DNA of 64,000 bases. Origin: a virus. Under the pieces are notes generated by a model. The model was given only the letters and a program-made list of their open reading frames with translations, made no database searches and was not told the DNA's origin. Positions 1-64,000 of the stretch are shown here, piece by piece. The DNA lies in the IMG/VR virus record IMGVR_UViG_3300021960_000062, positions 1 through 64,000 of that record; one strand, 5' to 3'. The translations under genes and the position numbers were made by a program. How positions within the stretch are numbered: the first letter of the stretch is position 1; every line of letters begins with the position of its first letter.

Positions 1-396
1 ACTATATGTTGCTCCAGTGACATGACGGACTTCCATTTTATTTCTAGTGTTGTCAGTATTTGTGGCAGAATTTTGATCAACAACTTTAGTATATGTTTGA
101 TTGTACAAACTGCTGTCTGTACCATTTGTATTTGGTGTTAGATATGTAATGAGTCCTGTGGGATCAACTACTGTTCCTCCATTACCAAAGCTCATTTCTG
201 AAATCCATCCAACGCCTTGATTTGACAAACTTTGTGCCATTGCTACACTAATGTTTTCATAGTGAATAGCATTGCGTTTGTCTACATAAACTTCTTTAGT
301 TTCAGGGTCAAATATCTTAATGTGCCCTTCAATATGAAACCCGCCTTGCTCGTCGGGCTTTTTATTTTCTGTTTGATTTTGTGTGTTTTCTGCCAT
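1..396 (-). CDS. Virion structural protein, N-terminal part (runs off left edge)
   Basis: The first 132 codons of a gene reading off the left end of the window; the ATG is at 396-394 and no stop occurs before base 1. The protein starts MAENTQNQTENKKPDEQ, a polar tail, then a compact region containing VDKRNAIHYEN, SFGNGG and DPTGLITYLTPNT. I recall similar segments in unnamed structural proteins of marine T4-like phages, but the function is unknown to me. It follows the giant structural gene on the same strand. A late promoter box (429-436) lies just upstream, so it should be a late virion gene, perhaps a baseplate or fibre component. The start is supported by a purine-rich stretch (GAAGAGACGG) ahead of the ATG. 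The role is inferred from position only. Confidence 0.7.
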   Translation of the reverse strand, partial: MAENTQNQTENKKPDEQGGFHIEGHIKIFDPETKEVYVDKRNAIHYENISVAMAQSLSNQGVGWISEMSFGNGGTVVDPTGLITYLTPNTNGTDSSLYNQTYTKVVDQNSATNTDNTRNKMEVRHVTGATYS

Positions 397-428
397 ATCC
401 GTCTCTTCGAGTTTGTTATCTCTCATTG

Positions 429-436
429 TATTTATT
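429..436 (-). promoter_or_regulatory. Late promoter box AATAAATA, minus strand
   Basis: On the minus strand this reads AATAAATA, one base from the T4 late consensus TATAAATA recognised by the gp55 sigma factor. It lies 33 bases upstream of the ATG at 396. The TAA stop codon of the giant gene (434-432) sits inside the box. Inference from motif and position. Confidence 0.6.
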
Positions 437-3400
437 CGGGTAATTCTGTGCTACTATTTTGTAGGAATCTTGCTATTGCTGATGTTGCTTCACTTAATGA
501 AGTACCATCAGATACAGTAGTTTCCCCTCTATCGTACCAAGTTTTACCTGTTCTCCTAATAATAGTAATGCGTGTTCCTGGTGCCACAGCACTAGTTAAC
601 CTTACATATTCATTTATGCCATCTACAGCAAATTCAGCGTCATACTGAACATCACCTTCAGGACTGATTGATGCTACTGTTGAGTCGTACAGTTTAAACG
701 CATTTTTGTTTAATCTTCTTCCTCCAACAAATACTTCAATATCATCGCAACGTCCGTAACCTTGTGGAATATCAGAAGTAAACGATGTGCTTGTGTTAAA
801 TTCTCCGCCTTTTACAGGAACAAATTCTAATGGACCTACTAATAAACTAGAACCATCTGACACAAAATCAAATTTTTCTTGATTATCGTTATAAGGTAAC
901 GTTTCTGTGTATCCTGTATCAACTACTAAAGTACCAGATTCGTGTAGTGTTCTGATGCTTGTTCCGTATAATCCTCGTCTAATGTTCTGTAGTTCGTTTC
1001 CTGATTTATTCAGGTATTCAATTTTTTCTCCATTTATGCTTACAATGCCAGGTTGTCCTGAACTTGGATTAGGTAATCCAGAAGCATCATTAAGTTTAAT
1101 TACTGTATCATAGTAATATAAATCTTGTGCTAGAGAAATATTAACTAATTGATATCTATGATAACTGTTTCTGTTTAAAACATCTCTATGTATTTCATAA
1201 CTTAAAGGAGTGTTATAAATTTTGTTACTGTATGTCAATGTTTCAATTATATCAGTTTCTAAAGTACTGTCTTTTAGATAAACTGAATTATTTGCTCCGC
1301 CAATATAAAAGTCAATACCGGCAGTTAATCTAACACCGTTTTTATAAACCCAAACATTTGAAATATTTCTTACACTTCTTTGTAACTTATAGCTATTTTG
1401 ATTACCTTTATATACATCTCTTACGATATCAACTTCAGTATATCTTGTAAACCAAATTACATCAATATAATCTCCTGCTTGTATTGTATACAGCGGTGAA
1501 AATTTAATTTTGCCATCGACTATTTCGTAATTTGCGTCTTTGGCGTTTTCAATTAAAACAATATCACCTTTGTTTAATGATTTTAATAATCTTACTTCAT
1601 TATCGGCACCGTTAAAGTTATAATCTACAGCATCTCTTAAAAGTTCTCTGTTGACAAAAACTTTGATTTTGCTTGGAATAACTGTGCCTGAGCCAATCTC
1701 AGGATCGTTGTTAAGTGTAATTACATCATTTCCATCATATACAACGTATGTACTATCAATGGTTTTTAGTAATGACCCATTATACTCAACAATAACATTT
1801 GAAGTATCAGACGAAGCTAGTGATTCAAAAAATTGAATTGGATATTCTCTAGTACCTGCTGTTAAATTAATTCTTTCTTGATTAATTCTAACAATACTAT
1901 CTGCTTGTCCACTTTCTTCTGATAAAACAACTATCTGAATTAATGAATTGTTTACTGGAGGGATACCAAATTCTATCAAAGTATTATCTGATTCATTAAC
2001 AACGCCATTGCTGTTTACAAAACCAACGCTTGTTACTTCTCCATCTATAGTAGCAAAAACTTTTCCTGTAGAACTAAAAGGAGCACCTGTTAGGAAATAA
2101 CGTGTTTGCCCGTCACCGGTAAATTCTCTCACATCAAGCAACTCAACACCGCCTACTCCTAAAGAAAATACTTCAATAATATCTAAATTATTAGGAGGGC
2201 TAATAAATCTTATTTCGTTGTTCTTATAATCAACAGTATAATCTACTTGTACTTCTTTTAAAACTTTGTTAACGTACACAAGCAAGTTAGCGTTTTGTAA
2301 AATATGCTGATCAATTTTGTAAGTCTGCTGTGTTCCGTCTGCTGTATAAATTCTAGAAAGAACTGCCGGAGCACCAAATCTATCTGTATGGAAAACTCTG
2401 ATACTTAGACTTTCTAAAACTTGACCTGGAATATTTTCCTCTGGTGCTGGAACTTGTTCCGGACTAATAAACTTTTCACCATCAATTACAATTTCTTCTG
2501 GTAAGATACCAGTTGCTGTTGAATAAGGATTAGATCCAAGCAATGTTCCGCCGCTCACTTCAGCATCTAGATAATTTGCTGACTGTATATCAATCGAACC
2601 ATCACTTTCAATAGGACGGAAAATTAATACATCGCCATCATTAATGTATATTCCCTCATCTGGTATAGGAATATCAATTACATTAGTACTACCATCACCA
2701 ACAAACGATGGCATAATAGCACTTTCATTGGTTTGTTGTGCTGTACCAAAATTAGGATCGTCTAGTCTTGTAGTATTAGTATCGCCTTTTCTTCTAATAT
2801 AGATATTATAAACTTTTCCAGACTCTGGTATTTCAGGTAACACAAATGAATGTGTACTTTCATCTGCGGCAATGTAAAAATCTTTACTGTTACTTTCTGC
2901 TGTATCCCAGCCTTCAGTAAACCAAGGCAATGCGTCCCATCCTGCGCCAACTGAGAATGTAGCACCTTGTACAATTACTCCGCCATAATCCATGCCTGTA
3001 ACTAACTGTGAATAATCAGTAGTAATTTCGCCGCCGTTGTCAGGAACGTCTTTATCAATACCTAACATTCCATCAGTTGGTTTATAATACTTGTCAATTC
3101 TGTTTAAGCTATCAAGTATTTCATCATTCTTTTCATATCTAATAGTAATATTAGATCCTTCTGATGCTGGCGTAAGTAGGGTTAATCTTCCTTTAAGTAC
3201 AGTTAATCCATTCACTAACTTAGTAAACAGTGTAATTGTATAATCACTAGCAAATTGTTGCTGATTATCTACAAAAACTGTGATAGAACTCTTGTCTAAT
3301 GTACTTGGATACTTCAATTCAAAAGTTGTTAATCTTCCTGTTCCAGCAAACGACTCAGTTTCAATAAATCTTTCGTTAGCACTATACGATTTAAATGTTG

Positions 3401-6400
3401 GTGTTTTGCTAAATCTATCAAATTTAATAGTATTGTGGAAAAGTCTTGCTTTACTCTTACCAATTCTAGCAACAGCCTTAGCACTAAACTGTGTTTGTGT
3501 ACCAACACCGCCTACTAATTCAATTGTAGGAACACTTGTATAGCCTTGACCGCTATCAAGTAGAACAATTTTAGTAACTTTTCTATTTGAAATATATGCT
3601 TTGGCTTTTGCTCCACTACCGCCGCCGCCTGTAAATATTACCTGAGGAGCAGTTGAATACGTACTGCCTTGTTCTGTAAGTATAATATCTGTAACTTCAA
3701 ACTTATAATTGTTAAACCAAGTATTCCAAGGTTGTAAATCAATCTCATCATCGCCTAGTTTTACAGGATTAATTGTATTTGTAGTTGTATTGTATACCGG
3801 AGGAAGATCAAAATCTGATATTGTTGTATTTGTATTTTCTAGATTTTGATATCTGCTTGTATAGTTTCTAATTTTAGTTCTATAAGGCTTAACTTCTTCA
3901 ATGTATGCTTGATAAGCCGCTAAATTATCACTACGGAAATTTAATTTTTGTTGTAAGTATCCAACATTGTGTATAGCATTTAAGAAACTTGTCTTGAATG
4001 CCCAATCAATATATAACTGTTCACTAAACACATAGTGAATATTTACAAAGAATAATTTGTTCCAGTACCCGGCTAATTCATCTACAAATATGTCATACTT
4101 CATAGCGTTTAGAATGTTTCTAAACTCTTTTGCCGCACTTGTATCATAACGGTTACTGTCATATGTTTGTGTTTTATCATAACCGGTTGATTCAATCTCT
4201 GTATTATAAAACTTGTTAATAATACGAATAGTACCTTGTTGTCTACCAACTAACTTAAACTTACCTTTAATAGTTGCTCCTTGTGAAACACGTTGTAGCA
4301 CAGCCCAACCACCAGAACCATAATCGTCTAATCTCAATAACTGGTTGTCTTCTAGGTCAACTTCTTGCTCAGCATACAGTCCCGGAAGCGTTTGAATAAT
4401 TCTAGATTCTTCAGAAAATCCAGGTGCCCACCAATCGATATATTCCCAATATTTCGTAGTGTCATATTCTTGTGTAGCAACTCTATAAAATTCTTGCTCT
4501 CTAACACTCCATGAGTATATACTCCAGAATCCATTAACTGTGCTATCTCTTTCAACAAGTATACTGAAAGATCTAACAATAGGATTAGCAGTTAGATATT
4601 TCTTACCTTGATTAGTTACAGTTACACTTGATATTCTACCAAAACTATCAATAGTTGCTTCGGCCGTTGCTCCTTCACCTTCACCTCTAATAGTAATAAG
4701 AGGAGCAGACTTGTATCCAAAACCAGGATCAACAATATCAATTGTATTAACATGTCCGTTAATAATATTTGCTGAGAGCACAGCATCTTTAATTGTAGGT
4801 TTTGCGTAGAACCTTAATTCTTGTTCTGTATCAATACTTAAATCATATAGTCTTTTAACTGTACTAGGTTTTTCATCAATCAAATTTAGATAACCGTAGT
4901 CAATTTCATCAGCTAATGGTAAAGTATACAAAGCATCATTAATAAATGTAATAGTCTGTTCTACTGCTTTATTTCTGTTTACAAATATAGTTTGTCTTGG
5001 TCTACTTTCGATACCATATTTGTTTTTATCTGATAAATTAGGATCAGGAATTTGGTTACCAAGAACATCGCTACCAACTAAACTATCAATCCATTTTCTT
5101 TCTAAATCTTCATTAGGATTCTTTGTACTTTCTTCAGTTGTAAGAACATATTCGTTGTGTATTAAATTAATATCAGTACCATTTTTATAAAACTGTACGT
5201 TAACACTAAATTCATCAGTATCTAACAAAGTTTTAAGATTACTTAATGTAATTTTATCTTTGTCAATAACAAACGCAAACGGAACTCCAGCATTTTGTGG
5301 ATTTACAATGTAATCAGCAACCTGACTAGACGCAAGTGTCTTAGAACTATTTGTTTCTGTTGTTTGCTTATTCTTAACCCAGTAATAATAAAGTGTTTTA
5401 GAAACATTTCCGGATATTGGATCAACTTTTCTTTTTACACTATAAACAGTATCGTCAGGATATAACGGATTACCTGTAATTGTTGGATCATCTCCGTTAG
5501 CAAGTTCTGCCCATTGACTTGGTTTTAATGTAGATTCAATCCATTGATAAGCGTCTATTGAACTTCCTTGAGCAAAAGAATTCCAATTACCGTTTCTAAA
5601 TACAACATCACCTTGTTCATAGACAAGATATTTGACTTTTGACGTATCCCACCAAATTCTACCAACTTGTTTTTCAGTCCAATGTTGAGACTCATCTTTT
5701 GTTGTTAATTCTTCATTGTTTGATTCTGTATATACAGCAGGATCAAAAGGTGTTTTAAAGTCAATGTTTTGTTCAACAATACCAAGTAACTTTCCTTTGA
5801 ATGTATCTACAACATCTATATCGGCAATTTTTGTATAAGTGTCTTTTTGGTATGCCGCAAGTGTTCTAATCTTACTAATGTCAACTTGGTTAGTTTGATT
5901 TCTTATAACTGTCCACGGTTTTACACCATCTAGTTTCTCAAATTTTTGTATTCTACCAATCACTACTTCAGTAAATGCCGGATCATCTGACAAGTAGCTT
6001 GGTGAACCAACAATAATAGTATTATTACTTGTAGCTAATGAACGACCAAAGTCTTCATTAAAACTTAAATTATCTTCAAATATTTCTCCAAGTACCCACT
6101 TTCCGCCGTATTCGTTGAAAACAAATACTTTACCAGTAGTACCTATTGGATCAGCAAAACTAGTAGTAAGTCTATCAAATCTAGTTTCATCTTTATCAAA
6201 TGTAGTAATCTCAAATGTTTCTGCTCCTTCAGCAGATACTGCTAAAGTTTTTCCATCTGGAGAAATACTTAAATTTGATCCAAATCTTTCTTCATAGTCA
6301 TTTGTATTAGATTGTATTTTTTGTGTGAATACAAATTTATTTGATTCCCATCCGAATATAAAAACAGATCCTTGATCTTTTTCATTTTTATCTGAATTAG

Positions 6401-9400
6401 GTGATCCTACAAATAGTGTAGTACCGTCTGATGAAACAGTAACTTTTTCACCAAAAGCATCTCCAGGATTCAGACCTGGTATATTGCTCTTGTTAATTTC
6501 TTGAATGAATTCAAAAACTCTGTTTTCGTTTTTCTTATAGACAAACACAACACCTGTTCTCGGCGTTCCTGTATTTTGTACTTCAATCCATTTGTTGTCA
6601 ATTTCAGGAGCATCATTGATACTAGTTAGACTTGAATCACTATCAAGTTGGTAGTACTTGTTATTTCTTCTAACAACGTCACCCTGAATATAAGTTTCAG
6701 TAGTTCTCCATACGCCTCTATAATTTTCAAAGTTTGATGTATCAGCATAAGGAGCACTTGAAACTAATACAGAACCATCATTAGTCATTGCTATACTTGT
6801 GCCGAACTTATCTCCAATGTCTATATTTTCAATTTGATCATCTGTTGTGCCTTGCTCTAAAGAGGAACCGTCGTCAACATAAGCATATACATTTGGCACA
6901 ATATCTCTGTTAACTGTATTTGTTGCCTCCCAAGAATCGCTTACATCTGGAGTAATTACTCCGTTTCCTGTGAAGAATTCTTTTGCTTTATAGTAAGAAC
7001 TTCCATACCAAACAATACTACCTTGTACATAACTTCTATTAATATCAAAAAGTCCTACAAAATTAGTATCTTGTAATAGCGTCCACTTGATTCCATTGTA
7101 TTGGTATAGATATACTTTACCTCTATCATCCCTACTTCCTGGAGCAGAAATTGCTAGGTAATAACTTTCATCAACAGCACCGAGCGCCGTTCCGAGGATT
7201 CTAATTTGATCACCTACAACATATCCTAAACCTGCTACACTAATTGATGCTTCGTATGCTCCTGCTTTTCTTTCAATATTAAAAATAGCACCTGTTCCAG
7301 GATTTGATACGTCTTCGGGTGTAACATCTAAAAATGTTCCGCTACCAGGTCCCGGAATGCCTTTATAATCAATGCCAATTGCGGCAGTACCTGTATAACT
7401 GAAGAATTGAATTTCACCTTCTCGTTTTGTAGGAAATGGTCCTACATCGCCGTTGTCCGAAACTTGATTAATTCTAATTGTAATATCATTATCTGGTGAA
7501 ACACCTCCTACGGTGTTACCAGGTATAACAATAGTAGTACCTGAAGTGTATGTGATTAAGTTACCCTGATTATCTTTTTCATCCCATGGTACCCAGTTTC
7601 CTGTGCCAAATAATTGATTAGCAGGATCACTAATATATTCTACACTAAATGGAAATCCTTGTACCTGTTCCCAATACTCTGGTGATCTATCAGGAAAAAT
7701 TGTTTCGTATGAACTGTATGCGGTACTGTCAGTTCCGGGTTCGACGCCTGTAACTGTTTTTAATACATTCCAATACTGTGAACTATTAGCAGGATACTTA
7801 ACTACATCGCCTGAGTCATAAGTAGCTGTTGCTGACCAAACACCTTTATCAATGTTTGTATCCTTTATACAGGCATAAAAGAAAGCCCCATATCTAACTA
7901 TACTACGCTGTTTGTAACCATCACCGGGCTGTACTTTAACAGCACCGTCCTGTCTTAATCTAACATTATAAACATCTTTGTTTTTTGTAATTGTAAATAG
8001 AGCTGTTTCACTAACTGGTGTACTTAAAATACCTGTTATATTGTTAAATGTATCTGAACCTAAAATTGTTCCGTTCTCATCTACTGCTCTTACAGTAATT
8101 ACAATGTCATTATTTGAAATTCCAGTTGCTGGTTGACCGCCTACTCTGGTACCTTGAATATAAAGTTGATCTCCAACAGTATATCCGGTTCCGCCGTTAC
8201 GTACTTCAATGTCGTATATAGGTGTTCCTGTAGATCTAGTAACATCAAATGTAGCATTAACACCTTCACTACTTACATCAACTCCGCTAACGTTCTCAAA
8301 TACTTGATCATTTAATCCGCTAGTTCCGTTTGCTTTAACAGAAACAATCCCGCCAGCATTGTCAATTTCATTTACAGTTAAAGTTACGTCACCGCTTGTT
8401 CCTTCAATGCCTTCTAATTTTCCAATTGCTATTGAATTACCAAAATATTCTCCGTTGCCTTGTCTTGGGCTTACCAAACTATTTCTTAGTGTCCATTGTC
8501 CGTTTGAATACTCGTAGATATCAACTCCACCCTGTCTAGCATAACCTTTGTTTGCTAAGAATAAATCTGCTCCAAGTGGATTGGCTTGAGGCAATTCTAC
8601 TGGTTTCCAATCTTGTGACGAAAGATCAATAGTACTTCCGTCGCCAAATACTCTAGTAGTTGCTTCATATAACTTTCCGTTATAAAGCACAATGTCGCCT
8701 GGTTCGTAATTCGCACCAGGGTTGAATTTTTCTTGATAGTTACTTGGGATGTAACTTGCTTTAGGTGATCCAACAACTAACCAACGACCATCTTTACTTG
8801 CTGTAAGTACTTCAGCATACGCTCCAAGATATGAAGTTTGTAATCCGCTTTTAGGTGCTAAGATTTGTAAAGGTATAAGTCCTGTTTCTCCATCGGAGTA
8901 GACTATAACAGCTGAATCTCTAATAACATCGCCGCTGAAAACTGGAGCGCCTGGGTTACCAACAATAGTTTGATTTAATTCTGGTACAAAAGTAACAGCA
9001 CTACCAGTCCCTGTTGGGAAAGCAACACCATATTCTGAAATCTGTGTTACTTGATATTGTTTGTTTCTTTGTACAACTTCCCAGTTATTGTTATCTTCAT
9101 TTTGATCAATAAAGACTTTAGAACCTACTGGTAACTTAGAAAATCCTTTATTAACTAGTTCTTCGTATGATGCTACTCTCACACTTTCAAAATAACTTAC
9201 AAACGCAAAAGAACTTTCGTCAACTTGCGGTGCTTCTCTAAATCCAGAAATAGCAATTACTATTGTAGTAGGAGTGATCTCTGCTACTTGATAGAATCCT
9301 GTTAACCCTAGAATTCCATTTAATCCAACTATCTGACCTATAGTAAAATTATGAACTCTATTTGTATTAAGAACAATTCTATCAACATCAGGTGCCTCTG

Positions 9401-12400
9401 CTGTAACAATTGATACATTACTAACAACATATCTATAAACATTCCAACCGCTGGTTTCGAATGTAGTCCAAATGTTATCGCCCTGTTTAAACTGATCAAT
9501 TGATGTTTCGTTTGTTAGTAGTTCTTGTAGGTTATTTCTTATAAACTGAACATCACTGCTGAATATATACCCTGCTGAATTTTTAGGAACTTCAAAACGT
9601 TTTGTTGGAAATGTAAAACTAGTATTAGCTAATTGATAATCATTATCATTAAGTAAAATATAGTTTTGGAAATCGACTATATCAAATTGTTTTCCGTTAA
9701 GTAAAATAGGTTGCGGATTTAATTTAAAGTCACTTACTTTTAAATCAAACTCTGCTTCGTCAATTTGATCGGTTCCGCCCACAGATCCTAATCTAAATGC
9801 CCATTCTTCATCAAGAACAATTTTATCATCACTAACTGTGCTTACTTTATCAAACACTTTTTTGATTGCGTTGTTAGTGCCTTTTTCTCTACTAAAGCCT
9901 TGATATAATTTAAATTGAGAAACTGTATCTTCAGCAATTTCTTGTAGGTATTCTCTTGCTTGGAAACCCACTGTATGTTTTGCTAATTCTTTTTGATTTG
10001 AATTTATGCCTTCGATACTTGTTTCATAATAATCTTCAATTTGATTAATTCTAAAATCAAAGTTAGCTACCAAGCCCGACTCAGGAAGATTATCTAGTAA
10101 ATCCCAAAAAGTTCTATCAAACTTTTCAGCTCCTCGCTGGAACTTTTTACTCACATAATAGAACTCTTTGTACTGTACAATGTCTCCTATTCTATAATCT
10201 GTAAACTGCTTCCATGGAAGAATATTGACTTTATCAAAAACAAATCCTGGACTTGTATAATTTCCGTCCCAGTCAACAGTTCTAAATCCTTTACTCTTAA
10301 TTCTTTCTTGTCTGTATCCAGCACCTTTATCAAATAGTACATCATTGAAAACTGTTTTATCTGAAAAGATTGTAACATGCTCTTTTTGAACATAATTTAT
10401 TTCAGCAAAATAAATTCCTTCGTTGTCGTTTTCTGGAGCAATTAAAAGTTCATTAATTCCTCTATAAACATCAATGTTAGTTGCTTCGATTTTAGTTCCG
10501 TCTGCTTTAAGAATATTGTAATCATAAAAACTATCAAGAACACTATCTGCTACCGAACCAATATTTTCAAATTTCAGTAATGTTGCGCCTGGACTTACAG
10601 ATAAAATACTTCCTTCGGCCCAATTATGTGTGGTCCAGAATAAAAATTCTTTTACTGATGTTTCCCAGTTCTGTACAACACCTAAATCTTGATTATACTG
10701 ATCAAACACCATTCCTTGACTTTCTAAAAATGACCCGTAGCCTAAGAGAAAATCAACCACCGACTGTATATTATCAAATACAGTATCGTAGTTTAATGTA
10801 AGTCTATCAACTTGATTAAACCGAGTTCTTTTTATTGCTCTTGCTCCACCAACAACAGGTACTTCGTCTATCTGTTTCCAAAGTGCTGGATCAAAGAGAT
10901 CGCCTGATTGGTGGGCTTGAATAGCTCTGAAAAATTGATTTTGTCTTCTAATCAAAGAGCCTTTAATATAAAAAGATTCTGGTGCCCATTCTACGAAAGA
11001 TTCGCTTACGCCGCCAATGTCTAATACAGGATCATTTTGTTGAGCAAAGAAACTATAATAGTTAAAGATAGCATTGAGCTGATCATATCCTGATACTTTA
11101 TAACCGCCTGCTACTTTTTCAACAAGTACACCACTGTATCGTGTAGTGAACAACGGCGAGCTGGTATTGAAGAAAATCTCATAGTTTTCAGACGGAATAA
11201 AAATTCCTGTTTGTTTACTTTGCGGATTTTTACTATCAAGTAGATATTGCTGTTGAGACTTATCAACAAATCCTTTCATTCTAGTGCTTAATTGTAAATC
11301 AAAATTACTGTATATTTCTAAAACATCTTGCTTTGTTCTAGCATTTGATTTCAGATAGTTTACAACATATGATAATAAGCCTTCTGGTCGAGAATTACTA
11401 TTCAACGATTCTACAATATCAGTAACCGTTAAAAATGTGTTAGTAGTTTTACTAACAAATTGTCCTACTTTATTTTTTTGAAAAATATTTCTATCTAAAT
11501 TTAAACTAATTGTTTCAAACGGTGTTAGTAAACATGCCGCTATTAATTGAGCATAAGAATAAACACTGCTTCTGCGCCATGCTGATTCAACCGGTGATAT
11601 ATCACCAAAAGTAAAATCATCTTGATAGTTTGTAGAGTAGTCAACTATGATGTTGGCTTCAAGCGGGGAAATTAAATTTCCATCAGCATCAACAGGTAAA
11701 AGTTGTAGCAAATATGGTCTAGTATATCTTTTATGCTTACCTTGTCTTTCGCCTTGTCTAATAATACCATCTCTGAGATCTTCCCATAAAATTAAATTAT
11801 TTGATGTATACGGAGCTGTTCCGTATTCACTATCCCACCAAGTTGGCTTGATTGTAAACCCTAGCATTTCCCATGGAGTTCTGTGTGGTGTTTGTGTGTC
11901 AAACAAATATTGATACACACCTCTCCAATGTTTAGGTAATTGTTCCTGTCTTAAAATATCTAAGTTTTTATTATATGTCCATGTAAACTGGTTATCTTGA
12001 TCATAATATGAGTTTTCATAAATGTCAATATTTTTGACCAACGGCCATCTTAAGAATTCTAATTCTAAGATATCGTCAACTTGTTTTTTAGTAAATGTAC
12101 CAGTTTTATCCCAGCCACTAAACAAGTTATCAATATCTAAAATTTCAGGATTATATTTTTGTTTAATATTGTTATAAATTCTTTTTTCAAATTCTAATAA
12201 TAGTAAATCTCTAAAATCATCATAAGCAACAGTGATACTACCGTCATGCCCTCTAATTATTTTCTGAGGTGAAGCAAAGGTATCATCTACATACATCTCA
12301 GGAACATAAGTTTTTGTTAAACCAAGACTTGCCGGTGTTTCAGGAATGTAATTGTATGATGTAGAATAAAATTCTTTTATTTCTAGTAAGTCATTTTCAT

Positions 12401-15251
12401 TGAGATCTCTAATAACTCTTACAAAACTAAACTCACTATCAAACACATAATCAATTCCGTGTATCAATTGTACATTATTAAGATACAAATATACTGCTTT
12501 TGTTGACGGTGTAGTTAAATCAAACTTTTCTGACAATGAAAATGTTTTAATACCTGTATCTTCAACTGTATACTTTGAAACTTTGTTTGCTCCACTACCG
12601 ATCATATCGCTATTAACAAACGGACTTGAATCAGGTTTCGCATTGCTTATTTTAGATACAATTTGATCAAGGAAACTAATTACATCTTCACCACCAAAAG
12701 GTAGTGTAGTAGACAGTTTTATTAAATTACTTTTATAATTTTCATATTCTCTGGCCGCATATCTTATTGATTTAATAATGTTTACATTTTTATCGCATAA
12801 TAGAGGTAAAGAACTTGATGCTACTGAGGTATATTTTACAAATCTCTGTCCTTTATTTTGGTAGTTTGAAATATCTCTAAGATTACTTGTTCCGGGAAAT
12901 ATACCAACAAAATCATTTGAATAATTAACCATTGATCGCAAATGATCTGTTGCTTGTCCTAATGTAAATGTTTTTAATTCTTGGTTTAATGGATTTCTTT
13001 CTAAACTTTTAGGAAATTCATAAAATCCTAAATTAGGTTCATCATTTGAAAATACCTTAAGAGTTACTGTATCGCCTTCAGTAAATTTAGTATTATCAAA
13101 TTTAAAAGTTCTTTTGCCTTCAACAGTAGAAACTATTGTATAAGAATCTCTAATAAAGTTTCCATTATTATAAAAGTACAAATTAGCATCTACTGAGCTA
13201 ATCCAATCTATATTAGAAAAAATAACTTCAGAAGTTTCTTCAGATAAAGTATAAGTTTGAATTATTCCCTGATCAAATACCGGATCGCTTGGAATATACA
13301 AATTATGAAAACTTACGTTGTCTAGTGTTTCGGTTGTTTTAATATAACCTGAGTTAATTTTCTTTGATTTGTTTTCAGCACTAACTTGATAGGTAAAACT
13401 ATCTACATCCCAGTCTGAATTAAATTCTATATCACCACTGTTGTTTAAATTCTGATACGCAATAGAAAAACCTAATTCTTTATCAACAGGCCCTGAGCCA
13501 GGTTTATAAGATAATAAGTTACTTCCAGCAAAACTTGAAGTTTCATATTTTGTATTATCAGTAAAACTTACTTCGTCGTCATCAAATATATCAAATTTAG
13601 GAGACTGATTTACAGAATCTTTTGTTTGACTCCTAATCCAATTTTCACCATCGAAGTGATACATCAAACCGGCATTATTTTTACCAAATTTAATAATTAC
13701 ACATTCGCCCTTAGATGTATTAGAATCATCTGCTTCAACTAAGGCAATTTGTTTATTGTCAGCAGTATTGTTTGCTTGAATAACAATTTTCTTTACAACA
13801 AAAATTTTATTTTTAACTAGCGGATCATTGTCTGCTGTAAAAATAATTCTTGCTCCGTCAAAAACGTCAACATTATCAATATTATAACCTGCTGTTCCTT
13901 CGATAGTACTGAAAACATCAGTAGTAAAGTCGTCAATAAAATCAACACTTTGTTTAGCTATCGATCCATGATTTATCAGTTGGATGTTAGAACTAAACTC
14001 AATAATAGGGCGTTTAGCTCTTGACTGTTCGTTAATTTTAGACGCTACATTATTAATACTAGCACTGTAATCTATAACATCTCTATGGAACCATTTATTA
14101 TAACGACTCCATGGATTCCGATCTTTGCTTGATCTGTTAATTGTAATATAGTCTTTGTTAGAAGGAAAACTTACAGCATCATCAAAAGGAAGTTCGTCCC
14201 AACCTCCATCGTCAAATAAAACGTCTACATCGTCATTTTTTACAGGTGGTAAATCTAGTTCTTGAAAATTAATTAATCTAATCGATGTACTAACACCGTC
14301 AACTAACCAGTCGCCTTGAGCATACTTTTCTGGAGTAACATTACCAGTAAAGTTTATCTTTAAACCGTTACTAAACTTTACATTATTAGCACTTGTATAG
14401 TTTAGTTTTCCAATGATCTCTGCTTCTACATCAATACTTGTATTTTCATCAACAGAAGCTATTCTAAACATGCCAACCCTATCAATATTATTTCCGCTCT
14501 GATAATATAATAAGTCAGGACTGTTATTTGGAACAGTAAATGAAACTGTGCCAACTTCTATTCCATTATTAGTAACACCGGTATTATAATTTGCTAGATC
14601 TCCTTCAGTGGGGTTTCTTCTAATATAAAAAGGATCACCAGGAGTGTTTACATTGAAAATATATGTTTGACCTCTATATAAAAGTAAACTTGGATTAGGT
14701 GTAAGGCCATCTGGATAAAACAAAAACTCGTCATCACTTTGACTACGAACTCTATATTCAGATATAACATCTTGTGCCTGTCCAGAAATACTAATTGTAT
14801 CTGGTCCTTGAGGAAGCCAATAATATTCTCTGTAATTAATAAACTTGTCCCAGTCAATGGGAGGATTCCAACTATAACTTCTTATAGATGTTGTAAGATC
14901 GTCTCTTTCGTTGTTATTGTTAAAAAACTTTAATTGGCTTTTAACATCAATATAATCGTAAAAACTTTTAACAGATAAATTTTCACTATCTCTAACTACT
15001 ACACCGGGTTCTAATTGATAAGCATGTCGCAATGACTCTTCTTTATCAACATAGATATCTTTACTATTATAAGTTCTTCCATAGTTACGTCCAATGTAAC
15101 CCGAAATCCTATCAAGTGTTCCTGGTTGTACTAACGGATCCAGTGTAGCACTTAAAAACTTTCTGTTAGTAGAAGATTTAAAAATCTCCGGTAATAGCTG
15201 ATAAGTTTCTCTAACAGGTAATTCACTCTGTTTGAATATTTTTTTATCCAT
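432..15251 (-). CDS. Giant 4,939-residue baseplate-region structural protein
   Basis: An uninterrupted reading frame of 14.8 kb directly after gp6; its ATG shares one base with the gp6 stop (TAATG), which suggests coupled translation. The N-terminal 200 residues are non-repetitive and Trp/Tyr-rich. From about residue 1600 onward there are several segments of the kind Y..GDIV.Y.G..Y.A, resembling small carbohydrate-binding modules. Residues about 2150-3090 carry at least five FG-GAP-like propeller units (for example FGTSIAMTNDGSVLVSSAP). A Trp/Tyr-rich stretch around residues 3700-3850 precedes Gly-Tyr modules (GQGYTSVPTIELVGG). The last 1,000 residues hold repeated beta-modules of the type VFVN..L..G.DY.......I. 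In T4 this position is held by gp7 (1,032 residues), so it may be a greatly enlarged counterpart or a gp7-fibre fusion; I cannot show homology to gp7. Virion structural nature is likely, exact role unknown. Confidence 0.75.
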   Translation of the reverse strand: MDKKIFKQSELPVRETYQLLPEIFKSSTNRKFLSATLDPLVQPGTLDRISGYIGRNYGRTYNSKDIYVDKEESLRHAYQLEPGVVVRDSENLSVKSFYDYIDVKSQLKFFNNNNERDDLTTSIRSYSWNPPIDWDKFINYREYYWLPQGPDTISISGQAQDVISEYRVRSQSDDEFLFYPDGLTPNPSLLLYRGQTYIFNVNTPGDPFYIRRNPTEGDLANYNTGVTNNGIEVGTVSFTVPNNSPDLLYYQSGNNIDRVGMFRIASVDENTSIDVEAEIIGKLNYTSANNVKFSNGLKINFTGNVTPEKYAQGDWLVDGVSTSIRLINFQELDLPPVKNDDVDVLFDDGGWDELPFDDAVSFPSNKDYITINRSSKDRNPWSRYNKWFHRDVIDYSASINNVASKINEQSRAKRPIIEFSSNIQLINHGSIAKQSVDFIDDFTTDVFSTIEGTAGYNIDNVDVFDGARIIFTADNDPLVKNKIFVVKKIVIQANNTADNKQIALVEADDSNTSKGECVIIKFGKNNAGLMYHFDGENWIRSQTKDSVNQSPKFDIFDDDEVSFTDNTKYETSSFAGSNLLSYKPGSGPVDKELGFSIAYQNLNNSGDIEFNSDWDVDSFTYQVSAENKSKKINSGYIKTTETLDNVSFHNLYIPSDPVFDQGIIQTYTLSEETSEVIFSNIDWISSVDANLYFYNNGNFIRDSYTIVSTVEGKRTFKFDNTKFTEGDTVTLKVFSNDEPNLGFYEFPKSLERNPLNQELKTFTLGQATDHLRSMVNYSNDFVGIFPGTSNLRDISNYQNKGQRFVKYTSVASSSLPLLCDKNVNIIKSIRYAAREYENYKSNLIKLSTTLPFGGEDVISFLDQIVSKISNAKPDSSPFVNSDMIGSGANKVSKYTVEDTGIKTFSLSEKFDLTTPSTKAVYLYLNNVQLIHGIDYVFDSEFSFVRVIRDLNENDLLEIKEFYSTSYNYIPETPASLGLTKTYVPEMYVDDTFASPQKIIRGHDGSITVAYDDFRDLLLLEFEKRIYNNIKQKYNPEILDIDNLFSGWDKTGTFTKKQVDDILELEFLRWPLVKNIDIYENSYYDQDNQFTWTYNKNLDILRQEQLPKHWRGVYQYLFDTQTPHRTPWEMLGFTIKPTWWDSEYGTAPYTSNNLILWEDLRDGIIRQGERQGKHKRYTRPYLLQLLPVDADGNLISPLEANIIVDYSTNYQDDFTFGDISPVESAWRRSSVYSYAQLIAACLLTPFETISLNLDRNIFQKNKVGQFVSKTTNTFLTVTDIVESLNSNSRPEGLLSYVVNYLKSNARTKQDVLEIYSNFDLQLSTRMKGFVDKSQQQYLLDSKNPQSKQTGIFIPSENYEIFFNTSSPLFTTRYSGVLVEKVAGGYKVSGYDQLNAIFNYYSFFAQQNDPVLDIGGVSESFVEWAPESFYIKGSLIRRQNQFFRAIQAHQSGDLFDPALWKQIDEVPVVGGARAIKRTRFNQVDRLTLNYDTVFDNIQSVVDFLLGYGSFLESQGMVFDQYNQDLGVVQNWETSVKEFLFWTTHNWAEGSILSVSPGATLLKFENIGSVADSVLDSFYDYNILKADGTKIEATNIDVYRGINELLIAPENDNEGIYFAEINYVQKEHVTIFSDKTVFNDVLFDKGAGYRQERIKSKGFRTVDWDGNYTSPGFVFDKVNILPWKQFTDYRIGDIVQYKEFYYVSKKFQRGAEKFDRTFWDLLDNLPESGLVANFDFRINQIEDYYETSIEGINSNQKELAKHTVGFQAREYLQEIAEDTVSQFKLYQGFSREKGTNNAIKKVFDKVSTVSDDKIVLDEEWAFRLGSVGGTDQIDEAEFDLKVSDFKLNPQPILLNGKQFDIVDFQNYILLNDNDYQLANTSFTFPTKRFEVPKNSAGYIFSSDVQFIRNNLQELLTNETSIDQFKQGDNIWTTFETSGWNVYRYVVSNVSIVTAEAPDVDRIVLNTNRVHNFTIGQIVGLNGILGLTGFYQVAEITPTTIVIAISGFREAPQVDESSFAFVSYFESVRVASYEELVNKGFSKLPVGSKVFIDQNEDNNNWEVVQRNKQYQVTQISEYGVAFPTGTGSAVTFVPELNQTIVGNPGAPVFSGDVIRDSAVIVYSDGETGLIPLQILAPKSGLQTSYLGAYAEVLTASKDGRWLVVGSPKASYIPSNYQEKFNPGANYEPGDIVLYNGKLYEATTRVFGDGSTIDLSSQDWKPVELPQANPLGADLFLANKGYARQGGVDIYEYSNGQWTLRNSLVSPRQGNGEYFGNSIAIGKLEGIEGTSGDVTLTVNEIDNAGGIVSVKANGTSGLNDQVFENVSGVDVSSEGVNATFDVTRSTGTPIYDIEVRNGGTGYTVGDQLYIQGTRVGGQPATGISNNDIVITVRAVDENGTILGSDTFNNITGILSTPVSETALFTITKNKDVYNVRLRQDGAVKVQPGDGYKQRSIVRYGAFFYACIKDTNIDKGVWSATATYDSGDVVKYPANSSQYWNVLKTVTGVEPGTDSTAYSSYETIFPDRSPEYWEQVQGFPFSVEYISDPANQLFGTGNWVPWDEKDNQGNLITYTSGTTIVIPGNTVGGVSPDNDITIRINQVSDNGDVGPFPTKREGEIQFFSYTGTAAIGIDYKGIPGPGSGTFLDVTPEDVSNPGTGAIFNIERKAGAYEASISVAGLGYVVGDQIRILGTALGAVDESYYLAISAPGSRDDRGKVYLYQYNGIKWTLLQDTNFVGLFDINRSYVQGSIVWYGSSYYKAKEFFTGNGVITPDVSDSWEATNTVNRDIVPNVYAYVDDGSSLEQGTTDDQIENIDIGDKFGTSIAMTNDGSVLVSSAPYADTSNFENYRGVWRTTETYIQGDVVRRNNKYYQLDSDSSLTSINDAPEIDNKWIEVQNTGTPRTGVVFVYKKNENRVFEFIQEINKSNIPGLNPGDAFGEKVTVSSDGTTLFVGSPNSDKNEKDQGSVFIFGWESNKFVFTQKIQSNTNDYEERFGSNLSISPDGKTLAVSAEGAETFEITTFDKDETRFDRLTTSFADPIGTTGKVFVFNEYGGKWVLGEIFEDNLSFNEDFGRSLATSNNTIIVGSPSYLSDDPAFTEVVIGRIQKFEKLDGVKPWTVIRNQTNQVDISKIRTLAAYQKDTYTKIADIDVVDTFKGKLLGIVEQNIDFKTPFDPAVYTESNNEELTTKDESQHWTEKQVGRIWWDTSKVKYLVYEQGDVVFRNGNWNSFAQGSSIDAYQWIESTLKPSQWAELANGDDPTITGNPLYPDDTVYSVKRKVDPISGNVSKTLYYYWVKNKQTTETNSSKTLASSQVADYIVNPQNAGVPFAFVIDKDKITLSNLKTLLDTDEFSVNVQFYKNGTDINLIHNEYVLTTEESTKNPNEDLERKWIDSLVGSDVLGNQIPDPNLSDKNKYGIESRPRQTIFVNRNKAVEQTITFINDALYTLPLADEIDYGYLNLIDEKPSTVKRLYDLSIDTEQELRFYAKPTIKDAVLSANIINGHVNTIDIVDPGFGYKSAPLITIRGEGEGATAEATIDSFGRISSVTVTNQGKKYLTANPIVRSFSILVERDSTVNGFWSIYSWSVREQEFYRVATQEYDTTKYWEYIDWWAPGFSEESRIIQTLPGLYAEQEVDLEDNQLLRLDDYGSGGWAVLQRVSQGATIKGKFKLVGRQQGTIRIINKFYNTEIESTGYDKTQTYDSNRYDTSAAKEFRNILNAMKYDIFVDELAGYWNKLFFVNIHYVFSEQLYIDWAFKTSFLNAIHNVGYLQQKLNFRSDNLAAYQAYIEEVKPYRTKIRNYTSRYQNLENTNTTISDFDLPPVYNTTTNTINPVKLGDDEIDLQPWNTWFNNYKFEVTDIILTEQGSTYSTAPQVIFTGGGGSGAKAKAYISNRKVTKIVLLDSGQGYTSVPTIELVGGVGTQTQFSAKAVARIGKSKARLFHNTIKFDRFSKTPTFKSYSANERFIETESFAGTGRLTTFELKYPSTLDKSSITVFVDNQQQFASDYTITLFTKLVNGLTVLKGRLTLLTPASEGSNITIRYEKNDEILDSLNRIDKYYKPTDGMLGIDKDVPDNGGEITTDYSQLVTGMDYGGVIVQGATFSVGAGWDALPWFTEGWDTAESNSKDFYIAADESTHSFVLPEIPESGKVYNIYIRRKGDTNTTRLDDPNFGTAQQTNESAIMPSFVGDGSTNVIDIPIPDEGIYINDGDVLIFRPIESDGSIDIQSANYLDAEVSGGTLLGSNPYSTATGILPEEIVIDGEKFISPEQVPAPEENIPGQVLESLSIRVFHTDRFGAPAVLSRIYTADGTQQTYKIDQHILQNANLLVYVNKVLKEVQVDYTVDYKNNEIRFISPPNNLDIIEVFSLGVGGVELLDVREFTGDGQTRYFLTGAPFSSTGKVFATIDGEVTSVGFVNSNGVVNESDNTLIEFGIPPVNNSLIQIVVLSEESGQADSIVRINQERINLTAGTREYPIQFFESLASSDTSNVIVEYNGSLLKTIDSTYVVYDGNDVITLNNDPEIGSGTVIPSKIKVFVNRELLRDAVDYNFNGADNEVRLLKSLNKGDIVLIENAKDANYEIVDGKIKFSPLYTIQAGDYIDVIWFTRYTEVDIVRDVYKGNQNSYKLQRSVRNISNVWVYKNGVRLTAGIDFYIGGANNSVYLKDSTLETDIIETLTYSNKIYNTPLSYEIHRDVLNRNSYHRYQLVNISLAQDLYYYDTVIKLNDASGLPNPSSGQPGIVSINGEKIEYLNKSGNELQNIRRGLYGTSIRTLHESGTLVVDTGYTETLPYNDNQEKFDFVSDGSSLLVGPLEFVPVKGGEFNTSTSFTSDIPQGYGRCDDIEVFVGGRRLNKNAFKLYDSTVASISPEGDVQYDAEFAVDGINEYVRLTSAVAPGTRITIIRRTGKTWYDRGETTVSDGTSLSEATSAIARFLQNSSTELPE

Positions 15252-18200
15252 TAACTGTTACTCGTCTTGGTTATAACCTGTGAGTTGAGTAGATTTAATT
15301 CAGTTGCTGTAATAGTTTCAACAATCTGAACATCATCAACTGTGGCCGCGCTCACTAGGATTTCATCTGGTCGTGATTGAATTTCACTTAAACTTCCGTA
15401 TGCTTGATCGCTTTGTTTTGGTACCATAACAATATTACTAATTTCAGGTGAATTTGCTTGAATAATATATGCTAATAATTCACTCGAATAAAACTTATCG
15501 CCAAAGTCCCAATTATCAATAGCAAAATAATTTGCTATAGTTGCTACAACTTTAACTTTTAAATCGTTATCGTTTATAGTCATATTTTTATTTTTTACAA
15601 CTTTAAATGTTGTTTGAAATTCTGTAGGTGCTTTACTTCCAAATAATGGAAAATATGTTACTGGATGATACACAACTTCGTCACTAATAGATTTTAAATC
15701 GGCTAACTCTTTACCAAATTGAACTCTTAAACTTTCAGGAGTTGGTTCTTCTGGTGCTGTAGCTGTTGCTCCTATTAGATAATTTCTGTAATTAATATCA
15801 TAATTTCTAACTAACAAATAGATATCAATAATGTTACTAGCACTAGGGTCAATTCTTCTATCACTACTGGCATTATGAATGTACTGAAACTTTAATCCGC
15901 TTCTTCCAATATATGCTATATAACTAGGTTCTAAGATAAATGTTCTAGTAATTAAATCAACACGTTTAACAAAATTTTCTGCTTGATCATAAAAGTAAAT
16001 TAATTGGTTATGATCGTAATCATTAACACTTGTATTAACTTCTTTGTCTTTAATTAAAACAGTATTATTTTTATTGTCGATAAAATCTAATTTTGTAAAT
16101 CCATAATTGTCTGTTGATTTTTTAAAGAACAAGTACTTGTCTGTTAGATCAGTTCCAACAATATCATCAAAACTATCTGGATTATCAATTACACCGTCAT
16201 CGTCTGTATCATAAAAAGTTACTTTAACACTTTCAGTGCTTTGATATCCGTCTTCAAATCTAACACTATCTGATATTTCAAACAAAATATCATTCTTTAA
16301 AGTTTTGTCTTGATCAATAATTGTAGCAACATCAGCCGATGTAAAATCTGGATTTGAATTTTTAAGTTCAATAATTTTATCAGCCAACTGTGAAGCCGAT
16401 AATTCTTTACCCTCAGGAACACTATTAATATCTAATACTTTGATTTGATCTTTAATGACTGTTCTTTTTTTACTGTCATAAATTTTTTCTGATCTATCAA
16501 AATAGAATCTATTTTGTTCAACACTAGAGAATACATAACTTGTTCCACGGACTCTTACTCTAAATTCATCGCCGTCATATACAAATGCTAGAATCCAACT
16601 AGCATCAGCATTAGTATTTGTGTTGTCGCCTGCTTGACCTAAACTAAAATCACTCGAAAGATCAATATTATTACTAGAAATCACTCTCCATGTTCGTGTT
16701 TCAATATCATATCTTAGACCAAATGTTTGACTAGAAAAACTAAGATTTAAAATTTCTGTTTCAATGTCAGTTGGTAAGTTATTAACAAACTTAGGTACTA
16801 CCTGTGTTGGAATTGATCCAGTTGGAATAGGATCAGAAAATGTTACAGGGCCTACGCCACTGGAAAGGTTTCCTTGACCAGCATTTGTACCATCTCCAAC
16901 TACTCTTACTACCTTTGTCCATACATATTTCTTATGAGTTTTATCTGTTGGATCGTAAGTAACTAGTTCTCCATCTTTAAATGCTTGAGTATCTAAAGGT
17001 GGTAAAAATTTAATTAAACTTCCTGCTTCAATAAAACGTAAATTGCTTGTAGTGTAGATTCCAATCTTGATCGGAAATTCGTCAAAAATGTTTCCAAAAT
17101 AACCTGTACTTCCATTTATATCAGTAGTACTTTGTAACCACTTAACACTAACATCACTAGTAAAAATTTTATCAAAGTTTGTAATATAAAAATTATATGT
17201 TTCTGAATCTTCAATTACTGGTTCAATTGTACTTCTAATGTAATTTAAAACAATATTTTTATTTGTATATGTATAACTAAAATTTCTTTCAGTGTTTGTT
17301 CTATAAATTAAACCGTCATCAGCAAAAACATTAACCATAGAATATTTTCCACTAGCATCTACAATATCAAAATTTCTGCTAATGCCACTTGATGTTCTAT
17401 TAATTGCTTTTACTTTTAAAATTTCTTGTGAGCTACCTAGAGGAGCAAGATTATAATCTTCTCCTGTTACCATTCTATTTTGTGTATAATACTGTGCCGG
17501 TGCTTTAGCTCTAATCGAATCAATGTCTTCAGATGGAGCACTGTTTTCAACAGTATATTGTAGATTCATTGTAAGTGTAATAGTCTGAGTTACACCTATT
17601 GCATTATTATACTGAATATCAATACTAATATTTCTCATATCTCTTGGAGAGATAGAAAAACTTGCTCCGATAGAAGTTCTAAAATAACATCTAAACACAC
17701 CCAATGGTAAATTACCAAAGACACCATCTGAAAATAATAAATCTACAGTATCATCTTCTTGTGTTATAACAGTATAAATATTTTTCTCGTTTGATGACAA
17801 ACTATTATAGATAATATTGTTTCCTTCAATAGCATCTACTTTAGTCCATTGATTTTGTGGATTTCCGTCTGCTCCTAATTTATAAAGCCAAACATCACTA
17901 TTATTAATACCTGGTGTAGTGATTGAAACTTGTTCATTGACAGTCGGTTGTGTTATTTCAAACTCAGCACTTTCTAGTGTTCCTTGTTTAAACTGTAAAA
18001 AGAATCCTGTATTAGCACTTGCGTTTCCTTTTCCGTCTTGTCTATAAATGAATCCCATCTTATTACCAGGAACTGGACTTTCTTCATAGATAAAGTTTTC
18101 AGCTAGAATAGACGTGCTAGGAATTTCAAAACGCATAGATCTACCAGAGGCATTTTTTGAAAAATTAAACAACGGTATACTTGTGTTTGTGCTATTAAAT

Positions 18201-18763
18201 CTGTACTGATCTGTTTTGATGCCGTCAATTACTTTCGAACCTTGATCTTTACCAAATTCAGTATTTGGTACCATTGAAGCATTTATAACAGAAATAAACT
18301 GTTCAAACCAATTAGGATTAGTAGGATCATTCCATTGAATAGTTTGTCCAGACAGATTAATACCGTTACTGTCTGTTAAATTTTCTGTTGTTGAAACAGA
18401 TGTAATTTTAAGTAACCCGCTTGCGCCAACATTACGTTTAGCATTATATGAAAGCATCCTAGCAATACGTAAAACACTTTCTTTTCTGTTTGCTAATTCA
18501 ATGAAATTTTCTCTGCTGTTTAAGTCAAGTCTAAATGAAAGACTTTGACCTAAGAATGCAATTAGATCAATAAGGGCAACGTATTCTGAACTTTCAATAA
18601 AATCATTGAAATCTTCGGGGTAGTTTTCTCTCAAATATTCTACCATTACTCTACGCAAATTTTCAAAGTCGTAAGACTTGAAATCAGCGTTACGGAACGT
18701 CTGATAGATGCGAGTCCAATCTTCCGCAAGTATTAAATTATTTTGTCTAGTTGTAGTTGTCAT
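15251..18763 (-). CDS. 6: Baseplate wedge protein gp6
   Basis: A 1,170-residue protein recognised as the gp6 wedge subunit of T4-like phages (T4 gp6 is 660 residues; marine relatives are commonly longer). The N-terminal region is diagnostic: YQTFRNADFKSYDFENLRR, SSEYVALIDLIAFLGQSL and RENFIELANRKESVLRIA match the helical start of this family. gp6 dimers form the inner ring of the baseplate around the hub and join neighbouring wedges. Later parts are beta-rich and match the baseplate_J/gp6 style of DMRNISIDIQYN and ARAPAQYYT-like segments (RAKAPAQYYTQNRMVTGEDY, about residue 430). It follows gp25 in the operon, as expected because gp25 and gp6 contact each other in the wedge. The gap to gp25 is 62 bases and contains a weak late promoter box. 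Confidence 0.93.
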   Translation of the reverse strand: MTTTTRQNNLILAEDWTRIYQTFRNADFKSYDFENLRRVMVEYLRENYPEDFNDFIESSEYVALIDLIAFLGQSLSFRLDLNSRENFIELANRKESVLRIARMLSYNAKRNVGASGLLKITSVSTTENLTDSNGINLSGQTIQWNDPTNPNWFEQFISVINASMVPNTEFGKDQGSKVIDGIKTDQYRFNSTNTSIPLFNFSKNASGRSMRFEIPSTSILAENFIYEESPVPGNKMGFIYRQDGKGNASANTGFFLQFKQGTLESAEFEITQPTVNEQVSITTPGINNSDVWLYKLGADGNPQNQWTKVDAIEGNNIIYNSLSSNEKNIYTVITQEDDTVDLLFSDGVFGNLPLGVFRCYFRTSIGASFSISPRDMRNISIDIQYNNAIGVTQTITLTMNLQYTVENSAPSEDIDSIRAKAPAQYYTQNRMVTGEDYNLAPLGSSQEILKVKAINRTSSGISRNFDIVDASGKYSMVNVFADDGLIYRTNTERNFSYTYTNKNIVLNYIRSTIEPVIEDSETYNFYITNFDKIFTSDVSVKWLQSTTDINGSTGYFGNIFDEFPIKIGIYTTSNLRFIEAGSLIKFLPPLDTQAFKDGELVTYDPTDKTHKKYVWTKVVRVVGDGTNAGQGNLSSGVGPVTFSDPIPTGSIPTQVVPKFVNNLPTDIETEILNLSFSSQTFGLRYDIETRTWRVISSNNIDLSSDFSLGQAGDNTNTNADASWILAFVYDGDEFRVRVRGTSYVFSSVEQNRFYFDRSEKIYDSKKRTVIKDQIKVLDINSVPEGKELSASQLADKIIELKNSNPDFTSADVATIIDQDKTLKNDILFEISDSVRFEDGYQSTESVKVTFYDTDDDGVIDNPDSFDDIVGTDLTDKYLFFKKSTDNYGFTKLDFIDNKNNTVLIKDKEVNTSVNDYDHNQLIYFYDQAENFVKRVDLITRTFILEPSYIAYIGRSGLKFQYIHNASSDRRIDPSASNIIDIYLLVRNYDINYRNYLIGATATAPEEPTPESLRVQFGKELADLKSISDEVVYHPVTYFPLFGSKAPTEFQTTFKVVKNKNMTINDNDLKVKVVATIANYFAIDNWDFGDKFYSSELLAYIIQANSPEISNIVMVPKQSDQAYGSLSEIQSRPDEILVSAATVDDVQIVETITATELNLLNSQVITKTSNS

Positions 18764-18785
18764 ATCTGTTTCTTGCCCTATACAC

Positions 18786-18793
18786 TATTTACC
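18786..18793 (-). promoter_or_regulatory. Possible weak late promoter box GGTAAATA, minus strand
   Basis: Minus-strand GGTAAATA keeps the TAAATA core of T4-type late promoters and lies 23 bases upstream of the gp6 ATG in the only real gap of the baseplate operon. The first two bases deviate from consensus, so it may be secondary or silent. Confidence 0.3.
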
Positions 18794-18825
18794 GGAGATA
18801 AAAAACTGCGCATTTTATTTTCCAG

Positions 18826-19266
18826 CTATTCTGTGTTTCTCCTGTCAAAGTTAATTCTTAACTGTTCTGTGGCATTTAGTTCTAAATATTCTAAATCCAT
18901 CTCGACCAGTACACCTTTATCTGTAGCATCTACGCTTACATTCCTAGCTTTTACTCTAGGATCTCTGTTTACAATTTCTTCTACGTCTTGTACAATTATA
19001 TCAATATTTTCAGATGTCATTGGTTCAAACAGCATGTCCCAAATTACTGTGCCAAACTTTGGAAGTTGTAGCTTTTCACCTTTGCGAATATTGAAATGAT
19101 TTAACAAGTCCTGCTTTACTAAATCTAAATCGTACTGCTTAAAGTTTTTAGTAGAATTTCTTGAATTAAACCCTCTATATCTAAAACTAGAACCTTCAGC
19201 AGATACTGTTCCTGAACTGGCTTCAATTGTTTGTACTTTTTGCTGATTGTATATTTTTCTAGCCAT
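18826..19266 (-). CDS. 25: Baseplate wedge protein gp25
   Basis: A 146-residue protein of the gp25/GPW lysozyme-like-fold baseplate family (T4 gp25 is 132 residues). The central block LNHFNIRKGEKLQLPKFGT, followed by WDMLFEP and DVEEIVNRDPR, is the family signature; the family is not enzymatically active. gp25 sits where the baseplate wedge meets the sheath and is thought to start sheath assembly. The start follows the spike gene by one base and its binding site AGGAGG lies inside the 3' end of that gene. The C-terminal LEYLELNATEQLRINFDRR forms the last beta-strands. Confidence 0.93.
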   Translation of the reverse strand: MARKIYNQQKVQTIEASSGTVSAEGSSFRYRGFNSRNSTKNFKQYDLDLVKQDLLNHFNIRKGEKLQLPKFGTVIWDMLFEPMTSENIDIIVQDVEEIVNRDPRVKARNVSVDATDKGVLVEMDLEYLELNATEQLRINFDRRNTE

Positions 19267-19267
19267 A

Positions 19268-20923
19268 TTATTCCTCCTTAATATCCCTATCAGTCTTAGG
19301 TGGTGCTACTGATAAAGGATCATAGTTTTCATGGTTAAACCATGGTTCGTGCTGTGGAATACGTTTCATAATACTTTCTAACGGCTCCTCACTTTGATAT
19401 TCTTGATTAGCCCACGGTAATGTAATATCTACAACAGCATTTTGATGTAAACTTAAAGGTTCTGCGACCGTTACACTAGCAACAGCACCTGTTTGTGCTA
19501 TTTCAGCAGGATCACAATTCATCTCAATTTTATCAGCAGTTTCTCTATGGAACTGGCCGCTATTAATGTTTGTTGTGTTATCTGATCTAATTCTTGTATT
19601 GTTCAATGAATATGAGTTAATATTTGTTGCTTTAAGTTTAATATCATCGCCTACTGTTTCTTCTAAGTTCTTAGCAACTGTTTTTCTTTCAGCACCTTTG
19701 ACCACTGTGCTAACATCTTTTTCTACATTTGTATTTTTAAATCCACCAACTATGGTTGTTAAATTGCCTGCGGCATCAACATGTATTCTACCAACAGCAT
19801 CGGGTGTTGCTCCTTCTCCATCTGGACTTTCTGTGTTACGTCCTGTTGCTTTTATATTGATATTACGTTCTGCTTCAATATTAATATCTCTACCAGCATG
19901 AAAATTAAAATCTTGTTGTGTATGAATACTAATACTGTCTTGAGCAAAAATATCAATCTTTCCGTCTGAACTTAGTTCGATCCAAGCAGTACCTCTGCTG
20001 TTTCCAATATAAATTAAATCTTCTGAATTGTGTAACAGTATTTGGTGGCCTGTTCTAGTTCTTAATCTAAAACTTTCACCGTAGGGTATTCTTACGTCTC
20101 CTGATTCACCTTTTGTAGTATCAGCATATTCTGGTGGTCCAGCATCAGCTGTTGTTTTTCTTACAAAACGTTCGTCGCCGTCGTCCATGACAAATTGATG
20201 TCCGCCTATTCGACTTACAAAAACAGGATCAGAAATATCTTGATTAGTTCCCTTTTTTTGCTTTAAAGCATTTTGTCTTTTATCAATTGGTCCTGGTGTG
20301 CTTATACCGTAGACATTAGGTATAGCAGATCTACGAACAGTACTACCGTGTGATCCTCTAATAGGATCTCCTACTAATCCACTATCTAGTAAAAATCCTG
20401 CCAAAGGGTGCAATGGGCGTTTAGCATTTTCAATATCAACACCTTGTTCTTCTAGTGTTGCTACATTTATTTCGCCCACTGGTAATGATTTTGTATTTCC
20501 GTAAAGTTCTTGCTGTTCAGGAGATAGGTCTACATTTTCTGCGGCGGCAATTCCTGGTACCATATGATTAATACCTGGTTCAGGAACAACTCCTATCCAA
20601 AACCATTGTTTGGTATCATCAATTTGAATTACAATTACTTTAGTTCCTACATCAGGAGGAACAAAAGCCATACCATAAGATTTTTGTGTATCTTGAAACG
20701 CCCTATCATTACCGGTATTTTTACCATTGTAAGCATGGTTGGTGTAACCAAAAAACGGAGGAGCATGATAAGCTGAAATAATTTGCGATTCTTCAGCATA
20801 AGTTCCTGCGTACCTTCCTAGTAAACTTACAAACAATGTGCCTACACCTGTTTTAGTGTCGTGGCCCACTACCCTAGCAGTTCTAGGACCTGATGGTCTT
20901 ATATGTCCTTTGGTTGCCGTCAT
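19268..20923 (-). CDS. 5: gp5-like baseplate hub/tail spike (no lysozyme domain)
   Basis: A 551-residue central spike protein. Residues about 10-125 form the OB-fold typical of gp5/VgrG proteins (GTLFVSLLGRYAGTYAEES ... VPPDVGTKVIVIQIDDTKQWFWIGVV). Residues about 285-470 contain the strand-after-strand pattern of a triple-stranded beta-helix (IELSSDGKIDIFAQDSISI, INIEAERNINIKATGRN). T4 gp5 carries a lysozyme between these parts; here the linker (about 130-280) shows no T4-lysozyme motif, as I understand is usual for marine relatives. The protein would form the trimeric needle that pierces the outer membrane. Its ATG overlaps the upstream hub gene stop by ATGA, indicating coupled expression with its probable partner. 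Confidence 0.85.
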   Translation of the reverse strand: MTATKGHIRPSGPRTARVVGHDTKTGVGTLFVSLLGRYAGTYAEESQIISAYHAPPFFGYTNHAYNGKNTGNDRAFQDTQKSYGMAFVPPDVGTKVIVIQIDDTKQWFWIGVVPEPGINHMVPGIAAAENVDLSPEQQELYGNTKSLPVGEINVATLEEQGVDIENAKRPLHPLAGFLLDSGLVGDPIRGSHGSTVRRSAIPNVYGISTPGPIDKRQNALKQKKGTNQDISDPVFVSRIGGHQFVMDDGDERFVRKTTADAGPPEYADTTKGESGDVRIPYGESFRLRTRTGHQILLHNSEDLIYIGNSRGTAWIELSSDGKIDIFAQDSISIHTQQDFNFHAGRDINIEAERNINIKATGRNTESPDGEGATPDAVGRIHVDAAGNLTTIVGGFKNTNVEKDVSTVVKGAERKTVAKNLEETVGDDIKLKATNINSYSLNNTRIRSDNTTNINSGQFHRETADKIEMNCDPAEIAQTGAVASVTVAEPLSLHQNAVVDITLPWANQEYQSEEPLESIMKRIPQHEPWFNHENYDPLSVAPPKTDRDIKEE

Positions 20924-23118
20924 TGATTTGGTCCTTCTTCTAGACTAGGTGATTTTGGTATAATAGCAACTCCATCAACCTCGCCTTGTTTAAAGTCAGC
21001 ACCCAAAATTGGATTTAAATTTTGTGCTGTACCACTAGATTGTTGATCAACTAAAGTAGCATCTGCTTTTATATCAGGGTCAATTGAAAAGTCTTTTCTT
21101 AGCTCTAGTTTCTGTTTAAACACTCCGCCAGTAAATTCATTGGTTACGATCATTAATCTGTAAATTCCGCTAAAAGGATGATCTTTTAAACCATCGAAGT
21201 TTGTAATTGGTAAGCTAGAACCTGTGAACGGATAATCATTAATAGTTCTAAATCTTACATAAATTCTTGTTTCTTCGCCTTTCCATCTCATTTCGTCTTT
21301 GGCTTCAGTAAGCTGATTACTCAAACCTGCCATCGGCAAATAATATGTGTCACCAAGTATTGCTAAATTTAATGTTAGCTGTACTTTTGCTTCATGTGTA
21401 TTATCATTTGTATGTCCTGTAACATTAGAATGTACCCATCGAGCAACTTCAATTTCTGTAGTTGTTGTTCCTAGTCCACCTGCTATCTTTGGTGTACCTG
21501 TCTTATCTAACCCAACGGTGATATTTCCAATTGCCATTTCTGACAACACCGAAAGATTCGCATCTTCTCCTGTATTTTGTGCTTCAGTTTTATTCTTTAG
21601 AATTTTTTTCAAAGACTCTTCAGCGGTTGTTGACCAAGCCTGTGGTTGTCCAGATATATAAAACATATTATTAAAAGACATATCAAAAGAAAGAATATCA
21701 TCGTTTAAACCAGTGTATAGATAAGAATACACTTTTTTGATTTGTTTTTTAACTTTAGGTGTATCTTCTATTTTAACTGCTGGTTTTTTAAGTTGATCTA
21801 ACCTTACCAAAAATGGTTGAAGAATGATGTTGTAAGTCATCGGTATGCGACCATCTATCGGATCATATTTTGGGGTTTCGTTTTGTTGAACTCGATAGTC
21901 AGTAGGTCTTTCTGGGTCTCTGCTTGTTGTGGTAGTTCCCATCTGATGACTTAATTGTCCATTGATGGTCCACCACAATGTATATCCGTCTTTATCTGCT
22001 TTTTCTATACTTTCCTTGGCAAATTCTGTATGACACATTATATCATTTAATACAGCATATAAATCTGTTTGAGAATCAGGTGATGAAGTGTATGTGAATA
22101 CCGTTTGATTTGCTTCATTTGTTATAAGTCTAGCATTTGGAGCATTTGTATCTTCATCAACAGGATTAAAATATTTTTTATTTTTTTCGTACTCGTCTAG
22201 ATTTGATAAAAACTTAATTTCTCCGTTCCATCTATTGATAGATTCTTGTGAAGTGGGTTGCGTAGTGTTAGCATATCCTTGCGCTACAACAATTCTATAC
22301 ACGTCTGGATATTTTCTTAGTTTTTTAGAGACTCTGTCTGCTTCTCTGTCGTTTAACGTCTTTTGAAAGTTTGCTATTGTTTCTCTCAAATTTGAACCTG
22401 CAGCAAAAGTAGTAGTAACTACAAGATCTTTAACAGGATCTGATGCAAAATGACTAGATCCAAATTCTAAAAAAGTTACAGTGTACTGACTTCCAGATTC
22501 GTTTGCTTTAAAAGTAACATTCTGAATTCTAATCGGTATTACCCTTCCAGCATCTGGTATTTCTTTTTGTTCTCCGTCCTTGTAGCCAAAAAAATCTATT
22601 CTTAAAATAAAAGGACAATTATCATTAAAATGTTTAAATCCGGCCGAAATAGAACTTGCCAACAAAGACTCAAAAAACAAACCTAAACTATAGGGCTCAA
22701 CAACCTCAAATGATCCACCTGCTAATCCAGAATATCCAAAGTCGTTGCCTGGCATCATAATTTTAAAATTAAGATTGTCAATAAAATATTCAGGAACGCC
22801 TTTAGCAGTTATTACACGTTTTCCGATACTGTTAGAACTGCCTTTAGTTTCTTTATTGTTCGATGTTCCTGTAAAACCAGATTCACCAAAAACAATAAAA
22901 CGAGAATCCTTACCATTGGCTGTATCGTCTAGATACGAAGCATTCTTAAACGAATCTCCTGAAACAGCACCCAAGCTGATACGATAAGTTACACTTTCGT
23001 AATCTTTTAAAATATTTGGTGTAGTGTTGCCAAATCTTTTTTCGAAAAAAGCTGTGTTTTGTGATGTAGCGGCATCTTCTGTAGCAGTTACGTTATTAGA
23101 ATGAGGGGTTACTGCCAT
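20920..23118 (-). CDS. Baseplate hub structural protein (gp27 position)
   Basis: A 732-residue protein lying between gp53 and the gp5-like spike and overlapping the latter by ATGA. The N-terminal 110 residues are Ser/Thr/Asn-rich; the middle contains FILRIDFFGYKDGEQKE and IPIRIQNVTFKANESGSQY, and the C-terminal region contains GIYRLMIVTNEFTGGVFKQ then LELRKD, a segment type I associate with hub proteins of the gp27/gpD kind that hold the spike. T4 gp27 is 391 residues, so this would be an enlarged hub protein. The assignment rests on gene neighbourhood and this C-terminal segment; a structural comparison would settle it. It is certainly part of the baseplate operon. Confidence 0.6.
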   Translation of the reverse strand: MAVTPHSNNVTATEDAATSQNTAFFEKRFGNTTPNILKDYESVTYRISLGAVSGDSFKNASYLDDTANGKDSRFIVFGESGFTGTSNNKETKGSSNSIGKRVITAKGVPEYFIDNLNFKIMMPGNDFGYSGLAGGSFEVVEPYSLGLFFESLLASSISAGFKHFNDNCPFILRIDFFGYKDGEQKEIPDAGRVIPIRIQNVTFKANESGSQYTVTFLEFGSSHFASDPVKDLVVTTTFAAGSNLRETIANFQKTLNDREADRVSKKLRKYPDVYRIVVAQGYANTTQPTSQESINRWNGEIKFLSNLDEYEKNKKYFNPVDEDTNAPNARLITNEANQTVFTYTSSPDSQTDLYAVLNDIMCHTEFAKESIEKADKDGYTLWWTINGQLSHQMGTTTTSRDPERPTDYRVQQNETPKYDPIDGRIPMTYNIILQPFLVRLDQLKKPAVKIEDTPKVKKQIKKVYSYLYTGLNDDILSFDMSFNNMFYISGQPQAWSTTAEESLKKILKNKTEAQNTGEDANLSVLSEMAIGNITVGLDKTGTPKIAGGLGTTTTEIEVARWVHSNVTGHTNDNTHEAKVQLTLNLAILGDTYYLPMAGLSNQLTEAKDEMRWKGEETRIYVRFRTINDYPFTGSSLPITNFDGLKDHPFSGIYRLMIVTNEFTGGVFKQKLELRKDFSIDPDIKADATLVDQQSSGTAQNLNPILGADFKQGEVDGVAIIPKSPSLEEGPNQ

Positions 23119-23121
23119 ATA

Positions 23122-23421
23122 CTATACTCCCAGGGTATTTTGAAGTGTGGATGCTGTAGGTATGTATATGATTAAGCCAGGTTCAAAGTCGAATACTGGA
23201 TCTTTTAACAATGAAGGATTTCGTTGAGCAAAAATCCACCACAGTTCAGAATTTCCATAAAGAGCATGTGCTAGTAAGTCTGGTCTATGTCTAAATTTAT
23301 TTTCAATCTCATAAGGATAATCTTTATCAGTTTCAGGTATAACTCTATACTCTAATACATCCAAGTAATTAAAATTTTGTTTTGTTTTAAACCACGGACT
23401 TGATTTTTTATATGTTGCCAT
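23122..23421 (-). CDS. 53: Baseplate wedge protein gp53
   Basis: A 99-residue protein matching the N-terminal half of the T4 gp53 family (T4 gp53 is 196 residues): YLDVLEYRVIPE, then YEIENKFRHRPDLLAHALYG, SELWWIFAQRNPS and DPVFDFEPGLIIYIP. The last segment resembles a LysM-like turn found in this family and in short baseplate proteins of other myophages. gp53 links wedges to the hub at a late step of baseplate assembly. Its ATG shares one base with the stop of the upstream tube-cap gene (TAATG), so translation is coupled. Confidence 0.85.
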   Translation of the reverse strand: MATYKKSSPWFKTKQNFNYLDVLEYRVIPETDKDYPYEIENKFRHRPDLLAHALYGNSELWWIFAQRNPSLLKDPVFDFEPGLIIYIPTASTLQNTLGV

Positions 23422-24524
23422 TATAATATTCCTCTCTGACCGCCATTAGCATAGTCATTAAGATTAAATCTTCTCAGTGTACTTCTATTGTAGACTGGGC
23501 TTACTGTTACTGCTATACTGCTTTCTAATGGTACCCAATTGTTTGTTCCATTATAATTAATTCTTTTGTATTGAACGTTTCGTTGTAATTCTATATTGAC
23601 AGTTTTAACTACAACATTTATGCCCCTCGAATCTTGATTTCCAAACATGTAATTTCCATAACCGTGTAACTGTGCGACTACAGGAGGAAAACCATTAGGA
23701 ACACTTTGTCCATAAAAACTTTTTGTGAGAGCTTGAAAAAACCTAACAGCCGCTAGCCAATAAATTCCTTCATTGTATGTTTGAACTGTAAACGTTCCGT
23801 TAATTTGTATATCATCAACGCCGCTGTTTTTATATGCTTGAAAAGGGAAGTTATTATGAACTAGGTCTAGTCTAGAATAATCTGCTTTATGTTGTACTGA
23901 AATTTGTGGAGTGTATGGAAAAACCACACCTTTATTTGTTTCTTTAAGAGGTGCTAGATATCCTGACGAAGCATTTCTAAAAACACTGTCTAGACTTCCT
24001 ACACAAATTTTTACACGCCAATCATTTTTTGAACCGCCTGTTACTGCGCTTTGTTCTTCTGATCCTCCACCCTCTTTATTACCAGGGTCATTTGGATCAT
24101 CAGAACCCAGTGCTTCAAAAATATTTCCTGCTACAGTTTTCGCAGAATCGCCAATTCTTTTCATCTGCTCAATAATTCCAGGCACAGACTGAATGACTCC
24201 TGCTCCTGCGTTTATTAAATTTTTTCCTACTTGAACCAGTGCTATCGCAGAACCAATTGCTCCTAGAGCTTTTTCTATACCGTTGGCTTGTGGCTTACCA
24301 CTGATACCAAATCTATAACTTCCACTACCACTAGATGGACCAGCATTGTTACTAGGACCAGCATTACCAGGAAATCCACCTGGAGATTGTCCTGTTCCAG
24401 CATAGTTGTAAATCTTCCAGGAAGTATTGGTTGGAGCTGAACCACTTATTGTAATTTTATTTCTTACTCCGGTTCCGCTCGAAGCAATTCCTGCTTTACT
24501 TTGTGTATTTGTTGGTAATGCCAT
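23421..24524 (-). CDS. Tail tube cap/initiator-like baseplate protein (gp54/gp48 type)
   Basis: A 367-residue protein that starts the leftward baseplate operon. The first 90 residues are Gly/Ser/Pro-rich, followed by an Ala/Gly helix (GAIGSAIALVQVGKNLINAG) and an acidic linker. The folded C-terminal half contains FPYTPQISVQHKADYSRLD, FPFQAYKNSGVDDIQINGTF and IYWLAAVRFFQALTKSFYG, ending SPVYNRSTLRRFNLNDYA. This pattern resembles tube-like baseplate proteins on which the tail tube is polymerised (gp48 and gp54 in T4). I cannot decide between gp48 and gp54, and no second copy lies nearby, so one protein may serve both roles here. A late promoter box lies 28-35 bases upstream of the ATG. Confidence 0.6.
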   Translation of the reverse strand: MALPTNTQSKAGIASSGTGVRNKITISGSAPTNTSWKIYNYAGTGQSPGGFPGNAGPSNNAGPSSGSGSYRFGISGKPQANGIEKALGAIGSAIALVQVGKNLINAGAGVIQSVPGIIEQMKRIGDSAKTVAGNIFEALGSDDPNDPGNKEGGGSEEQSAVTGGSKNDWRVKICVGSLDSVFRNASSGYLAPLKETNKGVVFPYTPQISVQHKADYSRLDLVHNNFPFQAYKNSGVDDIQINGTFTVQTYNEGIYWLAAVRFFQALTKSFYGQSVPNGFPPVVAQLHGYGNYMFGNQDSRGINVVVKTVNIELQRNVQYKRINYNGTNNWVPLESSIAVTVSPVYNRSTLRRFNLNDYANGGQRGIL

Positions 24525-24551
24525 TTTGGTAAAATTCCTTTAACTTTACTC

Positions 24552-24559
24552 TATTTATT
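24552..24559 (-). promoter_or_regulatory. Late promoter box AATAAATA driving the baseplate operon
   Basis: Minus-strand AATAAATA, one base from the T4 late consensus, 28 bases ahead of the first gene of the leftward baseplate operon. No other gene start lies leftward for it. It stands only about a dozen bases from the divergent extended -10 promoter of gp55. Confidence 0.7.
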
Positions 24560-24571
24560 TCTCGAGAAATG

Positions 24572-24580
24572 TGCTATTAT
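24572..24580 (+). promoter_or_regulatory. Extended -10 promoter upstream of gp55
   Basis: TGCTATTAT matches an extended -10 element (TGnTATAAT, one mismatch). It lies 26 bases before the gp55 ATG, with AGGAG at 24592-24596 in between. No good -35 is visible at the right distance, as allowed for extended -10 promoters. Confidence 0.45.
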
Positions 24581-24605
24581 ATAAGTATTACAGGAGTCCC
24601 AATAT

Positions 24606-25433
24606 ATGACACAAAGAAGAGTAAAATACCTTAACAATAGAGATCTTTTGAAAGAAATACACAAAAGTAAGAACACATACTGCTCCTATGTTGCTAAAGA
24701 ATACAGTCAATACGATATTATTCTACCAAGTTTAGAAAAAATTAACCGTTTAACCATCGCCGAAGCTAAAAGAAACCAAGCAAAGCGACTAGGAACAGCA
24801 AATTTTGAACAAGCCAAAGAAAACAACAAAAAAGTAGTAGCAAAAGAATTTGAAATCGATTATAGAAAAATTGAAAAAACAGATTTAATTTTTAGAATTA
24901 TGACCTTTGAGCATGTTCCACTTGCTCCTGGTCGTAAGAAAACAGTAAAAACAGTAGCAGACGCACACGAAAGAGTTAATTTTCCTCCTTTCCAGCATTG
25001 GAAGTTTGATGAAAACGACAATCTTATCTGCGTAGGTAAAAGTCACTGGGTTGGAGGAATGCAAAACGGTTATTTCTCTAAAACTAACGGACAAGCAACT
25101 AACGAATTAGCTCGCATGTGGATGAAACTATGCGAACGCTATGCTACACGTGGTAACGTAAGAGGTTACACGTATAATGATGAGATGCGTGGGCAAGCGA
25201 TACTTCAATTAGCACAAATTGGTTTACAGTTTGACGAATCAAAATCAAATAATCCGTTTGCTTATTATACTGCCGCTGTTACTAATTCATTTGTTAGAAT
25301 CATCAATATCGAAAAGCGTAATCAAAACATTCGAGATGATATCTTAGAAATGAACGGAATGAACCCTAGTTGGTCTAGACAAAACTCTAACGAAAACTTA
25401 GGTGTCGATCCGGGCGATAATGGCAAAAAGTAA
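24606..25433 (+). CDS. 55: Late transcription sigma factor gp55
   Basis: A 275-residue protein. Residues about 160-250 match the T4 gp55 core: TNELARMWMKLCERYATRG, NDEMRGQAILQLAQIGLQF, DESKSNNPFAYYTAAVTNSF and VRIINIEKRNQNIRDDIL, which is the reduced sigma70 region 2 that reads TATAAATA boxes. T4 gp55 is 185 residues; here about 150 extra N-terminal residues precede the core and include FPPFQHWKFDENDNLICVG, with no similarity I recognise outside marine phages. The gene stands in the divergent gap facing the baseplate operon, with AGGAG nine bases before the ATG. As the late sigma factor it would control most promoter boxes listed here. Confidence 0.88.
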   Translation: MTQRRVKYLNNRDLLKEIHKSKNTYCSYVAKEYSQYDIILPSLEKINRLTIAEAKRNQAKRLGTANFEQAKENNKKVVAKEFEIDYRKIEKTDLIFRIMTFEHVPLAPGRKKTVKTVADAHERVNFPPFQHWKFDENDNLICVGKSHWVGGMQNGYFSKTNGQATNELARMWMKLCERYATRGNVRGYTYNDEMRGQAILQLAQIGLQFDESKSNNPFAYYTAAVTNSFVRIINIEKRNQNIRDDILEMNGMNPSWSRQNSNENLGVDPGDNGKK

Positions 25434-25436
25434 CTC

Positions 25437-25465
25437 TTGACTTCTTCACTAAAAGACCTTATACT
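25437..25465 (+). promoter_or_regulatory. Sigma70-type promoter of gp47-gp46
   Basis: TTGACT at 25437-25442 and TATACT at 25460-25465 are separated by exactly 17 bases, each one mismatch from the bacterial consensus. AGGAG follows at 25471-25475 and the gp47 ATG at 25485. It should be read by host RNA polymerase early in infection. Confidence 0.8.
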
Positions 25466-25484
25466 AGTATAGGAGAATGAAATA

Positions 25485-26498
25485 ATGGCGCTATTTAAGA
25501 AAGCGGCTTGCTTTACTGATATTCATTTCGGAATGAAATCTGGCAGTAGGATACATAACAAAGACTGCGAAGATTTTATCGAATGGTTCATTAAAGAAGC
25601 CAAAAAAGAGAATTGTGAAACTTGTATATTTTTAGGTGACTGGCACCATAATCGTGCGACTACTGATGTTAGCACTATGAACTACAGTGTTAGTAACTTA
25701 GAAAAACTTAACAACGCATTTGATAAAACATATCTTATGCTTGGTAATCATGACGAGTTTTACAAAGATAAAAGAGAAATTCACAGTTTAGAATTTGCTA
25801 GACTATTTCCAAATATTGTATCTGTTAATCATCCAATAACCGACGGAGATGTTACACTACTTCCTTGGTTAGTCGGTGAAGAATGGAAAAAAGTTAAAGA
25901 TATCAAATCAAGATATATTTTTGGACACTTTGAGTTACCATTGTTCTATATGAATGCTATGGTACAAATGCCTGATCACGGTCAACTACAAGCCAATGAT
26001 TTTGTTAATCAAGAATATGTTTTCTCTGGACATTTTCACAAGCGCCAAACCAAAGGAAATATTACATACATTGGCAATGCTTTTCCACACAACTATGCTG
26101 ACGCATGGGATGATGAACGGGGCATGATGATACTCGAATGGGGTAGTACTCCAGAGTATCGTAGTTGGTCGGATCAGCCGTTGTATAGAACATACAAACT
26201 TTCAAAACTTTTAGAAGCGCCAGACAATCTACTTAAAGAAAAGATGCACTGTCGTGTTACTATTGACGTTCCTATCAGTTTTGAAGAAGCAAACTTTATC
26301 AAAGAAACGTTCATGCCACAATATAACTTGCGTGAACTTATGCTTATTCCAGAAAAAACGGAAATTGACTCTCAAGATATTCAACCAATTGATTTAAAAT
26401 TTGAAAGTGTTGATACTATTGTTGTAAATCAGATCACAAATATTGATTCCGAACAGTATGATCAAAAACTGCTATTGGAGATTTATAACGACCTATGA
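25485..26498 (+). CDS. 47: Recombination nuclease subunit gp47 (Mre11/SbcD-like)
   Basis: A 337-residue phosphoesterase, almost the length of T4 gp47 (339). All metal-binding motifs of the Mre11/SbcD family are visible: D12-x-H14 in TDIHFG, G51-D52 with H54 in LGDWHH, GNHD with N88-H89-D90, H148 in IFGHFE, and GHFH with H183 and H185. With gp46 it forms the complex that resects broken DNA ends for recombination-dependent replication and host DNA breakdown. Its stop overlaps the gp46 start by ATGA, so the two subunits are co-translated. It is transcribed from the TTGACT/TATACT promoter just upstream. Confidence 0.96.
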   Translation: MALFKKAACFTDIHFGMKSGSRIHNKDCEDFIEWFIKEAKKENCETCIFLGDWHHNRATTDVSTMNYSVSNLEKLNNAFDKTYLMLGNHDEFYKDKREIHSLEFARLFPNIVSVNHPITDGDVTLLPWLVGEEWKKVKDIKSRYIFGHFELPLFYMNAMVQMPDHGQLQANDFVNQEYVFSGHFHKRQTKGNITYIGNAFPHNYADAWDDERGMMILEWGSTPEYRSWSDQPLYRTYKLSKLLEAPDNLLKEKMHCRVTIDVPISFEEANFIKETFMPQYNLRELMLIPEKTEIDSQDIQPIDLKFESVDTIVVNQITNIDSEQYDQKLLLEIYNDL

Positions 26499-28273
26499 TC
26501 AAAATTAAGAATCTTACAGTCCGAAACTTTATGAGTGTTGGTAATCAAACACAGGCCATTGACTTTGACAAAGGCATGTTAACACTTGTGTTAGGAGAAA
26601 ACTTAGACTTAGGGGGTGACGATAGCGGTGCTAGAAATGGTACTGGTAAGACTACGATTATTAACAGTTTAAGTTATGCTATCTACGGTGTTGCCCTTAC
26701 AAATATTAAAAGAGACAATTTAATTAACAAAATTAACAGTAAAGGTATGTTAGTTACTGTTAGTTTTGAAAAGAACGGTGTTGATTATCATATTGAGCGC
26801 GGTCGTAAACCTAATATTCTTAAACTTAATGTAAACGGAGAAGAATATTCAGCAGATGATGTTGACGAAAGTCAAGGCGATAGTAGACAAACACAAAAAG
26901 AAATTGAAAAACTGTTTGGTATGAGCCATGAAATGTTTAAACATCTAGTGGCCTTAAACACATACACTGAACCTTTCTTAAGTTTGAAGTCAAACGATCA
27001 ACGTGCTATCATTGAACAGTTGCTTGGTATTACAATTTTATCAGAAAAAGCAGACGCACTAAAAGAACAAATTAGAATTAGCAAAGATCTTATTCAACAA
27101 GAGAATACAAAGATCGAAACTATTAAAGTAAGCAATCAAAAAATTGAAGAATCTATTCAAAGTTTAGAAAGAAAGCAGAAGTTATGGCAGGATAATCATA
27201 CTAGTGCTGTAAATGAGCTAGATCAAAGTATTACTCTACTAGAAAAGATCGATATTGAAGCAGAAATTGACGCACACAAATGTTTAGAAAACTTCAATGA
27301 AAAGAAAAAGCGTTTAGAAGAAGCACAGCGTTGGATTGCTAATATCGAAGCAGACAATAACAAGCAAGAAAAAACTATTGCTAAACTAGACAAAGAAATT
27401 TTACTTTTAAAAGAACATAAGTGTCATGCTTGTGGACAAGAAATTCACGACACTACACAAGAAGAAATTCTAAACAGCAAACAAGAACAAAAACAAGAAG
27501 CCGCTTTACAAATTTTAACAAATAATACACAGTTTGACGAGCATACAGCAGTTATTAACGAAATTGGAGAGCTTGAAATTTGTCCTCCTACACAATATGA
27601 CAACCTAGAAGAAGCAGTTAATCATAAAAGTACACTAGCAAGTTTACATAAAGAGTTAGAAAAGAAAAAACAAGATACTAATCCTTATGAAGAACAGATT
27701 GTTGAACTTAAAGAAACAGCCCTACAAGAAATAAACTGGGATGCTGTAAACGAACTTACGAAAGTAAAAGAACATCAAGAATTCTTGTATAAACTGCTTA
27801 CGAACAAAGATAGTTTTGTAAGAAAACGTATCATTGATCAAAATTTAAGTTACCTAAATATGAGGTTAACATACTATCTAAGTAAAATTGGATTACCACA
27901 CACTGTAGAATTTCAGAACGATTTAAGTGTCATTATTACACAACTAGGACAGGACTTAGACTTTGACAATCTCAGTAGAGGTGAACGAAATAGACTCATT
28001 TTATCCATGAGTTGGGCATTCCGTGATGTTTGGGAAAGTCTATATCATAGTATTAATTTGATGTTTATCGACGAACTAGTAGACAGTGGTATGGATTCAA
28101 GTGGTGTTGAATCTAGTATTGCTGTATTAAAGAAAATGACTAGAGAACGTGATAAAAACGTATTCCTAATTTCTCATAGAGATGATTTAGCAACTCGTGT
28201 TAATCAAGTTCTCAAAGTAATAAAGGAAAACGGATTTACATCATATTCAAATGATGTTGAACTGGTGGAATGA
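26495..28273 (+). CDS. 46: Recombination nuclease subunit gp46 (Rad50/SbcC-like ATPase)
   Basis: A 592-residue SMC-like ATPase (T4 gp46 is 560). The Walker A loop is GARNGTGKTT with K52; the preceding region GENLDLGGDDS is a small insertion often seen in marine phages. Two coiled-coil arms (about 180-300 and 320-420) flank a zinc hook, C310-H-A-C313. The ABC signature NLSRGERNRL is near residue 490 and the Walker B FIDELVDSGMD near 523, followed by a D-loop-like segment and the switch histidine in FLISHRDD. It powers end resection together with gp47. Its stop overlaps the next gene start by ATGA. Confidence 0.96.
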   Translation: MIKIKNLTVRNFMSVGNQTQAIDFDKGMLTLVLGENLDLGGDDSGARNGTGKTTIINSLSYAIYGVALTNIKRDNLINKINSKGMLVTVSFEKNGVDYHIERGRKPNILKLNVNGEEYSADDVDESQGDSRQTQKEIEKLFGMSHEMFKHLVALNTYTEPFLSLKSNDQRAIIEQLLGITILSEKADALKEQIRISKDLIQQENTKIETIKVSNQKIEESIQSLERKQKLWQDNHTSAVNELDQSITLLEKIDIEAEIDAHKCLENFNEKKKRLEEAQRWIANIEADNNKQEKTIAKLDKEILLLKEHKCHACGQEIHDTTQEEILNSKQEQKQEAALQILTNNTQFDEHTAVINEIGELEICPPTQYDNLEEAVNHKSTLASLHKELEKKKQDTNPYEEQIVELKETALQEINWDAVNELTKVKEHQEFLYKLLTNKDSFVRKRIIDQNLSYLNMRLTYYLSKIGLPHTVEFQNDLSVIITQLGQDLDFDNLSRGERNRLILSMSWAFRDVWESLYHSINLMFIDELVDSGMDSSGVESSIAVLKKMTRERDKNVFLISHRDDLATRVNQVLKVIKENGFTSYSNDVELVE

Positions 28274-28536
28274 GTACAGAATCGCATGACAAACTTATAA
28301 GAGCATTTCAGGAATACTTTAAATGGCAAGATAAGTTTGAGTATAGTGGATCAGATGCCGCAGGCATCAAAGCACGTTATTGGCTAAGTGAAATTAGAAA
28401 CTTTGCTAGCCTTAGACGAAACGAAGTACAGGCAAAAAGGCAAGATCGTAAGGCAGCCAGAAAAGGCGTAATAGGTAGACCCAAGAAAGTAAGTAATGCT
28501 GATGACGACGAATCCGGCATGGACTTACCAGAATAA
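28270..28536 (+). CDS. Small basic protein, unknown function
   Basis: An 88-residue protein starting in the gp46 stop codon (ATGA). The N-terminal half is helical and aromatic (FQEYFKWQDKFEYSG); the C-terminal half is Lys/Arg-rich and includes GRPKK, which resembles half of an AT-hook, then ends acidic. This suggests nucleic-acid contact, possibly as a helper of gp46/47, but nothing proves it. Similar small genes follow gp46 in marine T4-like phages as far as I recall. Its last 41 bases overlap the next gene. Confidence 0.7.
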   Translation: MSTESHDKLIRAFQEYFKWQDKFEYSGSDAAGIKARYWLSEIRNFASLRRNEVQAKRQDRKAARKGVIGRPKKVSNADDDESGMDLPE

Positions 28537-28957
28537 ACCACTAGATAGTATTCCTGAGGAATACGAAGGGTTTGTCTACCTCATCACAAACACACAGACT
28601 GGGCAAAAATACATAGGCAAAAAACTAGCCAAATTCAAAACTACCAAACCGCCACTCAAAGGCAGAAAAAACAAACGCAGAGGCACCAAAGAAAGCGATT
28701 GGAAGGACTATTGGGGTTCATCAGATCGTTTACAAGCAGATGTCGAAGCACTAGGCCCAGCAAACTTCACCCGAGAAATATTATATCTTTGTACTAACAG
28801 GGCAGAGATGTCCTACATAGAGGCAAGAGAGCAATTTGACCGCCGTGTATTGGAAAGAGACGACTATTATAACGGAATTATTAATGTGAGAGTAGGCGGA
28901 TCAGATAAATTGCGCAAGGCACTATTAGAACAACAGGCAAAGAACACTACCAAATAA
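28496..28957 (+). CDS. GIY-YIG-type endonuclease-like protein
   Basis: A 153-residue protein with features of the GIY-YIG nuclease fold: FVYLITN (GIY position), KYIGKK (YIG position) eleven residues later, a basic stretch (KGRKNKRRGTKESDW), a possible catalytic Glu in YIEAREQF and an Asn in YNGIINVR. It differs from T4 endonuclease II and from typical homing enzymes, and relatives appear widely conserved beside gp46 in marine myophages, so a housekeeping DNA-processing role is as likely as homing. The reading frame allows ATG at 28496 or 28502; neither has a strong binding site because both lie inside the previous gene. The gene is followed directly by the structured gene-free region. Confidence 0.65.
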   Translation: MLMTTNPAWTYQNKPLDSIPEEYEGFVYLITNTQTGQKYIGKKLAKFKTTKPPLKGRKNKRRGTKESDWKDYWGSSDRLQADVEALGPANFTREILYLCTNRAEMSYIEAREQFDRRVLERDDYYNGIINVRVGGSDKLRKALLEQQAKNTTK

Positions 28958-29270
28958 GCCCGCACCGGCGTAGTTATGGTGCCCGAAATCCGTTCTGATG
29001 TGTGACGGTAAGGAATGTTGATTGGTAGCAACGATTTCAGCAACTATCCTTTACAGGACGATGATCGGATATGCCTTCATAAAACCGGTTTTGCTGTCAG
29101 AACAAGATTAAAAAAGGCTAAAAGAGCGGGTAACTCCCGCAGGTTTATAGTATAAGTTAGCGTTTGTATTATAAACTGCCGTTGTACATGAGATACTAAG
29201 ACGGATTGAGTAGGTATAGGATAACCGCCTACGCTATGCATTATAAAGTAAGCATTGTAGATCTAACGCT

Positions 29271-29365
29271 ATTGTGACTGTGCGAACTCAGATGATGTTC
29301 AAAATTCATACTTTGGCCCGGCAACGGGCTAATTGTGACCATACAATCTAGATGATGCTAAAATT
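29271..29365 (+). repeat. Imperfect direct repeat pair around a GNRA hairpin
   Basis: Copy 1 (29271-29306) and copy 2 (29332-29365) share ATTGTGAC at the left and AGATGATG followed by AAAATT at the right, with a different ten- or eleven-base centre. The two copies are about 61 bases apart and flank the GCCCG-GCAA-CGGGC hairpin. This looks like duplicated RNA or protein-binding elements. Confidence 0.55.
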
Positions 29366-29462
29366 GCTTCGCAATTAATAATAAACATAAATATCAATAA
29401 TAAGAAAATGTCTTTGAGCGATAGCGATAAAGACAAGTGAGCGTTAGCTCACTTAATAGCGT

Positions 29463-29470
29463 TATAAATA
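29463..29470 (+). promoter_or_regulatory. Late promoter box TATAAATA
   Basis: An exact match to the T4 late consensus, 21 bases before the ATG of the 408-residue gene at 29492 and just after the last hairpin of the gene-free region. Confidence 0.8.
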
Positions 29471-29491
29471 TAGGAACTTAGAGATAGTAAT

Positions 29492-30718
29492 ATGAAACTG
29501 AATCAATTAGAAAACATCGATAACCTAGATGAAGCACCACAAGGGTTTTTAAAAAGAACAGCACTTAGAGCTAGATCAGCTTTTGGTGGAGATGGAGGTG
29601 CTTCTGCTAAAGGACAACTTCAAACAGGTGAAATTGCTAATATACTTAAAAAAGAATACATGCAGTTTGTAGGTCGTACTGCTGCAGAATATGGTAATAA
29701 ACCTACTACACAAACACTACTCGCTTTCCTAAACAAAAAAGGCATCGATACTAGAGAAATTGCTGGTATGATTGACAAAGAGCTACAGGCTCTTGCGCCA
29801 CAAAAACAAAACCAACCACAAGCAGAACCCGAAAAAGTTGAACCAGAAGTAGGTTCAGATTCTGAACTAGACAAACTTAAACCACAAAGCCCTACAGACG
29901 ATAACAATCCATTAGCTATGAATAAAAAAGACGATGTGAATATCGATGTTCCTGTAACTATGAAAAGACAAAAGACAGGTGGTAGACAAAAAGGTGGTTT
30001 AGTTAATACACCAAGTGCTATCTATCAGCGTAATCGTAGAAAAAAAACCGGCGATCAATTAGAATTATTATCAATGTACAGTGAAGAGTCACAGCGTTAT
30101 AGAAAAAACTTTGAACGCATTGATTGGACACTAAAAGAAGACGCAGAATATTTTGGCGCACTTAAATTTATGGGCGTGTTTGAAGCAGTTATTCCAACAA
30201 ACGTACTAGACAAAGTATTAAGCCGAATATCAGTAAACATTGACAAGGATGATTTAGGCGGTTTAAAACCATCACCTGAACCAATAGCACAAAAACAAGA
30301 TGAGCCCGACAGTGATGACAACACTGCTCAAACTGGGACGGATGGATCACAAGAGAAAAAAAGCGGAGGCTTTTTAAAAGGCATTGGTACAGCAATTGGC
30401 GGTATTGCTAGTAAAGCCAAAGACGGTGTTCAATCAGGAATGGGTGATAACCCAGAAGATGCAAAAGCATCAAAGATTTTTGATCCTGATGAAAAAGAAA
30501 AAACAGTTGGTAGCTTAAACTATCAGAATATTGCTAAAGAATTTCCTGGTATCGATTCTACAGCACTTAGAAGAAGCATGTCTAAAAGTTTACAAGGAAA
30601 GCAGTTGACTAGAGTAGAACATGAAACTATGTCTGCGGCAATGACCCAACTTCTTAAGAAAGATCCCCAGCAAACAGTAAAAGTAATGAATTTGTTTAAG
30701 CAAACAAAAGCGGCTTAG
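29492..30718 (+). CDS. Late protein of unknown function, partly disordered
   Basis: A 408-residue protein not recognised by family. It has a folded-looking N-terminal part (about 30-95, LQTGEIANILKKEYMQFVG), a Gln/Glu/Pro-rich linker (about 100-150), a basic stretch (MKRQKTGGRQKGG), a helical middle (about 185-240), a second acidic linker, a Gly/Ala-rich segment GGFLKGIGTAIGGIASKAK that could insert in or line a membrane or core, and a helical C-terminus. The exact late promoter box upstream makes it a late, probably virion or assembly protein. It ends tail-to-tail with the gp26 extension, overlapping by four bases, with no terminator visible. Confidence 0.75.
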   Translation: MKLNQLENIDNLDEAPQGFLKRTALRARSAFGGDGGASAKGQLQTGEIANILKKEYMQFVGRTAAEYGNKPTTQTLLAFLNKKGIDTREIAGMIDKELQALAPQKQNQPQAEPEKVEPEVGSDSELDKLKPQSPTDDNNPLAMNKKDDVNIDVPVTMKRQKTGGRQKGGLVNTPSAIYQRNRRKKTGDQLELLSMYSEESQRYRKNFERIDWTLKEDAEYFGALKFMGVFEAVIPTNVLDKVLSRISVNIDKDDLGGLKPSPEPIAQKQDEPDSDDNTAQTGTDGSQEKKSGGFLKGIGTAIGGIASKAKDGVQSGMGDNPEDAKASKIFDPDEKEKTVGSLNYQNIAKEFPGIDSTALRRSMSKSLQGKQLTRVEHETMSAAMTQLLKKDPQQTVKVMNLFKQTKAA

Positions 30719-30984
30719 AAAAAAGGTAGACCACTTTCTTTTGTGGTTTCCATATTTTGTTTAACAATACTTACAATTATTTCACGTTCTTCGAAGCTAA
30801 GATTCATAGCTTCAGCATATGATAGCCCACCACGCATATACCACACAGAGCGCATTGCTTCTGATTTAATATCTTTTGCCTGGTCGTCCATGGCTTTCGT
30901 TTCGGCAAGAATGTCGTTAATAGTTAACTTCGAAAGCCTTGTCCGAAAAAATCCGCTTGATCCAAGGTAAGTTTTACATCCCAT
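30715..30984 (-). CDS. Frameshift extension of gp26 (tail-assembly chaperone T-part; gp51-like)
   Basis: An 89-codon open frame in the -1 frame relative to gp26 and overlapping its 3' end by 61 bases. The informative part starts at the frameshift site (30951) and contributes 76 residues with YMRGGLSYAEAMNLSFEERE and a C-terminal ETTKESGLPFF. The nominal ATG at 30984 has no binding site and lies in gp26 coding sequence, and the internal ATG near 30890 also lacks one, so I infer expression as a gp26 fusion (398 residues in total) through -1 frameshifting. The place next to gp26 corresponds to gp51 in T4, a hub assembly factor, and the YMRGG segment may be related, though I cannot prove it. Likely role: chaperone for the tape-measure proteins encoded next door. 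Confidence 0.65.
   Translation of the reverse strand: MGCKTYLGSSGFFRTRLSKLTINDILAETKAMDDQAKDIKSEAMRSVWYMRGGLSYAEAMNLSFEEREIIVSIVKQNMETTKESGLPFF
30892..30951 (-). promoter_or_regulatory. Programmed -1 ribosomal frameshift site (slippery heptamer plus stem-loop)
   Basis: On the minus strand the gp26 codons GAT TTT TTC contain the heptamer T TTT TTC (30951-30945), which allows tandem -1 slippage to TTT TTT. After a six-base spacer comes an eight-base-pair perfect stem, GGCTTTCG (30938-30931) with CGAAAGCC (30899-30892). Its 31-base loop contains the gp26 stop codon and a small inner hairpin GTTAA-CTA-TTAAC. Spacer and layout match known stimulators of -1 frameshifting. Confidence 0.75.
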
Positions 30985-31910
30985 TCATGATCACAATTTT
31001 CACCATCGCATGTAGTTTTGAAACTTGCCATACGACCGCTTTCTTGTGATTTATTAACAGAGTCATTAATTGCATTAAACACAGACTTGTCTGCTTTTTC
31101 TAAAAATTCTTTAATGTACTCTGGATTGTCAGTAGTACCGGCAGAACTTTCAATTTTTACAACACACTGTACTGCTGTAGCAAGTGTAAGATCTGTAAGT
31201 TTAATAAAACTTTCATTGAACAATTTCATTTTTTGCTGATCATCAATTTCATCATTATTGATGATTGAAAAAATTCTTTGATGTTCAAATGTTTTTAGTG
31301 CGGTGCCTGTAATTTCTTTGTAGGTCATCGGACGTAAATGAACAAGCATATTATCGCCAACTTCAACTGTAGTTGCAAAAGAAGTAGAGTTTAATCCGTC
31401 AAGTATTCCTCTTAGATCAACACTCTTATCACTTTGATGATTACACTTTGGACATGTTGCTGTGACATCCATGTCTACACCATAAGTTGCCATTCTAATT
31501 GCTGTAAGTACAGCGTCAACATCTAGACTTGGCATATCCCAAGCATTTTTGATAGATGGGATACAACTTTGAATTACTTCAATGATAGCAGATCCGTTCA
31601 TTAACGCATCTGGTGTTTTGAATAACAGCTCGTCACGTGCTGTCATTGCGTAAACAGGATGTTCACCTGTTTGTGGTGTTTCTAAACTTCCTTGAGGCCA
31701 AAACTTGCCTTTGCTTGGAAGTGAAATGTGAATCTTTGGCTGTCTAAAGAAAGATGCCAAAGGGTTTCCTTGTGCTTGTGGTGCTTTTTCCACAACCGGA
31801 GCAGAAGCCAATGGCGCTTGTGGCACAGTATTCTGGCCTGCCTTGGCGGCTTGCTCTGCTTGTGCTTGCACGAATGCAGTCGGATCAAATTGATTGTTAT
31901 TTTCAGCCAT
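30924..31910 (-). CDS. 26: gp26-like baseplate hub assembly/tail chaperone protein
   Basis: A 328-residue protein of the T4 gp26 base-plate family (T4 gp26 is 208). The conserved core begins at about residue 58 with KIHISLPSKGKFWPQG, YAMTARDELLFKTPDALMNG and VIQSCIPSIKNAWDMP. It carries a likely zinc site made of C153-P-K-C156 and C301-(4)-C306. The first 55 residues are an Ala/Gln/Pro-rich tail. At residues 321-322 (Phe-Phe) the frameshift site lies six codons before the stop. In lambda-type phages the protein with a frameshifted extension is the chaperone that coats the tape measure; the tape-measure-like genes start 77 bases away on the other strand. The binding site TAGGAA precedes the ATG, and a late promoter box lies at 31943-31950. 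Confidence 0.82.
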   Translation of the reverse strand: MAENNNQFDPTAFVQAQAEQAAKAGQNTVPQAPLASAPVVEKAPQAQGNPLASFFRQPKIHISLPSKGKFWPQGSLETPQTGEHPVYAMTARDELLFKTPDALMNGSAIIEVIQSCIPSIKNAWDMPSLDVDAVLTAIRMATYGVDMDVTATCPKCNHQSDKSVDLRGILDGLNSTSFATTVEVGDNMLVHLRPMTYKEITGTALKTFEHQRIFSIINNDEIDDQQKMKLFNESFIKLTDLTLATAVQCVVKIESSAGTTDNPEYIKEFLEKADKSVFNAINDSVNKSQESGRMASFKTTCDGENCDHEWDVKLTLDQADFFGQGFRS

Positions 31911-31920
31911 TTTTTATTCC

Positions 31921-31928
31921 TATAAATA
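31921..31928 (+). promoter_or_regulatory. Late promoter box TATAAATA, rightward
   Basis: Exact T4 late consensus on the plus strand, 59 bases before the first tape-measure-like gene. It faces the leftward box at 31943-31950, 14 bases away. Confidence 0.75.
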
Positions 31929-31942
31929 GTATTGTATAGAGA

Positions 31943-31950
31943 TATTTATA
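31943..31950 (-). promoter_or_regulatory. Late promoter box TATAAATA, leftward
   Basis: Exact T4 late consensus on the minus strand, 32 bases before the gp26 ATG at 31910. Transcripts from this box pass through the rightward box at 31921-31928. Confidence 0.75.
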
Positions 31951-31987
31951 TGCGCAGATAACTGCTAGTTTTATTCTTGGATTCAAA

Positions 31988-34585
31988 ATGGCAAAAAATG
32001 TAGAATTTTATGGTGGACAATTAGACGGAGCAGTACTTCAAAACGCCGCTTCTGAAGAAACACTTAAACAATTGGTAAAAGCCATCGGTGGTGGCACCGG
32101 CGGTGGCGGAGGTTCTGGTATATTAGGCAGAACACCAATGGGTATGGTTGCTGGAGGCGTTGTTGGTCTTTTAACTGGTGCTGTTAAAGGTACGGTTAAC
32201 CAAATTGGTAATGTAACAGGTGCCGCTGGTACATTTGCTGGAATGTTGATCAAAGGTGAAGGCCGTATAAGTTCTTATACCAAAGTTCTTAACAATCAAG
32301 TTATATCACAGCTACCTATTTTTGGTAAAGTACTAGGCACAGTAGGCGGAGCAGTATCCGGTTCTATTGAAGCATTTGAACAATGGAACAAATCTTTAAT
32401 GTCCTTGACTTCTGTTGGGGCAACTTTTAATAACAGTATACTTGAAATGATGAGTGCTTCTACTTTGACATACATGTCACTAGATGACTTTTCAAAAATG
32501 GTTGCTCAAAATAGTACAAAATTAAGAGCTTTTGGAGAAACTATAACACTTGGTACTCATGCTTTTGCTAAAGTATCAGATGCCGCACTTAATGGAAGTG
32601 GCCAAGCAAGAAGCAGTTTAATAAGTTTAGGTTATACTATTCCTCAGATTAATCAGTCGTTGATTAACTTTATGGATCTAAACTATAGAGGATCAAGGAT
32701 TAACGACTTTACAGCAAAAGGTGTTGCTGATTCGTTTGTTGGTTATCAATCACAATTACATACTCTTACTACATTAACTGGAAAAAGAGTAGATCAAATA
32801 GAAGCCGAACTTGCTAGTGCTAGTACCGATGCCGCTTATCAGTTACAGATAGCAAAATATAGTAACGACAGTAGAACAGAAATGAGTCTACAATTAGCTA
32901 ACTTTACACAAATTCACGGCGAGGCAGGAGCAAAATTATTTAGAGCAAGAACATTAGGGCTAATGGCTCAGGGAGAAGATATTGCTACACTGCTGATGAT
33001 GTATCCTAATCTAGTAAGTCAAATGGACAATGCTATTTACATGGCAAAAAATAATGCTCAAAAAGGAGCGTTATTAGATGAAAGAATGATTGATACTAGA
33101 ACAGAGCTAATTTACAATGCTTCAAAAGGTTTGAAAGAGTTTGATATACTATTAAAGGCAGCCGCTTCAGGCGATAAAGATCTACAAAGTCTTCTAGGAC
33201 TAAATGCTGAAACTGCAGCTTTGGTTGCTAAACTAGGTGTAGGTACAACTATAAAAAATAAAGAACAACTTAGATCTGCGATAAAAAGAAATTATCTAGA
33301 AATGAAAGAAAAAGAAACGTTTACAGAAAGCATGAGAGCATTTCAACAGGCTATCATAGAGTTTAAACGTGGATTTTTTATGGCTTTGATAGGTACAAGA
33401 GAATCACCAGGTCCACTGTGGGAATTTTCCATAGCTATGGAAGGCGAAGAACTGCCTAAAAAAATTAGAGAACTAGGTGTTTCAATGGGTCAGTTCGCTT
33501 ATGACGCAGTTCCAAAAATGATAATGTTCTTTGCTAGATTTGGAACAAAAGAAGGGCGAGATTTATATTGGTTAGAACTGAAAAAAGTTTTTGATAAAGC
33601 AAAAGCTATTTTAGCTTTTACATTTACTAATGCGATGTCTAAGGAAAAATTAGACCCAGGGATATTAGATAAAATGTTGACTCATGTCGATCAGAAATAT
33701 GATCCTCAAATTAAAAAGGCACGAGATCTAGCTGATTATGCTACTGTAAACATGATGGGAGGTGATAACGTACCAAAGTCCAACCAATTGTTTAAAAACT
33801 TCTCAGGCGGAGACAGTCAAAAAGAAAGAGCCTTGATGGTCTATACTGCGTTTATTAATCAAGGTGCGCCACCTAGTCTAGCCAAAGTTCTTACTGCTGA
33901 AGTGTTTAGAGAAAATAGTCTTAGATCTAATTTAATGCTAGGTCAGCATACAGATCCTAAAAACCAAGAAACTAACATCGGGATGTTCAGCTATCAAAAA
34001 GATAGAGCAAAAGCATTTAAAGAGTTTATGGGAGATGATCTAAACTCCCCTCTATCTCAGGCACACATTAACAAACAAGCACAATTTGCCATGATGGAAA
34101 TGCTTCAAATGCTTGGTCCGGACTTCTTGAAAACAGCAAGTGAAATGTCACAGGCTGAACTTCATCAAGTAATTGGCAACGAGTATATAAAATGGGCTAT
34201 AAACAATCCTAAATACCGTGACAAAGGAATGCTAAATCTAGCAACAGGTCATAGAATCATTGATGAAGCGATTAAAGAGTATTCTCTAATACCAGAAGGA
34301 CGCAGAAGCGGTAATCTAGGAACAATGAACACACTGCTTAATAACTTTGGTGGTGGAACTGAAATTGAAACACACGGAAATGAAGTTATTCAAACTGCTA
34401 GTGAATTTGTAAATGACATGACAATGTCTGCTAGTGAATCTGGAGCGGCTGTGTCTGAATTAAATCAAAATTTAATGACATTGATTAGTTTATCAAAAGA
34501 ACGAATTGAAGTAGCAAACAGACTTTTAGATAAATCTGCTAGAAAATCAAATAACTTGTTTGCTATAGCAGGAGCAGGAGCATAA
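31988..34585 (+). CDS. Tape-measure-like protein 1 with lysozyme-like C-terminal region
   Basis: An 865-residue protein. The N-terminus (EETLKQLVKAIGG) is followed by a Gly-rich stretch, then long hydrophobic and Ala/Gly helical segments (about 50-130, MGMVAGGVVGLLTGAVKG) and a helical body, as in tape-measure proteins that set tail length. Residues about 610-750 differ: MVYTAFINQGAPPSLAKVL, then AEVFRENSLRS and NIGMFSYQKDRAKAF. These resemble phage tail lysozyme domains, in which a Glu in a helix after the alanine-rich start is catalytic; E in FRENS is the candidate. The neighbouring protein shares the first half, not this region. The ATG has only a weak binding site (TTGGA). No other tape-measure candidate is in the window. 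Confidence 0.65.
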   Translation: MAKNVEFYGGQLDGAVLQNAASEETLKQLVKAIGGGTGGGGGSGILGRTPMGMVAGGVVGLLTGAVKGTVNQIGNVTGAAGTFAGMLIKGEGRISSYTKVLNNQVISQLPIFGKVLGTVGGAVSGSIEAFEQWNKSLMSLTSVGATFNNSILEMMSASTLTYMSLDDFSKMVAQNSTKLRAFGETITLGTHAFAKVSDAALNGSGQARSSLISLGYTIPQINQSLINFMDLNYRGSRINDFTAKGVADSFVGYQSQLHTLTTLTGKRVDQIEAELASASTDAAYQLQIAKYSNDSRTEMSLQLANFTQIHGEAGAKLFRARTLGLMAQGEDIATLLMMYPNLVSQMDNAIYMAKNNAQKGALLDERMIDTRTELIYNASKGLKEFDILLKAAASGDKDLQSLLGLNAETAALVAKLGVGTTIKNKEQLRSAIKRNYLEMKEKETFTESMRAFQQAIIEFKRGFFMALIGTRESPGPLWEFSIAMEGEELPKKIRELGVSMGQFAYDAVPKMIMFFARFGTKEGRDLYWLELKKVFDKAKAILAFTFTNAMSKEKLDPGILDKMLTHVDQKYDPQIKKARDLADYATVNMMGGDNVPKSNQLFKNFSGGDSQKERALMVYTAFINQGAPPSLAKVLTAEVFRENSLRSNLMLGQHTDPKNQETNIGMFSYQKDRAKAFKEFMGDDLNSPLSQAHINKQAQFAMMEMLQMLGPDFLKTASEMSQAELHQVIGNEYIKWAINNPKYRDKGMLNLATGHRIIDEAIKEYSLIPEGRRSGNLGTMNTLLNNFGGGTEIETHGNEVIQTASEFVNDMTMSASESGAAVSELNQNLMTLISLSKERIEVANRLLDKSARKSNNLFAIAGAGA

Positions 34586-34586
34586 C

Positions 34587-37364
34587 ATGGCTGACTCAGT
34601 AAAGTTTATACATGATGCTCTAGGACAAAGCGAAATTCGCAACATGGCCACTGAAGCAACTTTAAAAGAGTTGCTAGAAGTAATTGGTGGTCCACAAGGT
34701 TCAAACAGATCAAGATCAAACAGTTTATATTCTTTAAAAAATGTTTTTACTGGATTTAAAAATAAAGCTCAACAACTAGAACGCGGAATGAAAAATGTTG
34801 TAAGACCATTTAGTGGTTTTATTTCATTACTTGCTAAAAATGAAACGGCAATGAGTGCTTTTGGTACTCATTTAAATGAATCAGTAATTAAAAAATTACC
34901 TTGGGTTGGAGGAATCATAGGTAGTTTAGGCGATGTTGTTATTTCAGGTGTGGGTGTTTTAGAAGGATGGGAAAGACAATCTAAAAAATTAGTTCCAGCA
35001 GGAGCTACATTTAATCAAAGTATTATTGAAATGGTTCAAGTAGCAAGTCAAGCAAGAATGGGTTTAGATGAGCTACAAAATGTAATTGGTGCTAATATTA
35101 CTGAACTAAATGCGCTTGGAGCTACAACAAATTCAGGTATTCGAAAGTTTGGAGAGTTTGCTGATTTTATTTCTACTGGTACTGAATCAGCAAGAACATC
35201 ATTGCTTAAGATGGGCTATAATACAGAAGAAATTAATTCTGCAGCCATTAATTTTCTATACCTAACCCAAAGAGGTGCTAATAGAACACTTGAAATTAAT
35301 AAAACTACTCAAAATGATTTTCTAGTATACACAAAAACTGTAGATACATTCCAACGATTAATGGGAGACAGTTTACAAAGCAAAAACACTGGCGCTCAAA
35401 AAATTCTAAGAAATGCTATTGTAATGTTAGAAATGAACAAATTAAGCCCACAACAAGCTGCAAAAATGGCCATGGCGGCACAGATGGCGGCACTAACATT
35501 TGATGAAGGAATCGCAGACGCTTTTAACGCAACACTATTTGGCCTTGCTGTTACTAACGATGCTGGTTTTGCTTTTGAAAAAATGTTACCGGGTGTTAGA
35601 GATGCTCTTGATGCTTTGATGGCGGGTGCTAGAGATCCAGATGTGGGCATAGATGAATATAGAAATATGACCTTTGATTTATTTGGTAATATTATAGCAG
35701 GTGCTGACAATCAATTAAAAACACTGGATGGTTTAATTAGAGGTATGTCAGTTATGCCGGGAATGCATGCTAACGAATACGAAGCACTGCGAAGAGTATC
35801 TGAAATAGTTATTCAAAAAAATCTATCAGGCAAAACACCTAAAGAACTATCAGATATGCTAAAAGACGCATATAAAAATTTAGAAAACACTGAAACTATC
35901 ACAGAAGCAATACGTGCGATGTTAGAAGCAGTAACAAATTTTAAAATGGGTTTTGTAAAAGGATTTACAGATCCTAACAGTGGATTAATATCAGTTTCAA
36001 AACAATTAGATGCTCAAGAACTTGGAAAGAAGTTTGCAAAACTAAGCACGATGTTAATTGAATTTTCAAAAACAGCATGGCAAGATCTTCAAGACTTTTG
36101 GAGTTATTTAGGTACTGGCGAAGGAAGAGCGCATATGATTGAGTACTTCACATCTTGGGGGAAATTTGTTGCTGGACGAGCATATCTTTACGCAAAATCA
36201 GCCGCTTCAACAATACTTGGATTTGCCGTTAGGAGTTTACCGGGCGGCGACACGACTATAGATTTCATAAAACAACTCGACGCTGGTATGAAAAGAACAA
36301 TGGGGTTCGGCCTAGGGTTTTTATACTATTCTGATACTGAAGAAGATATGGAGTATGCTCAAAATATGTTTAATTTTGAAACTGGTACAGCAAAGCCTAC
36401 ACCAACAGTAGATCCATCAACTGCTTCTAACTATGGTGGCGGCAGCGCAGATATTAATAAAGCTCCTTTTTCTTCGACAATGCTTACAATGAACAAAACA
36501 CAAGCTGAACAAATTGGTATGAAAGCTGGTACTTATTATTATGATAAAAATTTAAAAGTATGGAGATCAAGGGCCAACTACGGACTGGCTAACGCCGAAC
36601 CCGATCCTTTTGGCGGTATTCACCCCAGTTCGATTGCCACCGCTAAAAATAATCCGGATGTTAGTTTGGCAAATTCAGCTCAGTTAACAAATCTATGGCA
36701 AAAAACTGCTACAGCGTCAGGAGACAATAGAAGAGGCCTAGTTACCGCTATAAGCGGTAAGTCAGCATTTATAAATCAAAAACACGTTGGTTTTTATGGA
36801 GAGATATTAAGATGGATGAACAAAAATGGGCTTACTGTTTCGGAGCTAATAGGCCAAAATGATTCACCTGGATACAAAGGCGGCCATGTTTTAAGAATTG
36901 CTACAAAAGACCAAGGTTCGGAATGGTTTGCCTCTCTGCATGAGGACCAGCGGAAACAATTGATACTTGTTTTGGCAAATAATGGTTACATTGATCCATC
37001 TGATTTATACACGGAAGACAAGCCTCAAACAAATGCTATGCTAGATGCTTTAATGAGAGGAGAACTTAGTGCTGTAAACAATGTTAAAAATTTGGATTCA
37101 GTAAGTGGTTATAGAGCAGGAACATTAAATTCAACCCTAGAAGCATATGGCAGAAGTGTAGTGGACTTTGGAGCAAAATCTAGAATAAAAGTATCTGGTG
37201 ATAGAGCAATTATGACAGAAGAACAGTATAACACTATCAAAGACAGGGCTCGCCAGATTCCTGCTGAAGATATGATTAAATCAGTAAATAGTACTGTTCA
37301 GGAAATGATAAGTTTAACAAGATACGAAATAGGTATTGAAAAGAAAATGTTAAGCGTTGCTTAA
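34587..37364 (+). CDS. Tape-measure-like protein 2 (paralogue of the preceding gene)
   Basis: A 925-residue protein that begins one base after the previous stop, with AGGAGCAGGAG as binding site. The first 300 residues align with the preceding protein: EATLKELLEVIGG, SVIKKLPWVGGIIGSLGDV, AGATFNQSIIEMVQVASQA and TSLLKMGYNTEEINSAAINF each have a counterpart there, so the pair arose by tandem duplication. The C-terminal half is different: a Thr/Pro linker near 600 and a domain at about 700-830 (FYGEILRWMNKNGLTVSEL, VLRIATKDQGSEWFASLHE) that I do not recognise. It lies directly upstream of the portal gene with which it is probably co-transcribed. It may be a second tail-lumen protein delivered with the DNA. 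Confidence 0.6.
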   Translation: MADSVKFIHDALGQSEIRNMATEATLKELLEVIGGPQGSNRSRSNSLYSLKNVFTGFKNKAQQLERGMKNVVRPFSGFISLLAKNETAMSAFGTHLNESVIKKLPWVGGIIGSLGDVVISGVGVLEGWERQSKKLVPAGATFNQSIIEMVQVASQARMGLDELQNVIGANITELNALGATTNSGIRKFGEFADFISTGTESARTSLLKMGYNTEEINSAAINFLYLTQRGANRTLEINKTTQNDFLVYTKTVDTFQRLMGDSLQSKNTGAQKILRNAIVMLEMNKLSPQQAAKMAMAAQMAALTFDEGIADAFNATLFGLAVTNDAGFAFEKMLPGVRDALDALMAGARDPDVGIDEYRNMTFDLFGNIIAGADNQLKTLDGLIRGMSVMPGMHANEYEALRRVSEIVIQKNLSGKTPKELSDMLKDAYKNLENTETITEAIRAMLEAVTNFKMGFVKGFTDPNSGLISVSKQLDAQELGKKFAKLSTMLIEFSKTAWQDLQDFWSYLGTGEGRAHMIEYFTSWGKFVAGRAYLYAKSAASTILGFAVRSLPGGDTTIDFIKQLDAGMKRTMGFGLGFLYYSDTEEDMEYAQNMFNFETGTAKPTPTVDPSTASNYGGGSADINKAPFSSTMLTMNKTQAEQIGMKAGTYYYDKNLKVWRSRANYGLANAEPDPFGGIHPSSIATAKNNPDVSLANSAQLTNLWQKTATASGDNRRGLVTAISGKSAFINQKHVGFYGEILRWMNKNGLTVSELIGQNDSPGYKGGHVLRIATKDQGSEWFASLHEDQRKQLILVLANNGYIDPSDLYTEDKPQTNAMLDALMRGELSAVNNVKNLDSVSGYRAGTLNSTLEAYGRSVVDFGAKSRIKVSGDRAIMTEEQYNTIKDRARQIPAEDMIKSVNSTVQEMISLTRYEIGIEKKMLSVA

Positions 37365-37376
37365 TTGGAGAAGATT

Positions 37377-39089
37377 TTGAGTTGGAAAAAATATTTTACA
37401 CCTGTACCAACAGGTAATTCGTCAGGAAGTTACAGCCCGATAGGAAATGGCAGTCAGCCAGGCCCGGCACGTAGCAATTATTCATCATTCTTACCAGATG
37501 TTTATGCTGGTACACCAAATCGTGTTGAACGATACATGCAGTATAACACGATGGATATGGACAGTGAGGTAAATGCCGCACTAGACATTTTAGCAGAATT
37601 TTGTACACAACAGAACAAAGAAAACAATACTACTTTCCAAATTTACTTCAAAAACGATCCAACTCAAACTGAAGTAAAACTATTAAAAGAAGGTCTTCAA
37701 AAGTGGTACAGATCAAATAAATTTGAAACACGTATGTTTAGAGTAGTAAGAAACTGCTTTAAATATGGCGACGAGTTTTTCCTAAGAGATCCCGAGACTG
37801 GAAAACTATTCCATATCGATCCATCAAAAGTTACAAAGATTATTGTAAATGAATCTGAAGGTAAAAAGCCTGAACAGTATATTATCAAAGATTTAAATTT
37901 CAATTTTAGAAATCTTGTAGCAACTTCTATTCATCCTGATAATCACAACTCACCTGCCGGTACTGGCAGTTATGTCAGTGGTGGTGCGCTTGGAAGAGGC
38001 ATGGTTGGTTCTTCTCCACAGTCTACGGGATCTCGCTTTTCTACAGAACAAAATGAAACAGCAGTTGATGCTGAACACGTTGTTCATTTAAGTTTATCAG
38101 AAGGATTAGACAATAACTATCCTTTTGGTAATTCCTTATTAGAGTCAGTTTTTAAAGTTTACAAACAAAAAGAATTGCTTGAAGATGCTATTATTATCTA
38201 TCGTGTACAAAGAGCACCTGAGCGTAGAGTGTTTTATGTTGACGTTGGTAATATGCCAGCACACATGGCTATGAGCTTTGTTGAACGTGTTAAAAACGAA
38301 ATTAATCAAAGACGTATTCCAAGTAATACAGGCGGTGGAGCAAATGTAATTGACGCTAGTTATAATCCACTTAGTATTTCAGAGGACTATTTCTTTCCAC
38401 AAACTGCTGAAGGTAGAGGATCTAAAGTCGACACATTACCGGGTGGTACTAACCTAGGTGAAATTGATGACCTACGTTACTTTACTAATAAACTTTTCCG
38501 TGCTTTGAGAATTCCAAGTTCTTATTTGCCAACTATGCCAGACGACAGTCCAGCACAGTTTAATGACGGTAAAGTTGGTACAGCGTACATACAAGAGTTA
38601 CGTTTTAATGAGTATTGTAAAAGACTACAAAAACTTATTATCACAGAACTTGACCACGAATTTAAACGTTATCTTATCAAACAAGGTGTTAACATTGACA
38701 ATAGTTTGTTTGAAATTACGTTTAATGCTCCTCAAAACTTTGCTTCTTATAGACAAGCAGAGCTAGATAATAACAGAGTACAAACATTTGCCGCACTACA
38801 AGAAGTTCCATACATGAGCAAACGCTTTGCTCTAAAACGTTTCTTAGGTCTTTCACAAGAAGAAGTTACTGAAAACGAATTGATGTGGAAAGAAGAAAAC
38901 GGTACTAAGATTGCTCAAGAAGCTGAAGCATCAGCACAGATGAGAAGTGTTGGTGTAAGTCCAAACGATATATCAGCAGAAGCAGGCGCACAAGAAACCG
39001 AAGCACCTGATGATATGGCGGCCGCGGCCGCAGGTGATACACCTGATGTATCAGCAACCGATACACCTGATACAGGCGCAGGAGTATAA
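37377..39089 (+). CDS. 20: Portal vertex protein gp20
   Basis: A portal protein of 570 residues when begun at the TTG at 37377 (MSWKKYFTPVP); I chose it over the TTG at 37365 because GGAG (37367-37370) stands six bases before it. T4 gp20 is 524 residues. Family segments include YNTMDMDSEVNAALDILAEF, RNCFKYGDEFFLRDPETG, VVHLSLSEGLDNNYPFGNSL, IYRVQRAPERRVFYVDVGNM and FRALRIPSSYLPTM. It forms the dodecameric ring for DNA entry and prohead initiation. The last 50 residues are Ala/Asp/Thr-rich and disordered. Its stop codon lies inside a late promoter box. Confidence 0.95.
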   Translation: MSWKKYFTPVPTGNSSGSYSPIGNGSQPGPARSNYSSFLPDVYAGTPNRVERYMQYNTMDMDSEVNAALDILAEFCTQQNKENNTTFQIYFKNDPTQTEVKLLKEGLQKWYRSNKFETRMFRVVRNCFKYGDEFFLRDPETGKLFHIDPSKVTKIIVNESEGKKPEQYIIKDLNFNFRNLVATSIHPDNHNSPAGTGSYVSGGALGRGMVGSSPQSTGSRFSTEQNETAVDAEHVVHLSLSEGLDNNYPFGNSLLESVFKVYKQKELLEDAIIIYRVQRAPERRVFYVDVGNMPAHMAMSFVERVKNEINQRRIPSNTGGGANVIDASYNPLSISEDYFFPQTAEGRGSKVDTLPGGTNLGEIDDLRYFTNKLFRALRIPSSYLPTMPDDSPAQFNDGKVGTAYIQELRFNEYCKRLQKLIITELDHEFKRYLIKQGVNIDNSLFEITFNAPQNFASYRQAELDNNRVQTFAALQEVPYMSKRFALKRFLGLSQEEVTENELMWKEENGTKIAQEAEASAQMRSVGVSPNDISAEAGAQETEAPDDMAAAAAGDTPDVSATDTPDTGAGV

Positions 39090-39092
39090 ATA
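39085..39092 (+). promoter_or_regulatory. Late promoter box TATAAATA overlapping the portal stop codon
   Basis: Exact late consensus; bases 39087-39089 are the portal TAA. With the usual T4 spacing (start about six bases after the box) transcription would begin at or next to the ATG at 39098. Confidence 0.7.
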
Positions 39093-39097
39093 GTACT

Positions 39098-39349
39098 ATG
39101 AACTTGATGGAATTCTTTTATTTTGACGATAAGAAAATGGATTACGCTAATGATGAGCGTTATTCAAATGAGCGCGACATTAACGTTGTTGAAAAAAACG
39201 ACTCAAGAAAAGTGCGCCTAACACTTCGTCAAATCAATCAACTTCGCAAAAACAGCGAAGCACACGAGTTTGAAAAAGCGGCCGAACTAGAATTTATACA
39301 GGGTATGTATGGACAACCAACCGCAGAAGAACTCGCCGCACAACAATAA
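39098..39349 (+). CDS. Small late protein, unknown function
   Basis: An 83-residue protein between portal and the acidic core protein. It is charged, with the stretch VEKNDSRKVRLTLRQINQLR and an acidic, Ala-rich helical end (FEKAAELEFIQGMYGQ). In T4 the small gene after the portal is gp67, a prohead core protein, but I see no clear similarity. No binding site precedes the ATG; another ATG in frame is at 39107. The late box directly upstream would give a nearly leaderless message. Its end overlaps the next gene by 41 bases. Confidence 0.65.
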   Translation: MNLMEFFYFDDKKMDYANDERYSNERDINVVEKNDSRKVRLTLRQINQLRKNSEAHEFEKAAELEFIQGMYGQPTAEELAAQQ

Positions 39350-39944
39350 TCTCAACGTAGCATTTGTTTTAGGTAACGGTACTAGTCGTAAATCGATAGA
39401 TATGCGACAACTACAACGCTATGGAAAAATTTATGCTTGTAACGCAGTCTATAGAGAATTTACACCAGATTATCTAATAGCAGTTGATGCTAAAATGGTA
39501 AAAGAAATTGTACAAAAAGGGTGGCATTTACGCAATCAAGTATGGACAAACCCTAATAAAGATGTACGTACAATACAAGGTTTACACTTCTTTAATCCAC
39601 ATAAAGGATGGTCAAGCGGACCTACGGCACTATGGCTAGCAAGTCAGCATGGGTATGACGCCATTTATATAATTGGTTTTGATTATCAGGGGTTAAACGG
39701 AAAGGTAAATAACATTTACGCAGATACGCCTAATTATAAGCGTAGCACTGATCAGGCAACATACTTCGGTAATTGGGCTAACCAAACCGAAAAAATACTA
39801 AGGGAATTTACAGGCCAACGATACTACAGAGTGTGTCATAAAGAAGTTTTTACACCAGATAACGTACAACGTGTAACAAATAACTTTAGCCACTTATATT
39901 TTGAAGAATTTGAAGAGAAATTCCCTGGTACGGTATTTAAATAG
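39309..39944 (+). CDS. Conserved protein with Rossmann-like (DUF115-type) features
   Basis: A 211-residue protein, unusual between head genes. It starts with a Gly-rich loop VAFVLGNGTSRKSIDMRQL, then IYACNAVYREFTPDYLIAVD, a WSSGPTALWLASQHGYDAIY segment and IIGFDYQG. The pattern, a GNG(T/P)S loop after a first strand followed by a cysteine-asparagine turn and an Asp strand end, resembles DUF115/MptE-like and some glycosyltransferase-like proteins of phages. A role in modifying a surface molecule or nucleotide is possible; no catalytic residue can be named with confidence. The ATG follows AGGG by six bases and lies inside the previous gene. Confidence 0.6.
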   Translation: MDNQPQKNSPHNNNLNVAFVLGNGTSRKSIDMRQLQRYGKIYACNAVYREFTPDYLIAVDAKMVKEIVQKGWHLRNQVWTNPNKDVRTIQGLHFFNPHKGWSSGPTALWLASQHGYDAIYIIGFDYQGLNGKVNNIYADTPNYKRSTDQATYFGNWANQTEKILREFTGQRYYRVCHKEVFTPDNVQRVTNNFSHLYFEEFEEKFPGTVFK

Positions 39945-39993
39945 GCAGAATTCTTCAAAAAAACACCATTTAATGGGTAATGTACAACTATTA

Positions 39994-40001
39994 TGTAAAT
40001 A
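39994..40001 (+). promoter_or_regulatory. Late promoter box TGTAAATA
   Basis: One mismatch from TATAAATA, 35 bases ahead of the acidic core protein gene, whose binding site AGGAGG lies at 40025-40030. Confidence 0.55.
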
Positions 40002-40036
40002 CTAGTTGACAGCTTACCAATTTCAGGAGGATTACT

Positions 40037-40933
40037 ATGTCAGAACAAAATTCAAAAATCGCTGAAATGCTTGATCATTTAGTAAATGATGACACAGCAA
40101 AAGCGGAAGAACTATTCCACGAGTACGTGGTAGAAAAATCAAGAGATATTTACGAAGGTCTTATTGAAGACGAAGTCGATGAAGCCACTAAGGACGAAGA
40201 CGAGTCTGTAGAAGAAGCTTCAGAAGAAGATACAGATGACGAAGCAGTAGACGAAGCATCAGACAACGATGACGAAGATGCTGTTGAAGAGTCAGCAGAC
40301 GCAGACGACGAAGAAGTTGAAGAAGGCTTTGACGAAGTTGAAATGGAAGCAGACGACGAGGACGAAGGCGACGCTACAGACGATATGATGGGCGACGTTG
40401 AAGAGCCAGAAGGCGAAGAATCTGAAGACGACGGTGAGCCAGCAGATAAAGGCGACATCATGGATCTTAAAGATGCTATCGCAGATCTAGAAGCTGCATT
40501 TAAAGAGTACGCTGACGGAGAAGAAGGTGCTGAAGAGCCAGAAATGGATGACATGGAAGCTATTCAACCAGAATTTGAATCAGAAGAAGGTGCTGAAGAC
40601 TTAGAAACAGTACGTGAATACGTTGAAAAAGTAGACGGTCACGGTGCTGAGAAAAAAGGCAAAGCAGAAACAGCTGATAACAAAGCATCACCAGTAGCAA
40701 AACCAAACAATATGGGCGGAACTACTGCTAACATCGCAAAAGGCGGCGAAGGCGGCGGATCTGAAACAGGTTTAACTGGCAAAGCAAAAGATATGAATAT
40801 CGGACACATCAACAAAGTTGGTGGATCTAAAGAGTCAGAGCGCATGAGCAAAGACGGATCAGGTCACGGTGCTGAAAAGAAAGGCGCTGGTGAAGGATCT
40901 GCTGATGCTACTAGCGTAATTGGCAGTAAGTAA
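40037..40933 (+). CDS. Acidic prohead core protein (gp67/gp68-like)
   Basis: A 298-residue, extremely acidic protein. The N-terminal 50 residues form a helix (IAEMLDHLVNDDTAKAEEL, FHEYVVEKSRDIYEGLI) that I associate with prohead core proteins of marine T4-like phages; then about 120 residues are mostly Glu/Asp/Ala, and the last 90 are Gly/Lys/Ser-rich with two copies of GHGAEKKG. It is placed right before the protease, where T4 has gp67 and gp68. It probably fills the prohead with scaffold and is cut by gp21. It has a strong AGGAGG binding site and its own late box. On the opposite strand the acidic repeats give a long Ser-rich frame that is not a gene. Confidence 0.75.
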   Translation: MSEQNSKIAEMLDHLVNDDTAKAEELFHEYVVEKSRDIYEGLIEDEVDEATKDEDESVEEASEEDTDDEAVDEASDNDDEDAVEESADADDEEVEEGFDEVEMEADDEDEGDATDDMMGDVEEPEGEESEDDGEPADKGDIMDLKDAIADLEAAFKEYADGEEGAEEPEMDDMEAIQPEFESEEGAEDLETVREYVEKVDGHGAEKKGKAETADNKASPVAKPNNMGGTTANIAKGGEGGGSETGLTGKAKDMNIGHINKVGGSKESERMSKDGSGHGAEKKGAGEGSADATSVIGSK

Positions 40934-40952
40934 ACTAATCGGAGCCCAGTAG

Positions 40953-41585
40953 GTGAAAAATACTTTAACAGAACATTTAAGTTTTGACCAAGCTCAGTTA
41001 CAACTCGAAAGGGCCGGTGAGGGAGATGATAAATCTTTGTATCTAAATGGCATTTGTATCCAAGGTGATATTCGTAATGCTAATCAAAGATTTTATCCTA
41101 CTTCTGAAATTGCTCGGGCTGTCAAAACCCTTAACGAACAAATTGAGGGCGGTTATTCAGTGTTAGGTGAAGTTGATCATCCTGCTGATTTACGAATTAA
41201 TTTGGACAGAGTTAGCCACATGATTACAAAGATGTGGATGGATGGTCCAAACGGCTACGGAAAAATGAAGGTTCTACCAACGCCCATGGGACAATTAGTA
41301 CAAACCATGTTGCAAAGTGGAGTCAAACTAGGCGTTTCCAGCAGGGGCTCCGGTAACGTTTCCGAAGACGGAAGTGGTAAAGTATCAGATTTTGAAATTA
41401 TTACAGTAGATGTTGTGGCGCAACCAAGCGCACCAGGAGCATATCCAACACCCGTATATGAGCATCTAATGAATACATTAGGCGGTGAAAAGGCATTTAA
41501 AATAGCAAAAGAAGTTCAAGGCGACCCAAAGGCACAGAAGTATATCGCAGAAAGCCTGGTGAGTATCATCAGGAAACTGAAATGA
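40953..41585 (+). CDS. 21: Prohead maturation protease gp21
   Basis: A 210-residue protease of the T4 gp21/herpes-assemblin type (T4 gp21 is 212). Its catalytic histidine is H76 in GEVDHPADLRINLD and the nucleophile is a serine of GVSSRGSG (S129/S130). The start is GTG at 40953 with GGAG eight bases earlier; no ATG precedes it in frame. The enzyme is built into the prohead, cleaves scaffold, core and capsid proteins after Glu (consensus L/I-x-E), then itself, leaving space for DNA. Seventeen bases separate it from gp22. Confidence 0.93.
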   Translation: MKNTLTEHLSFDQAQLQLERAGEGDDKSLYLNGICIQGDIRNANQRFYPTSEIARAVKTLNEQIEGGYSVLGEVDHPADLRINLDRVSHMITKMWMDGPNGYGKMKVLPTPMGQLVQTMLQSGVKLGVSSRGSGNVSEDGSGKVSDFEIITVDVVAQPSAPGAYPTPVYEHLMNTLGGEKAFKIAKEVQGDPKAQKYIAESLVSIIRKLK

Positions 41586-41601
41586 TCGTTAGGAGAATCA
41601 C

Positions 41602-42702
41602 ATGATTGATATTGTTAAACAACTATTCGAAAACGATGTGATTTCCGAGGAAATGAAATCGGAAATTGAATCTGCTTGGACAAGCAAGATTCAAGAAAAC
41701 CGTGATCAAGTCACCGCAGAACTTCGTGAAGAGTTTGCTCAAAAATATGAGCATGACAAGTCTACAATGGTAGAAGCTGTTGATAAAATGGTAAGTGAAA
41801 GACTAGCATCTGAGTTATCAGAACTAGCCGAAGATCGAAATCAGCTTATCGAAGCTAAAGCCAAGTATGCGAAAAAGATGAAAGATGACGCTAAGAAAAT
41901 GGAGGGCTTTGTCCTACAAAAATTAGCATCTGAATTATCTGAGCTACACGAAGATCGTAAAAACGTAGCGGCAAATTTTGCTAAATTGGAAAGCTTCATT
42001 GTTGATGCTCTTTCAAAAGAAATTGCAGAATTCCACACAGACAAGAAAGACCTAGCAGAGACAAAAGTCAAACTTGTACGTGAAAGCAAAGCAAAATTTG
42101 AGCAAGTCAAGTCAGATTTTATTGCTAAGTCAGCTAAGTTAGTTGAAGGCGTAGTTAAGTCTAAACTAAACAGTGAAATTAGTCAATTAAAAGAAGACAT
42201 TGAATCCGCTCGCAGAAACGACTTTGGTCGCAGGATTTTTGAATCCTTCGCAAGCGAATATGCTTCAAGTCATTTAAATGAAAAATCTGAAACTGCTAAA
42301 CTTCTAAAAGTTGTTGAGCAGGCTAAAGATGAGTTGGCTGAAGCACAAAAAGAAATTGCTCAGAAGCAAGAAATTGTAGAAAGCAAAGAGCGTGAAATCC
42401 GTGTTGCAAAAGACATGGCGTCACGTAAGGACATTATGAGCGAACTATTAAATCCGCTTACTGGAGAGAAAAAATCAGTAATGAACGAGTTACTTGAAAG
42501 CGTAAAAACAGACAAGTTACACGCGGCATTTGAAAAGTACTTGCCAGCTGTTATGGCAGGCGATGCTCCAAAATCAAAGGCAACACTGGTAGAAGGCAAA
42601 GAAGTCACAGGCGATAAAGAAACACAGGCACAAACAAACAGCAGTGAGGACAAAACTGCTGCAATTTATGACATCCGCAAGCTCGCGGGACTTAAAGTTT
42701 AA
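41602..42702 (+). CDS. 22: Prohead scaffold protein gp22
   Basis: A 366-residue, highly charged, almost wholly helical protein located between protease and capsid gene as gp22 is in T4 (269 residues there). The middle is built from about four related coiled-coil units; two begin LASELSELAEDRNQL and LASELSELHEDRKNV, and two more are degenerate (LSKEIAEFHTDKKDL, LNSEISQLKEDIESA). The conserved end has KDIMSELLNPLTGEKKSVM then IYDIRKLAGLKV. It forms the inner scaffold on which gp23 assembles and is degraded by gp21. Expansion by repeats explains its length. Confidence 0.9.
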   Translation: MIDIVKQLFENDVISEEMKSEIESAWTSKIQENRDQVTAELREEFAQKYEHDKSTMVEAVDKMVSERLASELSELAEDRNQLIEAKAKYAKKMKDDAKKMEGFVLQKLASELSELHEDRKNVAANFAKLESFIVDALSKEIAEFHTDKKDLAETKVKLVRESKAKFEQVKSDFIAKSAKLVEGVVKSKLNSEISQLKEDIESARRNDFGRRIFESFASEYASSHLNEKSETAKLLKVVEQAKDELAEAQKEIAQKQEIVESKEREIRVAKDMASRKDIMSELLNPLTGEKKSVMNELLESVKTDKLHAAFEKYLPAVMAGDAPKSKATLVEGKEVTGDKETQAQTNSSEDKTAAIYDIRKLAGLKV

Positions 42703-42714
42703 GGAGATAAAATT

Positions 42715-43887
42715 ATGTCAGAACTACTCGAGTCACGCTGGCAGGAAACCAAAGGCGCTCTATTAGAAGGCCTTGATGGAACTCGCAAATCGGTTATGGC
42801 TACTACTCTTGAAAATACTAGAAAGTATTTGTCAGAGAGTGCTACAGCTGGTGCTACTTCTGCCGGTAACGTTGCTACCCTAAATCGTGTGATCCTACCT
42901 GTGATCAGACGTGTAATGCCAACAGTCATTGCTAATGAACTTGTTGGTGTACAACCAATGACAGGTCCAGTTGGACAAATCCACACCCTACGTGTACGCT
43001 ATGCGTCCACAGATACTGGTGCTGGTGTAACAGCTGGTGAAGAGGCTCTAAGCCCATTCAAGATTGCTGCAGCCTATTCAGGTAACTCAGCTGATCCAGC
43101 AAAAGGTGGATCAACTGCTACACTTGAAGGTGAGCCAGGCAACAAAATGTCAATCCAAATCTTGAAGCAAACTGTAGAAGCAAAAACCAGAAAGCTATCA
43201 GCTCGCTGGACTTTTGAAGCTGCACAAGATGCTCAAGCACAACAAGGCATTGACATTGAAGCTGAAATCATGGCTGCACTAGCGCAAGAAATTACTGCTG
43301 AAATTGATCAGGAAGTAATTAACTCGCTACGTGATCTTGCTGGTACAGGTTCAGAGACTTATGACCAGTCAGCGGTATCAGGTACTGCTACATTTGTTGG
43401 TGATGAACATGCTGCATTAGCTGTTTTAATCAACAGACAAGCAAACCTAATCGCTCAGCGTACAAGAAGAGGCGCTGGTAACTACGCTGTAGTTTCACCA
43501 TTCGCTTTAACAATTCTTCAAAGTGCTACAACTTCTGCGTTCGCAAGAACAACAGAAGGTACATTCGAAGCTCCAACTAACACTAAGATGGTTGGTACTT
43601 TGAACAACGCTATGAAGGTATATGTTGATTCATACGCTGCAAATAACGCACCTGTTCTTATTGGTTACAAAGGATCAAGTGAGTCAGACGCACCTGCGTT
43701 CTACTGCCCATACATTCCATTAATGAGCAGTGGCGTTGTGCTAGATCCAGGCACATTTGAGCCTGTAGTAAGCTTCATGACTAGATACGGATATGTTGAG
43801 TTAACAAACACAGCATCGTCTCTAGGTAATGCTGCAGACTACTTGGCACGTGTTGAGATCACAGACTCAAGCGTTTCATTCAAGTAA
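42715..43887 (+). CDS. 23: Major capsid protein gp23
   Basis: A 390-residue HK97-fold capsid protein. The diagnostic block is NRVILPVIRRVMPTVIANE, LVGVQPMTGPVGQIHTLRVR, typical of T4-like gp23; other parts include KLSARWTFEAAQDAQAQQ, and the C-terminal VVSFMTRYGYVEL. The protease probably trims the N-terminus after a Glu in TLEN or LSES (residues 30-41). It is clearly shorter than T4 gp23 (521) and than marine relatives of about 460-470 that I recall; the insertion domain seems reduced between about residues 210 and 260. AAGGAGA stands ahead of the ATG. A strong terminator follows. Confidence 0.95.
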   Translation: MSELLESRWQETKGALLEGLDGTRKSVMATTLENTRKYLSESATAGATSAGNVATLNRVILPVIRRVMPTVIANELVGVQPMTGPVGQIHTLRVRYASTDTGAGVTAGEEALSPFKIAAAYSGNSADPAKGGSTATLEGEPGNKMSIQILKQTVEAKTRKLSARWTFEAAQDAQAQQGIDIEAEIMAALAQEITAEIDQEVINSLRDLAGTGSETYDQSAVSGTATFVGDEHAALAVLINRQANLIAQRTRRGAGNYAVVSPFALTILQSATTSAFARTTEGTFEAPTNTKMVGTLNNAMKVYVDSYAANNAPVLIGYKGSSESDAPAFYCPYIPLMSSGVVLDPGTFEPVVSFMTRYGYVELTNTASSLGNAADYLARVEITDSSVSFK

Positions 43888-43905
43888 TACTTGGAACTCT
43901 AAAAA

Positions 43906-43931
43906 GGGCGGCTTTATGTCGCCCTTTTTTT
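43906..43931 (+). terminator. Rho-independent terminator after gp23
   Basis: GGGCGGC-TTTAT-GTCGCCC forms a seven-pair stem with one G-U pair and a five-base loop, followed by seven T. It is preceded by a run of A, so the reverse direction may also be weakly active, but the nearest gene on that side reads away. Confidence 0.9.
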
Positions 43932-43936
43932 ATGAC

Positions 43937-43965
43937 TTGACAATCTTATCAAACTAGTATAATAT
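43937..43965 (+). promoter_or_regulatory. Sigma70-type promoter for the 90-residue gene
   Basis: TTGACA (43937-43942) is a perfect -35. A perfect TATAAT (43958-43963) is 15 bases away, or TAATAT (43960-43965) 17 bases away. Transcription would start near 43970, four bases before the ATG. It lies directly after the gp23 terminator, so this gene is insulated from the late operon. Confidence 0.75.
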
Positions 43966-43973
43966 ATACAATT

Positions 43974-44246
43974 ATGCTAGAAATTAAAACATGGGAAGAT
44001 TTTCAAAAACTAAGAGAGCAGTTTTCCACTTGGCGTAAACGGCATCCAATGTTTTCCCATGATGTTAGAGCTATAGAAAAAACTATAGAAGTACATATGA
44101 AATCTCATATGGACTATATCATTAAATATAAACAATCAAGAAAAGAACAAAATCTAGTAAACGCTCAACAAGAACTAGATGAAATTAACAGAATACTCAA
44201 TACTGTAAGTAAAGCAGAATTAATGGCAATTCTTTCGCAAGGATAA
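43974..44246 (+). CDS. Small protein with its own early-type promoter, unknown function
   Basis: A 90-residue, highly charged helical protein (WEDFQKLREQFSTWRKRHP, YIIKYKQSRKEQNLVNAQQ), unrelated to anything I can name. It is the only gene in the head-tail half that has a bacterial-type -35/-10 promoter and is separated from gp23 by a terminator, so it is probably expressed early. The ATG has no ribosome binding site and sits about four bases from the predicted transcription start; no alternative start exists in the first 25 codons. Its stop codon is embedded in the next late promoter. A regulatory or host-takeover role is a guess. Confidence 0.7.
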   Translation: MLEIKTWEDFQKLREQFSTWRKRHPMFSHDVRAIEKTIEVHMKSHMDYIIKYKQSRKEQNLVNAQQELDEINRILNTVSKAELMAILSQG

Positions 44247-44249
44247 ATA
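44242..44249 (+). promoter_or_regulatory. Late promoter box GATAAATA overlapping a stop codon
   Basis: One base from TATAAATA; TAA at 44244-44246 ends the 90-residue gene. It would give a leader of about 94 bases before the gene at 44349. Confidence 0.6.
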
Positions 44250-44348
44250 CTTGTGTCAGATAGTGTGCTACTTGTAGTAGACTTATGGGGAATACCAACC
44301 TCGTAGCGGCTAGAACCCGCATCGGACTTCTAACTTAGGAGAAAAAAA
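44250..44348 (+). promoter_or_regulatory. Structured 5' leader of the 150-residue gene
   Basis: A 99-base leader with a GCGG-CTAGAAC-CCGC hairpin (44306-44320). The elements AACCCGCA (44314-44321), CGGAC (44323-44327) and TTAGGAGA (44335-44342, containing the binding site) recur in the same order in the leader of the 2,025-residue fibre gene. Confidence 0.45.
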
Positions 44349-44801
44349 ATGGGAAGACCACTCAATAAAAAACTTTTTGGACCACCAACAGCAGGTGGAA
44401 ACGAACTCAAGTGTGATTTTTATGACGGCGTTTCAGCTGTTCTAGAAGGTTACATTGTAAAACAGCTAGGATCAAAAAAATTCCGCGTTGCTGCAATTGG
44501 CACACCAGCTACTACATACGATCGTTTCTTGACAACAGGTAAATTAGCATCAGCACTAACAGGTACTGAAATGGCAATTACTATGTTAATGGATGATTCA
44601 GAAACTTATCAAGTTTCAAAAATTACTGGACGTAGAGCTACTCTAGTTGCTCCAGATGGTACTGGAACAAATGCGTATGACGGAAAATCAGTTCCATGGA
44701 ACTTTACAGTATCGACATCAGACGGTGCGGCACAAGCTGAAGAAGCTGGTGACGACGATGTACTAATTGGTACTGACGATGACGATTTCGTTAATGCGTA
44801 A
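44349..44801 (+). CDS. Small virion structural protein
   Basis: A 150-residue protein starting MGRPLNKKLFGPP, a beginning I recall from short structural proteins of marine T4-like phages. The body looks like a small beta-barrel (YIVKQLGSKKFRVAAIG, TEMAITMLMDDSETYQVSK, ITGRRATLVAPDGTG), and the last 25 residues are acidic. It starts a run of surface-protein genes under a late promoter with a long leader. Precise role unknown; possibly a head or fibre decoration. Confidence 0.7.
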   Translation: MGRPLNKKLFGPPTAGGNELKCDFYDGVSAVLEGYIVKQLGSKKFRVAAIGTPATTYDRFLTTGKLASALTGTEMAITMLMDDSETYQVSKITGRRATLVAPDGTGTNAYDGKSVPWNFTVSTSDGAAQAEEAGDDDVLIGTDDDDFVNA

Positions 44802-44825
44802 TCAATAAACTAACAGGAACTAAGC

Positions 44826-46364
44826 ATGGCTGAAGTACTACAAACCAGTAACGATTTAATTCTAAAATCACGATCCGGCGGAGAGATAAAACTTGATGTC
44901 GGACCGTCTTCAGGTACTGGTGTTGTACGTGTTACAGCCAGCTTAGTTGTTGAAGGGCAAACGACTACTGTTAATTCTCAACAGTTAGCAGTACAAGATA
45001 ATATGATAACACTAAATGCCGGCGAAACCGGCAATGGTGTTACTTTAAGTGTTAGCGGTCTTGAAGTTGACCGAGGCTTTTCAGCACCTAGTGTAAGAAA
45101 CCCTTATGCTGTTTTTAGATTCAATGAAACAGATAATTCTTGGGAAATAGTAGAAAGAGACACTACTTCAAGATTTTCAAATAGTGCTTTAAGAGTAAAA
45201 AGTATACTAACAGATAGTTTTACAGATGGCGGCGACCTAACACTTATTGGTTCAGGTTCAGGCGTTATAAAAGTTGACGGAACTGTAAATTATCATCTTA
45301 ATGTCAGCGGCGACGACGACATACCAAATAAAAAATATGTTGATGTTGCTATTAATAATAGACAACCTAATAACAGAATTCAAAGAGATGATACTTATGT
45401 GATTGCTCAAGATGTTGATGGTGGCGCCGAAGGTGTTGCTATAATGAATCTTGGTACATCAGTTATTAATTCAAGAGGACTTGGTTATGTTCCGGGCGAT
45501 GAACTTGTAATTAACGAAGGAACAAGAATTAGAGATGCCAAGTTTGAAGTTGATACTGTAGATCCTCAAGGAAGAATTTTAACAGTAACAATGACAGACC
45601 ATGGTAGATTTTCTATTTTACCTGCGTCAAGAATTAATGTTCAAACAATTACAAATAGTGTTCAAGGCGTTGGCGCTACTTTTGATTTACTGTATAATGT
45701 TGCTGAAATTTCATTAACAAACAGAGGTAATGATTATGATAGCGTAACTATAGGATTTACCAATAATGGTGGTGAACTTAGAGTTGCTACAGCTACAGCA
45801 ACTATTGACACAAATCCATTTTCAGTAACTTATAGACAAATTGATACAATTACAGTTACTGATGGCGGTAACTACGAAGACATTCCAGGAGTAACATTCT
45901 CAGCAGGACTTAATGCTACATTACCAGAAAGTCAAGTTCAAGTCGTTGTTGAAAATCAACCAGTTGCTACTTTCTATTCAAATAGATCACTTTTTGGTGA
46001 ATTAGAAATTCTTGGAAACACTATTACTAATAATAACACTAATAGTAATATTGTGCTAAGAACACAAGGTACTGCTTCGGTAGAGATACCAAGAGCATTA
46101 CAATACAATTTTACAGGTGAAGTAGTTCCTTATATTACAGGTGCTACATTAATGTATGGTGATACAGACGAATCTGTATCAGCACAAAGAACACCCGGTG
46201 GAACAGGGTTGTATTTTAATAATTCTAAGCAAACACTGTCTTGGCAACAATGGGTAACTAATAATCCCGATTCAAACATCAATACAGGGAACCTTGTTCA
46301 GTATCCTGCTAAGAATGAATTAATAAGTAAACAACGAGCATTGGCATATAGTATGCTGTTTTAG
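44826..46364 (+). CDS. Fibre-like structural protein, 512 residues
   Basis: Related in style to the two big fibres downstream. Residues 1-90 include LVVEGQTTTVNSQQLAVQD and MITLNAGETGNGVTLSVSG, a beta-rich segment common in tail-fibre proteins of marine myophages. Two Gly-Tyr beta modules follow (LGYVPGDELVINEGTRI and DGGNYEDIPGVTFSAGLNA). One copy of the fibre repeat is present near residue 400 (NTITNNNTNSNIVLRTQGT). The C-terminus (QKQRALAYSML-like) is short and helical. It is probably a short fibre or a fibre base; neighbours are all structural. Confidence 0.7.
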   Translation: MAEVLQTSNDLILKSRSGGEIKLDVGPSSGTGVVRVTASLVVEGQTTTVNSQQLAVQDNMITLNAGETGNGVTLSVSGLEVDRGFSAPSVRNPYAVFRFNETDNSWEIVERDTTSRFSNSALRVKSILTDSFTDGGDLTLIGSGSGVIKVDGTVNYHLNVSGDDDIPNKKYVDVAINNRQPNNRIQRDDTYVIAQDVDGGAEGVAIMNLGTSVINSRGLGYVPGDELVINEGTRIRDAKFEVDTVDPQGRILTVTMTDHGRFSILPASRINVQTITNSVQGVGATFDLLYNVAEISLTNRGNDYDSVTIGFTNNGGELRVATATATIDTNPFSVTYRQIDTITVTDGGNYEDIPGVTFSAGLNATLPESQVQVVVENQPVATFYSNRSLFGELEILGNTITNNNTNSNIVLRTQGTASVEIPRALQYNFTGEVVPYITGATLMYGDTDESVSAQRTPGGTGLYFNNSKQTLSWQQWVTNNPDSNINTGNLVQYPAKNELISKQRALAYSMLF

Positions 46365-46373
46365 GATAATGAA

Positions 46374-46745
46374 ATGATTGAAAATAAACAACTTACAGTA
46401 GACATTGAACCAATTTACACTTCGCCTGGAACGCCCGGTGATGTAAATGTTCAAAGTGCTATTACAACTTTAATATTTTGTAATACCACAGACCCAGACG
46501 ATTCTACACTAGCACCTACTACAGGAGCATATGGTGGAGATACAAACATTGATGTATATCTTGTAAAAGCTGGAGCAACAGCTGATCCGGCGGTTAACGC
46601 AATTATTAAAAATTTAAAAGTACCAGCCGGCGAAACAGTATTTTTTGATACTGAAAGAATTGTACTCGGAGCAGGCGAAAGCATTCAAGCAAGATCAACA
46701 GAAAATAATAAAGTGATCGCAACAGTTAGTATTTTACCGGTGTAA
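46374..46745 (+). CDS. Small structural protein, 123 residues
   Basis: A beta-rich protein with LIFCNTTDPDD, INVYLVKAGA-like and VPAGETVFFDTERIVLGAGES segments. The VPAGE...ERIVLGAGESIQA part resembles VPVGQSLRVVNGGEKLVLAES in the 109-residue protein at 59028, so the two are probably paralogues that cap or join fibres. It starts nine bases after the previous stop. Function unknown. Confidence 0.7.
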   Translation: MIENKQLTVDIEPIYTSPGTPGDVNVQSAITTLIFCNTTDPDDSTLAPTTGAYGGDTNIDVYLVKAGATADPAVNAIIKNLKVPAGETVFFDTERIVLGAGESIQARSTENNKVIATVSILPV

Positions 46746-46748
46746 AGA

Positions 46749-47606
46749 ATGAAATATTTAAAAACGCAAAACTTGTCAAAATTTAATATTCAAGATGATA
46801 CTTTTAAAGTACAACATCCTAGCGGACAAGTTACTATTAATTCAAAAGATAGTATTCAACTACCTAAAGGTGAGATAGTTGATAGAACTTATTATCCATT
46901 TGAAGGAATGGTGCGTTACACTACAAACAACACTTCACAACACGAAATAGCAGATATTGCTCAACATTATCCTAATGTCGCTATTGGTTTAGAAATATAT
47001 CACGAAGGTCGCTGGCTTCCTATACGTTCAGCAGAACCAGCAAAAATTATTAAACAAAATATGGGAGTAGGTAACTACGATGTAGTTACACAACCAGTTG
47101 AAGAACTAAGTCAATATTTTCCAACATACGATGCTAATAGAAACCACACAGGAATGACATACGTTCCTGGATTAGCACACGGAAAAAATCCACAAGATTA
47201 CATTGATAATATGATTGTTGTAGTTGAAAACGTTATTCAAATTAGCGGAACAAACTACGAATTATATCAGTCACAGGGCGAGATTGTAGGCTTTGCTATA
47301 ACAAGCGCAGGCTCAAGCGATCACACAACAATGACTATTAGTGTAAGCACTTCAGATTCAACAGGTGCTGGCGGCTCATTTACAGCTAACCTTGACGGTA
47401 ATCCGGGAGCATTAGACAGTGTAACTGTCGTCGATGGCGGCACTGGATTTAATGACGCTTCTTTGATTTCAGTTACAGCAACAGGTGACGGAACTACAGA
47501 CCCTACACTAGAAGCCTACGTACTACAACCAGGCTGGCATTTAAAACTATTAAGTGCTGTTCCTGATACAAAACCAGTAAACGTATTTTTCGGCTACGAT
47601 CAATAA
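46749..47606 (+). CDS. Structural protein, 285 residues
   Basis: It begins three bases after the previous stop. The N-terminal part has VQHPSGQVTINSKDSIQLP and YPFEGMVRYTTNNTSQHEI, a segment type found in fibre-associated proteins; the middle is non-repetitive; residues about 185-265 form a Gly-rich beta module with VTVVDGGTGFNDASLISVT, like modules in the giant protein and other fibres. It is followed by a promoter-hairpin element and the first large fibre. Function unknown, virion location likely. Confidence 0.65.
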   Translation: MKYLKTQNLSKFNIQDDTFKVQHPSGQVTINSKDSIQLPKGEIVDRTYYPFEGMVRYTTNNTSQHEIADIAQHYPNVAIGLEIYHEGRWLPIRSAEPAKIIKQNMGVGNYDVVTQPVEELSQYFPTYDANRNHTGMTYVPGLAHGKNPQDYIDNMIVVVENVIQISGTNYELYQSQGEIVGFAITSAGSSDHTTMTISVSTSDSTGAGGSFTANLDGNPGALDSVTVVDGGTGFNDASLISVTATGDGTTDPTLEAYVLQPGWHLKLLSAVPDTKPVNVFFGYDQ

Positions 47607-47614
47607 TCCTACCA

Positions 47615-47640
47615 TCCTTACAATAAATACACTGTAAGGA
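47615..47640 (+). promoter_or_regulatory. Late promoter inside an inverted repeat that covers the ribosome binding site
   Basis: The late box AATAAATA (47622-47629) lies between arms TCCTTACA (47615-47622) and TGTAAGGA (47633-47640). The right arm contains the TAAGGA of the ribosome binding site for the fibre at 47648. Read-through RNA has both arms and can hide the site. RNA begun at the late box (about 47635) lacks the left arm. Confidence 0.65.
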
Positions 47641-47647
47641 GCATTTC

Positions 47648-50600
47648 ATGTCTACATTAGGACGAATTTCAGGACCAATGTTAAAGGCGAACCTCGAACG
47701 CCATGGGGTCGATTTAGCATTTGAAAATGATTTATTATATCTAGATGTTGTTAACGGCAAGGTCGGCGTTTCTACATCTATTGCTCCTAGAGAAATTACC
47801 ATAGATGGAACAACAGTTACAACTAATCTTATTGTTGATACTGGTTTCTTACAAATCACTGATACACTTATTAATGGTAACACTGGTGATATTTCTAGTG
47901 TTGGTAATGCTACAATCACAGTTAATGCGCACTCCGGAAAAGTAAATTTTTCAGAATTAAACGTAAGCAGTTTAAATTTTAACAACAGTACAATACAATC
48001 AACTGAAACAAATGCTAACATTGAATTACGTGCTAGTGGAACTGGTCGTGTTGAATTCGGCACAGATGATAGTTCTTTTACAGATGTACTAGTTCACGGC
48101 AATTCACATACAATCGGCGATGTAACTTTTGACGGAAATATTTCTTTTGGTGATAGCAGTGCTGAAGATCAAGTACAAATATACGGAAAAATACATTCCG
48201 ATCTTATGCCATCAGTTACTGATTTATATAATATTGGTAACCCTACAAAGAAATGGAAAGAAATACACAGCAGAACAATTAATGGTGAATTTCTTGTAAC
48301 AACTGATTTTGGTGTTCCTGGAATTACAACAATTAGCGCAAGGCCAGGCAATACATGGTATGTAAGTGCTGTAGAAGGAGATGACACAAATGTTGGTGAT
48401 CATCAAATGGGTCCTTTTAGAACAATTAAACATGCTCTAAGTCAAGCATCTAATGGTGATCAAGTTTATATCTATGCTGGCGATTATGAAGAATACTTTC
48501 CTTTAACAGTACCTAAAGGAGTTTCTGTAAATGGTGAAGGTATTAGAAGTGTAAAAATTTATCCACACACAAGTAATAATGATAAAGATGCTTTTTTATT
48601 AAATGGCGAAACTACTGTTGAAAATTTGACGGTATCAGATTTCTACTATAATTCAACTAACGATACAGGATATGCTTTTAGATTTGTTAATAATTTTCAA
48701 GTAGACTCACGCAGTCCTTACATTAGAAATGTTTCAGTTATTACTAAATCTGATAGTAGTTTAGAAAGTGCTGGCCGAGGTGCTTTGGTAGATGGAAGTG
48801 TAGCAACTCAATACAGCAAAGAAGCAAGTATGCTTTTCCACAGTTGTACTTTTATTATACCTGGAAATATTGCTTTGTATATGAAGAACGGAGTACGTGT
48901 TGAATGGCTAAACTCATTTACGTATTTTGCCAGCCGCGGATTGTATGCGCAAAATGGAGCGTTTGGTAGATTAACACCTGATGGAAGCACAATCAAATAC
49001 GGAGCAGAATTACGCTCTATAGGATCAGCAAACATATACGGAACTGTTGGCGCTGAAGCCGACGGTAATCAATGTATAATGTATCTAATCCAACATAACT
49101 TTGCTTATGTAGGAGCAGGTACTGATGTTGAAAATGATCCTACACTTGTTACTCAGAACACAGAAACAATCGAAGTAAACAGCGGTAAAATTTATTATCA
49201 AAGTATTGATCAAAACGGAGACTTTAGAGTTGGAGAAGCGTTTGTTGTTGATCAGAGCTCTGGATTTATCACTGCTAACGGACTAGGTGGAAACATAGGC
49301 GGTGTAACAAATGTTAGTTTCAGTGATGGTATAAACAACACAGAAATAGATGGTTCACAAGTAAGCACAGGAAATATTCAACTTACTCAAAACAATATTA
49401 ATACTATTGGCGGAGATTTAAACATTACTCCTTCAAGTGGTGACACAACGTTAGACAGTGATGTAACAATACAAAATGGTTTAACAGTGGACGGCGACAT
49501 GATTGTAAACGGTGCTGTATCGTTTGGTGATAGTAGTCAACAAGGTGGTGGCTCACAAATTAGTTTTGATGCTCCGATTAGTATTGACTTAGAACCTACT
49601 TTTGATGTTACATATAATTTAGGTAACGATGTTGAAAGTTGGAAAACTGTTTTTACAAAAAGATATTTGGGTGAAGATATACAGGTATTTCAAAATAGAA
49701 TAACTACCACAAGATCTAGCAGTAACTTAGATTTAGAAGCCGCAGGAACAGGTATCATTCAATTTGTCAGTCCTGTTGAAATAGCAAACAATCTTTCAAC
49801 TGGCGACGCTGATTTACAAAATGTTAATATAACCGGCAATCTTACACAAACCGGAAACACAACGCAAACAGGAAATAAAACTGTAAGTGGAAATTATACA
49901 CTTAGTGGTTTTTTAAACCTAAATGATGATCTTGTACCATTTGATGATATTAAGATTGCTGGTAACAAAATTACAACAACAGAAAGCAACAGCAATCTAC
50001 AACTAGATGCTAGTGGAACTGGTAATATTCTATTTAAAACTAATGTTGATATTAATCAATCTCTAACAGTTAATGGAACACTAACAACTAACGGAATTAT
50101 AAACAATCAGTACGTAAAATCTTATGAATTTTTTACAGACGGATTACACATCTTTCAAAATAATATTGTAGGTACTAGTAATGACAGTATTGAATTGCGT
50201 TCAACTGGAACTGGAGTAACCTATGTAAGATTACAAGACGATGTTGAAGTAACACAAGATTTAGAAGTTTTTGGAATCACAGATTTATCAAACACAACTG
50301 TAAATGGTACACTTGATATTACAGGAGCAACCACGCTTTTAGGCGATGCCGATATACAAGGTACACTCATTGTAAACGGTGGCAATTTAACAACCAGTGG
50401 ATTACATTTAGGCAACATTAAAATTGATACAAATGTAATAACCACAACAGAATCAAACAGCGATTTAGAACTACGTGCTAGTGGTACTGGTCGTGTTATT
50501 ACAAATGAACGTGTACTAGTTGAAAATACTATTGATGTTCGAGGCGCACTAAACTTTCAAAGTTTAACAGCAGTCAACAGTGTTACAGGAAGCGAATTTT

Positions 50601-52852
50601 ATACAGATCAAATATTAATCAAAGATAACTTTATTACTACAACAAACAGTAATAGCGATTTAGAATTACGTGCTAATGGAACAGGTAGAATTGTTGTAAG
50701 TGAAACAGATGTTCAAGTTGACACAAATCTAACAGTTAGTTTAGCAACAGATTTAAGTGACACAAGTATCACAGGAATATTAACACACGCTGGAACAAGA
50801 ACTGAAACTGGAACATACACAAATAATGGGAATTTAGTAGTTTCAAATGACGTAACTATTGACGGTTACCTACAAGGCGACAATGTTCGATTTGAAACAA
50901 ACTATGTTAGTTCAACTGAATCTAATAGTGATTTAGATTTAAGAGCAAACGGTACAGGTAAAGTTTTAGTAAACGATACAGATGTTGATGTAACAAATAA
51001 TGTAGTAGTTGTGGGAGATATTTTTACAACTAATGCTAATATTACAAACACATTAACATTTGATAGACTAGAACAAAACGAAATTGTATTAGATAATAAT
51101 TTTATCACAACTACAACGTCAAACACAGATCTAGAACTACGTGCTAGTGGTACAGGCAGTGTTGTTGTAGATGGAGACTTGTCTATAACCAATGAAGTTA
51201 TTACACAAAATGTAATAGTTCCGACTACTGGTATTTTAAACTCGTTAACTGTAAATGGTACCATACAGCATAGCGGAAACACAACAAGATTAGGTACAAC
51301 AACATTTACCACTCCTTTAACAGTTAATAACAATGTACAATTTGAAAATATTAAAATTGACGACAATGTTATTACTACAACTGAATCAAACAGTGATTTA
51401 GAACTTAGAGCTGCAGGCACCGGAGAAGTGTTGATTGATAGAGATGTAACTGTTGGAAAGAATCTTACTGTTCTAGGCAATACAACACTAGCAGGCGATT
51501 TTACTGTATCATCTATTGTGTTTAACAGTATCAGCAATGGCAATATACTTGTTGATGATAACTTTATTACAACTACGCTTTCGAACAGTAATTTAGATCT
51601 AAGAGCCAATGGTTCCGGAATAATTTACATTGACAGCAATGACATTTTAGCAAATCAAGATCTTTCAATATTAGGAATATCTAGTTTTAAAGATACAAAT
51701 ATTGTAGGTACTATAAGTCATACAGGCAATGCTACACATACCGGACAATATACAAATAACGGGGCTTTTAGAACAACACAAAATTTAGTAACTAGTGGCA
51801 ATCCTAGTTTTTCTAATATTAGATTTACAAATAATGTTATAGAAACATCTGAATCAAATAGTGATCTTGAGCTAAGAGCTGATGGTAACGGTAAAGTTGT
51901 TTTTGACAACAACACCGAATTTCTTTTTAATGCTGATATTACCGGTGACCTTACAGCGACAGATGTAACAATTTTTAACACAGCAGAAGCATCCATCTTT
52001 CAAACAACAGACGATATTCAAATAAGTGCTAATATCATAACTACGACAGTTAGTGACAGTAATTTAGAATTCCGTTCTTCAAATTTAATAGAAGTTGATA
52101 AAATAATGTTTGATGAAAATGTTATTAAGTCAAAACAAACTAATCAAGACATTAGACTTGCTACTTCTCAAAATGTAGTAGCAACAACTAACAATTTTAT
52201 TCTTCCTATAGGAACTACAGCACAAGCAACAAGTAGTATCGATGGACTAATTAGATTTGATACTGATTTAAACAAATTTACAGGACATGTATCTGGTATA
52301 AAGCCGTTTGGGGGTGTATATTCAGAAGACAGACGTACTAGTGTTACAGTATCAGATAGTAGATTTTTCAAAGATAATCAAACAATTAATTTTCAAAATA
52401 ACAACATACAAACAGGACACATTGATTCAAGAGGAATCAACGTAATTGGGCTTACTGTTGATAATTTAAAATTTGACGGACATACAATTTCAAGTATTAA
52501 CAATAACGACATTAATCTAATACCAAACGGCACTGGCGATGTTATACTAGACGACACTATTGTTAGAGACAACGATTTTGAGAATCAAAACGCAACAGAT
52601 CCTATGACACTTAGAACCACCCAGGATGGATATGTTAAGTTTGGCGGAACTGTTGGAGTTGTAATGCCTGCGGGTAACGACTCTCAAAGATCTGTTACAC
52701 CTAAAGTTGGTGAAATTAGATACAATACTAACTCAGGAAGTCCTGAAGTTTACAATGGTACTGGTTGGGCTACATGGGCTGGATCTAGTGTTACAGCATC
52801 ACAAGCAGAAATTGATGAAATATCAAACATTTTTGCTATCCTACTTGGATAA
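47648..52852 (+). CDS. Large repeat-built tail fibre protein 1 (1,734 residues)
   Basis: The N-terminus MSTLGRISGPMLKANLERHG and LAFENDLLYLDVVNGKVGV is shared with the next fibre and probably anchors it. Residues about 231-480 are a right-handed beta-helix of the DUF1565/pectin-lyase style (WYVSAVEGDDTNVGDHQMG, KHALSQASNGDQVYIYAGD). The rest is a shaft of about 14 repeats of N.ITTTESNSDLELRASGTG, spaced roughly 70-130 residues. The C-terminus (VGEIRYNTNSGSPEVYNGT then GWATW) resembles the usual fibre tip segment. Likely a host-recognition fibre; the beta-helix may bind or cut surface polysaccharide, but no catalytic residues can be named. Confidence 0.8.
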   Translation: MSTLGRISGPMLKANLERHGVDLAFENDLLYLDVVNGKVGVSTSIAPREITIDGTTVTTNLIVDTGFLQITDTLINGNTGDISSVGNATITVNAHSGKVNFSELNVSSLNFNNSTIQSTETNANIELRASGTGRVEFGTDDSSFTDVLVHGNSHTIGDVTFDGNISFGDSSAEDQVQIYGKIHSDLMPSVTDLYNIGNPTKKWKEIHSRTINGEFLVTTDFGVPGITTISARPGNTWYVSAVEGDDTNVGDHQMGPFRTIKHALSQASNGDQVYIYAGDYEEYFPLTVPKGVSVNGEGIRSVKIYPHTSNNDKDAFLLNGETTVENLTVSDFYYNSTNDTGYAFRFVNNFQVDSRSPYIRNVSVITKSDSSLESAGRGALVDGSVATQYSKEASMLFHSCTFIIPGNIALYMKNGVRVEWLNSFTYFASRGLYAQNGAFGRLTPDGSTIKYGAELRSIGSANIYGTVGAEADGNQCIMYLIQHNFAYVGAGTDVENDPTLVTQNTETIEVNSGKIYYQSIDQNGDFRVGEAFVVDQSSGFITANGLGGNIGGVTNVSFSDGINNTEIDGSQVSTGNIQLTQNNINTIGGDLNITPSSGDTTLDSDVTIQNGLTVDGDMIVNGAVSFGDSSQQGGGSQISFDAPISIDLEPTFDVTYNLGNDVESWKTVFTKRYLGEDIQVFQNRITTTRSSSNLDLEAAGTGIIQFVSPVEIANNLSTGDADLQNVNITGNLTQTGNTTQTGNKTVSGNYTLSGFLNLNDDLVPFDDIKIAGNKITTTESNSNLQLDASGTGNILFKTNVDINQSLTVNGTLTTNGIINNQYVKSYEFFTDGLHIFQNNIVGTSNDSIELRSTGTGVTYVRLQDDVEVTQDLEVFGITDLSNTTVNGTLDITGATTLLGDADIQGTLIVNGGNLTTSGLHLGNIKIDTNVITTTESNSDLELRASGTGRVITNERVLVENTIDVRGALNFQSLTAVNSVTGSEFYTDQILIKDNFITTTNSNSDLELRANGTGRIVVSETDVQVDTNLTVSLATDLSDTSITGILTHAGTRTETGTYTNNGNLVVSNDVTIDGYLQGDNVRFETNYVSSTESNSDLDLRANGTGKVLVNDTDVDVTNNVVVVGDIFTTNANITNTLTFDRLEQNEIVLDNNFITTTTSNTDLELRASGTGSVVVDGDLSITNEVITQNVIVPTTGILNSLTVNGTIQHSGNTTRLGTTTFTTPLTVNNNVQFENIKIDDNVITTTESNSDLELRAAGTGEVLIDRDVTVGKNLTVLGNTTLAGDFTVSSIVFNSISNGNILVDDNFITTTLSNSNLDLRANGSGIIYIDSNDILANQDLSILGISSFKDTNIVGTISHTGNATHTGQYTNNGAFRTTQNLVTSGNPSFSNIRFTNNVIETSESNSDLELRADGNGKVVFDNNTEFLFNADITGDLTATDVTIFNTAEASIFQTTDDIQISANIITTTVSDSNLEFRSSNLIEVDKIMFDENVIKSKQTNQDIRLATSQNVVATTNNFILPIGTTAQATSSIDGLIRFDTDLNKFTGHVSGIKPFGGVYSEDRRTSVTVSDSRFFKDNQTINFQNNNIQTGHIDSRGINVIGLTVDNLKFDGHTISSINNNDINLIPNGTGDVILDDTIVRDNDFENQNATDPMTLRTTQDGYVKFGGTVGVVMPAGNDSQRSVTPKVGEIRYNTNSGSPEVYNGTGWATWAGSSVTASQAEIDEISNIFAILLG
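48000..52550 (+). repeat. About 14 in-gene repeats, fibre 1
   Basis: Repeated protein unit N.ITTTxSNSDLELRAxGTGxV recurs about 14 times between residues 117 and 1630. The DNA copies share stretches such as GATTTAGAACTACGTGC with scattered differences, so they are old or diversifying repeats, and could recombine with those of fibre 2. Confidence 0.8.
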
Positions 52853-52864
52853 ATTCCAAAAATA

Positions 52865-52872
52865 ACTAAATA
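52865..52872 (+). promoter_or_regulatory. Late promoter box ACTAAATA
   Basis: It keeps the TAAATA core with two differences from TATAAATA. It lies 71 bases before the TTG start of fibre 2, in the gap between the two fibre genes. Confidence 0.5.
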
Positions 52873-52943
52873 CTATTACAAACTGTGGTAAACCCGCAAT
52901 GTAAGGTGGTTATCCGTGAAACTCGGACGTTAGGAGAGCGAAG
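52873..52943 (+). promoter_or_regulatory. Leader of fibre 2 with shared motifs
   Basis: It contains AACCCGCA (52891-52898), a TCCG-TGAAACT-CGGA hairpin (52913-52927), CGGAC (52924-52928) and TTAGGAGA (52930-52937) just before the TTG start. The same elements occur in the leader at 44250-44348. Confidence 0.45.
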
Positions 52944-55900
52944 TTGAGCCAATTAGGTCGTATTTCAGGTCCGCTCTTGAAGGCAAATCTATTGCGTAAT
53001 GGCATAGATCTGGCTTTTGAGAATGACCTTCTATATTTAGATGTAACCAATGGTAGAGTTGGAATAAAAACCAGCACACCGAGTCACGAACTACAAGTCA
53101 ACGGCACAACACGTACTACTAACTTAGAGGTTACTAATTCAGTAAGCCTTTCAAACTTTTCAATTTCAAACAACACAATTTCAAACGATGCTGGTGATAT
53201 TACATTTACATCACCTGTAATCATTAATAATGATCTAATATTTGATAGTATGCGTATTTTCGATAATGTTATCGAAACTACTGCTTCAAATGCTGATTTA
53301 GAATTCCGCACAAGCGGTACTGGTAAAGTTGATATTCAATCAGATTTATTAGTTGGTGGTAACTTACATGTAAACGGAAATATCACAGCAGATGGTACTA
53401 TTGGTTTAGGTGATAGTACTAGCGATATTATTAATTTTAACGCTACAATAGGTAGCGATTTAATTCCATCAGAAAACGATAGATGGACAATAGGTAAAGA
53501 TCCTAGTGATTCAACTAACACACGTTGGAACGATCTTTGGGCTGTAAATTTATATGCTGATGCTGTATTTTCAGCAAACATTATTATTGATGGTATTAAT
53601 TTAGCAACACGCCCAGGAAATACTTATTATGTTAGTGTAAACGGATCAGACTTAAACAATACAGGAACACACCAAAACGATCCTGTAGAAAGTGTTAAAT
53701 TTGCTCTAAGTCAAGCAACAGCAGGCGATACTGTTTGGATTTATCCTGGTACATACACAGAAGTATTTCCATTAACAGTTCCAACAGGTGTAACTGTAAA
53801 AGGAACTGGAATAAGATCAGTAACTATTCAGCCAACATCCGCAACTAGAAATAATAATGCCTTTGAATTAAACGGAGAAACTACTGTTGAAGATTTAACT
53901 GTAGCGAACTTTGAGTATGATTCTATTAATGACAAAGGTTATGGTTTTGTTTTTGCTAACGGCATCACAGTAACAAGTCGTTCTCCATATATTAGAAACA
54001 CAACAGTCACAACAAAAGGTAGCACAGTAAGATTAGGAACTAATCCGCCAGAAGATCCTTTGGGCTTTAACGCAGGCGATGCCGGCCGAGGCGCTAAAGT
54101 TGATGGAAGTTTAGCAAATTCTTCTAGTAATGAAGCAAGTATGCTATTTCATTCAGCAACATTTATTACACCTGGTGTTGACACAATCACTGCTATTAAC
54201 GGAACAAGAGTTGAGTGGTTAAACTCATTTACCTACTACGCAAATAAAGGCATGAATCTACTAAGTGGCACAAGTGGATTTGCTGGTGATGGTAAAACTA
54301 GAATTAAAATTTCAAACACAACAGGAACTTTTGCGTTAAATGACACATTAACTTACTATGATGTTGATGGCACAACGGTACTAGCACAAGGTACTATTGA
54401 AAGTATTAATGGTAATTTTTATAACATTGACGGAAAAGTATCAGGATTTGAAACCCTCGAAAATAGAGCAGGAAAATCAGGTACAGCATTTGCTGATGCT
54501 CAACTAGATACAGCCCAAGCAAAATTTGGAACATCAAGTTTATTATTAGATGGCACAGGCGATTATGTTGGTTATTCAACACAGCCTGACTTTGGTTTTG
54601 GTACTGCTGATTTTACAGTTGAAGGTTGGATTAGGCTAGGAGCTCTTTCAATTGATCAAACAGTGTTTGATTTTAGAAATGGGGCAGACGCTGATACAGC
54701 ACCAGTATTAAGAATTAACACATCTAATCAACTAGAATTTGCTCCAGCAGATACAGCACAAATTACTGGAACTGCTTTAACTAGCAGTACATGGTACCAT
54801 GTTGCTGTTTCAAGATCCTCTGGATCGACTAAGTTATTTGTTAATGGAACACAACAAGGTTCTACTTATGCTGACGTAACTGATTACGGATCTACTAAAC
54901 CATTAACAATAGGATCTAAGCACACAGGAACTAACTTCCTAAACGGACATTTTGACGACATTCGTGTAAGCAATATTGCTAGATATACTTCAAACTTTGC
55001 GGCACCGGGTGCGGCATTTACAAGTGATACAAATACTGTACTGCTTTTACACTTTAATGGATTAGATGGTACAACAGTTATAGTTGATGACGGTGTTACT
55101 ACCCAAGATATTAGAACAACCAGCGGTGGTACAGCAAGTAAAATTGATTTTGCTAACTATTCAGACTTTGGTGTTGAAGTTAGAGCAATCGGATCAGCAA
55201 ACGTTTATGGTAATTATGGCGTTTATGGTGACGGCGACGGAGTTATTGCTTACTTAATAGGACACAATCTTGCTTATATTGGTACAGGTAAGTCTAGTGA
55301 AAACGATGATACACAAATAATACAAGCAAATGAAATTACAGAATTAAACAGAGCGAAAATTCTTTACTCAACTGTTGACCAAAGCGGTGACTTTAGAGTT
55401 GGCGATCAGTTTTATGTTAATCAAAGAACTGGTGAAGTAAGTTTTTCAAACAGTGAACTTGATGTTACAGGTAGTTTAACATTTACATCGGGCGGTAATA
55501 CAACATTTATTGATGCTACTAGAATTGATACTGGTAACTTAAGACTAAGTGGAAACACAGTTTCAAGCACAACAGGCGACATCAATGTTAATCCTTATAC
55601 AAATCAACTAAACCTAAATAGTGATGTTACAGTTACTGGTAGTTTGAATATTACACAGGACGCAAACATTGGCGGTAACTTGGTACTTGTTGGCGATATT
55701 ATTCTAAGTGCTAAGGTTGATTCGGATATTATTCCAAGTCTCGATGATACTTACAATTTAGGCAGTCCAACTAATCAGTGGAATACAGTTTATGCTTCGA
55801 GATTAATTACTGAAAACATTGAAATAGACAATAACAAAATTAGAACACTTGATTCTAACAGTAATTTAGATTTAGAAGCTTCAGGTAACGGTGTTATTAA

Positions 55901-58900
55901 TATTGGACTTAATGATGTTGTTGCTAATCAAGATGTTACAGTACAAGGCAACACAACTTTAACAAACACAACAATAAACGGCACACTAACACAGACTGGC
56001 GACCAAACAATTACAGGCGATGTTGTACAAACTGGTGGATTAACTGTAGACGGGGAGTTTACAGCAGGCGATTTAAAACTAGATGCTATTGAAATTATTG
56101 GCAACGTTATACGTTCGACAGAAAGTAATGCTAATTTAGAACTTGATGCCGCAGGAACAGGCATTGTTGATATTGCTAATAATAATGTTGTAATCGAAAA
56201 TAATCTAACTGTTAGCGGTACTACTGACACATATAAATTAAACAATACTACAAGCATTACTTCTGATAGTTTTCAAACAGACGAATTAAACATTCAAGGT
56301 AATGTAATTGAAAATAATGTTTCTAACAGTGAAATTATACTAAGAACTAGTGGTACTGGTAATATTATACTTGATGCTGTAAGAACTCAAGTTACTCAAA
56401 ACCTATCAGTGTCAGGAGATACAACACTTTCTAATACAGGTATATCAGGAACTGTTAACATAATCGGAAATACAACACTAGTCGGAGATGTTACTCAAAC
56501 AGGATCATTAAATGTATCAGAAAACGTAAGTGTTGATGGATTCTTACAACTAGATAACATTAGAATTGATACAAACTATATTAGCACAACTGAATCAAAT
56601 AGTGATTTAGAATTACGTGCTAGTGGAACCGGCCAAGTTGTTTTTCCAACTAGTAATGTTTTAATTAATAACAACTTAGATGTTAATGGAAGTATTGTTA
56701 CAAGTAATTTAAGTGTTACTGGTAGCATTATTGCTCCTGCCTTCGACAGTGGAGATATACTGATTGAAAATAATGTTGTAACTACAACATTGTCAAACAG
56801 CGATCTAGAATTAAGAGCTTCAGGAACAGGCCAAATACTTGTACCAAGCAACGATGTACAAATTGATAACAATTTAAATGTAGATGGAATAACCAGTTTA
56901 AATGATACAACAATCAACGGCGCATTAACACATGTTGGTAACACTACACAAACAGGAAACTTTAATTTAACTGGTGCGTTTAATCAAACCGGAGACTTTA
57001 CTACAAGTGGTTATATTGATCTACCAGATTTATTAATTGAAACAAACTATATCACAACAAAAACCAGTAATAGTAATTTAGAATTACGTGCTAATGGCAC
57101 TGGAAAAGTTATTGTACCAAACAATGATGTAGAGTTTGGTCAAAATCTAACAGTAGTTGGAGACATAACAGCAAGTGATATAAACATTACTGGAGTATTA
57201 AGTGCTCCTGTTATTAGTAATGGTAATATAGAACTTGATAATAACGTAATCAGAACAACTGACTCTAATAGTGATTTAGAATTAAGAGCAAACGGCATTG
57301 GTGAAGTATTAATTCCTGACAATAATTTAAATGTAACCAACGATGTTATAATAGATAACAAACTAACAACTAATATTTTAAACACAAACTATGTTGGACT
57401 AAATGGTAATCTAAATCATATAGGAAATTATGTTCAAACTAACGGCGACACTACACTTAATGGTCAATTAATTGTAAATGATAAAGCACAGTTTGAAGAA
57501 ATACAAATCAATACCAACTTTATTACCACAACAACTACTAATGCCGATCTAGAGTTACGTGCCGCAGGTACAGGCCAAGTAATTATTCCTGGAAATGATG
57601 TTACAATTACGCAAAATTTAACTATCGGTGGGAACATTACTGCTACAGGAATAACAGTTGAAGATGATCTACAAGCAGATATCATCAACAACGGTGATAT
57701 CGAGATAGCAGGAAACTTGATTACTACAACTTTAAGTAACAGTAACCTCGAACTAAGAGCAAACGGCGCTGGTGTAATTGAAATACCATCTAACGATGTT
57801 GTAATTGACAATGATATTCAAGTTAATGGTATTACAAATTTAAGTGATACAACGATCACAGGTGTATTATCACATACTGGTAATACAACACAGAATGGAA
57901 CTACCACAGTTAATGGCGACTTTATAGTAAATGGTGATGCTAATATTGATGGATTTGCTCAGTTCTCTAATATTAGAGTTGAAACAAATTATATTTCAAC
58001 TACAGTAACTAATCAAGACTTGAATTTCTTTGCTATTGGTACTGGAAAGGTTTTAATACCTTCAAACGATTTACAAGTAACACAAAATTTAGATGTACAA
58101 GGACTTACGTCATTAGCAAACTTAACTGCTTCCGGAACAGTAACTTCGAGTATATTCGAAACTGCTAATCTAACAATAAGTGGCAACTTGATTGAAAATA
58201 CATCAGGTGATATTATATTAAGTGCGAGCGGTGCTGGCTCAGTACAACTAGAACAAATAGCAATAGATGAAAATGTTATTTCCACAGTAGATTCGAATGA
58301 TGATTTGGTATTACAACCAAACGGAACAGGAAATGTAGTCATTGATTCTACTACTAGTTTAGTATTACCGAGCGGAACAACGCTCCAACAACCAGTTGGT
58401 CAGCAAGGAATGATAAGATTCAATACTGATTTTAATGGTTACGAAGGATATGATGGGTCAAATTGGCGTAGATTAGACGGTGTTTATGATTTAGATCAGA
58501 ATACATACATTACTGCTGAACTAAATCCTGGAACAAACGACAATATTATACGTTTTTACGTTAACGGAGCACTGGCCGCAACACTAGATCAACAACAACT
58601 AACTGCTAATCTGTTAAATGTTGATGATATCGAAGTAGATGGCAACACAATTAGTACAATTACTACAAATCAAAATATTGTATTTGCTCCAAACGGAACT
58701 GGAAGCACCAAAATAGGAAATTTTGCTTTCAAAGATAATACGATAACTAATACTGTAACTGATAGTGTTACAACGTTTAATCAAACAGGTGCTAACGGTT
58801 ACTTCAAAATCGACGGAACAAACGGATTTGTTATTCCAGTAGGACAAGATTTCCAGCGTGGAGCTTTAGCTGAACTAGGAATGATCAGATTTAATACAAC

Positions 58901-59021
58901 AGATAACCGTGTTGAAATTTATAATGGCACACAATGGATATCTGTTGCTGGAGCAGGCGGCGGAGTTACAGTTACAGAAGCAGAAGATCTGTCAATTAGA
59001 AACGCATTAATTTTTGGATAG
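52944..59021 (+). CDS. Large repeat-built tail fibre protein 2 with inserted LamG-like domain (2,025 residues)
   Basis: The start is TTG at 52944, fixed by TAGGAG seven bases upstream and by MSQLGRISGPLLKANL, which matches the start of fibre 1. Beta-helix at about 222-435 (YYVSVNGSDLNNTGTHQND). At about 437-743 a 300-residue block is inserted that fibre 1 lacks; it contains a concanavalin/LamG-type lectin domain (SSLLLDGTGDYVGYST, DFTVEGWIRLG, TWYHVAVSRSSGSTKLFVNG, FDDIRVSNIARYT). The beta-helix then resumes (VEVRAIGSANVYGNYG). About 14 shaft repeats follow, then a tip segment (MIRFNTTDNRVEIYNGTQW). It is a tandem duplicate of fibre 1 with changed binding potential. Confidence 0.8.
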   Translation: MSQLGRISGPLLKANLLRNGIDLAFENDLLYLDVTNGRVGIKTSTPSHELQVNGTTRTTNLEVTNSVSLSNFSISNNTISNDAGDITFTSPVIINNDLIFDSMRIFDNVIETTASNADLEFRTSGTGKVDIQSDLLVGGNLHVNGNITADGTIGLGDSTSDIINFNATIGSDLIPSENDRWTIGKDPSDSTNTRWNDLWAVNLYADAVFSANIIIDGINLATRPGNTYYVSVNGSDLNNTGTHQNDPVESVKFALSQATAGDTVWIYPGTYTEVFPLTVPTGVTVKGTGIRSVTIQPTSATRNNNAFELNGETTVEDLTVANFEYDSINDKGYGFVFANGITVTSRSPYIRNTTVTTKGSTVRLGTNPPEDPLGFNAGDAGRGAKVDGSLANSSSNEASMLFHSATFITPGVDTITAINGTRVEWLNSFTYYANKGMNLLSGTSGFAGDGKTRIKISNTTGTFALNDTLTYYDVDGTTVLAQGTIESINGNFYNIDGKVSGFETLENRAGKSGTAFADAQLDTAQAKFGTSSLLLDGTGDYVGYSTQPDFGFGTADFTVEGWIRLGALSIDQTVFDFRNGADADTAPVLRINTSNQLEFAPADTAQITGTALTSSTWYHVAVSRSSGSTKLFVNGTQQGSTYADVTDYGSTKPLTIGSKHTGTNFLNGHFDDIRVSNIARYTSNFAAPGAAFTSDTNTVLLLHFNGLDGTTVIVDDGVTTQDIRTTSGGTASKIDFANYSDFGVEVRAIGSANVYGNYGVYGDGDGVIAYLIGHNLAYIGTGKSSENDDTQIIQANEITELNRAKILYSTVDQSGDFRVGDQFYVNQRTGEVSFSNSELDVTGSLTFTSGGNTTFIDATRIDTGNLRLSGNTVSSTTGDINVNPYTNQLNLNSDVTVTGSLNITQDANIGGNLVLVGDIILSAKVDSDIIPSLDDTYNLGSPTNQWNTVYASRLITENIEIDNNKIRTLDSNSNLDLEASGNGVINIGLNDVVANQDVTVQGNTTLTNTTINGTLTQTGDQTITGDVVQTGGLTVDGEFTAGDLKLDAIEIIGNVIRSTESNANLELDAAGTGIVDIANNNVVIENNLTVSGTTDTYKLNNTTSITSDSFQTDELNIQGNVIENNVSNSEIILRTSGTGNIILDAVRTQVTQNLSVSGDTTLSNTGISGTVNIIGNTTLVGDVTQTGSLNVSENVSVDGFLQLDNIRIDTNYISTTESNSDLELRASGTGQVVFPTSNVLINNNLDVNGSIVTSNLSVTGSIIAPAFDSGDILIENNVVTTTLSNSDLELRASGTGQILVPSNDVQIDNNLNVDGITSLNDTTINGALTHVGNTTQTGNFNLTGAFNQTGDFTTSGYIDLPDLLIETNYITTKTSNSNLELRANGTGKVIVPNNDVEFGQNLTVVGDITASDINITGVLSAPVISNGNIELDNNVIRTTDSNSDLELRANGIGEVLIPDNNLNVTNDVIIDNKLTTNILNTNYVGLNGNLNHIGNYVQTNGDTTLNGQLIVNDKAQFEEIQINTNFITTTTTNADLELRAAGTGQVIIPGNDVTITQNLTIGGNITATGITVEDDLQADIINNGDIEIAGNLITTTLSNSNLELRANGAGVIEIPSNDVVIDNDIQVNGITNLSDTTITGVLSHTGNTTQNGTTTVNGDFIVNGDANIDGFAQFSNIRVETNYISTTVTNQDLNFFAIGTGKVLIPSNDLQVTQNLDVQGLTSLANLTASGTVTSSIFETANLTISGNLIENTSGDIILSASGAGSVQLEQIAIDENVISTVDSNDDLVLQPNGTGNVVIDSTTSLVLPSGTTLQQPVGQQGMIRFNTDFNGYEGYDGSNWRRLDGVYDLDQNTYITAELNPGTNDNIIRFYVNGALAATLDQQQLTANLLNVDDIEVDGNTISTITTNQNIVFAPNGTGSTKIGNFAFKDNTITNTVTDSVTTFNQTGANGYFKIDGTNGFVIPVGQDFQRGALAELGMIRFNTTDNRVEIYNGTQWISVAGAGGGVTVTEAEDLSIRNALIFG
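53250..58720 (+). repeat. About 14 in-gene repeats, fibre 2
   Basis: The same N.I.TTxSNSDLELRAxGTG unit as in fibre 1 recurs about 14 times, one copy before the beta-helix (residue 110) and the rest after residue 965. Several copies match copies of fibre 1 over short DNA stretches. Confidence 0.8.
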
Positions 59022-59027
59022 AGAGAT

Positions 59028-59357
59028 ATGGCAACATTTTTTAGAAATAAAGTAATAAACGGTTTAGGAACCACCCCGACTACTATCGCAGATAGTACTC
59101 AAACAAGTAGAATTACTATTATTGGTTTGAGTATTTGTAATGTAACTGATCATGTTGTAAAAGCAAGTGTACAACTAGCAGACTCATCAAGTTCGCAGGG
59201 ATACTATATTAAAGATGTAGTTGTTCCGGTTGGACAGAGTCTACGAGTAGTTAATGGTGGTGAAAAACTAGTGTTGGCAGAAAGTAATATTTTAACAGCA
59301 TCGTGTGATACAGAAGGCGGTGTAGATGTCATATCTAGTTATGTTGAAATTGTATAG
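59028..59357 (+). CDS. Small structural protein, 109 residues
   Basis: It begins six bases after the fibre 2 stop with AGAGAT as a weak binding site. It is a beta-sandwich-like protein (ITIIGLSICNVTDHVVKAS, VPVGQSLRVVNGGEKLVLAE) probably related to the 123-residue protein at 46374. Both follow or precede fibre genes, which suggests a connector or fibre-tip cap. Function unknown. Confidence 0.7.
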   Translation: MATFFRNKVINGLGTTPTTIADSTQTSRITIIGLSICNVTDHVVKASVQLADSSSSQGYYIKDVVVPVGQSLRVVNGGEKLVLAESNILTASCDTEGGVDVISSYVEIV

Positions 59358-59367
59358 GAGATAAAAG

Positions 59368-59733
59368 ATGGCTGGTAATTCATATGTTGGTGCTTTTAGT
59401 CCTGGAGATATTTTAGGAGACGGCGTCCCTAGATACTTTTATGGAATTAGAAGAGACGAAGATGGTGATTTATTTTTTGTAAGAATCGACCAAATGTTGC
59501 CAAATCAAACGGTAACAATTAATGAGTCAGGACTACCTGAGGACAACTATGAAGGGTTTGATGCCGGTGTTGATTTTTTTGAAGGTAGAGATGTTAATCA
59601 CGAGTTAACTTACAAAAATTTAAAGTATGAACAATATAGATGGGACGCAAGACCTGTATATTATTATATTGATGATGAAGGTAATTTAACAGTAAGAGTC
59701 AACGAGGGTTATGACTATCCTCAGGGGCTATAA
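59368..59733 (+). CDS. Small structural protein, 121 residues
   Basis: A Tyr/Asp-rich protein (SYVGAFSPGDILGDGVPRY, FYGIRRDEDGDLFFVRIDQ, RPVYYYIDDEGNLTVRVNE) with GGAGAT before its ATG. I recall similar short proteins between fibre genes of marine myophages, without known function. Its TAA stop lies inside the late promoter of the next gene. Confidence 0.7.
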   Translation: MAGNSYVGAFSPGDILGDGVPRYFYGIRRDEDGDLFFVRIDQMLPNQTVTINESGLPEDNYEGFDAGVDFFEGRDVNHELTYKNLKYEQYRWDARPVYYYIDDEGNLTVRVNEGYDYPQGL

Positions 59734-59736
59734 ATA
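59729..59736 (+). promoter_or_regulatory. Late promoter box TATAAATA overlapping a stop codon
   Basis: Exact late consensus; the TAA at 59731-59733 ends the 121-residue gene. It lies 27 bases before the ATG of the last fibre gene. Confidence 0.75.
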
Positions 59737-59763
59737 TACATATAAAATGAAATAGGGATTGAG

Positions 59764-62700
59764 ATGGGTGAATTTACTTTAAGTCGAATTAGGTTTAGAT
59801 GGGTCGGAGAGTGGACTACTGATACCGATTACGCTAAAGACGATGTCGTTGAGTATAGTGGTAAGGTATATACGTGTCTTGTTAAACACACGTCTAGAAC
59901 AGATTTCTATAGCGACTTACTTAACAACGATAATACAACAGTTCCGCCCACTCCAACACCCTATTGGAAATTAACTATTGACGGAAGAGAATGGCGCGGA
60001 TCATGGCGACCAACTGAAGATTATAATCTTGGTAATATTGTAAAATACAACGGTATAGTTTATATTTGTATTTTACAGCACACTTCGGGAAATAGGTTAG
60101 AATCAAATATTACTAATTGGAGAATACACTCATTCCAAGACATGTGGAAGAGTGAATGGACTGAAGATACGTATTACAGTATCGGTGATGTTGTTATCTA
60201 TGGTGGTATTTTATATAGATGTACAGTTGCTCACTCTAGTGCTGATACCGATAACGGGTTAGAAGCCAATAGACTTTCTTGGGAAATTGTAGCTGAGAAT
60301 GACCGATGGAAAAATCAATGGATACCCGACAACAAATATATTGAAAATGATATTGTAAGATATGGAGGTATTACCTACAGATGTAATACTGCTCATATAT
60401 CAGCTGAAGATTATGATGACGGATTAGAAATTGACGAATCTAAATGGGATATCTTACTTGATAATGTAAATTATACAGGAACTTGGTTTCAAGCTGATCC
60501 TATTGCTATTCCGCCAGTTCCAGGAAGAAGATATAAAAAACGAGATCTTGTAAAATACGGAGCAAGTTTATGGATAGCCCTAAGAGGCCATACATCCACA
60601 GATGAATTTGATGATGTAGATGATTGGGCTATATGGATTCCAGGATTAGAATTTGAAGAAGATGAATGGAACGCCGCAACTCAATATCAAAAAGGAGATA
60701 TAGTTAGATACGGTGGATACATTTATTCAGCAAACCGAAACACACTAAATGCTGTTCCAAGTTTACAAAGTACTGATAGTACTATCGGCGATTGGAAACT
60801 TCTTAACTACGGTTATAGGGTAGTCGAAGGCGGCGAGTGGGCTGACAGTCAATCTTACCTTGTAGGTGATGTAGTTCGTAGACAAGGTCAAGTTTATGTT
60901 GCTATATCAGACAACGCTGTAGATCCTAATAATAATCCAAGTGATTGGGAACTAGTTATACCTGGAGAAAAATATCAGAAAGAATGGGTTATTGGAAATG
61001 ATTATGCTATAGGAGATGTTATTGTACTAGATGGAATAACATATAGATGTATAGCTCAACATAATTCTTTACTAAACAATAGACCAGATAATGACTATGA
61101 CGAAAATTACTGGACAACACTGATTGTAGGTGATAGTGGCAACAGATTAAGATACAAAGGTGATTTAAAATCCTTTGGACTAACCGAAGACGGTTCTACT
61201 ATAGGAACAAAAAGAATCGGCATTGGTTCACCAGGTCAAGTTTTACAAGTTAAAGCAGGCGATGAACTAGGTTGGGAATCACTAGGTGATGCTTTAAAAG
61301 TATATTATGTAGGCACAGACGGAACTGACGGCCTTACTGAAGGAACTACTTTAGAAAGACCTTTTAGAACAGTAAAATATGCTTGTGATTTTATTCAAGC
61401 AGACCTAGCAAACAGAGCTCCAGCAACAGTGTTTATCAAAGCTGGTGTTTATAGAGAAGTATTACCAATTAAAGTTCCAAGAGATGTAGCAGTTGTAGGA
61501 GAAGAATTAAGAACTACTGTTATTGAACCTTATATTGATCTTGATAACAGAAGACCAAATCCTACTTATGATCCATTACAACCTGAAGATCCAATAGTTA
61601 ATCCAAAAGATTTTGCTGATCCATTAGATTATAGAAAAACAGACATGTTCTGGGTTAATAATGGAACAGGTATTCGAAACATGACACTAAGAGGAAAGAC
61701 AGGAGAGCTTGGCGATATTAATGAATATCTAACAAGAAGACCAAATGGTGGTTCATATGTTTCACTTGATCCAGGTTCTGGTCCGTCAGATCAAAGTGTA
61801 TGGATTATTAATAAATCATGTTATGTACAAAACGTTACAACATTCGGCGACGGTTGTGTAGGATTGAAGATAGACGGAAGTTTACACGACGGCGGAAACA
61901 GATCTATTGTTGCTAACGATTTTACACAAGTTTGTTCAGACGGTATCGGTGTATGGTGTACAAATAAAGGACTAACAGAACTTGTTTCTGTGTTCTCTTA
62001 TTACGCACATATAGGATATCTATCAGAGAACGGCGGAAAAATTCGTGCTACAAATGGTAACTCATCATACGGTGATTATGGCTGTGTGGCTGAAGGTGTT
62101 GATGTTGACGAAACTCCAATTAGTGCTTTATTGAATAATAGAAATCAAGAAGCAATAGTGTTTAGTGCTTTTGTTGGAGAACAAGGAAACGAAATACTTA
62201 GAATGGAATACGAACACGCTGGCGAAAACTATACTTCAGCAACTTATAATATTTTAGGTTCAGGTAGCGGAGCAAGTGTTGTTGGTAATGAAATTAGAGA
62301 CGGCGGATTATTTAATTTAAGATTAAGAGATCCTGAGGATTCAACAGGCACACTAGGCGGCCAAGGCTTGATTAATGTTGGTAACAATGCTCAAGGTGGA
62401 GACCAGTTTAGTATTCAAATTGCTTCCAACGACGATAACAACATTGGTGTATACGAAGGTTGTAGAATTATTATTACATCTGGTACTGGTGTTGGTCAAT
62501 ATGGTTACATTACAGGCTACACACTCGCAAGTAAAACAATAACAGTAGCAAATGAAACAACTGGAGAGCCAGGATGGGGTCACATTAACGAAGGAACACC
62601 TATCGAAGCTGTGCTTACTCCAAGTACAGTTTATAGAATTGAACCTAGAGTAACATTTGAACCGCCTCCAACTACTCCAGATTCTTCTTTTTCAATTTTA

Positions 62701-64000
62701 TCTCAATATGACTGGGTAGATGCCGCATCAGGAAATGACAGATTGGTAGCTATTGAAAGCGGTAGAAATGTTACATTTTACGACGGATCAACATGGGACG
62801 TTACACAACTTTCTGGATCTTGGGCTGTTAACAGAAAGGAATTTGGTGGAGGATTATTTGTTGCTATTGGTAACGGTGACGAAGTACACTATAGTACCGA
62901 CGGTCAAGGGTGGACTCAAGAGTATAAACCGTCTCCTGCCAATCATATAGGTTTAGCATGGGGTAATGGAAAATGGTTAGCTATTGAAAATTCCGGAACT
63001 GGAGCAATATATAGTACAGACGGAACAGTTACTTGGACACCGTCTACGTTACCAATTAGTGCTTCATGGGTAGGATTAGCACACGGAAGCGGAAAGTTTG
63101 TTGCTATAGCAAGTGATACAAATACAGTAGCAGTAGCAGACGATAGCACATTAACTTGGACAACGGCTACTATCCCGGGCTTCCAAGACTCAACACAACC
63201 TATGTGGAGTGATATTACCTACGGAAACGGAAGATTTGTTGCTGTTTCAAATGATAGAGAAGCACTTGCTTACAGTTTAGATGGAACAAATTGGTATCTA
63301 ACAGAACTGCCTTTTGATGCTGACTATCACAGAGTATCATACGGACAAGGTGTGTTTATGGCATTTAGTACTACTGGTGGATCTGATTCACGTGTTGCTA
63401 TTAGTGACGGCGGATTTCGTTGGACAGAATTGTCAACAGGATTTTCAAATCCACAAAAATGTGGTGCTTTATATAAAGGAACTTGGTATATATTTGATGA
63501 TGCTACAACACAAACTGTTCTTAAAATTGATACAGGAGCAAGAGCTAAAGGTAGAGTAGTTATTCAAGGAAGCCAATTAAACAATTTTAAAATATGGGAA
63601 CCAGGCAGTGGATACCAAAGTGCTCCAACATTAACATTGACTGATCCAAACATTACTGAATTACCTAATTATGATTTGAGAATGGGAGATGGTGTATTAT
63701 CTAATCCAACTTTTGTTTCAAGGGGAACTGGATATAAATCTTCAACAACACGAGTAACAGTTTCAGGAGATGGTTTTGCTGACATTTATCCTTTAGGTAA
63801 ATCAATATATTTAGAACAATTAACTAGAGTTCCAAGAACAGGTGCTAACCTAGTCCTTGATAGAATTTTATGGGAAAACGGTATACAAGGAACTTCAGCA
63901 ACTTGGAAAGACCTAGCATATGGAAACAATAGATATGTTGCTGTTGGCGCTACTGATTCTACTATTTTTTCAACAAATGGACTAGACTGGACTCCTGGAG
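59764..64000 (+). CDS. Large multi-domain tail fibre, N-terminal 1,412 residues (runs off right edge)
   Basis: The frame from the ATG at 59764 stays open to the window end. Residues about 10-460 hold eight modules like W....Y..GDIV.YGG..Y.C...HTS (for example EWTEDTYYSIGDVVIYGGI), in the style of small chitin- or carbohydrate-binding modules. Residues about 513-790 are a beta-helix that starts YYVGTDGTDGLTEGTTLER, the same family as in fibres 1 and 2. From about residue 990 at least seven propeller-like blades occur (YGNGRFVAVSNDREALAYS, LDGTNWY), interrupted by a Gly-Tyr module (EPGSGYQSAPTLTLTD). It is probably an adhesin that binds host polysaccharide. The binding site is AGGGATTGAG. Confidence 0.8.
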   Translation, partial: MGEFTLSRIRFRWVGEWTTDTDYAKDDVVEYSGKVYTCLVKHTSRTDFYSDLLNNDNTTVPPTPTPYWKLTIDGREWRGSWRPTEDYNLGNIVKYNGIVYICILQHTSGNRLESNITNWRIHSFQDMWKSEWTEDTYYSIGDVVIYGGILYRCTVAHSSADTDNGLEANRLSWEIVAENDRWKNQWIPDNKYIENDIVRYGGITYRCNTAHISAEDYDDGLEIDESKWDILLDNVNYTGTWFQADPIAIPPVPGRRYKKRDLVKYGASLWIALRGHTSTDEFDDVDDWAIWIPGLEFEEDEWNAATQYQKGDIVRYGGYIYSANRNTLNAVPSLQSTDSTIGDWKLLNYGYRVVEGGEWADSQSYLVGDVVRRQGQVYVAISDNAVDPNNNPSDWELVIPGEKYQKEWVIGNDYAIGDVIVLDGITYRCIAQHNSLLNNRPDNDYDENYWTTLIVGDSGNRLRYKGDLKSFGLTEDGSTIGTKRIGIGSPGQVLQVKAGDELGWESLGDALKVYYVGTDGTDGLTEGTTLERPFRTVKYACDFIQADLANRAPATVFIKAGVYREVLPIKVPRDVAVVGEELRTTVIEPYIDLDNRRPNPTYDPLQPEDPIVNPKDFADPLDYRKTDMFWVNNGTGIRNMTLRGKTGELGDINEYLTRRPNGGSYVSLDPGSGPSDQSVWIINKSCYVQNVTTFGDGCVGLKIDGSLHDGGNRSIVANDFTQVCSDGIGVWCTNKGLTELVSVFSYYAHIGYLSENGGKIRATNGNSSYGDYGCVAEGVDVDETPISALLNNRNQEAIVFSAFVGEQGNEILRMEYEHAGENYTSATYNILGSGSGASVVGNEIRDGGLFNLRLRDPEDSTGTLGGQGLINVGNNAQGGDQFSIQIASNDDNNIGVYEGCRIIITSGTGVGQYGYITGYTLASKTITVANETTGEPGWGHINEGTPIEAVLTPSTVYRIEPRVTFEPPPTTPDSSFSILSQYDWVDAASGNDRLVAIESGRNVTFYDGSTWDVTQLSGSWAVNRKEFGGGLFVAIGNGDEVHYSTDGQGWTQEYKPSPANHIGLAWGNGKWLAIENSGTGAIYSTDGTVTWTPSTLPISASWVGLAHGSGKFVAIASDTNTVAVADDSTLTWTTATIPGFQDSTQPMWSDITYGNGRFVAVSNDREALAYSLDGTNWYLTELPFDADYHRVSYGQGVFMAFSTTGGSDSRVAISDGGFRWTELSTGFSNPQKCGALYKGTWYIFDDATTQTVLKIDTGARAKGRVVIQGSQLNNFKIWEPGSGYQSAPTLTLTDPNITELPNYDLRMGDGVLSNPTFVSRGTGYKSSTTRVTVSGDGFADIYPLGKSIYLEQLTRVPRTGANLVLDRILWENGIQGTSATWKDLAYGNNRYVAVGATDSTIFSTNGLDWTPG

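Follow-up and report, generated by a model that had tools for sequence, protein, structure and literature searches.

The 3' end of the gp26 gene in the window, by which we mean the whole 64-kb stretch analysed here out of a 67-kb viral record of a marine T4-like phage, carries a cassette that very probably directs a programmed -1 frameshift and so provides a tail-assembly chaperone in two forms. The case is read from the sequences themselves: the cassette, its conservation among relatives, the selection acting on the -1 frame extension and the homology of both parts to gp26 and gp51 of T4. The nearest annotated relatives of the window are the jumbo phages Phosso and Atu_ph07, followed by the RaK2, 121Q, GAP32 and PA5oct types, and the window also holds a T4-type gp23 capsid gene, gp46/gp47-like nuclease subunits and a lysozyme-type hub protein.

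The cassette at the end of gp26

The elements of the cassette and the neighbouring genes are listed in Table 1. On the minus strand gp26 ends in GCG GAT TTT TTC GGA CAA GGC TTT CGA AGT TAA, and a -1 shift at the heptamer would create a Phe-Phe-Arg junction, with 76 codons after Phe-Phe and the end of the frame at 30715. The two arms of the stem (GGCTTTCG/CGAAAGCC) pair at eight of eight positions. An 8-bp stem at a spacer of 5 to 8 nt arose in only 0.17% of dinucleotide shuffles, and RNA folding of the cassette gave -18.5 kcal/mol (z = -3.1). Of the window's 40 ORFs that reach 100 aa or more, gp26 alone has a terminal heptamer that opens a long -1 frame, the scan having covered canonical heptamers within about 15 codons of the stop followed by at least 60 open -1 codons. 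The heptamer, the 6-nt spacer, the perfect 8-bp stem, the stop codon in its loop and the 76-codon -1 frame, all given in a preliminary description of this DNA, agree with the sequence, which almost certainly encodes a programmed -1 ribosomal frameshift at the end of gp26.

Table 1. Features of the gp26 region and of the facing genes in the window
Feature	Position	Strand	Basis or remark
gp26 homologue, short form, 328 aa	30924..31910	-	Pfam PF12322 T4_baseplate, PHROG 150
Slippery heptamer T_TTT_TTC, in gp26 frame	30945..30951	-	Sequence; kept in relatives
Spacer GGACAA, 6 nt	30939..30944	-	Sequence; stems of relatives begin 4-8 nt past heptamer
Putative stimulatory stem, 5' arm GGCTTTCG	30931..30938	-	Shuffles and RNA folding; identical stem in L001, L004-L006
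Putative stimulatory stem, 3' arm CGAAAGCC	30892..30899	-	Shuffles and RNA folding
gp26 stop codon TAA, in stem loop	30924..30926	-	Sequence
-1 frame extension, 76 codons (30945-30718) plus stop (30717-30715)	30715..30945	-	398-aa fusion
Facing gene, 865 aa, tape-measure candidate	31988..34585	+	Position; no informative Pfam match
Facing gene, 925 aa, paralogous tape-measure candidate	34587..37364	+	Weak match to RaK2 neighbour
gp20 portal	37365..39089	+	PF07230 E=8e-110; T4-like virion module

The preliminary description had also treated the extension as having no ribosome-binding site of its own. The -1 frame does contain an ATG at 30984, which lies upstream of the heptamer and would open an 89-aa ORF, but no clear ribosome-binding site was seen before it and the codon is not conserved, being missing from the nearest relatives (L001-L006).

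Heptamer, stem and extension in related phages

The heptamer T_TTT_TTC was located in all 42 of the closest IMG/VR loci, one to six codons from the gp26 stop, and a similar open -1 frame follows in each of them (cut short at one locus by the end of the contig). It is present in ten of ten sampled annotated jumbo-phage genomes (Atu_ph07, Phosso, RaK2, 121Q, GAP32, CBB, BF, Munch, PAC2 and XacN1), with T_TTT_TTT as the XacN1 version, and in 85 of 87 further loci from Kyanoviridae cyanophages, Aeh1, the KVP40-type phage VH7D and related phages, the phiN3 version again being T_TTT_TTT; Rhizobium IC12 and Sf-FS3 carry the heptamer as well. The residue that precedes Phe-Phe varies among 45 dereplicated loci (D, N, S, H, T, R or A), and the third base of its codon is T in every one. 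Since the residue varies and the base is constant, the constraint acts on the nucleotide and not on the protein.

The stem was evaluated against a null in which the protein of the -1 frame was kept and synonymous codons were drawn, with the start of the stem placed 4 to 8 nt past the heptamer. It exceeded this null both in a jumbo-type set (27 dereplicated loci, combined p 3e-21) and in a set of 18 others (combined p 8e-15), although the p-values take the loci as independent and they are not fully so. Sliding the test region 20 nt downstream lowered the mean score to roughly half in the jumbo-type loci (11 vs 21) and to about two thirds in the 18 others (12.7 vs 18.8). Stem partners depend on the lineage, and the 3' arm of the window lies 21 nt nearer than in the L013-type loci. 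Covariation was seen in 14 L013-type jumbo loci, where 89.6% of cells are paired vs 23-60% in slid positions, with 15 double changes, and in 29 cyanophage loci, where the corresponding values are 85.1% and 22-48%, with 8 double changes. The same synonymous-codon null gave no significant stem in five jumbo loci (L040, L047, L048, L050 and L051), and the stem is absent from a few enterobacterial jumbo loci. The heptamer and the stem, which the preliminary description proposed to compare across T4-like relatives, are thus both kept across divergent lineages, with one heptamer-less clade described below.

Beyond the gp26 stop, dN/dS of the extension is about 0.05-0.13 among the window, L001 and L004-L006, a constraint about equal to that on gp26 or stronger. 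These values indicate that the extension is a genuine segment of protein under strong purifying selection. It is predicted to be mostly helical (mean pLDDT 85 in the predicted structure) and has a conserved core, W-Y-M-R-G-G-[LS]...[ML]..ER. A Pfam search with the extension family returned chance-level matches only, and no similar solved structure was found in the PDB by sequence-profile search or by Foldseek with the gp26 and extension models. The jumbo phages from Atu_ph07 to XacN1 resemble the window in the gene, the heptamer and the position of the extension. However, GenBank records of jumbo phages and of some cyanophages (L044-L053, L061 and L062) treat the extension as a hypothetical protein of its own, begin it late or omit it, so that the long form is mis-split or left out in many of them.

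The Kyanoviridae gp26 with its small 'gp51', and gp26 of the Aeh1/KVP40 type, agree with the window in heptamer, -1 phase, hairpin and homologous extension (PHROG 634). Cyanophage gp26 differs from the window gene in having GAGGG upstream, a shorter extension and often an ATG after the stop. This Shine-Dalgarno-like GAGGG stands about 9 nt upstream of the heptamer at cyanophage gp26 3' ends (L055, L062 and L068-L147); the GAG codon is used in 12 of 14 cyanophage GAGGG cases vs 31% in genes. No such GAGGG precedes the heptamer in the window and none was seen in the jumbo phages. The dnaX cassette of E. coli consists of a heptamer and a downstream hairpin with a Shine-Dalgarno-like stimulator, and it is possible that the cyanophage GAGGG is a stimulator of this type. 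The likeness to dnaX lies in the heptamer and the hairpin, to which cyanophage members add the matching stimulator, whereas there is no homology and the product is unrelated.

One clade (100/99), formed by Kuttervirus SH19 and its relatives (Ackermannviridae), Vibrio K369 and Pseudomonas Cygsa01, is without the heptamer. Loss of the heptamer with both frames intact had been named in the preliminary description as evidence against its reading, and it is found in this clade, outside the window's lineage; the frameshift is therefore not universal. In Cygsa01 and K369 a TAATG overlap lies at the junction, which makes reinitiation possible there. Kuttervirus keeps an intact extension, with no start codon close to the junction. 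Neither a canonical slip site nor a strong stem was found in the clade, save one possible stem in K369, and a scan of viral contigs with gp26 of K369 found no relatives. The -1 extension is intact in the heptamer-less loci L064 (1510-2313), L148-L162, L063 and L057.

Relationship to gp26 and gp51 of T4

The short form matches PF12322 T4_baseplate (E=6e-16, 59 bits vs a cut-off of 24.5) and positions 10-232 of the 282 in PHROG 150 'baseplate hub' (E=2e-21). Both gp26 and gp51 of T4 match the same PHROG, at positions 14-235 and 13-280, respectively. The two T4 proteins come from separate genes that diverge, 26 on the minus strand and 51 on the plus strand; gp26 ends in ...KEFFELL and gp51 runs on beyond this same point, and there is no heptamer at the end of T4 gene 26. 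The window and T4 have PHROG 150 in common, and the short form is matched by gp26 and the fusion, across the junction, by gp51; they differ in that the window has a single gene with a frameshift for both products.

Alignment of families with hhalign connected gp26 with gp51 (E=2e-13), the T4 gp51 family with the cyanophage fusions across both junction and extension (E=2e-22), and the jumbo fusions with the cyanophage fusions (E=4e-22). The jumbo extension alone matched the C-terminus of T4 gp51 more weakly (E=7e-5, probability 63%), and T4 gp51 aligned directly with the jumbo fusion gave a weak match (E=0.001, probability 20%); in these profile comparisons the link between the jumbo fusion and T4 gp51 runs via the cyanophages. 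The small cyanophage 'gp51' corresponds to the extension only, belongs to PHROG 634 and matches residues 147-246 of T4 gp51. The alignments indicate that gp26 and gp51 of T4 are paralogues of the window gene, T4 gp26 ending where the slip would occur and gp51 running on through the part that corresponds to the extension.

A phylogenetic tree made sister clades of T4-type gp26 and gp51 (96/88) and put them in one group with the frameshifting Aeh1 and VH7D. The simplest reading of these sequences, within the limits that midpoint rooting and long branches set on the order of events, is that frameshifting came first and that a duplication in the T4 branch replaced the slip. Apart from the branch of T4 itself, the cassette is seen across the T4 superfamily. 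Frameshifting was probably ancestral in that whole superfamily, with the essential 'catalyst' gp51 of T4 being a long gp26 frozen after the duplication and the heptamer-less clade, having given up the canonical slip site, using another route.

A probable two-form chaperone and the genes that face it

As gp26 and gp51 of T4 appear to be paralogues that respectively stop and continue at the slip point, the proposal of the preliminary description that gp26 and its gp51-like extension form a short/long chaperone of the G/GT type is well supported by homology, and it is strengthened by the conservation of heptamer and stem and by the selection on the extension. The chaperone function itself, judged from homology and analogy, can be assigned with good confidence. 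The majority of ribosomes would stop at the gp26 TAA and release the short form of 328 aa, and a minority would slip back one base on T_TTT_TTC, with help from the hairpin that follows the 6-nt spacer, and go on through the 76 extension codons, so producing the 398-aa long form. If the pair acts as lambda G/GT does, the short form may coat the tape-measure protein, the extension of the long form may recruit a tube or hub component, and both forms would depart before the tail is completed. T4 would obtain the same two products from a pair of paralogues, the short one from gene 26 and the long one from gene 51. We infer the slippage and its efficiency, the chaperone action and the partner proteins from the features described above.

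The window pair resembles lambda G/GT and P2 E/E' in being a short/long pair that would arise from a -1 frameshift shortly before the short gene ends, beside tape-measure candidates, and differs in lying on the strand opposite to these candidates; it is likened to them by arrangement and not by sequence comparison. The G/GT mechanism has been described, and G-T frameshifting was considered widespread in long-tailed phages except T4 in a 2016 review (PMC5009743). Because chaperones of different phages share little sequence (PMC5009743), we do not claim membership of the lambda G/GT group by homology. The chaperone genes of T4-like phages were identified by Vladimirov, Gautam & Davidson 2022, as cited in PMC10885494 and PMC12846349; as reported in these citing papers, some T4-like phages dispense with frameshifting and have a short gene plus a longer fusion gene (PMC10885494), and polyT slip sites occur in T4-like chaperone genes (PMC12846349). 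In the GenBank record of phage Stupor, gp26, gp28 and gp51 are named tape measure protein assembly chaperones. In view of this record and of the 2022 publication, as it is cited, the equivalence between gp26/gp51 and the chaperones is already known for T4-like phages, which lessens the surprise. The preliminary description expected the T4 hub factors to gain a clear function; the equivalence is supported, but it is not new. For gp26 and gp51, which have long been called hub proteins of unclear role, the function becomes directly testable. A literature search for frameshifting in gp26/gp51 or in jumbo-phage tail chaperones yielded no relevant paper.

The same observations can be read in other ways. 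The extension might be an independent small gene, a 'gp51' assembly catalyst that ribosomes reach by reinitiation or at a start codon of its own, with the heptamer being incidental. Many cyanophages have an ATG in the -1 frame 5 nt past the gp26 stop, some of them with a gp51 annotation, Cygsa01 and K369 have their TAATG overlaps without a heptamer, and the window has its ATG at 30984. However, this last codon is missing from L001-L006, and for its lack of conservation an own start of the extension was rejected; S-MbCM6, S-SSM4 and Aeh1 keep an intact extension with no start near the junction, and both an invariant heptamer with a covarying stem and the natural fusion of the two parts in T4 gp51 make such a gene very improbable. 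T runs can cause RNA polymerase slippage, which would likewise need T6 only, and transcriptional slippage on this run could then fuse the frames in place of ribosomal frameshifting. Yet a run of six T is short for this process, and the stem at a fixed distance of 4-8 nt, the X_XXY_YYZ phase in gp26 and the terminal C found nearly everywhere fit tandem tRNA slippage, so that we regard a transcriptional origin as extremely unlikely.

Both forms might also be structural parts of the hub or baseplate and not tape-measure chaperones, as would follow from the name 'baseplate hub' given to the family in databases and from the older genetics that put gp26 in the hub (summarised in PMC3004832). The same paper, however, tables gp26 and gp51 as hub assembly chaperones and gp51 is absent from the final particle (PMC3004832); tail-assembly chaperones are usually recognised by a short/long pair that arises through frameshifting (PMC5009743), and the names in the Stupor record point the same way. 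A structural role is thus unlikely, and we prefer the two-form tail-assembly chaperone.

As the preliminary description had it, gp26 faces tape-measure-like genes on the opposite strand; the orientation is correct, and their identity as tape measures is plausible. The two facing proteins (865 and 925 aa) are 27% identical over about 530 aa, and their genes are adjacent and lie beside the portal gene. The 925-aa protein matches weakly (E=0.001) the product of the equivalent gene of RaK2, which is annotated in GenBank as 'similar to a tape measure', and neither facing gene matched a tape-measure profile. The other jumbo relatives examined have one protein of 720-832 aa in the tape-measure-like position vs two in the window. 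Elsewhere in the window, a single open reading frame of 4939 codons (432-15251, minus strand) is unusually long for a phage gene.
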